Shown: one piece after another, positions 1-64,000 of the stretch | Layout of the letters: the number at the start of each line of letters is the position of its first letter | Numbering within the stretch: position 1 is the stretch's first letter | From: Lucinisca nassula | Taxonomy: Eukaryota > Mollusca > Bivalvia > Lucinida > Lucinidae | Assembly (NCBI GenBank): GCA_963580285.1 | Contig: OY757010.1 | Span: 224,211,234-224,275,233 of the forward strand | Direction of reading: 5' to 3' | DNA length: 64,000 nucleotides | Notes under the pieces: model-generated | What the model was told of the DNA's origin: nothing | The model's input: the letters and a program-made list of their open reading frames with translations, nothing else | Database searches by the model: none | Translations under genes and position numbers: made by a program

Positions 1-85
1 GTGTAAGTGTGTAAATAAATTCGGATAACGCAGACAATGTTTTAATATCGGTAAATAGATTTTGATCGGCCCCCGCGCTTCGGGG

Positions 86-362
86 CTTGATGAAATAGTT
101 CGGCTGCCTGATGCTTCCACGCAGGGCTGAAACGGACCCGCACAAGAGTACTGGTAAACCGCTTAGAGGGCCTGAGCCTGCCCAGGCAAAGCTGTGCTAC
201 TCATACCGTCCATGCTTATAAACTCTTTTGGTTTAATTAGGCGGCAGGGCTTGAGATGTCTTTTCATCTCAATGTCGGGTATAAGTCCAACAATTGGAAG
301 CAACGCATCCAAAAGGATTTTTACAGTGTTGACAGCGACGTTAAACCTCAAATCAAACAAAC
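86..362 (+). repeat. SINE-like repeat A1
   Basis: About 277 bp, from GCTTGATGAAATAG to TGTTGACAGCGACGTTAAAC and an A/C-rich tail. It matches A2 and A3 of the same unit along its length with clear divergence, so it is an old dispersed family. Equivalent copies: 9342-9618, 18594-18870, 27762-28038, 37007-37283, 50805-51081. It has no coding potential. I do not see an obvious tRNA head. The terminal GCGACGTTAAACC is shared with the tRNA-derived SINE at 8508. Confidence 0.75.
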
Positions 363-402
363 AATAATAATAGATTTTGAGGCATAATTACTTTGTTTTT
401 CT

Positions 403-1926
403 AAGTAGAAGTAATACAAAGATCAGGGATCGATACAATTAACTTACTCCACCCATCAAAGACACCAAAGGGAAAGAAACACAAACATTAAGCGACCAGA
501 CCATAATGGAAACCTAAACAAAGGAAGGCCATAAGGACAGTTACTTTCCCACAAAATGGCCATATGGCCATCCAAAATAAAAAGACACAAGTGATAGACA
601 CAATAATTAACAATCAACACCATAAATAAACCGCCACAGAAGAACTGCCTTGGAACGGTCAGTGGAATGATTTCATCTGGGGGGCTTAAATCGATTTTAC
701 GTGGCCACAATCCTCGCCCTTACTTCCGTCGCGATTTAGACAAATAATTTGTTCAGTCTGCATGAAGGCCTCCTAACTCATCAGTGCAACATCTCCGTGA
801 ACACAAAAAATCAAAGAACCACAGAGATGAGACAACGGTGAGGACTCGACAGCAAGAAACCACTGAAATGCTGGAGCAAAAGAAAACCAACAGTTAGACT
901 CCGATGGGCCCGACCAGAGACAGAGCATCAGACACCTACCAACATTACCTTGAATTAGACCTCTCTAATTCTCAATACGCATTTAAGTTGGAGCCGTCAT
1001 AGAATCTGAGGCCTGACCCCCCGGCGTGCAATTAAAGAGGGAAGCAAAGTTGCCAACCGTGATTAGGTTAACTACCATGCATGCAGTCTGTCGTATAACA
1101 TCCATGTTGTACCCAATCTTTTTATATCGAAGAATGATTTTACGAAACTGGGCGCCGAAGCCACTGCGGTTATATATCCTTCCGAACTCACACACCAAGC
1201 CACCACAAAATTCGGGCCCCGATAGACCTTGTTGCAGAAGAGATTTAAGTCCAATATTGAATTTTGAAATTAAATCAGAATGGCAATAAAATTTTGAAAA
1301 GGCTTTGCGTAGTTTAAGGTACCGATAACCCTGATTAAGGAGTCCAGCCGCTAATAATTTATTACGAGTGTTGAAGTCAGTTACATGACTACACACCCCC
1401 AGCAAATCGAATTAATTGCGAAATATAAACGCCACAGGACGGCGCACGAGGAACATCATCATCCAAAAAAGGAAAATCCACAACCCCAAAACCAAAGCCA
1501 CCGCGTTTATCACAAACCCCGCACGAAACAAACCCATCTACAATAGATAGATGTAAATCCAAAAACGGGGCCTCGGTATCAGAAGAATTTGCTCCACCCA
1601 ACCGAAGCTCCGGGGGGTAAATCCGACCGATCAAACCATCGAAAAAGGTATTATCAATATTTAATAAATCATCTAAATATCTAGAAGTGGAGATAAAAGC
1701 TTCAATAATTTCAGATTGGTTATCAATGGAAAGCGACAACATGAAGTCTCTCTCATAACCATATAAGAACAGACCAGCCACAAGAGGTGCGCAATTCGTA
1801 CCCATCGGAATACCCACAATCCGCCCAAACAACCCAGCACCGATTCTAACACAAACACTGCCAAGCAGAAAGGCGAGGGCATCACACACTTTCTGACACG
1901 ACCAAAGTGTACAACTCCCATGCGCT
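403..1926 (-). pseudogene. PLE-A: 5'-truncated Penelope-like element, unit 1
   Basis: A 3' fragment of a Penelope-like retroelement on the minus strand. It has the C-terminal part of the reverse transcriptase (motif GIPMGTNCAPLVA, catalytic YLDDLLNI) through the end MTAPT, followed by pseudo-LTR sequence at 403-820 that matches 39341-39759. Homology with the full element stops at about 1926. The frame is broken near 1400 by one extra C. Compared with the intact copy, dense patches at about 1140-1230, 1450-1640 and 1811-1916 differ almost only by plus-strand T-to-C, which is A-to-G in element sense. The pseudo-LTR part lacks that bias. A 16-bp palindrome (ATGGCCATATGGCCAT) lies at 556-571. Confidence 0.9.
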
Positions 1927-2205
1927 AATTTACACTATACATGTGACCGTAGTAATCAAGAAATAGGTTATAATTATCAAAACAATATATCGAATGTGCT
2001 ATACATTCAGAAAATGAAATGGTTGAAATAGCGTTAGGAATCCCCATCAAAGTGTTAATGTGTTCTATAAAATGGTTACCGTTTCGAAGCAAAGAATATA
2101 ATGAACAAGTTGTTTTATGTTCCCCTGAGTGTCTTGGACATTCCAGAGAGAAGGTGCTCCCGCCAATTGGGACTTGGCTGCGCTGAGCTGAAATTGACCA
2201 CACTT
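1927..2205. other. Unassigned stretch between PLE-A and A2
   Basis: AT-rich sequence conserved in all eight units. The minus strand is open for about 92 codons (1925-2203) in every unit, but I recognise no family and the reading may be accidental. Confidence 0.4.
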
Positions 2206-2424
2206 CAGTACTGATAAACCGCTTAGAAGGACTAGGCCTGCCCAGGCAAAGTGGAGTGAGTCAGACCGCCCAATGCATATATGACGTTTGGTTTCATTGG
2301 GCTGCAAGGCTTGCGATATCATTTCATCTCAATCTCGGATAGAAGTCCCTAAAATTTGAATCGATGTCTGCAAAATGACCTTAATTGTGTTAACTGGTAT
2401 GTGAAACCTCAGTTCGAACTAACA
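2206..2424 (+). repeat. SINE-like repeat A2 (3' part)
   Basis: Matches A1 from GTACTGGTAAACCGCTTA onward (here CAGTACTGATAAACCGCTTA) to its A/C-rich end, with more mutations. Equivalent copies: 11462-11680, 20713-20931, 29880-30098, 39122-39340 (interrupted by the retroelement), 52926-53143, 58065-58281, 62416-62632. Confidence 0.72.
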
Positions 2425-2526
2425 AGCCACAAGGGAATATTCCCTGTATCTTGCGTTGAATGTATGAAATGCTTTTTTTTAGTTCTGAAGAACAAAATAA
2501 TAATCAGTATCGTCGTGTTAGACTCA

Positions 2527-3251
2527 CCTTTCTCATTGGCAATATTTCTATAAGATTTGATTTCAAGTTATATAGACAAGTTTATGGAATTCGGATGGGT
2601 ACGATCTGCGCACGTCTTCTTGTTTTGCTATAAAAGGGACTTCATGGTGTCTATTTCTGTTGAAAAGCAATCTGGAGTTATTGAAGCTTTTAGCTCGAAT
2701 CTAGATGTTCGAATGATTTAATAAGAACATGTAATTAGTTTCATGAAAATGGGTAAGAGTTTTGAAGCCATAAATAATTATTCCCGGATATGTGTATATT
2801 TATGGTAAGAGACATGACTTTGAAATGCTAAGGGAAGTATTTGAGGTTTAAAGGTCAGGACAGGCGAAACATTACCAGTGTGTACATAACGTTACAAAAT
2901 TGGCGTTAGGTTATATGCGGAAGTATGGAAAGCAACGCTTGGTATTTTCCATGGTGTCTATTTCTGTTGAAAAACAATCTGAATTTGCTGAAGCTTTCAG
3001 CTTGAATATAGATATTCCAATGATTTAATAAGTCATTAATTTCCTGAAAATGGGTGAGCATTTTGAAACCATAAATAATTGTTCCCGGACAAGGGTATAT
3101 TTGTAGTAACAGCCATGAATTTGAAATGCTGACGGACGTATTTGAAGTTTAAAGGTCTGGACAAGAAAATAGTACCAATGTATACATGACAATAATAATA
3201 ATTTGGTGTTACGTCATAGGCGAAATTCAGGAACGCAACGCTTGGTACCAT
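2527..3251 (+). pseudogene. PLE-B: decayed plus-strand RT remnant with 307-bp tandem duplication
   Basis: Conceptual reading near 2535-2700 gives NISIRFDFKLYRQVYGIRMG and then, after frame breaks, CYKRDFMVSISVEKQSGVIEAFSS. This parallels the Naiad RT stretch NIYIRFGTKLFRQIVGIPMG and YERDFILSLSIDNQSEIIEAFSS. It is in the opposite orientation to PLE-A. From CATGGTGTCTATTTCTGTTG the sequence is duplicated in tandem (2643-2949 and 2950-3251), with divergence. Equivalents: 11783-12504, 21034-21755, 30201-30922, 44000-44721, 53240-53968, 62733-63457, and a stub at 58383-58513. Confidence 0.7.
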
Positions 3252-3599
3252 AAGATCGAACGGTAACACCATTTAATCGTAGGTCGCGTCATTTTAAAAC
3301 AGCAAAAATAAATTCCGAAATTCTTAAACTCATAATCGGATTTTATTATATCGTGACATTTCCGAATTCGGGAAAACCTTCAGAAAATGGTCGTTCATAT
3401 CTGTTCAAATTAATCATGTTTCTTCATTGATACTGGTGAATGACATATTGAAAAATATACAAATAATTAGAGATTGTAAATAGACTCGTACTGACTGAAA
3501 GACACTGTTTAGACGCCAATTATTATTTGTCTTACTAGGAAGCACCTATTAGTCATTTTAGTATAAACAAAACATGTTTTCGTTTCTTTTGAAAAATAG
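3252..3599. other. Intron segment upstream of EGF exon
   Basis: AT-rich, without an open frame or recognisable repeat. It ends in the T-rich tract GTTTTCGTTTCTTTTG that precedes the exon acceptor. Confidence 0.5.
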
Positions 3600-3716
3600 A
3601 AAATCAATGTGATCCCAATCCATGCGAGAATGGAGGGACTTGTACTCCCAAGGGGAATCGTTTCGAATGTGACTGTCCACCTGGATGGAAAGGGAGAAGA
3701 TGTCAGCAACCTATAA
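3600..3716 (+). CDS. EGF-like module exon, unit 1
   Basis: Internal exon of 117 bp encoding one EGF-like module of an extracellular or membrane protein. The acceptor is a T-rich run ending GAAAAATAG, and the donor is AA|GTAAGC. Two bases precede the first full codon and one follows the last, so the exon is phase 1-1 and can be repeated or skipped without changing frame. The residues run [14 protein letters not shown], then [11 protein letters not shown], then PPGWKGRRC. All six cysteines have standard EGF spacing (C-x4-C-x5-C-x8-C-x-C-x8-C). CENGGTC fits the O-fucose consensus C2-x4-S/T-C3. The O-glucose serine between C1 and C2 is absent. The calcium-binding signature is incomplete. The parent gene cannot be named because its other exons are not in the window. 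Expression is not shown. Confidence 0.88.
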
Positions 3717-3877
3717 GTAAGCTATAAATAATTTAATAGATATGTGTTTTGAATTATGTTTATGTTTTATAATTATAAAAAACGCCCGTTGCATAATTAA
3801 TAAGTACGCCGTATTTAGCATGCATGTACGTCTTTGCACGTATGTATTGCTAATATGTTTTTGAGAGCAGTTTAGTA

Positions 3878-5175
3878 CGAGTGTAGGCTGAAAAGTTCTG
3901 AGCCTGACCAAGATCCAATGGTTTGTCCATGCTGAAAGTGCCTTATTTTTCAACATAGTCTTCCTTCCTGTCCACACACTTCCTCCAGCGATGCTGGAGT
4001 CCTTGGATCCCAGTGGTATAGAAGGTCTCATCTTGGTCCCTGAAAAACTTCACAGCAGCTATCACCTCCTCGTCTGACCGACAATGCTGCCCAGCCAAGT
4101 GCTTTTTCATGTTTGGAAATAGGAATTAATCTGATGCAGCTAGATCAGGTGAATACGGAGGGTGATCGACAAGTGTGAAGCCACAGTCATGCACAGCAGC
4201 CATTGCGACAACCGATTTATGAGCAGACGCATTGTCCTGATAGAACAAGACCCCTTTTGTCAATTTTCCGGGTCGTTTAGCCTTAATTGCTTTTCGCAAT
4301 TGTTTTAGCAGATCTGCATAATACTCCCCATTAATTGTTCTGCCCTTTTGAAGTTAATCTATGAATAGTATACCCTTGGCATCCCAGAACACTGATGCCA
4401 TCACCTTCCCTGCAGAGGAGACGACCTTTGCCTTCTTTGGAGGGGTAGAGCCAGGGTGCTTCCATTGTATGGATTGTTGTTTGGTCTCTGGCTCAAAGTG
4501 ATGAACCCAACACTCATCCTGAGTGGCAAAACGGTCAAGAAAACCATCTTGGTCTGCTTCAAAAATAGCCAAGTTGGCTTGTGACAGGTTCAGTCTGGTC
4601 AACGTTTGGTGAGGCGTCAAAAGCCGTGGCACCCATCTGGCGGAAACCTTCGACATTCCTAATTCACTGCGTAGAATGTTCTCTACTCTTTCGCGGGAGA
4701 TGCCAACGGTGTCAGCTAACTGATTCACAGTTAAACACCTGTCATCCATCACGGCCCTGTGCACTTGGCTGATGGTTTCCTCAGTTGTTGCCGTTGTGGG
4801 TCGTCCACCCCGAGCATCATATTCAAGGCTGTCCTTGCCCATCTTAAAATTTGCTGTGCTGTCCACCTTTTCACGGTTGCATACGAAGGAGCATCTTCCC
4901 CTAATGTAGCAACCATATCGGCATGAAATATCCTTAGGAGCTAACCCCTTTTTATGGAGGTACTTGATGACACCACCATGCCAGATTTTGTCCATTTTCT
5001 CAAAAACATGCTAGTATCAATTTTCAAAGTCTAGAATTTCTACGTTATTGCAGGTAAACTTGAACTCATTTCAGTCAAATCAAGTAATAAAGGTTTATAT
5101 TTAATGAATACAAAATTTCATGGCTCTTTGATGACTGCTTCTTGGTCAGGCTCAGAACTTGTCAGCCTACCCTCG
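3878..5175 (-). mobile_element. mariner-family DNA transposon, unit 1
   Basis: 1298-bp element flanked by TA on both sides. The terminal inverted repeats are about 36 bp with two mismatches, starting CGAGTGTAGGCTGA on the left and CGAGGGTAGGCTGA on the right (read inward). The transposase is on the minus strand. Structure, TA target and length fit the mariner family. The element sits between the EGF exon and a pseudo-LTR-like segment. Confidence 0.95.
3943..4995 (-). pseudogene. mariner transposase pseudogene, unit 1
   Basis: Reads from ATG (MDKIW) to a natural-looking end EDYVEK-TAA over 351 codons, normal for a mariner transposase. Visible parts: an N-terminal helix-turn-helix region, the WVPRLL signature, and DD34D catalytic aspartates in TQDECW, YQDN and LAASD. 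Damage: one extra T in the first 25 codons, offset by a 5-bp GCTGT duplication about 60 bases later (out of frame between them); a private TAC-to-TAA stop near 4355; and a TAA directly after the third catalytic Asp, present in all five copies. It cannot make a full transposase without readthrough. Confidence 0.93.
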
Positions 5176-5177
5176 TA

Positions 5178-5475
5178 GGAAAGTAATTGTCATTTTGGCT
5201 TTCCGCTTGTAACGTAGTACATTGTAATTTTATGTTTGTGTTTCTTTCCATTTGCGGTTCATTTTTGTTATGGTTTGTCTTTGGGTGTTTATGTCGCTTA
5301 TTCTGTTTCGGTTTGGGTGGCTTATTGTCTATTTTGCGGGAAAGTGGCTGTCTTTTTGGCTTTCCGCTGTTGGTGTTTCCGTTGTGGTCTATTGTTCGTG
5401 TTTGTGGTTCTTTCCCTTTGGTGTCTCTGATGGGAGCTGTGGGTGAATTGTATCGATTCCTGATCATTGCCTCCA
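5178..5475 (+). repeat. Pseudo-LTR-like PLE sequence, plus orientation
   Basis: GCGGGAAAGTGGCTGTC through GTGGTTCTTTCCCTTTGGTG to GAATTGTATCGATTCCTGATC is the diverged counterpart of the minus strand of 403-560 (the PLE pseudo-LTR end). A second, weaker copy (GAAAGTAATTGTCATTTTGGC...TTTCTTTCCATTTG) precedes it, so this is a partial dimer in opposite orientation to PLE-A. The mariner sits at its left edge. Equivalents: 14431-14728, 23677-23974, 32844-33141, 46642-46939, 54762-55059, 59114-59411. Confidence 0.68.
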
Positions 5476-5899
5476 CCTCTATTTTGGGTGGGAGGTTTGA
5501 GGTAATTGCATCAGTTTCTGAACGTTGCCTTCTCTTCCATTTTATATATTCGCATACATGCAGACCGGCTACCGGTAATAACCCATCTTTTTTGTTTCGC
5601 GCAGAAACCGCCTAACGCGAAATCGGCTATTTTCTCCGCAAATCAGCGAGAAAAGATAAAATGAGCGAGAAATTTCTCGCTGAAATTTCTCCCAGTTTCG
5701 CGGAGAAAATTCTCGGAGATTCGCGGCGAAAATTTGACCGATTGCTTTCATTGAAAATGAAATTACCAGCGTTTCGCGGAGGAAAAATACAACTGAGCTT
5801 GCGTGAAATTTTTGGCTCATTATTATTTCTTGGCTTGTTTGGCGTTGTTTTTGAAAACGAAGGCAAATTGAAGTCATTGTTAAATCATAATCAAATATT

Positions 5900-6284
5900 C
5901 TTTCATGTTACTAAAAATTCCTTTTAGTAATTTATTTTTTAAAACTCTCATGACAAATTTTATTCACATCACGAAAATACGCCTATTTATTTGTTACCCG
6001 CTTAAACCCCACTTTTAACTGGGGTTTACAGGGGTATACATTATTTATCTAATTTCTGCTTGCATAGATTGTGGGTATTCGTTAGTACCGCCTCGTCGAG
6101 TCGTTTTAAAGTGTACCCAAAATCTTGAGCAGAAATATGAAAAAATGCCAGAACTCTTATCCGAAAATTTTCCATTTTTAGTGGTAAAATTTTACAATAT
6201 ATTTGAATAGGCGAGTTCTCATAATGAGCCGTACATGTAGGTTATTTACACCATAATGATATGTGACATTTACCAAAAGCGCAG
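5900..6284. other. Unassigned interior of the TIR element
   Basis: No gene seen. It contains a short hairpin (AAACCCCA/TGGGGTTT near 6005-6030) and AT-rich sequence. About 79 bp of it is missing in unit 3. Confidence 0.4.
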
Positions 6285-6565
6285 CTTGATGAAATAGATG
6301 GGCTGCATGATGCTTCCACGCAGAGCTGAAAGCGACCCGCATGCACGTACTGGTAAACCGCTTACATGATCTAAGCCAGCCCAGGCAAAGTGGTGCGAGT
6401 CGGACCGTCAATGCATATAAATCCTATTGGTTTCATGGGGTGGCAGGGCTTGAGATGTCATTTCATCTCAATGTCGGGTAAAAGTCCCACAAAAATTGGA
6501 AGCGACGTCTCCAAAATGACCTTTACACTGTTGACGTGGACGTAAAACCTCAAACAAACAAAACC
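6285..6565 (+). repeat. SINE-like repeat A3
   Basis: Third copy of the A family in the unit, nearly full length, from GCTTGATGAAATAGATGG to GTTGACGTGGACGTAAAAC and CAAACAAAC. It lies inside the CAGACC-bounded element. Equivalent copies: 15538-15818, 24705-24985, 33951-34231, 47749-48029, 55870-56149, 60221-60500. Confidence 0.75.
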
Positions 6566-7029
6566 AAAAGCCCAGATTCGCCTTATTTATTTATGATTAC
6601 AAACTGTCAAATTGGTACAGCAAGCGGTGTTTTCAATGCAAAGTTAGTGACCAGTTAAGGAGGAACACATGAATTCCACCGCAGGCTAGGTCTATGTCGC
6701 GAACGAACAGACGAAAAACCAGACACCTATATCGGGCCATGCTTCATGCAGGCACGTGATAAAGGACATGCTACTTTGCATTAGCACGCATTATTTGCGC
6801 TAACAAGTCTAATTCCCCGACCCCTCACCCACCCCTAACTAATAAATACTTCCAGTTGGAGCAAACATGTGGAGCATCAACATGTTAATAAAGCTCATGT
6901 AATGAACGAGTCACTACTCACCATTTTACATGCACACATACATGTATAGAGAGAACTGGAGTTAACAATGTATACACTTCCTTAATCTGTTCCTAGACGT
7001 CCAAAGTAGGGTGGCGGTACATGCACTCG
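6566..7029. other. Unassigned interior of the TIR element
   Basis: No open frame of note. Rich in ACATGTA/TACATGT words common in bivalve DNA. I recognise no repeat family. Confidence 0.4.
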
Positions 7030-7097
7030 TTACCAACTACATGTATGTGGCCCGAGCAAGGCGCAAACCACAGCGGAGAGACCTAATAACCCAATGA

Positions 7098-7329
7098 TTA
7101 ACCCTTTTTGTACCAAATGGAATCTTCCTCCTTATATATACAGGAGTCCATTTTGAAACTTAGGGGTGTCAGGTTGTTTTTTTTCTTAAAAAATTTAGTT
7201 TGGGAAATGGCTTAACGTTTTGCAAACAGTGTAGGCCCTGATCAGACGCCGTGTTCTGCGGTGTCTGATCTAGGCGCGCACTGTTTGCCAAGGTACCCCT
7301 TAAGGGGTTTCTGGAACTGAATGAGTTAA
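7098..7329. mobile_element. Hairpin MITE copy 1 (TTAA-flanked)
   Basis: 232 bp between TTAA tetranucleotides, with ends TTAACCCTTTTTGTACC and the complement of GGAACTGAATGAGTTAA. The centre folds into a long imperfect hairpin: GCAAACAGTG pairs with GCACTGTTTGC, and CTGATCAGACGCCG pairs with CGGTGTCTGATC. Equivalents: 16351-16581, 25518-25749, 34764-34994, 48562-48792. Absent from units 6-8. Confidence 0.62.
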
Positions 7330-7375
7330 GAGTCAGCGCTCTTACCCATTAGGACACAGGGGCCAGTTACCTTCG
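7330..7375 (-). repeat. tRNA-like 5' half, split by MITE
   Basis: On the minus strand: GGCCCCTGTGTCCTAATGGG, then TAAGAGCGCTGACTC. This resembles a tRNA acceptor arm and A box. The sequence stops at the TTAA where the hairpin MITE begins. On the far side (7097 downward) it continues CATTGGGTTATTAGGTCTCTC and GGTTTGCGCC, which could be the degraded anticodon arm and B box. Probably an old tRNA-derived SINE head, not a functional tRNA. Confidence 0.45.
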
Positions 7376-7521
7376 GGGTGAACAGTAGACTTAACAAGAT
7401 ACCCAGGCTGCATGCCTGTACAAACTTCGCTGATTATCTTGGATAATTTTGTAGTTCTGCTGCAAGTTAGAGATCAGAATTATATGCAGCCTTGGAATGC
7501 TTGCCGCGCAATTTCCCCATA

Positions 7522-7717
7522 TTAACCCTTCTTGTACCCAATGGAATCTTCCTCCTTATTTATAGCATGCGTCCATTTCAACATTTAGTGGTTTCAGGTT
7601 GTTTTTTCTTCAAAATTAGGAAAATGGTCGACCTTTTGGAAATAGTGTAGGCCCTGATGTGGGCCTGCACTGTTTGCCACGGTACCCGTTTAGGGGTTTC
7701 CAGTATGAAAGGGTTAA
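7522..7717. mobile_element. Hairpin MITE copy 2 (TTAA-flanked)
   Basis: 196 bp, diverged copy of the MITE at 7098. The ends are TTAACCCTT and AAGGGTTAA, a clearer inverted repeat. It shares TGGAATCTTCCTCCTTAT and the GTAGGCCCTGATGTGGGCCTGC hairpin core (22 bases spanning about 7648-7669). Equivalents: 16774-16969, 25942-26137, 35187-35382, 48985-49180. Confidence 0.62.
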
Positions 7718-8230
7718 AGTACATGTATGAACAAAATTGAATTGTAAAGGCAAGAAGCACAAGCGGGCCTCCGTTGCCTACTCTTAAACATTAGATCTCT
7801 CACTCGGGCTACATGTGAGCTTAAGTGTAAGCATCAGCGATGTTAAATTACTCGCAGTGTAAGAAATAGATCAACCAAAATGTAGAGTGAGATCAGCGCC
7901 CACACATACATGTACAAGCAGGATCCCCGTTATTATATACATTGAGTTTGATTTTTCAGTATTTACTGGAGAAAAAAAACCTACACCCAATATGGTGATC
8001 CGATAGAAAATCAACCATTTTCAATTTATGAAGCGGTTACACAACAGTAAAAAGGAACACAGAAAACATTCATCATGTTCATACCGCGTTGTAAAGTGCA
8101 TAAGATGCAAATCATTATGATTCCAACCGGATCAAAATCATACTTTACGATGCATTTCGTCATATGCTTCAAACTTTGTGTACCAACTTTTAATGCATGA
8201 AAAAATGCATGCACATGAACAAATATACAT
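7718..8230. other. Unassigned interior of the TIR element
   Basis: No gene or known repeat seen. It contains several ACATGTA words and a TTTAATGCATGAAAAAATGC inverted segment near 8190-8210. Confidence 0.4.
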
Positions 8231-8507
8231 GTAGGTATAGGTAGATTTCGCGGAGAAACACCGTGAACGACTTCACCTGTACTAATTGGCTTTCTCCGAG
8301 AAAAAGCGATGTTCGTGGAGAAATTCCGCGGCGTTTCGCGGTGAAATTAACCGCTTTGAAACGCGAAATTTTTTTCTTCTCGGGGACATTTCTCGCTTGT
8401 TCTTCAAGAAAAAAAGCCTATTACCGCGGAGAAAAAAATAATATGGGTTATTACCGGTAGCTGGTCTGTATTCACAAAATCTTTGACAAATGTTACAAAA
8501 TATATGT

Positions 8508-8834
8508 GTGTGTGAATTCGGGTTTAACGTCGCTTTCAACAAGTTTTCAGTCATATCACGACGGTGTCTGGTTGCGACAGGGAGCTCAATGCTCACATTT
8601 ATAGTGCTGCCTCACTGAAGTATCATGTCCCAGACACATTACATGATACCACACCCAGTCACATTATCCTGACACTGGATCGACCAGTCCTAGCTCTACC
8701 CCGTAAATCTGAGTGCCAAACGAGGATCAGCTAGTACCATTTTTAACGACTTTGGTATGTCGCGGCCCAGGGTCGAACCCCAGACCTCCCGTTCCCCGGA
8801 GCGGACACTCTACCAACTGAGCTATCGGGGCCGG
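8508..8834 (-). repeat. tRNA-derived SINE, unit 1
   Basis: 327 bp on the minus strand. The head is tRNA-like: GGCCCCGATAGCTCAGTTGG (A box), then an anticodon-arm-like stretch, then GGTTCGACCC (B box). The body is unrelated to tRNA, and the tail ends TGTTGAAAGCGACGTTAAACC then CACACA. It is flanked by a perfect 14-bp target duplication TACAAAATATATGT at 8494-8507 and 8835-8848, so its limits are exact. It lies just outside the right end of the CAGACC element. Confidence 0.9.
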
Positions 8835-8848
8835 TACAAAATATATGT

Positions 8849-9256
8849 ACAGCATATATACAAACATGCTACAAATGCATGATTAGAGCTGTGATATCAT
8901 GCCGTTTTCTAGTTCTGGAACAGAATGTGTATACGGGAAGAAATGCTTGCTTGATAAAAAGAAATAAATCCCTTTTTATATCAGTTATATTTATTTTTGA
9001 ATGCTGGTATATTTATCATAACGGTCGTGAATTCGAAATGTCTGCTGGCTGTATTTGACGTTCAAAGTTTCGTGCATACTTGTGTACAGTATTTATCTTT
9101 TCTCGTCTGGAAGACTTTGTAAGACCATTCATATCATCAAGATGACCGAGCTCGTGCTCAAAGAATATTGTTCCAGAGTTGTTGATATTCTCGTTTTGAC
9201 CACAATTCTTCTTCTCATAAAACTTCTGACATATGTACTGCCAACCCTTGCAAACA
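8849..9256. other. Unit-end segment with third PLE-B-like stretch
   Basis: About 9005-9075 (TATATTTATCATAACGGTCG to GTATTTGACGTTCAAAG) is a diverged relative of the PLE-B duplicate at 3093-3165. The last 30 bases read CTANPCKQ on plus and run into CAGT|GTAAGT, a good donor-like sequence; this may be a relic of an EGF exon. Equivalents end each of units 2-5. Confidence 0.4.
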
Positions 9257-9658
9257 GTGTAAGTGTGTAAATAAATTCGGATAACGCAGACAATGTTTTA
9301 ATATCGGTAAATAGATTTTGATCGGTCCCCGCGCTTCGGGGCTTGATGAAATAGTTCGGCTGCCTGATGCTTCCACGCAGGGCTGAAACGGACCCGCACA
9401 AGAGTACTGGTAAACCGCTTAGAGGGCCTGAGCCTGCCCAGGCAAAGCTGTGCTACTCATACCGTCCATGCTTATAAACTCTTTTGGTTTAATTAGGCGG
9501 CAGGGCTTGAGATGTCTTTTCATCTCAATGTCGGGTAAAAGTCCAACAATTGGAAGCAACGTATCCAAAAGGATTTTTACAGTGTTGACAGCGACGTTAA
9601 ACCTCAAATCAAACAAACAATAATAATAGATTTTGAGGCATAATTACTTTGTTTTTCT

Positions 9659-11182
9659 AAGTAGAAGTAATACAAAGATCAGGGATCGATACAATTAACT
9701 TACTCCACCCATCAAAGACACCAAAGGGAAAGAAACACAAACATTAAGCGACCAGACCATAATGGAAACCTAAACAAAGGAAGGCCATAAGGACAGTTAC
9801 TTTCCCACAAAATGGCCATATGGCCATCCAAAATAAAAAGACACAAGTGATACACACAATAATTAACAATCAACACCATAAATAAACCGCCACAGAAGAA
9901 CTGCCTTGGAACGGTCAGTGGAATGATTTCCACTGGGTGGCTTAAATCGATTTTTCGTGGCCACAATCCTCGCCCTTACTTCCGTCCCGATTTAGACAAA
10001 TAATTTGTTCAGTCTGCATGAAGGCCTCCTAACTCATCAGTGCAACATCTCCGTGAACACAAAAAATCAAAGAACCACAGAGATGAGACAACGGTGAGGA
10101 CTCGACAGCAAGAAACCACTGAAATGCTGGAGCAAAAGAAAACCAACAGTTAGACTCCGATGGGCCCGACCAGAGACAGAGCATCAGACACCTACCAACA
10201 TTACCTTGAATTAGACCTCTCTAATTCTCAATAAGCATTTAAGTTGGAGCCGTCATAGAATCTGAGGCCTGACCCCCCGGCGTGCAATTAAAGAGGGAAG
10301 CAAAGTTGCCAACCGTGATTGGGTTAACTACCATGCATGCAGTCTGTCGTATAACATCCATGTTGTACCCAATCTTTTTATATCGAAGAATGATTTTACG
10401 AAACTGGGCGCCGAAGCCACTGCGGTTATATATCCTTCCGAACTCACACACCAAGCCACCACAAAATTCGGGCCCCGATAGACCTTGTTGCAGAAGAGAT
10501 TTAAGTCCAATATTGAATTTTGAAATTAAATCAGAATGGCAATAAAATTTTGAAAAGGCTTTGCGTAGTTTAAGGTACCGATAACCCTAATTAAGGAGTC
10601 CAGCCGCTAATAATTTATTACGAGTGTTGAAGTCAGTTACATGACTACACACCCCAGCAAATCGAATTAATTGCGAAATATAAACGCCACAGGACGGCGC
10701 ACGAGGAACATCATCATCCAAAAAAGGAAAATCCACAACCCCAAAACCAAAGCCACCGCGTTTATCACAAACCCCGCACGAAACAAACCCATCTACAATA
10801 GATAGATGTAAATCCAAAAACGGGGCCTCGGTATCAGAAGAATTTGCTCCACCCAACCGAAGCTCCGGGGGGGCAAATCCGACCGATCAAACCATCGAAA
10901 TAGGTATTATCAATATTTAATAAATCATCTAAATATCTAGAAGTGGAGATAAAAGCTTCAATAATTTCAGATTGGTTATCAATGGAAAGCGACAACATGA
11001 AGTCTCTCTCATAACCATATAAGAACAGACCAGCCACAAGAGGTGCGCAATTCGTACCCATCGGAATACCCACAATCCGCCCAAACAACCCAGCACCGAT
11101 TCTAACACAAACACTGCCAAGCAGAAAGGCGAGGGCATCACACACTTTCTGACACGACCAAAGTGTACAACTCCCATGCGCT
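9659..11182 (-). pseudogene. PLE-A, unit 2
   Basis: Same truncated element. The reverse-transcriptase frame is split near 10870 by an extra G in the G run, leaving YLDDLLNI in one segment and the C-terminal part in another. It carries the same A-to-G patches as unit 1. Confidence 0.9.
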
Positions 11183-12852
11183 AATTTACACTATACATGT
11201 GACCGTAGTAATCAAGAAATAGGTTATAATTATCAAAACAATATATCGAATGTGCTATACATTCAGAAAATGAAATGGTTGAAATAGCGTTAGGAATCAC
11301 CATCAAAGTGTTAATGTGTTCTATAAAATGGTTACCGTTTCGAAGCAAAGAATATAATGAACAAGTTGTTTTATGTTCCCCTGAGTGTCTTGGACATTCC
11401 AGAGAGAAGGTGCTCCCGCCAATTGGGACTTGGCTGCGCTGAGCTGAAATTGACCACACTTCAGTACTGATAAACCGCTTAGAAGGACTAGGCCTGCCCA
11501 GGCAAAGTGGAGTGAGTCAGACCGCCCAATGCATATATGACGTTTGGTTTCATTGGGCTGCAAGGCTTGCGATATCATTTCATCTCAATCTCGGATAGAA
11601 GTCCCTAAAATTTGAATCGATGTCTGCAAAATGACCTTAATTGTGTTAACTGGTATGTGAAACCTCAGTTCGAACTAACAAGCCACAAGGGAATATTCCC
11701 TGTATCTTGCGTTGAATGTATGAAATGCTTTTTTTTAGTTCTGAAGAACAAAATAATAATCAGTATCGTCGTGTTAGACTCACCTTTCTCATTGACAATA
11801 TTTCTATAAGATTTGATTTCAAGTTATATAGACAAGTTTATGGAATTCGGATGGGTACGATCTGCGCACGTCTTCTTGTTTTGCTGTAAAAGGGACTTCA
11901 TGGTGTCTATTTCTGTTGAAAAGCAATCTGGAGTTATTGAAGCTTTTAGCTCGAATCTAGATGTTCGAATGATTTAATAAAAACATGTAATTAGTTTCAT
12001 GAAAATGGGTAAGAGTTTTGAAGCCATAAATAATTATTCCCGGATATGTGTATATTTATGGTAAGAGACATGACTTTGAAATGCTAAGGGAAGTATTTGA
12101 GGTTTAAAGGTCAGGACAGGCGAAACATTACCAGTGTGTACATAACGTTACAAAATTGGCGTTAGGTTATATGCGGAAGTATGGAAAGCAACGCTTGGTA
12201 TTTTCCATGGTGTCTATTTCTGTTGAAAAACAATCTGAATTTGCTGAAGCTTTCAGCTTGAATATAGATATTCCAATGATTTAATAAGTCATTAATTTCC
12301 TGAAAATGGGTGAGCATTTTGAAACCATAAATAATTGTTCCCGGACAAGGGTATATTTGTAGTAACAGCCATGAATTTGAAATGCTGACGGACGTATTTG
12401 AAGTTTAAAGGTCTGGACAAGAAAATAGTACCAATGTATACATGACAATAATAATTTGGTGTTACGTCATAGGCGAAATTCAGGAACGCAACGCTTGGTA
12501 CCATAAGATCGAACGGTAACACCATTTAATCGTAGGTCGCGTCATTTTAAAACAGCAAAAATAAATTCCGAAATTTTTAAACTCATAATCGGATTCTATT
12601 ATGTCGTGACATTTCCGAATTCGGGAAAACCTTCAGAAAATGGTCGTTCATATCTGTTCAAATTAATCATGTTTCTTCATTGATACTGGTGAATGACATA
12701 TTGAAAAATATACAAATAATTAGAGATTGTAAATAGACTCGTACTGACTGAAAGACACTGTTTAGACGCCAATTATTATTTGTCTTACTAGGAAGCACCT
12801 ATTAGTCATTTTAGTATAAACAAAACATGTTTTCGTTTCTTTTGAAAAATAG

Positions 12853-12969
12853 AAAATCAATGTGATCCCAATCCATGCGAGAATGGAGGGACTTGTACTC
12901 CCAAGGGGAATCGTTTCGAATGTGACTGTCCACCTGGATGGAAAGGGAGAAGATGTCAGCAACCTATAA
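12853..12969 (+). CDS. EGF-like module exon, unit 2
   Basis: Same 117-bp phase 1-1 exon with TAG acceptor and GTAAGC donor. The protein is identical to the unit 1 module (TPKGNR, CPPGW, CQQPI). If spliced to the unit 1 exon, the junction codon is AAA (Lys), giving a 39-residue period. Confidence 0.88.
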
Positions 12970-13130
12970 GTAAGCTATAAATAATTTAATAGATATGTGT
13001 TTTGAATTATGTTTATGTTTTATAATTATAAAAAACGCCCGTTGCATAATTAATAAGTACGCCGTATTTAGCATGCATGTACGTCTTTGCACGTATGTAT
13101 TGCTAATATGTTTTTGAGAGCAGTTTAGTA

Positions 13131-14428
13131 CGAGTGTAGGCTGAAAAGTTCTGAGCCTGACCAAGATCCAATGGTTTGTCCATGCTGAAAGTGCCTTATT
13201 TTTCAACATAGTCTTCCTTCCTGTCCACACACTTCCTCCAGCGATGCTGGAGTCCTTGGATCCAAGTGGTATAGAAGGTCTCATCTTGGTCCCTGAAAAA
13301 CTTCACAGCAGCTATCACCTCCTCGTCTGACCGACAATGCTGCCCAGCCAAGTGCTTTTTCATGTTTGGAAATAGGAATTAATCTGATGCAGCTAGATCA
13401 GGTGAATACGGAGGGTGATCGACAAGTGTGAAGCCACAGTCATGCACAGCAGCCATTGCGACAACCGATTTATGAGCAGACGCATTGTCCTGATAGAACA
13501 AGACCCCTTTTGTCAATTTTCCGGGTCGTTTAGCCTTAATTGCTTTTCGCAATTGTTTTAGCAGATCTGCATAATACTCCCCATTAATTGTTCTGCCCTT
13601 TTGAAGGTAATCTATGAATAGTATACCCTTGGCATCCCAGAACACTGATGCCATCACCTTCCCTGCAGAGGAGACGACCTTTGCCTTCTTTGGAGGGGTA
13701 GAGCCAGGGTGCTTCCATTGTATGGATTGTTGTTTGGTCTCTGGCTCAAAGTGATGAACCCAACACTCATCCTGAGTGGCAAAACGGTCAAGAAAACCAT
13801 CTTGGTCTGCTTCAAAAATAGCCAAGTTGGCTTGTGACAGGTTCAGTCTGGTCAACGTTTGGTGAGGCGTCAAAAGCCGTGGCACCCATCTGGCGGAAAC
13901 CTTCGACATTCCTAATTCACTGCGTAGAATGTTCTCTACTCTTTCGCGGGAGATGCCAACGGTGTCAGCTAACTGATTCACAGTTAAACACCTGTCATCC
14001 ATCACGGCCCTGTGCACTTGGCTGATGGTTTCCTCAGTTGTTGCCGTTGTGGGTCGTCCACCCCGAGCATCATATTCAAGGCTGTCCTTGCCCATCTTAA
14101 AATTTGCTGTGCTGTCCACCTTTTCACGGTTGCATACGAAGGAGCATCTTCCCCTAATGTAGCAACCATATCGGCATGAAATATCCTTAGGAGCTAACCC
14201 CTTTTTATGGAGGTACTTGATGACACCACCATGCCAGATTTTGTCCATTTTCTCAAAAACATGCTAGTATCAATTTTCAAAGTCTAGAATTTCTACGTTA
14301 TTGCAGGTAAACTTGAACTCATTTCAGTCAAATCAAGTAATAAAGGTTTATATTTAATGAATACAAAATTTCATGGCTCTTTGATGACTGCTTCTTGGTC
14401 AGGCTCAGAACTTGTCAGCCTACCCTCG
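13131..14428 (-). mobile_element. mariner-family DNA transposon, unit 2
   Basis: 1298 bp with TA flanks and the same 36-bp inverted repeats. It arrived here by unit amplification rather than a fresh insertion, because the flanks are identical to unit 1. Confidence 0.95.
13196..14248 (-). pseudogene. mariner transposase pseudogene, unit 2
   Basis: Longest uninterrupted copy: 289 codons from MDKIW to the third catalytic aspartate. Asp160, Asp254 and Asp289 give spacings of 93 and 34 residues (DD34D). A TAA follows Asp289 immediately. The same frame then continues FLFPNMKKHLAG through to EDYVEK, so one nonsense codon removes the C-terminus. Residues about 24-46 are read out of frame because a 1-bp and a 5-bp insertion compensate for each other. 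Confidence 0.93.
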
Positions 14429-14813
14429 TAGGAAAGTAATTGTCATTTTGGCTTTCCGCTTGTAACGTAGTACATTGTAATTTTATGTTTGTGTTTCTTT
14501 CCATTTGCGGTTCATTTTTGTTATGGTTTGTCTTTGGGTGTTTGTGTCGCTTATTCTGTTTCGGTTTGGGTGGCTTATTGTCTATTTTGCGGGAAAGTGG
14601 CTGTCTTTTTGGCTTTCCGCTGTTGGTGTTTCCGTTGTGGTCTATTGTTCGTGTTTGTGGTTCTTTCCCTTTGGTGTCTCTGATGGGAGCTGTGGGTGAA
14701 TTGTATCGATTCCTGATCATTGCCTCCACCTCTATTTTGGGTGGGAGGTTTGAGGTAATTGCATCAGTTTCTGAACGTTGCCTTCTCTTCCATTTTATAT
14801 ATTCGCATACATG

Positions 14814-17720
14814 CAGACCGGCTACCGGTAATAACCCATCTTTTTTGTTTCGCGCAGAAACCGCCTAACGCGAAATCGGCTATTTTCTCCGCAAATCAGC
14901 GAGAAAAGATAAAATGAGCGAGAAATTTCTCGCTGAAATTTCTCCCAGTTTCGCGGAGAAAATTCTCGGAGATTCGCGGCGAAAATTTGACCGATTGCTT
15001 TCATTGAAAATGAAATTACCAGCGTTTCGCGGAGGAAAAATACAACTGAGCTTGCGTGAAATTTTTGGCTCATTATTATTTCTTGGCTTGTTTGGCGTTG
15101 TTTTTGAAAACGAAGGCAAATTGAAGTCATTGTTAAATCATAATCAAATATTCTTTCATGTTACTAAAAATTCCTTTTAGTAATTTATTTTTTAAAACTC
15201 TCATGACAAATTTTATTCACATCACGAAAATACGCCTATTTATTTGTTACCCGCTTAAACCCCACTTTTAACTGGGGTTTACAGGGGTATACATTATTTA
15301 TCTAATTTCTGCTTGCATAGATTGTGGGTATTCGTTAGTACCGCCTCGTCGAGTCGTTTTAAAGTGTACCCAAAATCTTGAGCAGAAATATGAAAAAATG
15401 CCAGAACTCTTATCCGAAAATTTTCCATTTTTAGTGGTAAAATTTTACAATATATTTGAATAGGCGAGTTCTCATAATGAGCCGTACATGTAGGTTATTT
15501 ACACCATAATGATATGTGACATTTACCAAAAGCGCAGCTTGATGAAATAGATGGGCTGCATGATGCTTCCACGCAGAGCTGAAAGCGACCCGCATGCACG
15601 TACTGGTAAACCGCTTACATGATCTAAGCCAGCCCAGGCAAAGTGGTGCGAGTCGGACCGTCAATGCATATAAATCCTATTGGTTTCATGGGGTGGCAGG
15701 GCTTGAGATGTCATTTCATCTCAATGTCGGGTAAAAGTCCCACAAAAATTGGAAGCGACGTCTCCAAAATGACCTTTACACTGTTGACGTGGACGTAAAA
15801 CCTCAAACAAACAAAACCAAAAGCCCAGATTCGCCTTATTTATTTATGATTACAAACTGTCAAATTGGTACAGCAAGCGGTGTTTTCAATGCAAAGTTAG
15901 TGACCAGTTAAGGAGGAACACATGAATTCCACCGCAGGCTAGGTCTATGTCGCGAACGAACAGACGAAAAACCAGACACCTATATCGGGCCATGCTTCAT
16001 GCAGGCACGTGATAAAGGACATGCTACTTTGCATTAGCACGCATTATTTGCGCTAACAAGTCTAATTCCCCGACCCCTCACCCACCCCAAACTAATAAAT
16101 ACTTCCAGTTGGAGCAAACATGTGGAGCATCAACATGTTAATAAAGCTCATGTAATGAACGAGTCACTACTCACCATTTTACATGCACACATACATGTAT
16201 AGAGAGAACTGGAGTTAACAATGTATACACTTCCTTAATCTGTTCCTAGACGTCCAAAGTAGGGTGGCGGTACATGCACTCGTTACCAACTACATGTATG
16301 TGGCCCGAGCTAGGCGCAAACCACAGCGGAGAGACCTAATAACCCAATGATTAACCCTTTTTGTACCAAATGGAATCTTCCTCCTTATATATACAGGAGT
16401 CCATTTTGAAACTTAGGGGTGTCAGGTTGTTTTTTTCTTAAAAAATTTAGTTTGGGAAATGGCTTAACGTTTTGCAAACAGTGTAGGCCCTGATCAGACG
16501 CCGTGTTCTGCGGTGTCTGATCTAGGCGCGCACTGTTTGCCAAGGTACCCCTTAAGGGGTTTCTGGAACTGAATGAGTTAAGAGTCAGCGCTCTTACCCA
16601 TTAGGACACAGGGGCCAGTTACCTTCGGGGTGAACAGTAGACTTAACAAGATACCCAGGCTGCATGCCTGTACAAACTTCGCTGATTATCTTGGATAATT
16701 TTGTAGTTCTGCTGCAAGTTAGAGATCAGAATTATATGCAGCCTTGGAATGCTTGCCGCGCAATTTCCCCATATTAACCCTTCTTGTACCCAATGGAATC
16801 TTCCTCCTTATTTATAGCATGCGTCCATTTCAACATTTAGTGGTTTCAGGTTGTTTTTTCTTCAAAATTAGGAAAATGGTCGACCTTTTGGAAATAGTGT
16901 AGGCCCTGATGTGGGCCTGCACTGTTTGCCACGGTACCCGTTTAGGGGTTTCCAGTATGAAAGGGTTAAAGTACATGTATGAACAAAATTGAATTGTAAA
17001 GGCAAGAAGCACAAGCGGGCCTCCGTTGCCTACTCTTAAACATTAGATCTCTCACTCGGGCTACATGTGAGCTTAAGTGTAAGCATCAGCGATGTTAAAT
17101 TACTCGCAGTGTAAGAAATAGATCAACCAAAATGTAGAGTGAGATCAGCGCCCACACATACATGTACAAGCAGGATCCCCGTTATTATATACATTGAGTT
17201 TGATTTTTCAGTATTTACTGGAGAAAAAAAACCTACACCCAATATGGTGATCCGATAGAAAATCAACCATTTTCAATTTATGAAGCGGTTACACAACAGT
17301 AAAAAGGAACACAGAAAACATTCATCATGTTCATACCGCGTTGTAAAGTGCATAAGATGCAAATCATTATGATTCCAACCGGATCAAAATCATACTTTAC
17401 GATGCATTTCGTCATATGCTTCAAACTTTGTGTACCAACTTTTAATGCATGAAAAAATGCATGCACATGAACAAATATACATGTAGGTATAGGTAGATTT
17501 CGCGGAGAAACACCGTGAACGACTTCACCTGTACTAATTGGCTTTCTCCGAGAAAAAGCGATGTTCGTGGAGAAATTCCGCGGCGTTTCGCGGTAAAATT
17601 AACCGCTTTGAAACGCGAAATTTTTTTCTTCTCGGGGACATTTCTCGCTTGTTCTTCAAGAAAAAAAGCCTATTACCGCGGAGAAAAAAATAATATGGAT
17701 TATTACCGGTAGCTGGTCTG
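14814..17720. mobile_element. CAGACC-TIR element, unit 2
   Basis: Same element with both ends present and the same subterminal palindromes. The right end reads GATTATTACCGG instead of GGTTATTACCGG. Confidence 0.7.
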
Positions 17721-17759
17721 TATTCACAAAATCTTTGACAAATGTTACAAAATATATGT

Positions 17760-18086
17760 GTGTGTGAATTCGGGTTTAACGTCGCTTTCAACAAGTTTTC
17801 AGTCATATCACGACGGTGTCTGGTTGCGACAGGGAGCTCAATGCTCACATTTATAGTGCTGCCTCACTGAAGTATCATGTCCCAGACACATTACATGATA
17901 CCACACCCAGTCACATTATCCTGACACTGGATCGACCAGTCCTAGCTCTACCCCGTAAATCTGAGTGCCAAACGAGGATCAGCTAGTACCATTTTTAACG
18001 ACTTTGGTATGTCGCGGCCCAGGGTCGAACCCCAGACCTCCCGTTCCCCGGAGCGGACACTCTACCAACTGAGCTATCGGGGCCGG
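17760..18086 (-). repeat. tRNA-derived SINE, unit 2
   Basis: Same SINE with the same 14-bp duplication. It was copied with the unit. Confidence 0.9.
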
Positions 18087-18910
18087 TACAAAATATATGT
18101 ACAGCATATATACAAACATGCTACAAATGCATGATTAGAGCTGTGATATCATGCCGTTTTCTAGTTCTGGAACAGAATGTGTATACGGGAAGAAATGCTT
18201 GCTTGATAAAAAGAAATAAATCCCTTTTTATATCAGTTATATTTATTTTTGAATGCTGGTATATTTATCATAACGGTCGTGAATTCGAAATGTCTGCTGG
18301 CTGTATTTGACGTTCAAAGTTTCGTGCATACTTGTGTACAGTATTTATCTTTTCTCGTCTGGAAGACTTTGTAAGACCATTCATATCATCAAGATGACCG
18401 AGCTCGTGCTCAAAGAATATTGTTCCAGAGTTGTTGATATTCTCGTTTTGACCACAATTCTTCTTCTCATAAAACTTCTGACATATGTACTGCCAACCCT
18501 TGCAAACAGTGTAAGTGTGTAAATAAATTCGGATAACGCAGACAATGTTTTAATATCGGTAAATAGATTTTGATCGGTCCCCGCGCTTCGGGGCTTGATG
18601 AAATAGTTCGGCTGCCTGATGCTTCCACGCAGGGCTGAAACGGACCCGCACAAGAGTACTGGTAAACCGCTTAGAGGGCCTGAGCCTGCCCAGGCAAAGC
18701 TGTGCTACTCATACCGTCCATGCTTATAAACTCTTTTGGTTTAATTAGGCGGCAGGGCTTGAGATGTCTTTTCATCTCAATGTCGGGTAAAAGTCCAACA
18801 ATTGGAAGCAACGTATCCAAAAGGATTTTTACAGTGTTGACAGCGACGTTAAACCTCAAATCAAACAAACAATAATAATAGATTTTGAGGCATAATTACT
18901 TTGTTTTTCT

Positions 18911-20433
18911 AAGTAGAAGTAATACAAAGATCAGGGATCGATACAATTAACTTACTCCACCCATCAAAGACACCAAAGGGAAAGAAACACAAACATTAAG
19001 CGACCAGACCATAATGGAAACCTAAACAAAGGAAGGCCATAAGGACAGTTACTTTCCCACAAAATGGCCATATGGCCATCCAAAATAAAAAGACACAAGT
19101 GATACACACAATAATTAACAATCAACACCATAAATAAACCGCCACAGAAGAACTGCCTTGGAACGGTCAGTGGAATGATTTCCACTGGGTGGCTTAAATC
19201 GATTTTACGTGGCCACAATCCTCGCCCTTACTTCCGTCCCGATTTAGACAAATAATTTGTTCAGTCTGCATGAAGGCCTCCTAACTCATCAGTGCAACAT
19301 CTCCGTGAACACAAAAAATCAAAGAACCACAGAGATGAGACAACGGTGAGGACTCGACAGCAAGAAACCACTGAAATGCTGGAGCAAAAGAAAACCAACA
19401 GTTAGACTCCGATGGGCCCGACCAGAGACAGAGCATCAGACACCTACCAACATTACCTTGAATTAGACCTCTCTAATTCTCAATAAGCATTTAAGTTGGA
19501 GCCGTCATAGAATCTGAGGCCTGACCCCCCGGCGTGCAATTAAAGAGGGAAGCAAAGTTGCCAACCGTGATTGGGTTAACTACCATGCATGCAGTCTGTC
19601 GTATAACATCCATGTTGTACCCAATCTTTTTATATCGAAGAATGATTTTACGAAACTGGGCGCCGAAGCCACTGCGGTTATATATCCTTCCGAACTCACA
19701 CACCAAGCCACCACAAAATTCGGGCCCCGATAGACCTTGTTGCAGAAGAGATTTAAGTCCAATATTGAATTTTGAAATTAAATCAGAATGGCAATAACAT
19801 TTTGAAAAGGCTTTGCGTAGTTTAAGGTACCGATAACCCTGATTAAGGAGTCCAGCCGCTAATAATTTATTACGAGTGTTGAAGTCAGTTACATGACTAC
19901 ACACCCCAGCAAATCGAATTAATTGCGAAATATAAACGCCACAGGACGGCGCACGAGGAACATCATCATCCAAAAAAGGAAAATCCACAACCCCAAAACC
20001 AAAGCCACCGCGTTTATCACAAACCCCGCACGAAACAAACCCATCTACAATAGATAGATGTAAATCCAAAAACGGGGCCTCGGTATCAGAAGAATTTGCT
20101 CCACCCAACCGAAGCTCCGGGGGGCAAATCCGACCGATCAAACCATCGAAATAGGTATTATCAATATTTAATAAATCATCTAAATATCTAGAAGTGGAGA
20201 TAAAAGCTTCAATAATTTCAGATTGGTTATCAATGGAAAGCGACAACATGAAGTCTCTCTCATAACCATATAAGAACAGACCAGCCACAAGAGGTGCGCA
20301 ATTCGTACCCATCGGAATACCCACAATCCGCCCAAACAACCCAGCACCGATTCTAACACAAACACTGCCAAGCAGAAAGGCGAGGGCATCACACACTTTC
20401 TGACACGACCAAAGTGTACAACTCCCATGCGCT
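18911..20433 (-). pseudogene. PLE-A, unit 3 (301-codon frame open)
   Basis: Here the reverse-transcriptase fragment stays open for 301 codons (19491-20396, MCDALAF to MTAPT, TAA stop). It still lacks the fingers, motif A and the endonuclease, so it cannot be functional alone. It carries the hyper-edited residues (GSVCVRIGAGLFGR where the intact element has DNIYIRFGTKLFRQ). Confidence 0.9.
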
Positions 20434-22103
20434 AATTTACACTATACATGTGACCGTAGTAATCAAGAAATAGGTTATAATTATCAAAACAATATATCGA
20501 ATGTGCTATACATTCAGAAAATGAAATGGTTGAAATAGCGTTAGGAATCCCCATCAAAGTGTTAATGTGTTCTATAAAATGGTTACCGTTTCGAAGCAAA
20601 GAATATAATGAACAAGTTGTTTTATGTTCCCCTGAGTGTCTTGGACATTCCAGAGAGAAGGTGCTCCCGCCAATTGGGACTTGGCTGCGCTGAGCTGAAA
20701 TTGACCACACTTCAGTACTGATAAACCGCTTAGAAGGACTAGGCCTGCCCAGGCAAAGTGGAGTGAGTCAGACCGCCCAATGCATATATGACGTTTGGTT
20801 TCATTGGGCTGCAAGGCTTGCGATATCATTTCATCTCAATCTCGGATAGAAGTCCCTAAAATTTGAATCGATGTCTGCAAAATGACCTTAATTGTGTTAA
20901 CTGGTATGTGAAACCTCAGTTCGAACTAACAAGCCACAAGGGAATATTCCCTGTATCTTGCGTTGAATGTATGAAATGCTTTTTTTTAGTTCTGAAGAAC
21001 AAAATAATAATCAGTATCGTCGTGTTAGACTCACCTTTCTCATTGACAATATTTCTATAAGATTTGATTTCAAGTTATATAGACAAGTTTATGGAATTCG
21101 GATGGGTACGATCTGCGCACGTCTTCTTGTTTTGCTATAAAAGGGACTTCATGGTGTCTATTTCTGTTGAAAAGCAATCTGGAGTTATTGAAGCTTTTAG
21201 CTCGAATCTAGATGTTCGAATGATTTAATAAAAACATGTAATTAGTTTCATGAAAATGGGTAAGAGTTTTGAAGCCATAAATAATTATTCCCGGATATGT
21301 GTATATTTATGGTAAGAGACATGACTTTGAAATGCTAAGGGAAGTATTTGAGGTTTAAAGGTCAGGACAGGCGAAACATTACCAGTGTGTACATAACGTT
21401 ACAAAATTGGCGTTAGGTTATATGCGGAAGTATGGAAAGCAACGCTTGGTATTTTCCATGGTGTCTATTTCTGTTGAAAAACAATCTGAATTTGCTGAAG
21501 CTTTCAGCTTGAATATAGATATTCCAATGATTTAATAAGTCATTAATTTCCTGAAAATGGGTGAGCATTTTGAAACCATAAATAATTGTTCCCGGACAAG
21601 GGTATATTTGTAGTAACAGCCATGAATTTGAAATGCTGACGGACGTATTTGAAGTTTAAAGGTCTGGACAAGAAAATAGTACCAATGTATACATGACAAT
21701 AATAATTTGGTGTTACGTCATAGGCGAAATTCAGGAACGCAACGCTTGGTACCATAAGATCGAACGGTAACACCATTTAATCGTAGGTCGCGTCATTTTA
21801 AAACAGCAAAAATAAATTCCGAAATTTTTAAACTCATAATCGGATTCTATTATGTCGTGACATTTCCGAATTCGGGAAAACCTTCAGAAAATGGTCGTTC
21901 ATATCTGTTCAAATTAATCATGTTTCTTCATTGATACTGGTGAATGACATATTGAAAAATATACAAATAATTAGAGATTGTAAATAGACTCGTACTGACT
22001 GAAAGACACTGTTTAGACGCCAATTATTATTTGTCTTACTAGGAAGCACCTATTAGTCATTTTAGTATAAACAAAACATGTTTTCGTTTCTTTTGAAAAA
22101 TAG

Positions 22104-22220
22104 AAAATCAATGTGATCCCAATCCATGCGAGAATGGAGGGACTTGTACTCCCAAGGGGAATCGTTTCGAATGTGACTGTCCACCTGGATGGAAAGGGAG
22201 AAGATGTCAGCAACCTATAA
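22104..22220 (+). CDS. EGF-like module exon, unit 3
   Basis: 117 bp with the same splice sites and the same six-cysteine module as units 1 and 2. I see no sequence change. Confidence 0.88.
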
Positions 22221-22381
22221 GTAAGCTATAAATAATTTAATAGATATGTGTTTTGAATTATGTTTATGTTTTATAATTATAAAAAACGCCCGTTGCATAA
22301 TTAATAAGTACGCCGTATTTAGCATGCATGTACGTCTTTGCACGTATGTATTGCTAATATGTTTTTGAGAGCAGTTTAGTA

Positions 22382-23674
22382 CGAGTGTAGGCTGAAAAGT
22401 TCTGAGCCTGACCAAGATCCAATGGTTTGTCCATGCTGAAAGTGCCTTATTTTTCAACATAGTCTTCCTTCCTGTCCACACACTTCCTCCAGCGATGCTG
22501 GAGTCCTTGGATCCCAGTGGTATAGAAGGTCTCATCTTGGTCCCTGAAAAACTTCACAGCAGCTATCACCTCCTCGTCTGACCGACAATGCTGCCCAGCC
22601 AAGTGCTTTTTCATGTTTGGAAATAGGAATTAATCTGATGCAGCTAGATCAGGTGAATACGGAGGGTGATCGACAAGTGTGAAGCCACAGTCATGCACAG
22701 CAGCCATTGCGACAACCGATTTATGAGCAGACGCATTGTCCTGATAGAACAAGACCCCTTTTGTCAATTTTCCGGGTCGTTTAGCCTTAATTGCTTTTCG
22801 CAATTCTTTTAGCAGATCTGCATAATACTCCCCATTAATTGTTCTGCCCTTTTGAAGGTAATCTATGAATAGTATACCCTTGGCATCCCAGAACACTGAT
22901 GCCATCACCTTCCCTGCAGAGGAGACGACCTTTGCCTTCTTTGGAGGGGTAGAGCCAGGGTGCTTCCATTGTATGGATTGTTGTTTGGTCTCTGGCTCAA
23001 AGTGATGAACCCAACACTCATCCTGAGTGGCTAAACGGTCAAGAAAACCATCTTGGTCTGCTTCAAAAATAGCCAAGTTGGCTTGTGACAGATTCAGTCT
23101 GGTCAACGTTTGGTGAGGCGTCAAAAGCCGTGGCACCCATCTGGCGGAAACCTTCGACATTCCTTATTCACTGCGTAGAATGTTCTCTACTCTTTCGCGG
23201 GAGATGCCAACGGTGTCAGCTAACTGATTCACAGTTAAACACCTGTCATCCATCACGGCCCTGTGCACTTGGCTGATGGTTTCCTCAGTTGTTGCCGTAG
23301 TGGGTCGTCCACCCCGAGCATCATATTCAAGGCTGTCCTTGCCCATCTTAAAATTTGCTGTCCACCTTTTCACGGTTGCATACGAAGGAGCATCTTCCCC
23401 TAATGTAGCAACCATATCGGCATGAAATATCCTTAGGAGCTAACCCCTTTTTATGGAGGTACTTGATGACACCACCATGCCAGATTTTGTCCATTTTCTC
23501 AAAAACATGCTAGTATCAATTTTCAAAGTCTAGAATTTCTACGTTTTTGCAGGTAAACTTGAACTCATTTCAGTCAAATCAAGTAATAAAGGTTTATATT
23601 TAATGAATACAAAATTTCATGGTTCTTTGATGACTGCTTCTTGGTCAGGCTCAGAACTTGTCAGCCTACCCTCG
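22382..23674 (-). mobile_element. mariner-family DNA transposon, unit 3
   Basis: 1293 bp. It lacks the 5-bp duplication seen in units 1 and 2. TA flanks and inverted repeats are intact. Confidence 0.94.
22447..23494 (-). pseudogene. mariner transposase pseudogene, unit 3
   Basis: The same gene with three breaks. The extra T near the N-terminus is uncompensated here, so the frame shifts between MDKIW and the second segment starting MVATLGED. A TAA replaces a codon in front of GMSKVSAR near 23165. The shared TAA follows the third catalytic Asp. The DD34D residues are all present in the C-terminal 176-codon segment. Confidence 0.92.
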
Positions 23675-24059
23675 TAGGAAAGTAATTGTCATTTTGGCTT
23701 TCCGCTTGTAACGTAGTACATTGTAATTTTATGTTTGTGTTTCTTTCCATTTGCGGTTCATTTTTGTTATGGTTTGTCTTTGGGTGTTTGTGTCGCTTAT
23801 TCTGTTTTGGTTTGGATGGCTTATTGTCTATTTTGCGGGAAAGTGGCTGTCTTTTTGGCTTTCCGCTGTTGGTGTTTCCGTTGTGGTCTATTGTTCGTGT
23901 TTGTGGTTCTTTCCCTTTGGTGTCTCTGATGGGAGCTGTGGGTGAATTGTATCGATTCCTGATCATTGCCTCCACCTCTATTTTGGGTGGGAGGTTTGAG
24001 GTAATTGCATCAGTTTCTGAACGTTGCCTTCTCTTCCATTTTATATATTCGCATACATA

Positions 24060-26888
24060 CAGACCGGCTACCGGTAATAACCCATCTTTTTTGTTTCGCG
24101 CAGAAACCGCCTAACGCGAAATCGGCTATTTTCTCCGCAAATCAGCGAGAAAAGATAAAATGAGCGAGAAATTTCTCGCTGAAATTTCTCCCAGTTTCGC
24201 GGAGAAAATTCTCGGAGATTCGCGGCGAAAATTTGACCGATTGCTTTCATTGAAAATGAAATTACCAGCGTTTCGCGGAGGAAAAATACAACTGAGCTTG
24301 CGTGAAATTTTCGGCTCATTATTATTTCTTGGCTTGTTTGGCGTTGTTTTTGAAAACGAAGGCAAATTGAAGTCATTGTTAAATCATAATCAAATATTCT
24401 TTCATGTTACTAAAAATTCCTTTTAGTAATTTATTTTTTAAAACTCTCATGACAAATTTTATTCACATCACGAAAATACGCCTATTTATTTGTTACCCGC
24501 TTAAACCCCACTTTTAACTGGGGTTTACAGGGGTATACATTATTTATCTAATTTCTGCTTGCATAGATTGTGGGTATTCGTTAGTACCGCCTCGTCGAGT
24601 CGTTTTAAAGTGTACCCAAAATCTTGAGCAGAAATATGAAAAAATGCCAGAACTCTTATCCGAAAATTTTCCATTTTTAGTGGTGACATTTACCAAAAGC
24701 GCAGCTTGATGAAATAGATGGGCTGCATGATACTTCCACGCAGAGCTGAAAGCGACCCGCATGCACGTACTGGTAAACCGCTTACATGATCTAAGCCAGC
24801 CCAGGCAAAGTGGTGCGAGTCGGACCGTCAATGCATATAAATCCTGTTGGTTTCATGGGGTGGCAGGGCTTGAGATGTCATTTCATCTCAATGTCGGGTA
24901 AAAGTCCCACAAAAATTGGAAGCGACGTCTCCAAAATGACCTTTACACTGTTGACGTGGACGTAAAACCTCAAACAAACAAAACCAAAAGCCCAGATTCG
25001 CCTTATTTATTTATGATTACAAACTGTCAAATTGGTACAGCAAGCGGTGTTTTCAATGCAAAGTTAGTGACCAGTTAAGGAGGAACACATGAATTCCACA
25101 GCAGGCTAGGTCTATGTCGCGAACGAACAGACGAAAAACCAGACACCTATATCGGGCCATGCTTCATGCAGGCACGTGATAAAGGACATGCTACTTTGCA
25201 TTAGCACGCATTATTTGCGCTAACAAGTCTAATTCCCCGACCCCTCACCCACCCCTAACTAATAAATACTTCCAGTTGGAGCAAACATGTGGAGCATCAA
25301 CATGTTAATAAAGCTCATGTAATGAACGAGTCACTACTCACCATTTTACATGCACACATACATGTATAGAGAGAACTGGAGTTAACAATGTATACATTTC
25401 CTTAATCTGTTCCTAGACGTCCAAAGTAGGGTGGCGGTACATGCACTCGTTACCAACTACATGTATGTGGCCCGAGCTAGGCGCAAACCACAGCGGAGAG
25501 ACCTAATAACCCAATGATTAACCCTTTTTGTACCAAATGGAATCTTCATCCTTATATATACAGGAGTCCATTTTGAAACTTAGGGGTGTCAGGTTGTTTT
25601 TTTTCTTAAAAAATTTAGTTTGGGAAATGGCTTAACGTTTTGCAAACAGTGTAGGCCCTGATTAGACGCCGTGTTCTGCGGTGTCTGATCTAGGCGCGCA
25701 CTGTTTGCCAAGGTACCCCTTAAGGGGTTTCTGGAACTGAATGAGTTAAGAGTCAGCGCTCTTACCCATTAGGACACAGGGGCCAGTTACCTTCGGGGTG
25801 AACAGTAGACATAACAAGATACCCAGGCTGCATGCCTGTACAAACTTCGCTGATTATCTTGGATAATTTTGTAGTTCTGCTGCAAGTTAGAGATCAGAAT
25901 TATATGCAGCCTTGGAATGCTTGCCGCGCAATTTCCCCATATTAACCTTTCTTGTACCCAATGGAATCTTCCTCCTTATTTATAGCATGCGTCCATTTCA
26001 ACATTTAGTGGTTTCAGGTTGTTTTTTCTTCAAAATTAGGAAAATGGTCGACCTTTTGGAAATAGTGTAGGCCCTGATGTGGGCCTGCACTGTTTGCCAC
26101 GGTACCCGTTTAGGGGTTTCCAGTATGAAAGGGTTAAAGTACATGTATGAACAAAATTGAATTGTAAAGGCAAGAAGCACAAGCGGGCCTCCGTTGCCTA
26201 CTCTTAAACATTAGATCTCTCACTCGGGCTACATGTGAGCTTAAGTGTAAGCATCAGCGATGTTAAATTACTCGCAGTGTAAGAAATAGATCAACCAAAA
26301 TGTAGAGTGAGATCAGCGCCCACACATACATGTACAAGCAGGATCCCCGTTATTATATACATTGAGTTTGATTTTTCAGTATTTACTGGAGAAAAAAAAC
26401 CTACACCCAATATGGTGATCCGATAGAAAATCAACCATTTTCAATTTATGAAGCGGTTACACAACAGTAAAAAGGAACACAGAAAACATTCATCATGTTC
26501 ATACCGCGTTGTAAAGTGCATAAGATGCAAATCATTATGATTCCAACCGGATCAAAATCATACTTTACGATGCATTTCGTCATATGCTTCAAACTTTGTG
26601 TACCAACTTTTAATGCATGAAAAAATGCATGCACATGAACAAATATACATGTAGGTATAGGTAGATTTCGCGGAGAAACACCGTGAACGACTTCACCTGT
26701 ACTAATTGGCTTTCTCCGAGAAAAAGCGATGTTCGTGGAGAAATTCCGCGGCGTTTCGCGGTGAAATTAACCGCTTTGAAACGCGAATTTTTTTTCTTCT
26801 CGGGGACATTTCTCGCTTGTTCTCCAAGAAAAAAAGCCTATTACCGCGGAGAAAAAAATAATATGGGTTATTACCGGTAGCTGGTCTG
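24060..26888. mobile_element. CAGACC-TIR element, unit 3
   Basis: Same element, shortened by the 79-bp deletion at 24684. TA precedes the left end (CATACATA-CAGACC) and follows the right end. Confidence 0.7.
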
Positions 26889-26927
26889 TATTCACAAAAT
26901 CTTTGACAAATGTTACAAAAAATATGT

Positions 26928-27254
26928 GTGTGTGAATTCGGGTTTAACGTCGCTTTCAACAATTTTTCAGTCATATCACGACGGTGTCTGGTTGCGACAG
27001 GGAGCTCAATGCTCACATTTATAGTGCTGCCTCACTGAAGTATCATGTCCCAGACACATTACATGATACCACACCCAGTCACATTATCCTGACACTGGAT
27101 CGACCAGTCCTAGCTCTACTCCGTAAATCTGAGTGCCAAACGAGGATCAGCTAGTACCATTTTTAACGACTTTGGTATGTCGCGGCCCGGGGTCGAACCC
27201 CAGACCTCCCGTTCCCCGGAGCGGACACTCTACCAACTGAGCTATCGGGGCCGG
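26928..27254 (-). repeat. tRNA-derived SINE, unit 3
   Basis: Same SINE. One base changed in the left duplication (TACAAAAAATATGT). The base before the B box is changed so the T-arm pairs better (CCCGGGGTCGAAC on plus). Confidence 0.9.
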
Positions 27255-28078
27255 TACAAAATATATGTACAGCATATATACAAACATGCTACAAATGCAT
27301 GATTAGAGCTGTGATATCATGCCGTTTTCTAGTTCTGGAACAGAATGTGTATACGGGAAGAAATGCTTGCTTGATAAAAAGAAATAAATCCCTTTTTATA
27401 TCAGTTATATTTATTTTTGAATGCTGGTACATTTATCATAACGGTCGTGAATTCGAAATGTCTGCTGGCTGTATTTGACGTTCAAAGTTTCGTGCATACT
27501 TGTGTACAGTATTTATCTTTTCTCGTCTGGAAGACTTTGTAAGACCATTCATATCATCAAGATGACCGAGCTCGTGCTCAAAGAATATTGTTCCAGAGTT
27601 GTTGATATTCTCGTTTTGACCACAATTCTTCTTCTCATAAAACTTCTGACATATGTACTGCCAACCCTTGCAAACAGTGTAAGTGTGTAAATAAATTCGG
27701 ATAACGCAGACAATGTTTTAATATCGGTAAATAGATTTTGATCGGCCCCCGCGCTTCGGGGCTTGATGAAATAGTTCGGCTGCCTGATGCTTCCACGCAG
27801 GGCTGAAACGGACCCGCACAAGAGTACTGGTAAACCGCTTAGAGGGCCTGAGCCTGCCCAGGCAAAGCTGTGCTACTCATACCGTCCATGCTTATAAACT
27901 CTTTTGGTTTAATTAGGCGGCAGGGCTTGAGATGTCTTTTCATCTCAATGTCGGGTAAAAGTCCAACAATTGGAAGCAACGTATCCAAAAGGATTCTTAC
28001 AGTGTTGACAGCGACGTTAAACCTCAAATCAAACAAACAATAATAATAGATTTTGAGGCATAATTACTTTGTTTTTCT

Positions 28079-29600
28079 AAGTAGAAGTAATACAAAGATC
28101 AGGGATCGATACAATTAACTTACTCCACCCATCAAAGACACCAAAGGGAAAGAAACACAAACATTAAGCGACCAGACCATAATGGAAACCTAAACAAAGG
28201 AAGGCCATAAGGACAGTTACTTTCCCACAAAATGGCCATATGGCCATCCAAAATAAAAAGACACAAGTGATACACACAATAATTAACAATCAACACCATA
28301 AATAAACCGCCACAGAAGAACTGCCTTGGAACGGTCAGTGGAATGATTTCCACTGGGGGGCTTAAATCGATTTTACGTGGCCACAATCCTCGCCCTTACT
28401 TCCGTCGCGATTTAGACAAATAATTTGTTCAGTCTGCATGAAGGCCTCCTAACTCATCAGTGCAACATCTCCGTGAACACAAAAAATCAAAGAACCACAG
28501 AGATGAGACAACGGTGAGGACTCGACAGCAAGAAACCACTGAAATGCTGGAGCAAAAGAAAACCAACAGTTAGACTCCGATGGGCCCGACCAGAGACAGA
28601 GCATTAGACACCTACCAACATTACCTTGAATTAGACCTCTCTAATTCTCAATAAGCATTTAAGTTGGAGCCGTCATAGAATCTGAGGCCTGACCCCCCGG
28701 CGTGCAATTAAAGAGGGAAGCAAAGTTGCCAACCGTGATTGGGTTAACTACCATGCATGCAGTCTGTCGTATAACATCCATGTTGTACCCAATCTTTTTA
28801 TATCGAAGAATGATTTTACGAAACTGGGCGCCGAAGCCACTGCGGTTATATATCCTTCCGAACTCACACACCATGCCACCACAAAATTCGGGCCCCGATA
28901 GACCTTGTTGCAGAAGAGATTTAAGTCCAATATTGAATTTTGAAATTAAATCAGAATGGCAATAAAATTTTGAAAAGGCTTTGCGTAGTTTAAGGTACCG
29001 ATAACCCTGATTAAGGAGTCCAGCCGCTAATAATTTATTACGAGTGTTGAAGTCAGTTACATGACTACACACCCCAGCAAATCGAATTAATTGCGAAATA
29101 TAAACGCCACAGGACGGCGCACGAGGAACATCATCATCCAAAAAAGGAAAATCCACAACCCCAAAACCAAAGCCACCGCGTTTATCACAAACCCCGCACG
29201 AAACAAACCCATCTACAATAGATAGATGTAAATCCAAAAACGGGGCCTCGGTATCAGAAGAATTTGCTCCACCCAACCGAAGCTCCGGGGGGCAAATCCG
29301 ACCGATCAAACCATCGAAATAGGTATTACAATATTTAATAAATCATCTAAATATCTAGAAGTGGAGATAAAAGCTTCAATAATTTCAGATTGGTTATCAA
29401 TGGAAAGCGACAACATGAAGTCTCTCTCATAACCATATAAGAACAGACCAGCCACAAGAGGTGCGCAATTCGTACCCATCGGAATACCCACAATCCGCCC
29501 AAACAACCCAGCACCGATTCTAACACAAACACTGCCAAGCAGAAAGGCGAGGGCATCACACACTTTCTGACACGACCAAAGTGTACAAAACCCATGCGCT
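28079..29600 (-). pseudogene. PLE-A, unit 4
   Basis: Truncated element with a 2-bp loss near 29328 directly after YLDDLLNI, splitting the frame into 85 and 216 codons. Confidence 0.9.
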
Positions 29601-31270
29601 AATTTACACTATACATGTGACCGTAGTAATCAAGAAATAGGTTATAATTATCAAAACAATATATCGAATGTGCTATACATTCAGAAAATGAAATGGTTGA
29701 AATAGCGTTAGGAATCCCCATCAAAGTGTTAATGTGTTCTATAAAATGGTTACCGTTTCGAAGCAAAGAATATAATGAACAAGTTGTTTTATGTTCCCCT
29801 GAGTGTCTTGGACATTCCAGAGAGAAGGTGCTCCCGCCAATTGGGACTTGGCTGCGCTGAGCTGAAATTGACCACACTTCAGTACTGATAAACCGCTTAG
29901 AAGGACTAGGCCTGCCCAGGCAAAGTGGAGTGAGTCAGACCGCCCAATGCATATATGACGTTTGGTTTCATTGGGCTGCAAGGCTTGCGATATCATTTCA
30001 TCTCAATCTCGGATAGAAGTCCCTAAAATTTGAATCGATGTCTGCAAAATGACCTTAATTGTGTTAACTTGTATGTGAAACCTCAGTTCGAACTAACAAG
30101 CCACAAGGGAATATTCCCTGTATCTTGCGTTGAATGTATGAAATGCTTTTTTTTAGTTCTGAAGAACAAAATAATAATCAGTATCGTCGTGTTAGACTCA
30201 CCTTTCTCATTGACAATATTTCTATAAGATTTGATTTCAAGTTATATAGACAAGTTTATGGAATTCGGATGGGTACGATCTGCGCACGTCTTCTTGTTTT
30301 GCTATAAAAGGGACTTCATGGTGTCTATTTCTGTTGAAAAGCAATCTGGAGTTATTGAAGCTTTTAGCTCGAATCTAGATGTTCGAATGATTTAATAAAA
30401 ACATGTAATTAGTTTCATGAAAATGGGTAAGAGTTTTGAAGCCATAAATAATTATTCCCGGATATGTGTATATTTATGGTAAGAGACATGACTTTGAAAT
30501 GCTAAGGGAAGTATTTGAGGTTTAAAGGTCAGGACAGGCGAAACATTACCAGTGTGTACATAACGTTACAAAATTGGCGTTAGGTTATATGCGGAAGTAT
30601 GGAAAGCAACGCTTGGTATTTTCCATGGTGTCTATTTCTGTTGAAAAACAATCTGAATTTGCTGAAGCTTTCAGCTTGAATATAGATATTCCAATGATTT
30701 AATAAGTCATTAATTTCCTGAAAATGGGTGAGCATTTTGAAACCATAAATAATTGTTCCCGGACAAGGGTATATTTGTAGTAACAGCCATGAATTTGAAA
30801 TGCTGACGGACGTATTTGAAGTTTAAAGGTCTGGACAAGAAAATAGTACCAATGCATACATGACAATAATAATTTGGTGTTACGTCATAGGCGAAATTCA
30901 GGAACGCAACGCTTGGTACCATAAGATCGAACGGTAACACCATTTAATCGTAGGTCGCGTCATTTTAAAACAGCAAAAATAAATTCCGAAATTCTTAAAC
31001 TCATAATCGGATTTTATTATGCCGTGACATTTCCGAATTCGGGAAAATCTTCAGAAAATGGTCGTTCATATCTGTTCAAATTAATCATGTTTCTTCATTG
31101 ATACTGGTGAATGACATATTGAAAAATATACAAATAATTAGAGATTGTAAATAGACTCGTACTGACTGAAAGACACTGTTTAGACGCCAATTATTATTTG
31201 TCTTACTAGGAAGCACCTATTAGTCATTTTAGTATAAACAAAACATGTTTTCGTTTCTTTTGAAAAATAG

Positions 31271-31387
31271 AAAATCAATGTGATCCCAATCCATGCGAGA
31301 ATGGAGGGACTTGTACTCCCAAGGGGAATCGTTTCGAATGTGACTGTCCACCTGGATGGAAAGGGAGAAGATGTCAGCAACCTATAA
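31271..31387 (+). CDS. EGF-like module exon, unit 4
   Basis: 117 bp with the same splice sites and module. It is identical to units 1-3 by eye, although the surrounding intron carries several differences. Confidence 0.88.
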
Positions 31388-31548
31388 GTAAGCTATAAAT
31401 AATTTAATAGATATGTGTTTTGAATTATGTTTATGTTTTATAATTATAAAAAACGCCCGTTGCATAATTAATAAGTACGCCGTATTTAGCATGCATGTAC
31501 GTCTTTGCACGTATGTATTGCTAATATGTTTTTGAGAGCAGTTTAGTA

Positions 31549-32841
31549 CGAGTGTAGGCTGAAAAGTTCTGAGCCTGACCAAGATCCAATGGTTTGTCCA
31601 TGCTGAAAGTGCCTTATTTTTCAACATAGTCTTCCTTCCTGTCCACACACTTCCTCCAGCGATGCTGGAGTCCTTGGATCCCAGTGGTATAGAAGGTCTC
31701 ATCTTGGTCCCTGAAAAACTTCACAGCAGCTATCACCTCCTCGTCTGACCGACAATGCTGCCCAGCCAAGTGCTTTTTCATGTTTGGAAATAGGAATTAA
31801 TCTGATGCAGCTAGATCAGGTGAATACGGAGGGTGATCGACAAGTGTGAAGCCACAGTCATGCACAGCAGCCATTGCGACAACCGATTTATGAGCAGACG
31901 CATTGTCCTGATAGAACAAGACCCCTTTTGTCAATTTTCCGGGTCGTTTAGCCTTAATTGCTTTTCGCAATTCTTTTAGCAGATCTGCATAATACTCCCC
32001 ATTAATTGTTCTGCCCTTTTGAAGGTAATCTATGAATAGTATACCCTTGGCATCCCAGAACACTGATGCCATCACCTTCCCTGCAGAGGAGACGACCTTT
32101 GCCTTCTTTGGAGGGGTAGAGCCAGGGTGCTTCCATTGTATGGATTGTTGTTTGGTCTCTGGCTCAAAGTGATGAACCCAACACTCATCCTGAGTGGCAA
32201 AACGGTCAAGAAAACCATCTTGGTCTGCTTCAAAAATAGCCAAGTTGGCTTGTGACAGGTTCAGTCTGGTCAACGTTTGGTGAGGCGTCAAAAGCCGTGG
32301 CAGCCATCTGGCGGAAACCTTCGACATTCCTAATTCACTGCGTAGAATGTTCTCTACTCTTTCGCGGGAGATGCCAACGGTGTCAGCTAACTGATTCACA
32401 GTTAAACACCTGTCATCCATCACGGCCCTGTGCACTTGGCTGATGGTTTCCTCAGTTGTTGCCGTTGTGGGTCGTCCACCCCGAGCATCATATTCAAGGC
32501 TGTCCTTGCCCATCTTAAAATTTGCTGTCCACCTTTTCACGGTTGCATACGAAGGAGCATCTTCCCCTAATGTAGCAACCATATCGGCATGAAATATCCT
32601 TAGGAGCTAACCCCTTTTTATGGAGGTACTTGATGACACCACCATGCCAGATTTTGTCCATTTTCTCAAAAACATGCTAGTATCAATTTTCAAAGTCTAG
32701 AATTTCTACGTTTTTGCAGGTAAACTTGAACTCATTTCAGTCAAATCAAGTAATAAAGGTTTATATTTAATGAATACAAAATTTCATGGCTCTTTGATGA
32801 CTGCTTCTTGGTCAGGCTCAGAACTTGTCAGCCTACCCTCG
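31549..32841 (-). mobile_element. mariner-family DNA transposon, unit 4
   Basis: 1293 bp with TA flanks and inverted repeats as in the other units. No 5-bp duplication. Confidence 0.94.
31614..32661 (-). pseudogene. mariner transposase pseudogene, unit 4
   Basis: Open for 261 codons from MVATLGED to the third catalytic Asp, then the shared TAA. The first 25 codons (MDKIW onward) are in another frame because of one extra T. The WVPRLL signature reads WLPRLL here. Confidence 0.92.
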
Positions 32842-33226
32842 TAGGAAAGTAATTGTCATTTTGGCTTTCCGCTTGTAACGTAGTACATTGTAATTTTATG
32901 TTTGTGTTTCTTTCCATTTGCGGTTCATTTTTGTTATGGTTTGTCTTTGGGTGTTTGTGTCGCTTATTCTGTTTTGGTTTGGGTGGCTTATTGTCTATTT
33001 TGCGGGAAAGTGGCTGTCTTTTTGGCTTTCCGCTGTTGGTGTTTCCGTTGTGGTCTATTGTTCGTGTTTGTGGTTCTTTCCCTTTGGTGTCTCTGATGGG
33101 AGCTGTGGGTGAATTGTATCGATTCCTGATCATTGCCTCCACCTCTATTTTGGGTGGGAGGTTTGAGGTAATTGCATCAGTTTCTGAACGTTGCCTTCTC
33201 TTCCATTTTATATATTCGCATACATG

Positions 33227-36133
33227 CAGACCGGCTACCGGTAATAACCCATCTTTTTTGTTTCGCGCAGAAACCGCCTAACGCGAAATCGGCTATTTTC
33301 TCCGCAAATCAGCGAGAAAAGATAAAATGAGCGAGAAATTTCTCGCTGAAATTTCTCCCAGTTTCGCGGAGAAAATTCTCGGAGATTCGCGGCGAAAATT
33401 TGACCGATTGCTTTCATTGAAAATGAAATTACCAGCGTTTCGCGGAGGAAAAATACAACTGAGCTTGCGTGAAATTTTCGGCTCATTATTATTTCTTGGC
33501 TTGTTTGGCGTTGTTTTTGAAAACGAAGGCAAATTGAAGTCATTGTTAAATCATAATCAAATATTCTTTCATGTTACTAAAAATTCCTTTTAGTAATTTA
33601 TTTTTTAAAACTCTCATGACAAATTTTATTCACATCACGAAAATACGCCTATTTATTTGTTACCCGCTTAAACCCCACTTTTAACTGGGGTTTACAGGGG
33701 TATACATTATTTATCTAATTTCTGCTTGCATAGATTGTGGGTATTCGTTAGTACCGCCTCGTCGAGTCGTTTTAAAGTGTACCCAAAATCTTGAGCAGAA
33801 ATATGAAAAAATGCCAGAACTCTTATCCGAAAATTTTCCATTTTTAGTGGTAAAATTTTACAATATATTTGAATAGGCGAGTTCTCATAATGAGCCGTAC
33901 ATGTAGGTTATTTACACCATAATGATATGTGACATTTACCAAAAGCGCAGCTTGATGAAATAGATGGGCTGCATGATGCTTCCACGCAGAGCTGAAAGCG
34001 ACCCGCATGCACGTACTGGTAAACCGCTTACATGATCTAAGCCAGCCCAGGCAAAGTGGTGCGAGTCGGACCGTCAATGCATATAAATCCTGTTGGTTTC
34101 ATGGGGTGGCAGGGCTTGAGATGTCATTTCATCTCAATGTCGGGTAAAAGTCCCACAAAAATTGGAAGCGACGTCTCCAAAATGACCTTTACACTGTTGA
34201 CGTGGACGTAAAACCTCAAACAAACAAAACCAAAAGCCCAGATTCGCCTTATTTATTTATGATTACAAACTGTCAAATTGGTACAGCAAGCGGTGTTTTC
34301 AATGCAAAGTTAGTGACCAGTTAAGGAGGAACACATGAATTCCACCGCAGGCTAGGTCTATGTCGCGAACGAACAGACAAAAATCTAGACACCTATATCG
34401 GGCCATGCTTCATGCAGGCACGTGATAAAGGACATGCTACTTTGCATTAGCACGCATTATTTGCGCTAACAAGTCTAATTCCCCGACCCCTCACCCACCC
34501 CTAACTAATAAATACTTCCAGTTGGAGCAAACATGTGGAGCATCAACATGTTAATAAAGCTCATGTAATGAACGAGTCACTACTCACCATTTTACATGCA
34601 CACATACATGTATAGAGAGAACTGGAGTTAACAATGTATACATTTCCTTAATCTGTTCCTAGACGTCCAAAGTAGGGTGGCGGTACATGCACTCGTTACC
34701 AACTACATGTATGTGGCCCGAGCTAGGCGCAAACCACAGCGGAGAGACCTAATAACCCAATGATTAACCCTTTTTGTACCAAATGGAATCTTCCTCCTTA
34801 TATATACAGGAGTCCATTTTGAAACTTAGGGGTGTCAGGTTGTTTTTTTCTTAAAAATTTTAGTTTGGGAAATGGCTTAACGTTTTGCAAACAGTGTAGG
34901 CCCTGATCAGACGCCGTGTTCTGCGGTGTCTGATCTAGGCGCGCACTGTTTGCCCAGGTACCCCTTAAGGGGTTTCTGGAACTGAATGAGTTAAGAGTCA
35001 GCGCTCTTACCCATTAGGACACAGGGGCCAGTTACCTTCGGGGTGAACAGTAGACTTAACAAGATACCCAGGCTGCATGCCTGTACAAACTTCGCTGATT
35101 ATCTTGGATAATTTTGTAGTTCTGTTGCAAGTTAGAGATCAGAATTATATGCAGCCTTGGAATGCTTGCCGCGCAATTTCCCCATATTAACCCTTCTTGT
35201 ACCCAATGGAATCTTCCTCCTTATTTATAGCATGCGTCCATTTCAACATTTAGTGGTTTCAGGTTGTTTTTTCTTCAAAATTAGGAAAATGGTCGACCTT
35301 TTGGAAATAGTGTAGGCCCTGATGTGGGCCTGCACTGTTTGCCACGGTACCCGTTTAGGGGTTTCCAGTATGAAAGGGTTAAAGTACATGTAAGAACAAA
35401 ATTGAATTGTAAAGGCAAGAAGCACAAGCGGGCCTCCGTTGCCTACTCTTAAACATTAGATCTCTCACTCGGGCTACATGTGAGCTTAAGTGTAAGCATC
35501 AGCGATTTTAAATTACTCGCAGTGTAAGAAATAGATCAACCAAAATGTAGAGTGAGATCAGCGCCCACACATACATGTACAAGCAGGATCCCCGTTATTA
35601 TATACATTGAGTTTGATTTTTCAGTATTTACTGGAGAAAAAAAACCTACACCCAATATGGTGATCCGATAGAAAATCAACCATTTTCAATTTATGAAGCG
35701 GTTACACAACAGTAAAAAGGAACACAGAAAACATTCATCATGTTCATACCGCGTTGTAAAGTGCATAAGATGCAAATCATTATGATTCCAACCGGATCAA
35801 AATCATACTTTACGATGCATTTCGTCATATGCTTCAAACTTTGTGTACCAACTTTTAATGCATGAAAAAATGCATGCACATGAACAAATATACATGTAGG
35901 TATAGGTAGATTTCGCGGAGAAACACCGTGAACGACTTCACCTGTACTAATTGGCTTTCTCCGAGAAAAAGCGATGTTCGTGGAGAAATTCCGCGGCGTT
36001 TCGCGGTGAAATTAACCGCTTTGAAACGCGAAATTTTTTTCTTCTCTGGGACATTTCTCGCTTGTTCTCCAAGAAAAAAAGCCTATTACCGCGGAGAAAA
36101 AAATAATATGGGTTATTACCGGTAGCTGGTCTG
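33227..36133. mobile_element. CAGACC-TIR element, unit 4
   Basis: Same element with both inverted ends present. Confidence 0.7.
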
Positions 36134-36172
36134 TATTCACAAAATCTTTGACAAATGTTACAAAATATATGT

Positions 36173-36499
36173 GTGTGTGAATTCGGGTTTAACGTCGCTT
36201 TCAACAATTTTTCAGTCATATCACGACGGTGTCTGGTTGCGACAGGGAGCTCAATGCTCACATTTATAGTGCTGCCTCACTGAAGTATCATGTCCCAGAC
36301 ACATTACATGATACCACACCCAGTCACATTATCCTGACACTGGATCGACCAGTCCTAGCTCTACCCCGTAAATCTGAGTGCCAAACGAGGATCAGCTAGA
36401 ACCATTTTTAACGACTTTGGTATGTCGCGGCCCGGGGTCGAACCCCAGACCTCCCGTTCCCCGGAGCGGACACTCTACCAACTGAGCTATCGGGGCCGG
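36173..36499 (-). repeat. tRNA-derived SINE, unit 4
   Basis: Same SINE with both 14-bp duplications intact. Confidence 0.9.
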
Positions 36500-37323
36500 T
36501 ACAAAATATATGTACAGCATATATACAAACATGCTACAAATGCATGATTAGAGCTGTGATATCATGCCGTTTTCTAGTTCTGGAACAGAATGTGTATACG
36601 GGAAGAAATGCTTGCTTGATAAAAAGAAATAAATCCCTTTTTATATCAGTTATATTTATTTTTGAATGCTGGTACATTTATCATAACGGTCGTGAATTCG
36701 AAATGTCTGCTGGCTGTATTTGACGTTCAAAGTTTCGTGCATACTTGTGTACAGTATTTATCTTTTCTCGTCTGGAAGACTTTGTAAGACCATTCATATC
36801 ATCAAGATGACCGAGCTCGTGCTCAAAGAATATTGTTCCAGAGTTGTTGATATTCTCGTTTTGACCACAATTCTTCTTCTCATAAAACTTCTGACATATG
36901 TACTGCCAACCCTTGCAAACAGTGTAAGTGTGTAAATAAATTCGGATAACGCAGACAATGTTTTAATATCGGTAAATAGATTTTGATCGGCCCCCGCGCT
37001 TCGGGGCTTGATGAAATAGTTCGGCTGCCTGATGCTTCCACGCAGGGCTGAAACGGACCCGCACAAGAGTACTGGTAAACCGCTTAGAGGGCCTGAGCCT
37101 GCCCAGGCAAAGCTGTGCTACTCATACCGTCCATGCTTATAAACTCTTTTGGTTTAATTAGGCGGCAGGGCTTGAGATGTCTTTTCATCTCAATGTCGGG
37201 TAAAAGTCCAACAATTGGAAGCAACGTATCCAAAAGGATTTTTACAGTGTTGACAGCGACGTTAAACCTCAAATCAAACAAACAATAATAATAGATTTTG
37301 AGGCATAATTACTTTGTTTTTCT

Positions 37324-38842
37324 AAGTAGAAGTAATACAAAGATCAGGGATCGATACAATTAACTTACTCCACCCATCAAAGACACCAAAGGGAAAGAAA
37401 CACAAAAATTAAGCGACCAGACCATAATGGAAATCTAAACAAAGGAAGGCCATAAGGACAGTTACTTTCCCACAAAATGGCCATATGGCCATCCAAAATA
37501 AAAAGACACAAGTGATACACACAATAATTAACAATCAACACCATAAATAAACCGCCACAGAAGAACTGCCTTGGAACGGTCAGTGGAATGATTTCCACCT
37601 GGGGGCTTAAATCGATTTTACGTGGCCACAATCCTCGCCCTTACTTCCGTCGCGATTTAGACAAATAATTTGTTCAGTCTGCATGAAGGCCGCCTAACTC
37701 ATCAGTGCAACATCTCCGTGAACACAGAAAATCAAAGAACCACAGAGATGAGACAACGGTGAGGACTCGACAGCAAGAAACCACTGAAATGCTGGAGCAA
37801 AAGAAAACCAACAGTTAGACTCCGATGGGCCCGACCAGAGACAGAGCATCAGACACCTACCAACATTACCTTGAATTAGACCTCTCTAATTCTCAATAAG
37901 CATTTAAGTTGGAGCCGTCATAGAATCTGAGGCCTGACCCCCCGGCGTGCAATTAAAGAGGGAAGCAAAGTTGCCAACCGTGATTGGGTTAACTACCATG
38001 CATGCAGTCTGTCGTATAACATCCATGTTGTACCCAATCTTTTTATATCGAAGAATGATTTTACGAAACTGGGCGCCGAAGCCACTGCGGTTATATATCC
38101 TTCCAAACTCACACACCAAGCCACCACAAAATTCGGGCCCCGATAGACCTTGTTGCAGAAGAGATTTAAGTCCAATATTGAATATTGAAATTAAATCAGA
38201 ATGGCAATAAAATTTTGAAAAGGCTTTGCGTAGTTTAAGGTACCGATAACCCTGATTAAGGAGTCCAGCCGCTAATAATTTATTACGAGTGTTGAAGTCA
38301 GTTACATGACTACACACCCCAGCAAATCGAATTGCGAAATATAAACGCCACAGGACGGCGCACGAGGAACATTATCATCCAAAAAAGGAAAATCCACAAC
38401 CCCAAAACCAAAGCCACCGCGTTTATCACAAACCCCGCACGAAACAAACCCATCTACAATAGATAGATGTAAATCCAAAAACGGGGCCTCGGTATCAGAA
38501 GAATTTGCTCCACCCAACCGAAGCTCCGGGGGGCAAATCCGACCGATCAAACCATCGAAATAGGTATTATCAATATTTAATAAATCATCTAAATATCTAG
38601 AAGTGGAGATAAAAGCTTCAATAATTTCAGATTGGTTATCAATGGAAAGCGACAACATGAAGTCTCTCTCATAACCATATAAGAACAGACCAGCCACAAG
38701 AGGTGCGCAATTCGTACCCATCGGAATAACCACAATCCGCCCAAACAACCCAGCACCGATTCTAACACAAACACTGCCAAGCAGAAAGGCGAGGGCATCA
38801 CACACTTTCTGACACGACCAAAGTGTACAACTCCCATGCGCT
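37324..38842 (-). pseudogene. PLE-A, unit 5
   Basis: Truncated element with a 4-bp deletion near 38330 that breaks the frame. It lies 500 bp left of the intact Naiad-like insertion, in the same orientation, which allows a direct side-by-side comparison. Confidence 0.9.
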
Positions 38843-39340
38843 AATTTACACTATACATGTGACCGTAGTAATCAAGAAATAGGTTATAATTATCAAAACA
38901 ATATATCGAATGTGCTATACATTCAGAAAATGAAATGGTTGAAATAGCGTTAGGAATCCCCATCAAAGTGTTAATGTGTTCTATAAAATGGTTACCATTT
39001 CGAAGCAAAGAATATAATGAACAAGTTGTTTTATGTTCCCCTGAGTGTTTTGGACATTCCAGAGTGAAGGTGCTCCCGCCAATTGGGACTTGGCTGCGCT
39101 GAGCTGAAATTGACCACACTTCAGTACTGATAAACCGCTTAGAAGGACTAGGCCTGCCCAGGCAAAGTGGAGTGAGTCAGACCGCCCAATGCATATATGA
39201 CGTTTGGTTTCATTGGGCTGCAAGGCTTGCGATATCATTTCATCTCAATCTCGGATAGAAGTCCCTAAAATTTGAATCGATGTCTGCAAAATGACCTTAA
39301 TTGTGTTAACTGGTATGTGAAACCTCAGTTCGAACTAACA

Positions 39341-39759
39341 AAGTAGAAGTAAATCAAAGATCAGGAATTGATACAATTAACTTACTCCACCCATAAAAGA
39401 CACCAAAGGGAAAGAAATACAAACATTAAGCGACCAGACCATAATGGAAACCTTAACAAAGAAAGGCCATAAGGACAGTTACTTTCCCACAAAATGGCCA
39501 TATGGCCATCCAAAACCAAAAGACACAAGTGATACACACAGTAAGTAACAAACAACAACATAAATAAATCGCCACAGAAGAGCCGCCTTGGAACGGTCAG
39601 TGGAAGATTTCCACTGGGGGGCTTAAATCGATTTTACGTGGCCACAATCCTCGCCCTTACTTCCGTCGCGATTTAGACAAATAATTTGTTCAGTCCGCAT
39701 GAAGGCCTCCTAACTCATCAGTGCAACATCTCCGTGAACACAAAAATCAAAGAACCACA
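39341..39759 (-). repeat. Pseudo-LTR, downstream copy of Naiad-like element
   Basis: 419 bp repeated directly at 43486-43904. In element sense it lies 3' of the coding frame, so the 3' UTR and any SECIS would be at 39341-39906. It contains CTGATGAG (sense) about 200 bp from its right end and the inverted repeat CAGTGGAA/TTCCACTG. Confidence 0.93.
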
Positions 39760-39906
39760 GAGGTGAGACAACGGTGAGGACTCGACAGCAAGAAACCACT
39801 GAAATGCTGGAGCAAAAGAAAACCAACAGTTAGACTCCGATGAGCCCGACCAGAGACAGAGCATCAGGCACCAACCGACATTATCTCTCTAATTTTCAAT
39901 AAGCCT

Positions 39907-42900
39907 TTACGTTGGAGCCGTCATAGAATCTGAGGCCTGACCCACCGGCGTGCAATTAAAGAGGGAAGCAAAGTTGCCAACCGTGATTGGGTTAACTACC
40001 ATGCATGCAGTCTGTCGTATAATATCCATGTTGTACCCAATCTTTTTATATCGAAGAATGATTTTACGAAATTGGGTGCTGAAGTCATTGCGGTTATATA
40101 TTTTTCTGAATTTATATGCTAAGTCACCATAAAATTCGGGTTCCGATAGACCTTGTTGCAGAAGAGATTTAAGTCCAATATTGAATTTTGAAATTAAATC
40201 AGAATGGCGTCTATAAAATTTTGAAAAGGCTTTGCGTAGTTTATGGTACCGATAACCCTGATTAAGGAGTTTAGCCGTTAATAATTTATTACGAGTGTTG
40301 AAGTCAGTTACATGACTACACACTCTAGCAAATCGAATTAATTGCGAAATATAAACGCCATAGGATGGCGCACGAGGAACATCACCATCCAAAAAAGGAA
40401 AATTTACAATCTCAAAATCAAAGTCATCGCGTTTATCATAAATTTTGCACGAAACAAATCCATCTACAATAGACAGATGTAAATCCAAAAACGGGGCCTC
40501 GGTATCAGAAGAATTTGCTTTATTTAACTGAAGTTCTAGGGGGTAAATCTGACTGATCAAACCATCAAAATAGGTATTATCAATATTTAATAAATCATCT
40601 AAATATCTAGAAGTAGAGCTAAAAGCTTCAATAATTTCAGATTGGTTATCAATGGAAAGCGACAAAATGAAGTCTCTTTCATAACAATACAAGAACAGAT
40701 CAGCCACAAGAGGTGCGCAATTAGTACCCATCGGAATACCCACAATTTGTCTAAATAACTTAGTACCGAATCTAATATAAATATTGTCAAGTAGAAAGGT
40801 GAGGGCATCACACACTTTCTGACATGACCAAAGTGTATAATTCTTATGCTCTTTAGAAGTGAAAAATGCATTTCTGACATTACATGCAAGATAGAGAGAA
40901 TCTTCTCTGTGAAAAGTCCATTCAATTAAATCATTAAGCTTTTCTTTTATAAGATTATGAGGAAGTGTAGTGTAAAGAGTGGAAAAATCGTAGGTAGACA
41001 GACTAGAAGCACGAAAATGTCTAGATTTCAATTTATTTAAAACCTCATTCGAATTTTTTATAGACCAAAACAGATTTCTTCCTGATCTTTCAAAGACTTT
41101 ATCACAATATTTAATTACATGCGTTTTAATAGCAGTAAGACAGGAAGTTAATAATTTAGAAAGTTCAGTGGTAGTGCAAGAGCTAGAATTTGCAATAAAC
41201 CGTGCTTTGTAAGGTTTTTTATGAAGTTTTGGTAACCAGTATAGCGTAGGAAGCTTGTCTTGGCCTTCGTTAACACACACAGCAAACTTGGTGGCTGAAA
41301 GACAAACATGTTTATCTACTATAGCTCTCTCTTCAGCTAAAGGCTGATGTTCATAGGCCATAGTACCACAAAGCTCCTGCTTAAGCGTGTTAACATAGTG
41401 GAGCCGTCACACAACGACGACGTTGTTAGCGGCCTTGTCTGCAGGGGCCAAAACAAACTTCTTATGAAATTCTTGAATACCTAGTTTAAGATGACGTAAA
41501 GACGTCTTGGGCTTAGGAGGTAATAAGTTAGTATTTTGAGAATAGAAAGAAATGCGTTTATTTAGTAGTTTTAAAATGCTAAGTTTCCAGTCCTTAAGGG
41601 CTTTATGCTCAACATACTCTCGCTTACACCATCGATTACCGAATTCATTCAAGGAAGCAGCGATTTCATCTCTACATTTACTGAAATCAATTTTAGAAGG
41701 AAACCGATATTTCGGTCCTTTAGAAATTATATTCCTTATCCTAGAATCAGGAATAATTTTCAAATTGCCAGTAACTACATGACCAGCAGCAGGATAGCAA
41801 TACTTTGAGTTTTTACAATCACATGAATCAGGAGTATTAGTATCAATATCAAGATCTGAAACAAGTTTATTGAAATTAAAAATGATAGATCTAACAGGTT
41901 TGTTATATTTATAGCAAATTATAGGTGTTTCAGTATTTTGAAAATAAGCAGGAATGGAAGAAAGCACCGATCTCTCACGGAAGATACTGGGCAAATCTAT
42001 AAAATCCATACCCTTATTAATGAAGGATATTTTGAAGAAATGGCGTTTATGATTAATTTCAGAATCAATGTAAGGACGGAGAGTATGCTGAGTATAGCCT
42101 CTAGTTAAGAGAGCCGCATCATATAACTGATGAGAACTATCGTAGAATTTATTCGCCTCGGTGTCCAGAAGACGTAAAACAGAAACGGGTAATGAACTTA
42201 AAAATGAAAGCATAGAGTGGCGTCCATGATTTAATAATATAATTGACAGTCACTTCAGTCTAGTATTGTTTCGTTTAAACGCACGTGTTTTACGTTTAAA
42301 GTTACCATTTTTCCTGGTGCCGTGAGATCTAGTTCTGCGTTTTCGACATTCCAGGAGTGAGAAAATATCAAAGTCCGGCATTCTGGAAATATTACCCTCA
42401 TGATAAATGTTGTCATTAAATCCCAGTGGAAAAGGGGTCTGTAAAAATTTAATCCATTTCAGTTCAGCTTCATGTCTTTTGATTATTTTGAATCTAGATG
42501 TAGAATTTGCATCGTAATAAAGTTTTTCCACTGGTTGTATAACAATGTTATTTACAGAATGACCTGTACGTCGAAAGTGACGGTACAAGAAAGTGTCAGT
42601 TTTCTTAGGCTTACTCATTCTACGATAATGCTCGTTCAATCTAGTTTTAAGCATGCGGTTAGTTTGACCGACGTACTGCATATTACAGTTTGTAGCACGT
42701 CAAGTAATTAGATAAATTAAATCTGTAGACTGTCATGTCAAATCAGACATGTTAACTACAGAGAAGCGTCTACCGTTTACAGATGAAGTAACGGTAGACG
42801 CAGTGCTTAAATGCGAACAACATCTGCACCTCTTGGCATTGCACTTAGAAATACTGGGATACATTCCACTTCTTTTCCACGGATTAGTATATTTTCGAAG

Positions 42901-43251
42901 GATGGGCGATTTGAGAGGAGATAGTCTTATACGAAGACTATTCCCAAAAACATTGGTATTGCCTGCTCCTTTGAGATTAACTGAAGTTACAGAAGACACA
43001 TTTAAGGGTCTAACCAATACCGAAGGCAACATAGTATTAAAGTTCTTAATAGAATGGGGAATCCGTACAGAAGAAGCAGAGTGTAACCTAAGGGGTGATA
43101 TTGATATTTTAAATGTATTTGTAATACTCATTTTGGTTTGTAAGGTTGTGATACCGTCAATACTAAAGCGATGTTCATACCGGTTATTAAATAAATACTG
43201 AAGAAGATTCCTTCGAATAGAAGGAAGGTACAACAAAAGCCCACAAAACAT
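39907..43251 (-). CDS. Naiad-like EN-RT polyprotein with four in-frame TGA (probable selenoprotein)
   Basis: One frame of 1115 codons from ATG at 43251 to TAA at 39907. A TAG two codons upstream of the ATG supports the start. In-frame TGAs lie at codons 173, 184, 334 and 615; there is no TAA, TAG or frameshift inside. Order: Cys-rich segment with CNAKRCRCC (137-145); GIY-YIG endonuclease around LIYLIT-TGA-RATNCNMQYVGQT with His in NEHYRRM and RHFRRTGH; CxC motif SCDCKNS (477-479); reverse transcriptase with YDFSTLYTTL (motif A), GIPMGTNCAPLVADL (motif B) and catalytic YLDD (883-886); C-terminus MTAPT. TGA 184 sits where PLE endonucleases have the first Cys of their CCHH motif; TGA 615 follows NNVVVV. 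Reading TGA as selenocysteine fits reports of clam Naiads. The alternative is nonsense decay. I could not locate a SECIS element by eye. Confidence 0.85.
41407..41409 (-). other. In-frame TGA 4, candidate selenocysteine codon
   Basis: Codon 615, between ADKAANNVVVV and RLHYVNTLKQEL at the start of the reverse-transcriptase region. The following frame is the RT frame. Confidence 0.66.
42250..42252 (-). other. In-frame TGA 3, candidate selenocysteine codon
   Basis: Codon 334, after the basic stretch FKRNNTRLK that ends the endonuclease region. The frame continues LSIILLNHGRH without shift. Confidence 0.62.
42700..42702 (-). other. In-frame TGA 2, candidate selenocysteine codon
   Basis: Codon 184, after YLIT and before RATNC. 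This is the position of the first Cys of the PLE endonuclease CCHH motif, as I recall the family. Confidence 0.68.
42733..42735 (-). other. In-frame TGA 1, candidate selenocysteine codon
   Basis: Codon 173, after NMSDLT and before QSTDLIYLI. It is 11 codons from the next TGA, at the entrance to the GIY-YIG domain. Confidence 0.65.
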
Positions 43252-43485
43252 CCTAGTCTACTTAAAGTACAGGGATGTCAAACAAGCAGTTGTTATACAA
43301 CGAGGAACGAACATCGGTTTAATAATGACCTTCAACAGGTATCTAAAGGATGTCAATTGATGGAACAGTGAAAAGCAATTGTATAAGCAATCCCTGAGGA
43401 TTGGAAAAATAAGAGCATTAAATGCATGTACGGGGAGACCTTTTACAGCCGCCACACGGCACAAACAAAACAGCCCTGATATGCA

Positions 43486-43904
43486 AAGTAGAAGTAAAAC
43501 AAAGATCAGGAATTGATACAATTAACTTACTCCACCCATAAAAGACACCAAAGGGAAAGAAATACAAACATTAAGCGACCAGACCATAATGGAAACCTTA
43601 ACAAAGAAAGGCCATAAGGACAGTTACTTTCCCACAAAATGGCCATATGGCCATCCAAAACCAAAAGACACAAGTGATACACACAGTAAGTAACAAACAA
43701 CAACATAAATAAATCGCCACAGAAGAGCCGCCTTGGAACGGTCAGTGGAAGATTTCCACTGGGGGGCTTAAATCGATTTTACGTGGCCACAATCCTCGCC
43801 CTTACTTCCGTCGCGATTTAGACAAATAATTTGTTCAGTCCGCATGAAGGCCTCCTAACTCATCAGTGCAACATCTCCGTGAACACAAAAATCAAAGAAC
43901 CACA
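43486..43904 (-). repeat. Pseudo-LTR, upstream copy of Naiad-like element
   Basis: Direct copy of 39341-39759 with one difference noticed (AAAAC versus AAATC near its left end). It lies upstream of the start codon in element sense and would carry the promoter if the element is transcribed from its own end. Confidence 0.93.
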
Positions 43905-45069
43905 AGGGAATATTCCCTGTATCTTGCGTTGAATGTATGAAATGCTTTTTTTTAGTTCTGAAGAACAAAATAATAATCAGTATCGTCGTGTTAGACTCAC
44001 CTTTCTCATTGACAATATTTCTATAAGATTTGATTTCAAGTTATATAGACAAGTTTATGGAATTCGGATGGGTACGATCTGCGCACGTCTTCTTGTTTTG
44101 CTATAAAAGGGACTTCATGGTGTCTATTTCTGTTGAAAAGCAATCTGGAGTTATTGAAGCTTTTAGCTCGAATCTAGATGTTCGAATGATTTAATAAAAA
44201 CATGTAATTAGTTTCATGAAAATGGGTAAGAGTTTTGAAGCCATAAATAATTATTCCCGGATATGTGTATATTTATGGTAAGAGACATGACTTTGAAATG
44301 CTAAGGGAAGTATTTGAGGTTTAAAGGTCAGGACAGGCGAAACATTACCAGTGTGTACATAACGTTACAAAATTGGCGTTAGGTTATATGCGGAAGTAAG
44401 GAAAGCAACGCTTGGTATTTTCCATGGTGTCTATTTCTGTTGAAAAACAATCTGAATTTGCTGAAGCTTTCAGCTTGAATATAGATATTCCAATGATTTA
44501 ATAAGTCATTAATTTCCTGAAAATGGGTGAGCATTTTGAAACCATAAATAATTGTTCCCGGACAAGGGTATATTTGTAGTAACAGCCATGAATTTGAAAT
44601 GCTGACGGACGTATTTGAAGTTTAAAGGTCTGGACAAGAAAATAGTACCAATGTATACATGACAATAATAATTTGGTGTTACGTCATAGGCGAAATTCAG
44701 GAACGCAACGCTTGGTACCATAAGATCGAACGGTAACACCATTTAATCGTAGGTCGCGTCATTTTAAAACAGCAAAAATAAATTCCGAAATTCTTAAACT
44801 CATAATCGGATTTTATTATGCCGTGACATTTCCGAATTCGGGAAAATCTTCAGAAAATGGTCGTTCATATCTGTTCAAATTAATCATGTTTCTTCATTGA
44901 TACTGGTGAATGACATATTGAAAAATATACAAATAATTAGAGATTGTAAATGGACTCGTACTGACTGAAAGACACTGTTTAGACGCCAATTATTATTTGT
45001 CTTACTAGGAAGCACCTATTAGTCATTTTAGTATAAACAAAACATGTTTTCGTTTCTTTTGAAAAATAG

Positions 45070-45186
45070 AAAATCAATGTGATCCCAATCCATGCGAGAA
45101 TGGAGGGACTTGTACTCCCAAGGGGAATCGTTTCGAATGTGACTGTCCACCTGGATGGAAAGGGAGAAGATGTCAGCAACCTATAA
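45070..45186 (+). CDS. EGF-like module exon, unit 5
   Basis: 117 bp with the same splice sites and module as units 1-4. In this unit the upstream intron is about 4.6 kb longer because of the Naiad-like insertion. Confidence 0.88.
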
Positions 45187-45347
45187 GTAAGCTATAAATA
45201 ATTTAATAGATATGTGTTTTGAATTATGTTTATGTTTTATAATTATAAAAAACGCCCGTTGCATAATTAATAAGTACGCCGTATTTAGCATGCATGTACG
45301 TCTTTGCACGTATGTATTGCTAATATGTTTTTGAGAGCAGTTTAGTA

Positions 45348-46639
45348 CGAGTGTAGGCTGAAAAGTTCTGAGCCTGACCAAGATCCAATGGTTTGTCCAT
45401 GCTGAAAGTGCCTTATTTTTCAACATAGTCTTCCTTCCTGTCCACACACTTCCTCCAGCGATGCTGGAGTCCTTGGATCCCAGTGGTATAGAAGGTCTCA
45501 TCTTGGTCCCTGAAAAACTTCACAGCAGCTATCACCTCCTCGTCTGACCGACAATGCTGCCCAGCCAAGTGCTTTTTCATGTTTGGAAATAGGAATTAAT
45601 CTGATGCAGCTAGATCAGGTGAATACGGAGGGTGATCGACAAGTGTGAAGCCACAGTCATGCACAGCAGCCATTGCGACAACCGATTTATGAGCAGACGC
45701 ATTGTCCTGATAGAACAAGACCCCTTTTGTCAATTTTCCGGGTCGTTTAGCCTTAATTGCTTTTCGCAATTGTTTTAGCAGATCTGCATAATACTCCCCA
45801 TTAATTGTTCTGCCCTTTTGAAGGTAATCTATGAATAGTATACCCTTGGCATCCCAGAACACTGATGCCATCACCTTCCCTGCAGAGGAGACGACCTTTG
45901 CCTTCTTTGGAGGGGTAGAGCCAGGGTGCTTCCATTGTATGGATTGTTGTTTGGTCTCTGGCTCAAAGTGATGAACCCAACACTCATCCTGAGTGGCAAA
46001 ACGGTCAAGAAAACCATCTTGGTCTGCTTCAAAAATAGCCAAGTTGGCTTGTGACAGGTTCAGTCTGGTCAACGTTTGGTGAGGCGTCAAAAGCCGTGGC
46101 ACCCATCTGGCGGAAACCTTCGACATTCCTAATTCACTGCGTAGAATGTTCTCTACTCTTTCGCGGGAGATGCCAACGGTGTCAGCTAACTGATTCACAG
46201 TTAAACACCTGTCATCCATCACGGCCCTGTGCACTTGGCTGATGGTTTCCTCAGTTGTTGCCGTTGTGGGTCGTCCACCCCGAGCATCATATTCAAGGCT
46301 GTCCTTGCCCATCTTAAAATTTGCTGTCCACCTTTTCACGGTTGCATACGAAGGAGCATCTTCCCCTAATGTAGCAACCATATCGGCATGAAATATCCTT
46401 AGGAGCTAACCCCTTTTTATGGAGGTACTTGATGACACCACCATGCCAGATTTTGTCCATTTTCTCAAAAACATGCTAGTATCAATTTTCAAAGTCTAGA
46501 ATTTCTACGTTATTGCAGGTAAACTTGAACTCATTTCAGTCAAATCAAGTAATAAAGGTTTATATTTAATGAATACAAAATTTCATGGCTTTTGATGACT
46601 GCTTCTTGGTCAGGCTCAGAACTTGTCAGCCTACCCTCG
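45348..46639 (-). mobile_element. mariner-family DNA transposon, unit 5
   Basis: 1292 bp with one base missing in the 5' untranslated end (GGCTTTTGA). TA flanks and inverted repeats are intact. Confidence 0.94.
45413..46460 (-). pseudogene. mariner transposase pseudogene, unit 5
   Basis: 261 open codons from MVATLGED to the third catalytic Asp with WVPRLL intact, then the shared TAA. It has the same uncompensated extra T near the N-terminus as units 3 and 4. Confidence 0.92.
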
Positions 46640-47024
46640 TAGGAAAGTAATTGTCATTTTGGCTTTCCGCTTGTAACGTAGTACATTGTAATTTTATGTT
46701 TGTGTTTCTTTCCATTTGCGGTTCATTTTTGTTATGGTTTGTCTTTGGGTGTTTGTGTCGCTTATTCTGTTTTGGTTTGGATGGCTTATTGTCTATTTTG
46801 CGGGAAAGTGGCTGTCTTTTTGGCTTTCCGCTGTTGGTGTTTCCGTTGTGGTCTATTGTTCGTGTTTGTGGTTCTTTCCCTTTGGTGTCTCTGATGGGAG
46901 CTGTGGGTGAATTGTATCGATTCCTGATCATTGCCTCCACCTCTATTTTGGGTGGGAGGTTTGAGGTAATTGCATCAGTTTCTGAACGTTGCCTTCTCTT
47001 CCATTTTATATATTCGCATACATA

Positions 47025-49931
47025 CAGACCGGCTACCGGTAATAACCCATCTTTTTTGTTTCGCGCAGAAACCGCCTAACGCGAAAACGGCTATTTTCTC
47101 CGCAAATCAGCGAGAAAAGATAAAATGAGCGAGAAATTTCTCGCTGAAATTTCTCCCAGTTTCGCGGAGAAAATTCTCGGAGATTCGCGGCGAAAATTTG
47201 ACCGATTGCTTTCATTGAAAATGAAATTACCAGCGTTTCGCGGAGGAAAAATACAACTGAGCTTGCGTGAAATTTTCGGCTCATTATTATTTCTTGGCTT
47301 GTTTGGCGTTGTTTTTGAAAACGAAGGCAAATTGAAGTCATTGTTAAATCATAATCAAATATTCTTTCATGTTACTAAAAATTCCTTTTAGTAATTTATT
47401 TTTTAAAACTCTCATGACAAATTTTATTCACATCACGAAAATACGCCTATTTATTTGTTACCCGCTTAAACCCCACTTTTAACTGGGGTTTACAGGGGTA
47501 TACATTATTTATCTAATTTCTGCTTGCATAGATTGTGGGTATTCGTTAGTACCGCCTCGTCGAGTCGTTTTAAAGTGTACCCAAAATCTTGAGCAGTAAT
47601 ATGAAAAAATGCCAGAACTCTTATCCGAAAATTTTCCATTTTTAGTGGTAAAATTTTACAATATATTTGAATAGGCGAGTTCTCATAATGAGCCGTACAT
47701 GTAGGTTATTTACACCATAATGATATGTGACATTTACCAAAAGCGCAGCTTGATGAAATAGATGGGCTGCATGATGCTTCCACGCAGAGCTGAAAGCGAC
47801 CCGCATGCACGTACTGGTAAACCGCTTACATGATCTAAGCCAGCCCAGGCAAAGTGGTGCGAGTCGGACCGTCAATGCATATAAATCCTGTTGGTTTCAT
47901 GGGGTGGCAGGGCTTGAGATGTCATTTCATCTCAATGTCGGGTAAAAGTCCCACAAAAATTGGAAGCGACGTCTCCAAAATGACCTTTACACTGTTGACG
48001 TGGACGTAAAACCTCAAACAAACAAAACCAAAAGCCCAGATTCGCCTTATTTATTTATGATTACAAACTGTCAAATTGGTACAGCAAGCGGTGTTTTCAA
48101 TGCAAAGTTAGTGACCAGTTAAGGAGGAACACATGAATTCCACCGCAGGCTAGGTCTATGTCGCGAACGAACAGACGAAAAACCAGACACCTATATCGGG
48201 CCATGCTTCATGCAGGCACGTGATAAAGGATATGCTACTTTGCATTAGCACGCATTATTTGCGCTAACAAGTCTAATTCCCCGACCCCTCACCCACCCCT
48301 AACTAATAAATACTTCCAGTTGGAGCAAACATGTGGAGCATCAACATGTTAATAAAGCTCATGTAATGAACGAGTCACTACTCACCATTTTACATGCACA
48401 CATACATGTATAGAGAGAACTGGAGTTAACAATGTATACATTTCCTTAATCTGTTCCTAGACGTCCAAAGTAGGGTGGCGGTTCATGCACTCGTTACCAA
48501 CTACATGTATGTGGCCCGAGCTAGGCGCAAACCACAGCGGAGAGACCTAATAACCCAATGATTAACCCTTTTTGTACCAAATGGAATCTTCCTCCTTATA
48601 TATACAGGAGTCCATTTTGAAACTTAGGAGTGTCAGGTTGTTTTTTTCTTAAAAAATTTAGTTTGGGAAATGGCTTAACGTTTTGCAAACAGTGTAGGCC
48701 CTGATCAGACGCCGTGTTCTGCGGTGTCTGATCTAGGCGCGCACTGTTTGCCAAGGTACCCCTTAAGGGGTTTCTGGAACTGAATGAGTTAAGAGTCAGC
48801 GCTCTTACCCATTAGGACACAGGGGCCAGTTACCTTCGGGGTGAACAGTAGACTTAACAAGATACCCAGGCTGCATGCCTGTACAAACTTCGCTGATTAT
48901 CTTGGATAATTTTGTAGTTCTGCTGCAAGTTAGAGATCAGAATTATATGCAGCCTTGGAATGCTTGCCGCGCAATTTCCCCATATTAACCCTTCTTGTAC
49001 CCAATGGAATCTTCCTCCTTATGTATAGCATGCGTCCATTTCAACATTTAGTGGTTTCAGGTTGTTTTTTCTTCAAAATTAGGAAAATGGTCGACCTTTT
49101 GAAAATAGTGTAGGCCCTGATGTGGGCCTGCACTGTTTGCCACGGTACCCGTTTAGGGGTTTCCAGTATGAAAGGGTTAAAGTACATGTATGAACAAAAT
49201 TGAATTGTAAAGGCAAGAAGCACAAGCGGGCCTCCGTTGCCTACTCTTAAACATTAGATCTCTCACTCGGGCTACATGTGAGCTTAAGTGTAAGCATCAG
49301 CGATGTTAAATTACTCGCAGTGTAAGAAATAGATCAACCAAAATGTAGAGTGAGATCAGCGCCCACACATACATGTACAAGCAGGATCCCCGTTATTATA
49401 TACATTGAGTTTGATTTTTCAGTATTTACTGGAGAAAAAAAACCTACACCCAATATGGTGATCCGATAGAAAATCAACCATTTTCAATTTATGAAGCGGT
49501 TACACAACAGTAAAAAGGAACACAGAAAACATTCATCATGTTCATACCGCGTTGTAAAGTGCATAAGATGCAAATCATTATGATTCCAACCGGATCAAAA
49601 TCATACTTTACGATGCATTTCGTCATATGCTTCAAACTTTGTGTACCAACTTTTAATGCATGAAAAAATGCATGCACATGAACAAATATACATGTAGGTA
49701 TAGGTAGATTTCGCGGAGAAACACCGTGAACGACTTCACCTGTACTAATTGGCTTTCTCCGAGAAAAAGCGATGTTCGTGGAGAAATTCCGCGGCGTTTC
49801 GCGGTGAAATTAACCGCTTTGAAACGCGAAATTTTTTTCTTCTCGGGGACATTTCTCGCTTGTTCTCCAAGAAAAAAAGCCTATTACCGCGGAGAAAAAA
49901 ATAATATGGGTTATTACCGGTAGCTGGTCTG
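47025..49931. mobile_element. CAGACC-TIR element, unit 5
   Basis: Same element, with TA on both sides. Confidence 0.7.
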
Positions 49932-49970
49932 TATTCACAAAATCTTTGACAAATGTTACAAAATATATGT

Positions 49971-50297
49971 GTGTGTGAATTCGGGTTTAACGTCGCTTTC
50001 AACAAGTTTTCAGTCATATCACGACGGTGTCTGGTTGCGACAGGGAGCTCAATGCTCACATTTATAGTGCTGCCTCACTGAAGTATCATGTCCCAGACAC
50101 ATTACATGATACCACACACAGTCACATTATCCTGACACTGGATCGACCAGTCCTAGCTCTACCCCGTAAATCTGAGTGCCAAACGAGGATCAGCTAGTAC
50201 CATTTTTAACGACTTTGGTATGTCGCGGCCCGGGGTCGAACCCAAGACCTCCCGTTCCCCGGAGCGGACACTCTACCAACTGAGCTATCGGGGCCGG
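49971..50297 (-). repeat. tRNA-derived SINE, unit 5
   Basis: Same SINE with both 14-bp duplications intact and one change in the B-box side arm (GAACCCAAGACC on plus). Confidence 0.9.
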
Positions 50298-51121
50298 TAC
50301 AAAATATATGTACAGCATATATACAAACATGCTACAAATGCATGATTAGAGCTGTGATATCATGCCGTTTTCTAGTTCTGGAACAGAATGTGTATACGGG
50401 AAGAAATGCTTGCTTGATAAAAAGAAATAAATCCCTTTTTATATCAGTTATATTTATTTTTGAATGCTGGTACATTTATCATAACGGTCGTAAATTCGAA
50501 ATGTCTGCTGGCTGTATTTGACGTTCAAAGTTTCGTGCATACTTGTGTACAGTATTTATCTTTTCTCGTCTGGAAGACTTTGTAAGACCATTCATATCAT
50601 CAAGATGACCGAGCTCGTGCTCAAAGAATATTGTTCCAGAGTTGTTGATATTCTCGTTTTGACCACAATTCTTCTTCTCATAAAACTTCTGACATATGTA
50701 CTGCCAACCCTTGCAAACAGTGTAAGTGTGTAAATAAATTCGGATAACGCAGACAATGTTTTAATATCGGTAAATAGATTTTGATCGGCCCCCGCGCTTC
50801 GGGGCTTGATGAAATAGTTCGGCTGCCTGATGCTTCCACGCAGGGCTGAAACGGATCCGCACAAGAGTACTGGTAAACCGCTTAGAGGGCCTGAGCCTGC
50901 CCAGGCAAAGCTGTGCTACTCATACCGTCCATGCTTATAAACTCTTTTGGTTTAATTAGGCGGCAGGGCTTGAGATGTCTTTTCATCTCAATGTCGGGTA
51001 AAAGTCCAACAATTGGAAGCAACGTATCCAAAAGGATTCTTACAGTGTTGACAGCGACGTTAAACCTCAAATCAAACAAACAATAATAATAGATTTTGAG
51101 GCATAATTACTTTGTTTTTCT

Positions 51122-52647
51122 AAGTAGAAGTAATACAAAGATCAGGGATCGATACAATTAACTTACTCCACCCATCAAAGACACCAAAGGGAAAGAAACA
51201 CAAACATTAAGCGACCAGACCATAATGGAAACCTAAACAAAGGAAGGCCATAAGGACAGTTACTTTCCCACAAAATGGCCATATGGCCATCCAAAATAAA
51301 AAGACACAAGTGATACACACAATAATTAACAATCAACACCATAAATAAACCGCCACAGAAGAACTGCCTTGGAACGGTCAGTGGAATGATTTCCAGGGGG
51401 GGGGGGCTTAAATCGATTTTACGTGGCCACAATCCTCGCCCTTACTTCCGTCGCGATTTAGACAAATAATTTGTTCAGTCTGCATGAAGGCCTCCTAACT
51501 CATCAGTGCAACATCTCCGTGAACACAAAAAATCAAAGAACCACAGAGATGAGACAACGGTGAGGACTCGACAGCAAGAAACCACTGAAATGCTGGAGCA
51601 AAAGAAAACCAACAGTTAGACTCCGATGGGCCCGACCAGAGACAGAGCATCAGACACCTACCAACATTACCTTGAATTAGACCTCTCTAATTCTCAATAA
51701 GCATTTAAGTTGGAGCCGTCATAGAATCTGAGGCCTGACCCACCGGCGTGCAATTAAAGAGGGAAGCAAAGTTGCCAACCGTGATTGGGTTAACTACCAT
51801 GCATGCAGTCTGTCGTATAACATCCATGTTGTACCCAATCTTTTTATATCGAAGAATGATTTTACGAAACTGGGCGCCGAAGCCATTGCGGTTATATATC
51901 CTTCCGAACTCACACACCATGCCACCACAAAATTCGGGCCCCGATAGACCTTGTTGCAGAAGAGATTTAAGTCCAATATTGAATTTTGAAATTAAATCAG
52001 AATGGCAATAAAATTTTGAAAAGGCTTTGCGTAGTTTAAGATACCGATAACCCTGATTAAGGAGTCCAGCCGCTAATAATTTATTACAAGTGTTGAAGTC
52101 AGTTACATGACTACACACCCCAGCAAATCGAATTAATTGCGAAATATAAACGCCACAGGACGGCGCACGAGGAACATCATCATCCAAAAAAGGAAAATCC
52201 ACAACCCCAAAACCAAAGCCACCGCGTTTATCACAAACCCCGCACGAAACAAACCCATCTACAATAGATAGATGTAAATCCAAAAACGGGGCCTCGGTAT
52301 CAGAAGAATTTGCTCCACCCAACCGAAGCTCCGGGGGGCAAATCCGACCGATCAAACCATCGAAATAGGTATTATCAATATTTAATAAATCATCTAAATA
52401 TCTAGAAGTGGAGATAAAAGCTTCAATAATTTCAGATTGGTTATCAATGGAAAGCGACAACATGAAGTCTCTCTCATAACCATATAAGAACAGACCAGCC
52501 ACAAGGGGTGCGCAATTCGTACCCATCGGAATACCCACAATCCGCCCAAACAACCCAGCACCGATTCTAACACAAACACTGCCAAGCAGAAAGGCGAGGG
52601 CATCACACACTTTCTGACACGACCAAAGTGTACAACTCCCATGCGCT
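51122..52647 (-). pseudogene. PLE-A, unit 6 (301-codon frame open)
   Basis: Frame open for 301 codons (51705-52610). The G run in the pseudo-LTR near 51398 has grown to nine or more G. The C-terminal end reads CTPVGQ, as in the intact element, instead of CTPGGQ as in units 1-5. Confidence 0.9.
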
Positions 52648-54316
52648 AATTTACACTATACATGTGACCGTAGTAATCAAGAAATAGGTTATAATTATCA
52701 AAACAATATATCGAATGTGCTATACATTCAGAAAATGAAATGGTTGAAATAGCGTTAGGAACCCCCATCAAAGTTTTAATGTGTTCTATAAAATGGTTAC
52801 CGTTTCGAAGCAAAGAATATAATGAACAAGTTGTTTTATGTTCCCCTGAGTGTCTTGGACATTCCAGAGAGAAGGTGCTCCCGCCAATTTGGACTTGGCT
52901 GCACTGAGCTGAAATTGACCACACTTCAGTTCTGATAAACCGCTTAGAAGGACTAGGCCTGCCCAGGCAAAGTGGAGTGAGTCAGACCGCCCAATGCATA
53001 TATGACGTTTGGTTTCATTGGGCTGCAAGGCTGCGATATCATTTCATCTCAATCTCGGATAGAAGTCCCTAAAATTTGAATCGATGTCTGCAAAATGACC
53101 TAAATTGTGTTAACTGGTATGTGAAACCTCAATTCGAACTAACAAGCCACAAGGGAATATTCCCTGTATCTTGCGTTGAATGTATGAAATGTTTTTTTTT
53201 TTAGTTCTGAAGAACAAAATAATAATCAGTATCGTCGTGTTAGACTCACCTTTCTCATTGACAATATTTCTATAAATTGATTTCTAGTTATATAGACAAG
53301 TTTATGGAATTCGGATGGGTACGATCTGCGCACGTCTTCTTGTTTTGCTATAAAAGGGACTTCATGGTGTCTATTTCTGTTGAAAAGCAATCTGGAGTTA
53401 TTGAAGCTTTTAGCTCGAATCTAGATGTTCGAATGATTTAATAAAAACATGTAATTAGTTTCATGAAAATGGGTAAGAGTTTTGAAGCCATAAATAATTA
53501 TTCCCGGATATGTGTATATTTATGGTAAGAGACATGACTTTGAAATGTTAAGGGAAGTATTTGAGGTTTAAAGGTCAGAACAGGCGAAACATTACCAGTG
53601 TGTACATAACGTTACAAAATTGGCGTTAGGTTATATGCGGAAGTATGGAAAGCAACGCTTGGTATTTTCCATGGTGTCTATTTCTGTTGAAAAACAATCT
53701 GAATTTGTTGAAGCTTTCAGCTTGAATATAGATGTTCCAATGATTTAATAAGTCATTAATTTCCTGAAAATGGGTGAGCATTTTGAAACCATAAATAATT
53801 GTTCCCGGATAAGGGTATATTTGTAGTAACAGCCATGAATTTGAAATGCTGACGGACGTATTTGAAGTTTAAAGGTCTGGACAAGAAAATAGTACCAATG
53901 TTTACATGACAATAATAATTTGGTGTTACGTCATAGGCGAAATTCAGGAACTCAACGCTTGGTACCATAAGATCGAACGGTAACACCATTTAATCGTAGG
54001 TCGCGTCATTTTATAACAGCAAAAATAAATTCCGAAATTCTTAAACTCATAATCGGATTTTATTATGTCATGACATTTCCGAATTCGGGAAAACCTTCAG
54101 AAAATGGTCGTTCATATATATTCAAATTAATCATGTTTCTTCATTGATACTGGTGAATGACATATTGAAAAATATACAAGTAATTAGAGATTGTAAATAG
54201 ACTCGTACTGACTGAAAGACACTGTTTAGACGCCAATTATTATTTGTCTTACTAGGAAGCACCTATTAGTCATTTTAGTATAAACAAAACATGTTTTCGT
54301 TTCTTTTGAAAAATAG

Positions 54317-54433
54317 AAAATCAATGTGATCCCAATCCATGCGAGAATGGAGGGACTTGTACTCCCAAGAGGAATCGTTTCGAATGTGACTGTCTACCTG
54401 GATGGAAAGGGAGAAGATGTCGGCAACCTGAAA
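54317..54433 (+). CDS. EGF-like module exon, unit 6 (variant 2)
   Basis: Same exon frame and splice sites (TAG acceptor, AA|GTAAGC donor), but four codons differ from units 1-5: GGG to AGG (Gly to Arg in the C3-C4 loop), CCA to CTA (Pro to Leu after C5), CAG to CGG (Gln to Arg after C6) and ATA to GAA (Ile to Glu at the exon end). All six cysteines and the CENGGTC O-fucose motif are kept. I see no synonymous change. Confidence 0.87.
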
Positions 54434-54567
54434 GTAAGCTATAAATAATTTAATAGATATGTGTTTTTTATTATGTTTATGTTTTATAATTATAAAAAAC
54501 GCCCGTTGCATAATTAATAAGTACGCCGTATTGAGCATGCATGTACGTCTTTGCACGTATGTATTTC

Positions 54568-54759
54568 GATTTTGTCCATTTTCTCAAAAACGTGCTAGTA
54601 TCAATTTTCAAAGTCTAGAATTTCTACGTTATTGCAGGTAAACTTGAACTCATTTGAGTCAAATCAAGTAATAAAGGTTTATATTTAATGAATACAAAAT
54701 TCCATGGCTCTTTGATGACTGCCTCTTGTTCAGGCTCAGAACTTGTCAGCCTACCCTCG
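54568..54759 (-). mobile_element. mariner remnant, unit 6
   Basis: Only the transposase 5' end side and its terminal repeat remain, about 190 bp. The join (GTATTTCGATTTTGTCC) fuses intron sequence left of the element to codons near MDKIW, so the left terminus plus about 30 bp of flank is gone. Confidence 0.9.
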
Positions 54760-55144
54760 TAGGAAAGTAATTGTCATTTTGGCTTTCCGCTTGTAACGTA
54801 GTACATTGTAATTTTATGTTCGTGCTTCTTTCCATTTGCGGTTCATTTTTGTTATGGTTTGTCTTTGGGTGTTTGTGTCGCTTATTCTGTTTTGGTTTGG
54901 ATGGCTTATTGTCTATTTTGCGGGAAAGTGGCTGTCTTTTTGGCTTTTCGCTGTTGGTGTTTCCGTTGTGGTCTATTGTTCGTGTTTGTGGTTCTTTCCC
55001 TTTGGTGTCTCTGATGGGAGCTGTGGGAGAATTGTATCGATTCCTGATCATTGCGTCCACCTCTATTTTTGGTGGGAGGTTTGAGGTAATTGCATCAGTT
55101 TCTGAACGTTGCCTTCTCTTCCATTTTATATATTCGCATACATA

Positions 55145-56672
55145 CAGACCAGCTACCGGTAATAACCCATCTTTTTTGTTTCGCGCAGAAACCGCCTAAC
55201 GCGAAAACGGCTATTTTCTCCGCAAATCAGCGAGAAAAGATAAAATGAGCGAGAAATTTCTCGCTGAAATTTCTCCCAGTTTCGCGGAGAAAATTCTCGG
55301 AGATTCGCGGCGAAAATTTGACCGATTGCTTTCATTGAAAATGAAATTACCAGCGTTTCGCGGAGGAAAAATACAACTGAGCTTGCGTGAAATTTTTGGC
55401 TCATTATTATTTCTTGGCTTGTTTGGTGTTGTTTTTGTAAACGAAGGCAAATTGAAGTCATTGTTAAATCATAATCAAATATTCTTTCATGTTGCTAAAA
55501 ATTCCTTTTAGTAATTTATTTTTTAAAACTCTCATGACAAATTTTATTCACATCACGAAAATACGCCTATTTATTTGTTACCCGCTTAAACCCTACTTTT
55601 AACTGGGGTTTACAGGGGTATACATTATTTATCTAATTTCTGCTTGCATAGATTGTGGGTATTCGTTAGAACCGCCTCGTCGAGTCGTTTTAAAGTGTAC
55701 CCAAAATCTTGAGCAGAAATATGAAAAAAATGCCAGAACTCTTATCCGAAAATTTTCCATTTTTAGTGGTAAAATTTTACAATATATTTGAATAGGCGAG
55801 TTCTCATAATGAGCCGTACATGTAGGTTATTTACACCATAATGACATCAGACATTTACCAAAAACGCAGCTTGATGAAATAGATGGGCTGCATGATGCTT
55901 CCACGCAGAGCTGAAAGCGACCCGCATGCACGTACTGGTAAACCGCTTACATGATCTAAGCCAGCCCAGGCAAAGTGGTGCGAGTCGGACCGTCAATGCA
56001 TATAAATCCTGTTGGTTTCATGGGGTGGCAGGGCTTGAGATGTCATTTCATCTCAATGTCGGGTAAAAGTCCCACAAAATTGGAAGCGACGTCTCCAAAA
56101 TGACCTTTACACTGTTGACGTGGACGTAAAACCTCAAACAAACAAAACCAAAAGCCCAGATTCGCCTTGTTTATTTATGATTACAAACTGTCAAATTGGT
56201 ACAGCAAGCGGTGTTTTCAATGCAAAGTTAGTGACCAGTTAAGGAGGAACACATGAATTCCACCGCAGGCTAGGTCTATGTCGCGAACGAACAGACGAAA
56301 AACCAGACACCTATATCGGGCCATGCTTCATGCAGGCACGTGATAAAGGACATGCTACTTTGCATTCGCACGCATTATTTGCGCTAACAAGTCTACTTCC
56401 CCGACCCCTCACCCACCCCTAACTAATAAATACTTCCAGTTGGAGCAAACATGTGGAGCATCAACATGTTAATAAAGCTCATGTAATGAACGAGTCACTA
56501 CTCACCATTTTACATGCACACATACATGTATAGAGAGAACTGGAGTTAACAATGTATACATTTCCTTAATCTGTTCCTAGACGTCCAAAGTAGGGTGTGG
56601 GTACATGCACTCGTTACCAACTACATGTATGTGGCCCGAGCTAGGCGCAAACCACAGCGGAGAGACCTAATA
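55145..56672. mobile_element. CAGACC-TIR element, unit 6 (right half deleted)
   Basis: Left end and about 1.5 kb remain. The junction deletion removed the MITEs, the right end and the following tRNA-derived SINE. The left end reads CAGACCAGC, matching the right end of the full copies exactly. Confidence 0.7.
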
Positions 56673-57784
56673 ACCACAGAGGTGAGACAACGGTGAGGAC
56701 TCGACAGCAAGAAACCACTGAAATGCTGGAGCAAAAGAAAACCAACAGTTAGACTCCGATGGGCCCGACCAGAGACAGAGCATCAGACACCAACCAACAT
56801 TACCTTGAATTAGACCCCTCTAATTCTCAATAAGCCTTTACGTTGGAGCCGTCATAGAATCTGAGGCCTGACCCACCGGCGTGCAATTAAAGAGGGAAGC
56901 AAAGTTGCCAACCGTGATTGGGTTAACTACCATGCATGCAGTCTGTCGTATAACATCCATGTTGTACCCAATCTTTTTATATCGAAGAATGATTTTACGA
57001 AACTGGACGCCGAAGCCACTGCGGTTATATATCCTTCCGAACTCACACACCAAGCCACCACAAAATTCGGGCCCCGATAGACCTTGTTGCAGAAGAGATT
57101 TAAGTCCAATATTGAATTTTGAAATTAAATCAGAATGGCGTCAATAAAATTTTGAAAAGGCTTTGCGTAGTTTAAGGTACCGATAACCCTGATTAAGGAG
57201 TCCAGCCGCTAATAATTTATTACGAGTGTTGACGTCAGTTACATGACTACACACCCCAGCAAATCGAATAAATTGCGAAATATAAACGCCACAGGACGGC
57301 GCACGAGGAACATCACCATCCAAAAAAAGGAAAACCCACAACCCCAAAACCAAAGCCACCGCGTTTATCACAAACCCCGCACGAAACAAACCCATCTACA
57401 ATAGATAGATGTAAATCCAAAAACGGGGCCTCGGTATCAGAAGAATTTGCTCCACCCAACCGAAGCTCCGGGGGGCAAATCCGACCGATCAAACCATCGA
57501 AATAGGTATTATCAATATTTAATAAATCATCTAAATATCTAGAAGTGGAGATAAAAGCTTCAATGATTTCAGATTGGTTATCAATGGAAAGCGACAACAT
57601 GAAGTCTCTCTCATAACCATACAAGAACAGACCAGCCACAAGGGGTGCGTAATTCGTACCCATCGGAATACCCACAATCCGCCCAAACAACCCAGCACCG
57701 ATTCTAACACAAACACTGCCAAGCAGAAAGGCGAGGGCAATACACACTTTCTGACACGACCAAAGTGTACAACTCCCATGCGCT
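56672..57784 (-). pseudogene. PLE-A, unit 7 (pseudo-LTR mostly lost)
   Basis: The left part of the pseudo-LTR is removed by the unit-junction deletion. It retains three bases (GGCGTC) near 57138 that units 1-6 lack and the intact element has, so this copy is closer to the ancestral state there, but the codon reads TGA. An extra A near 57327 breaks the frame. Confidence 0.88.
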
Positions 57785-58678
57785 AATTTACACTATACAT
57801 GTGACCGTAGTAATCAAACAAATAGGTTATAATTATCAAAACAATATATCGAATGTGCTATACATTCAGAAAATGAAATGGTTGAAATAGCGTTAGGAAT
57901 CCCCATCAAAGTGTTAATGTGTTCTATAAAATGGTTACCGTTTCGAAGCAAAGAATATAATGAACAAGTTGTTTTATGTTCCCCTGAGTGTCTTGGACAT
58001 TCCAGAGAGAAGGTGCTCCCGCCAATTAGGACTTGGCTGCGCTGAGCTGAAATTGACCACACTTCAGTACTGATAAACCGCTTAGAAGGACTAGGCCTGT
58101 CCAGGCAAAGTGGAGTGAGTCAGACCGCCCAGTGCATATATGACGTTTGGTTTCATTGGGCTGCAAGGCTGCGATATCATTTCATCTCAATCTCGGATAG
58201 AAGTCCCTAAAATTTGAATCGATGTCTGCAAAATGACCTAAATTGTGTTAACTGGTATGTGAAACCTCAGTTCGAACTAACAAGCCACAAGGGAATATTC
58301 CCTGTATCTTGCGTTGAATGTATGAAATGTTTTTTTTTTTAGTTCTGAAGAACAAAATAATAATCAGTATCGTCGTTTTAGACTCACCTTTCTCATTGAC
58401 AATATTTCTATAAATTGATTTCTAGTTATATAGACAAGTTTATGGAATTCGGATGGGTACGATCTGCGCACGTCTTCTTGTTTTGCTATAAAAGGGACTT
58501 CATGGTGTCTATTTCCTATTAAAATATACAAGTAATTAGAGATTGTAAATAGACTCGTACTGACTGAAAGACACTGTTTAGACGCCAATTATTATTTGTC
58601 TTACTAGGAAGCACCTATTAGTCATTTTAGTATAAACAAAACATGTTTTCGTTTCTTTTGAAAAATAGAAAATCAATG

Positions 58679-58795
58679 TGATCCCAATCCATGCGAGAAT
58701 GGAGGGACTTGTACTCCCAAGAGGAATCGTTTCGAATGTGACTGTCTACCTGGATGGAAAGGGAGAAGATGTCGGCAACCTGAAAGTAAGCTATA
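58679..58795 (+). CDS. EGF-like module exon, unit 7 (variant 2)
   Basis: Same variant as unit 6, with identical exon sequence by eye. It sits in a short unit where about 780 bp of the upstream intron is missing, yet the T-rich tract and acceptor survive. Confidence 0.87.
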
Positions 58796-58919
58796 AATAA
58801 TTTAATAGATATGTGTTTTTTATTATCTTTATGTTTTATAATTATAAAAAACGCCCGTTGCATAATTAATAAGTACGCCGTATTGAGCATGCATGTACGT
58901 CTTTGCACGTATGTATTGC

Positions 58920-59111
58920 GATTTTGTCCATTTTCTCAAAAACGTGCTAGTTTCAATTTTCAAAGTCTAGAATTTCTACGTTATTGCAGGTAAACTTGAA
59001 CTCATTTGAGTCAAATCAAGTAATAAAGGTTTATATTTAATGAATACAAAATTTCATGGCTCTTTGATGACTGCTTCTTGGTCAGGCTCAGAACTTGTCA
59101 GCCTACCCTCG
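58920..59111 (-). mobile_element. mariner remnant, unit 7
   Basis: Same deletion join as unit 6 (GTATTGCGATTTTGTCC, one base different), so it was inherited by amplification. Confidence 0.9.
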
Positions 59112-59496
59112 TAGGAAAGTAATTGTCATTTTGGCTTTCCGCTTGTAACGTAGTACATTGTAATTTTATGTTCGTGCTTCTTTCCATTTGCGGTTCATTT
59201 TTGTTATGGTTTGTCTTTGGGTGTTTGTCTCGCTTATTCTGTTTTGGTTTGGATGGCTTATTGTCTATTTTGCGGGAAAGTGGCTGTCTTTTTGGCTTTC
59301 CGCTGTTGGTGTTTCCGTTTTGGTCTATTGTTCGTGTTTGTGGTTCTTTCCCTTTGGTGTCTCTGATGGGAGCTGTGGGTGAATTGTATCGATTCCTGAT
59401 CATTGCGTCCACCTCTATTTTTGGTGGGAGGTTTGAGGTAATTGCATCAGTTTCTGAACGTTGCCTTCTCTTCCATTTTATATATTCGCATACATA

Positions 59497-61022
59497 CAGA
59501 CCAGCTACCGGTAATAACCCATCTTTTTTGTTTCGCGCAGAAACCGCCTTACGCGAAAACGGCTATTTTCTCCGCAAATCAGCGAGAAAAGATAAAATGA
59601 GCGAGAAATTTCTCGCTGAATTTTCTCCTAGTTCGCGGAGAAAATTCTCGGAGATTCGCGGCGAAAATTTGACCGATTGCTTTCATTGAAAATGAAATTA
59701 CCAGCGTTTCGCGGAGGAAAAATACAACTGAGCTTGCGTGAAATTTTTGGCTCATTATTATTTCTTGGCTTGTTTGGTGTTGTTTTTGTAAACGAAGGCA
59801 AATTGAAGTCATTGTTAAATCATAATCAAATATTCTTTCATGTTACTAAAAATTCCTTTTAGTAATTTATTTTTTAAAACTCTCATGACAAATTTTATTC
59901 ACATCACGAAAATACGCCTATTTATTTGTTACCCGCTTAAACCCTACTTTTAACTGGGGTTTACAGGGGTATACATTATTTATCTAATTTCTGCTTGCAT
60001 AGATTGTGGGTATTCGTTAGAACCGCCTCGTCGAGTCGTTTTAAAGTGTACCCAAAATCTTGAGCAGAAATATGAAAAAAATGCCAGAACTCTTATCCGA
60101 AAATTTTCCATTTTTAGTGGTAAAATTTTACAATATATTTGAATAGGCGAGTTCTCATAATGAGCCGTACATGTAGGTTATTTACACCATAATGATATGT
60201 GAAATTTACCAAAAACGCAGCTTGATGAAATAGATGGGCTGCATGATGCTTCCACGCAGAGCTGAAAGCGACCCGCATACACGTACTGGTAAACCGCTTA
60301 CATGATCTAAGCCAGCCCAGGCAAAGTGGTGCGAGTCGGACCGTCAATGCATATAAATCCTGTTGGTTTCATGGGATGGCAGGGCTTGAGATGTCATTTC
60401 ATCTCAATGTCGGGTAAATGTCCCACAAAATTGGAAGCGACGTCTCCAAAATGACCTTTACACTGTTGACGTGGACGTAAAACCTCAAACAAACAAAACC
60501 AAAAGCCCAGATTCGCCTTGTTTATTTATGATTACAAACTGTCAAATTGGTACAGCAAGCGGTGTTTTCAATGCAAAGTTAGTGACCAGTTAAGGAGGAA
60601 CACATGAATTCCACCGCAGGCTAGGTCTATGTCGCGAACGAACAGACGAAAAACCAGACACCTATATCGGGCCATGCTTCATGCAGGCACGTGATAAAGG
60701 ACATGCTACTTTGCATTCGCACGCATTATTTGCGCTAACAAGTCTACTTCCCCGACCCCTCACCCACCCCTAACTAATAAATACTTCCAGTTGGAGCAAA
60801 CATGTGGTGTATCAACATGTTAATAAAGCTCATGTAATGAACGAGTCACTACTCACCATTTTACATGCACACATACATGTATAGAGAGAACTGGAGTTAA
60901 CAATGTATACATTTCCTTAATCTGTTCCTAGACGTCCAAAGTAGGGTGTGGGTACATGCACTCGTTACCAACTACATGTATGTGGCCCGAGCTAGGCGCA
61001 AACCACAGCGGAGAGACCTAAT
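59497..61022. mobile_element. CAGACC-TIR element, unit 7 (right half deleted)
   Basis: Same truncated form and same junction as unit 6. The subterminal palindrome has acquired changes on its right side (GCTGAATTTTCTCC). Confidence 0.7.
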
Positions 61023-62135
61023 AACCACAGAAGTGAGACAACGGTGAGGACTCGACAACAAGAAACCACTGAAATGCTGGAGCAAAAGAAAACCAACAGT
61101 TAGACTCCGATGGGCCCGACCAGAGACAGAGCATCAGACACCAACCAACATTACCTTGAATTAGACCCCTCTAATTCTCAATAAGCCTTTACGATGGAGC
61201 CGTCATAGAATCTGAGGCCTGACCCACCGGCGTGCAATTAAAGAGGGAAGCAAAGTTGCCAACCGTGATTGGGTTAACTACCATGCATGCAGTCTGTCGT
61301 ATAACATCCATGTTGTACCCAATCTTTTTATATCGAAGAATGATTTTACGAAACTGGACGCCGAAGCCACTGCGGTTATATATCCTTCCGAACTCACACA
61401 CCAAGCCACCACAAAATTCGGGCCCCGATAGACCTTGTTGCAGAAGAGATTTAAGTCCAATATTGAATTTTGAAATTAAATCAGAATGGCGTCAATAAAA
61501 TTTTGAAAAGGCTTTGCGTAGTTTAAGGTACCGATAACCCTGATTAAGGAGTCCAGCCGCTAATAATTTATTACGAGTGTTGACGTCAGTTACATGACTA
61601 CACACCCCAGCAAATCGAATAAATTGCGAAATATAAACGCCACAGGACGGCGCACGAGGAACATCACCATCCAAAAAAAGGAAAACCCACAACCCCAAAA
61701 CCAAAGCCACCGCGTTTATCACAAACCCCGCACGAAACAAACCCATCTACAATAGATAGATGTAAATCCAAAAACGGGGCCTCGGTATCAGAAGAATTTG
61801 CTCCACCCAACCGAAGCTCCGGGGGGCAAATCCGACCGATCAAACCATCGAAATAGGTATTATCAATATTTAATAAATCATCTAAATATCTAGAAGTGGA
61901 GATAAAAGCTTCAATGATTTCAGATTGGTTATCAATGGAAAGCGACAACATGAAGTCTCTCTCATAACCATACAAGAACAGACCAGCCACAAGGGGTGCG
62001 CAATTCGTACCCATCGGAATACCCACAATCCGCCCAAACAACCCAGCACCGATTCTAACACAAACACTGCCAAGCAGAAAGGCGAGGGCAATACACACTT
62101 TCTGACACGACCAAAGTGTACAACTCCCATGCGCT
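61023..62135 (-). pseudogene. PLE-A, unit 8 (pseudo-LTR mostly lost)
   Basis: Same structure, extra A and retained GGCGTC as unit 7, with a few point differences. Confidence 0.88.
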
Positions 62136-63794
62136 AATTTACACTATACATGTGACCGTAGTAATCAAACAAATAGGTTATAATTATCAAAACAATATAT
62201 CGAATGTGCTATACATTCAGAAAATGAAATGGTTGAAATAGCGTTAGGAATCCCCATCAAAGTGTTAATGTGTTCTATAAAATGGTTACCGTTTCGAAGC
62301 AAAGAATATAATGAACAAGTTGTTTTATGTTCCCCTGAGTGTCTTGGACATTCCAGAGAGAAGGTGCTCCCGCCAATTTGGACTTGGCTGCGCTGAGCTG
62401 AAATTGACCACACTTCAGTACTGATAAACCGCTTAGAAGGACTAGGCCTGCCCAGGCAAAGTGGAGTGAGTCAGACCGCCCAATGCATATATGACGTTTG
62501 GTTTCATTGGACTGCAAGGCTGCGATATCATTTCATCTCAATCTCGGATAGAAGTACCTAAAATTTGAATCGATGTCTGCAAAATGACCTAAATTGTGTT
62601 AACTGGTATGTGAAACCTCAGTTCGAACTAACAAGCCACAAGGGAATATTCCCTGTATCTTGCGTTGAATGTATGAAATGTTTTTTTTTTTAGTTCTGAA
62701 GAACAAAATAATAATCAGTATCGTCGTGTTAGACTCACCTTTCTCATTGACAATATTTCTATAAATTGATTTCTAGTTATATAGACAAGTTTATGGAATT
62801 CGGATGGGTACGATCTGCGCACGTCTTCTTGTTTTGCTATAAAAGGGACTTCATGGTGTCTATTTCTGTTGAAAAGCAATCTGGAGTTATTGAAGCTTTT
62901 AGCTCGAATCTAGATGTTCGAATGATTTAATAAAAACATGTAATTAGTTTCATGAAAATGGGTAAGAGTTTTGAAGCTATAAATAATTATTCCCGGATAT
63001 GTGTATATTTATGGTAAGAGACATGACTTTGAAATGTTAAGGGAAGTATTTGAGGTTTAAAGGTCAGAACAGGCGAAACATTACCAGTGTGTACATAACG
63101 TTACAAAATTGGCGTTAGGTTATATGCGGAAGTATGGAAAGCAACGCTTGGTATTTTCCATGGTGTCTATTTCTGTTGAAAAACAATCTGAATTTGTTGA
63201 AGCTTTCAGCTTGAATATAGATGTTCTAATGATTTAATAAGTCATTAATTTCCTGAAAATGGGTGAGCATTTTGAAACCATAAATAATTGTTCCCGGATA
63301 AGGGTATATTTGTAGTAACAGCCATGAATTTGAAATGCTGACGGACGTATTTGAAGTTTAAAGGTCTGGACAAGAAAATAGTACCAATGTTTACATGACA
63401 ATAATAATTTGGTGTTACGTCATAGGCGAAATTCAGGAACGCAACGCTTGGTGCCATAAGATCGAACGGTAACACCATTTAATCGTAGGTCGCGTCATTT
63501 TATAACAGCAAAAATAAATTCCGAAATTCTTAAACTCATAATCGGATTTTATTATGTCATGACATTTCCGAATTCGGGAAAACCTTCAGAAAATGGTCGT
63601 TCAAATTAATCATGTTTCTTCATTGATACTGGTGAATGACATATTGAAAAATATACAAGTAATTAGAGATTGTAAATAGACTCGTACTGACTGAAAGACA
63701 CTGTTTAGACGCCAATTATTATTTGTCTTACTAGGAAGCACCTATTAGTCATTTTAGTATAACAAAACATGTTTTCGTTTCTTTTGAAAAATAG

Positions 63795-63911
63795 AAAATC
63801 AATGTGATCCCAATCCATGCGAGAATGGAGGGACTTGTACTCCCAAGAGGAATCGTTTCGAATGTGACTGTCTACCTGGATGGAAAGGGAGAAGATGTCG
63901 GCAACCTGAAA
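63795..63911 (+). CDS. EGF-like module exon, unit 8 (variant 2)
   Basis: Same variant as units 6 and 7, with intact acceptor and donor. It is the last exon before the window edge, so the array may continue. Confidence 0.87.
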
Positions 63912-64000
63912 GTAAGCTATAAATAATTTAATAGATATGTGTTTTTTATTATGTTTATGTTTTATAATTATAAAAAACGCCCGTTGCATAATTAATAAGT

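Follow-up and report, generated by a model that had tools for sequence, protein, structure and literature searches.

The window, by which we mean the whole 64-kb stretch of DNA analysed here, is a tandem array with a unit of about 9.25 kb, one unit of which is interrupted by 43900-39341 (Table 1). At 7 other unit places, located by blastn with the flanks, the empty target (...CTAACAAGCCACAAGG...) runs on uninterrupted, so the element was most simply inserted after the array had formed. No target duplication is visible at the insertion site, where one base was apparently lost and five bases are ambiguous on the 5' side. The preliminary description had called this copy young on the strength of nearly identical pseudo-LTRs, and the two do share 99.76% of their letters over about 420 bases.

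Table 1 Features of the interrupted array unit and of the older element copies in the window.
Feature	Positions	Strand	Remarks
Full-length Naiad-type element	39342..43899	-	recent insertion into one array unit; 5' boundary +/- ~5 bases
5' pseudo-LTR	43485..43904	-	99.76% identical to 39339-39759 over 420 bases
3' pseudo-LTR	39339..39759	-	pair of 43485-43904
Single open frame	39907..43251	-	1,114 codons including four TGA, then TAA
TGA codon 173	42733..42735	-	Cys column ahead of GIY motif
TGA codon 184	42700..42702	-	first Cys of endonuclease CCHH motif
TGA codon 334	42250..42252	-	linker; Sec or private nonsense change
CxC linker motif	41815..41823	-	codons 477-479, TGT-GAT-TGT; C477-D-C479
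TGA codon 615	41407..41409	-	ahead of RT core
RT catalytic YLDD motif	40594..40605	-	codons 883-886
SECIS match	39855..39934	-	RF00031 (SECIS_1), 26.5 bits; overlaps end of frame
Older 5'-truncated Naiad copy	37324..38842	-	clustered A-to-G; one of eight
Other older copies	403-1926, 9659-11182, 18911-20433, 28079-29588, 51122-52647, 56669-57784, 61020-62135		one per array unit

The minus strand of 39907-43251 carries one frame with TGA at codons 173, 184, 334 and 615 and with neither TAA nor TAG inside, while the plus strand of the same interval has many stops and no open frame. This confirms the single frame with four TGA codons and a terminal TAA that had been reported before (1,114 codons, then TAA), as well as its freedom from frameshifts, since relatives align along the entire 3.3 kb without one. 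The real start is likely the ATG at 43131 (codon 41): among the matches listed, the alignments of 12 relatives begin with residue 1 at column 41, so the frame's first Met may lie too early. The preliminary description had placed one TGA at the first Cys of the endonuclease CCHH motif; this is codon 184, and two distant genomic loci, L002 and L003, do carry Cys in that column. A GIPMG motif lies at codon 838. Under a model of random single-base nonsense changes in the element's own codons, the probability that all of four stops are TGA is 0.007-0.008 with transitions weighted 1, 2 or 4, so that the pattern is improbable by chance, as had been said, and slightly rarer than the roughly 1 in 80 then estimated. 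Within the 64-kb window, no second copy spans the four TGA codons.

We identify the element that carries the frame 39907-43251 as a full-length, EN-first Naiad-type Penelope-like element. Its protein alone gave zero Pfam family matches; its N-terminal part aligns to the GIY-YIG domain of L002 and L003 and its C-terminal part to their RT. In both loci GIY-YIG comes first (28.2 and 29.5 bits, above the cut-off of 22.6; E = 2.4e-6 and 9e-7), followed by RVT_1 (21.4 and 20.8 bits, below the cut-off of 29.6; E = 2.2e-4 and 3.4e-4). An AlphaFold2 model of the window protein (63-row alignment, mean pLDDT 67.9) had ten PDB matches with E < 0.001 in Foldseek, and all ten are telomerases (top E 9e-6), with a low global TM of 0.21-0.25 by query. 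The same model matched the catalytic domain of I-TevI with a TMt of 0.72 but an E of 0.15, and a profile search of solved structures returned a single match, a prefoldin, with E 0.15. The linker holds the CxC motif as C477-D-C479, of which C479 is kept in 13 of 13 aligned relatives' records among the matches listed; this motif and the alignment to L002 and L003 bear out the permuted architecture, with N-terminal GIY-YIG and CxC linker, proposed at the outset. Across the 64-kb window no hammerhead ribozyme was found, nor any Rfam family at gathering score.

Relatives were gathered in three protein searches (9 of 9, the best 120 of 295 and the best 120 of 2,861; 247 distinct records). All are protein records that give no gene-calling code, and TGA codons in them are inferred. 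Three of the listed relatives (P0100, P0155 and P0160) bear names of Thiodiazotropha MAGs; Thiodiazotropha are symbionts of lucinid clams, and the names are consistent with, though no proof of, a bivalve host. Scans of viral contigs found no relative of the element, and for genome contigs a first scan found none and a second three distant loci (L001-L003). The frames of L002 and L003 are intact and free of TGA, with Cys at 173, 184, 477 and 615, and neither locus matched SECIS at E 10 or below; L001 covers only 615 of these columns and also has Cys. Because Cys stands at 173, 184 and 615 in outgroups without a SECIS match, we treat these three as Cys/TGA columns.

Among the BLAST matches listed, column 173 is occupied by W24 C4, column 184 by W22 C6 and column 477 by W10 C3, and 34 listed records have W at one or more of 173, 184, 477 and 615. 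Forty of the matches listed end exactly at 476; around 615, the last residue is 614 in two of them, and 21 have 617 as their first. We infer that most W records are gene calls made under a TGA = Trp code and that others break at TGA under the standard code. Many relatives would then probably use TGA at 477, where the window copy has Cys, and Sec and Cys seem to have been swapped within the family. At 615 the 27 listed records show C20 W6 D1 (three of the Cys records are distant), and Sec there is not universal, given that 20 of 27 have Cys.

At 173, 184 and 615 the outgroups have Cys, but related records mostly carry neither Cys nor a sign of TGA at 334, a result that the preliminary description had named as counting against its reading. 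There, the 98 listed records with a residue read D72 C6 N6 V5 E5 Y2 G1 L1 (plus 3 gaps), and a full count of four selenocysteines is not supported. Codon 334 would have arisen in one of two ways, by a Cys-to-Sec change specific to the lineage or by a private nonsense change. The latter case, a dead copy within a selenoprotein family whose other three UGAs are Sec, is a serious contender, if somewhat short of an even chance. It draws on the Asp found in 72 of the 98 listed relatives, and on a tree of 60 rows built with column 334 masked, where the records nearest to the window carry mainly Asp. Yet six listed records have Cys, and one of these, P0022, ranks seventh by proximity on that tree; TGA, too, lies one step from the Cys codons and not from those of Asp; the frame, moreover, is otherwise intact and the copy looks young. 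The tree itself leaves 334 unpolarised, because midpoint rooting sets the window protein next to the 57 close relatives as a whole.

None of the eight older copies in the array reaches the TGA region, and several are split into pieces in different frames (tblastn). Their majority sequence differs from the young copy at 114 positions, and 76 of these differences are A-to-G; the coding part has 88 differences, of which 71 are A-to-G and lie in saturated patches (runs test over 271 A with 71 changed: 47 runs, 106 expected, z -9.3). The relatives favour the young residue at 43 of the 45 codons with non-synonymous A-to-G changes, and the older copy is therefore the changed one. Seventy-four A-to-G changes are common to all old copies covering them, whereas variation among the old copies comprises 49 changes with 4 A-to-G. 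Outside the element, five units show 20 singletons on the plus strand, 5 of them A-to-G and 1 T-to-C, the last being the A-to-G of the element's own strand. The window element has no such load (22 A-to-G against 18 G-to-A types relative to the family majority).

The same bias recurs in relatives, read there at the amino-acid level and in the old array copy at the DNA level. With A-to-G-loaded defined as 12 or more A-to-G-type amino-acid changes that outnumber the reverse type at least 5 times, 14 of 242 listed records are loaded relative to their nearest record; mirror bias, T-to-C excess and C-to-T excess each number 0 among the same 242. As only P0173/P0182 and P0182/P0231, among pairs sharing more than 150 columns, overlap in more than half of their positions, most loaded records look like separate events. 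Three W records belong in this context: P0087 and P0116, both with W at 477, are loaded relative to their nearest record and P0049, also at 477, relative to the family majority (30 against 2), and all three may have a true TGG there.

Mismatch clusters in sequence reads mark editing (PMC2873906). We consider the A-to-G clusters of the older copy likely scars of RNA editing. A process other than ADAR, for instance error-prone reverse transcription or the ascertainment of long frames, is an unlikely source of the load. It would fit the missing avoidance of a 5' G that is otherwise typical (13 of 71 edited A against 54 of 270 of all A, with no depletion) and the preference of gene callers for copies in which TGA, TAA or TAG lost an A; since A-to-G removes stops, ascertainment is possible in the protein records. 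It sits poorly with the share and the saturated patching of the coding differences in the array, with changes common to the old copies that so exceed the A-to-G variation among them, and with the 0 mirror cases against 14 among listed relatives. We also considered editing guided by an inverted Naiad fragment adjoining the insertion site, and dropped it as the patches reach beyond the fragment.

The end of the young copy's frame coincides with a match to a SECIS model. In a search of 38500-45500 on both strands with every Rfam family (E <= 10), SECIS_1 at 39934-39855 was the better of two matches, covering the full model length on the coding strand. Its score of 26.5 bits is under the Rfam gathering cut-off of 35, and its E of 0.072 (7 kb x 4,227 families) becomes 0.66 when the search spans all 64 kb and about 2e-5 when divided by 4,227, that is, for one family in 7 kb. 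The AUGA lies at 39924-39921, GGC-U-CCAAC pairs with GUUGG-U-GCC around an apical AAA, and UGAU follows on the 3' side. The frame ends ...GATTCT ATG ACG GCT CCA ACG TAA AGG, so that AUGA falls within the coding tail and the TAA stop (39909-39907) supplies the apical AA. The preliminary description had pointed to the minus strand of 39341-39906 and its flanks as the place for a SECIS; a match is indeed there, but it straddles the stop codon, with its 5' part coding, instead of lying in the 3' UTR proper.

Folding of 100 nt yields the SECIS core helix in the minimum-energy structure as well as in the centroid, and forcing the SECIS stem in an 88-nt stretch costs 0.7 kcal/mol; the free fold of the 100 nt is no stabler than that of shuffles (z 0.94; 162 of 200 shuffles at least as stable). 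A home-made SECIS pattern, which found zero in the window and 1-6 per 64 kb in each of ten shuffles, was dropped, as it demanded pairing right after the AUGA and missed the Rfam match. With the same E limit of 10, SECIS had no match in any of the eight older array copies. In the alignment they carry changed stem or core letters at this region, for which reason conservation was judged from protein tails only.

Were the SECIS under real constraint, ATG-A would be expected to persist at the protein end in relatives. Column 1080 is reached by 102 listed records; by BLAST, 77 of them have a residue at both 1110 and 1111, and in 73 of these 77 Met precedes a residue encoded solely by codons that start with A. 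The four exceptions read VM, MV, IR and VV; three of them (P0173, P0182 and P0222) are in the A-to-G-loaded set and have A-to-G-type changes at 1110/1111. The remaining listed tail records stop earlier or diverge, three of them ending exactly at 1108, just before the AUGA. Alignment by MAFFT puts Met at column 1110 in 75 of 82 listed records.

Because the frame carries UGAs and runs into a SECIS-model match, the UGAs at 173, 184 and 615 are predicted to encode Sec. With high confidence, we conclude that this is a full-length Naiad-type element with four in-frame UGAs and a SECIS match, in which at least these three are predicted Sec; the selenoprotein reading first proposed is upheld by the match at the frame end and by the outgroup Cys at the three columns. 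That UGA is read as another residue, through leaky readthrough or a UGA = Trp code, is very improbable: Trp does stand at TGA columns in some listed relatives, but at 173, 184, 477 and 615 L002 and L003 carry Cys instead of Trp, and a SECIS match accompanies the TGA-bearing frame and was not found in these two. Least credible of all is a decayed ordinary pseudogene with four coincidental TGA stops, for although most genomic retroelement copies are dead and several array copies lie in pieces, it would have to combine a P of about 0.007, 3.3 kb without a frameshift, three TGAs on Cys columns, a SECIS match at the frame end and 99.76% identical pseudo-LTRs.

On the Sec reading, and by analogy with the families involved, a host SECIS-binding protein and the selenocysteine elongation factor would bind to the frame-end hairpin, and the host machinery would insert Sec at the UGAs. 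The N-terminal GIY-YIG domain of the full-length protein would then nick DNA, and the telomerase-like RT would copy the element's RNA at the nick. The AUGA core would be translated as part of a C-terminal ...S-M-T/M-x-P-T tail while the UAA stop forms the apical AA, and as the SECIS straddles the termination codon, a finishing ribosome would open it in each round. Judging from the base changes, an ADAR-type adenosine deaminase seems to have attacked family transcripts, turning patches of sense-strand A into G, and edited RNAs were probably reverse-transcribed and fixed in the genome. As a tentative whole, which we hold possible without favouring it, this would be a selenium-dependent family with a stop-codon SECIS, in which termination and Sec insertion compete on one hairpin, and which is subject to host ADAR hyperediting that changes Sec UGA to UGG and erases the AUGA, the edited RNAs being retained in genomes.

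A mobile element needing selenocysteine at several sites would have its spread tied to the host's selenium supply, and its relatives, in which Cys and Sec seem to replace each other at several columns, form a natural series for studying what maintains Sec. With bases common to the SECIS and the stop codon, competition of termination with recoding can be tested directly. Should the A-to-G patches be ADAR scars, they would be datable genomic records of RNA editing against retroelements and would open this restriction to study without live transcripts. Among the titles and opening abstract lines of the open-licence papers listed, we found no report of a stop-codon SECIS, of edited Penelope-like copies or of the 334/477 Sec/Cys pattern; this is weak evidence, as most subscription journals lay outside the search.

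Naiads reportedly have an N-terminal GIY-YIG, a CxC linker and a TERT-like RT, and those of clams and spiders are said to encode multi-Sec proteins (Craig et al. 2021). The multi-Sec Naiads being already described, the stop-codon SECIS and the editing scars may be what is new. With Naiads, the window copy has in common the N-terminal GIY-YIG, CxC linker, TERT-like RT, pseudo-LTRs, several in-frame TGAs and the lack of a hammerhead match; set against those described, it may stand apart by its Cys at 477, its TGA at 334 and a SECIS across the stop codon. PMC10941475 names Naiad in a table. The fowlpox virus GPX4 selenoprotein (PMC6769590) likewise has a eukaryotic-type SECIS within the coding sequence instead of the 3' UTR; its SECIS is described as inside the frame, whereas the window element is a retroelement with several UGAs and has the stop codon on the apical AA. 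For editing, PMC8586724 presents RAV-1 and avian leucosis virus, avian retroviruses, as A-to-G hyperedited and attributes this to ADAR. The likeness is sense-strand A-to-G hyperediting of a reverse-transcribing element, while here the changes are fixed in an animal genome, concern a Penelope-like element, recur in several relatives' records and have a presumed deaminase. PMC6651903 describes molluscan ADAR activity on invading nucleic acid: in oysters and abalone, ADAR1 hyperedits herpesvirus RNAs. There it is viral RNA seen in RNA-seq, and here genomic retroelement copies.

The whole window (1-64000) is a tandem array with a unit of about 9.25 kb, whose units are roughly 97-99.6% alike, with shorter units near 54169-62866. 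Features of the array are compiled in the table below. Among them, the stretch resembling part of the pseudo-LTR is perhaps a solo old pseudo-LTR, and the EGF-like stretch, a resemblance read by eye, may be an exon from a host gene that is repeated. The old truncated Naiad copy shows patchy A-to-G hypermutation on its sense strand, which is common to the array copies.

Features of the array
Feature	Position	Strand	Remarks
Mariner-type transposase	31797-32582	minus	Pfam Transposase_1, E 3.8e-27; part of array unit
Old truncated Naiad copy	37324-38842		also in seven other units
Older Naiad fragment	43905-44198	plus (opposite direction)	~71% similar; same place in other units; directly adjoins insertion site
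Stretch similar to part of pseudo-LTR	46718-46933	plus	~73% similar; also in other units
Coding-like stretch, EGF-like domain resemblance	~45075-45190	plus	

When protein records of relatives were tested, a strong load of A-to-G-type changes was found in 14 of 242 among the matches listed (P0230, P0218, P0222, P0194, P0193, P0195, P0116, P0190, P0231, P0079, P0173, P0182, P0087 and P0176), and the mirror bias in none of these 242. The stop position seems to slide around the putative SECIS signal among relatives, because in some of them (P0144, P0154 and P0156) the protein ends at column 1108, just ahead of the AUGA core and not inside the SECIS.

At a distant locus (L001:1-2637; WVYN01000087.1), the frame of a Naiad-like RT continues without a break into a Pfam UCH (ubiquitin-protease) domain, matched at E 5.6e-27. 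Three records (P0100, P0155 and P0160) are named as Thiodiazotropha MAG proteins; they are pieces of the young element's retroelement family and probably represent host DNA within symbiont assemblies.
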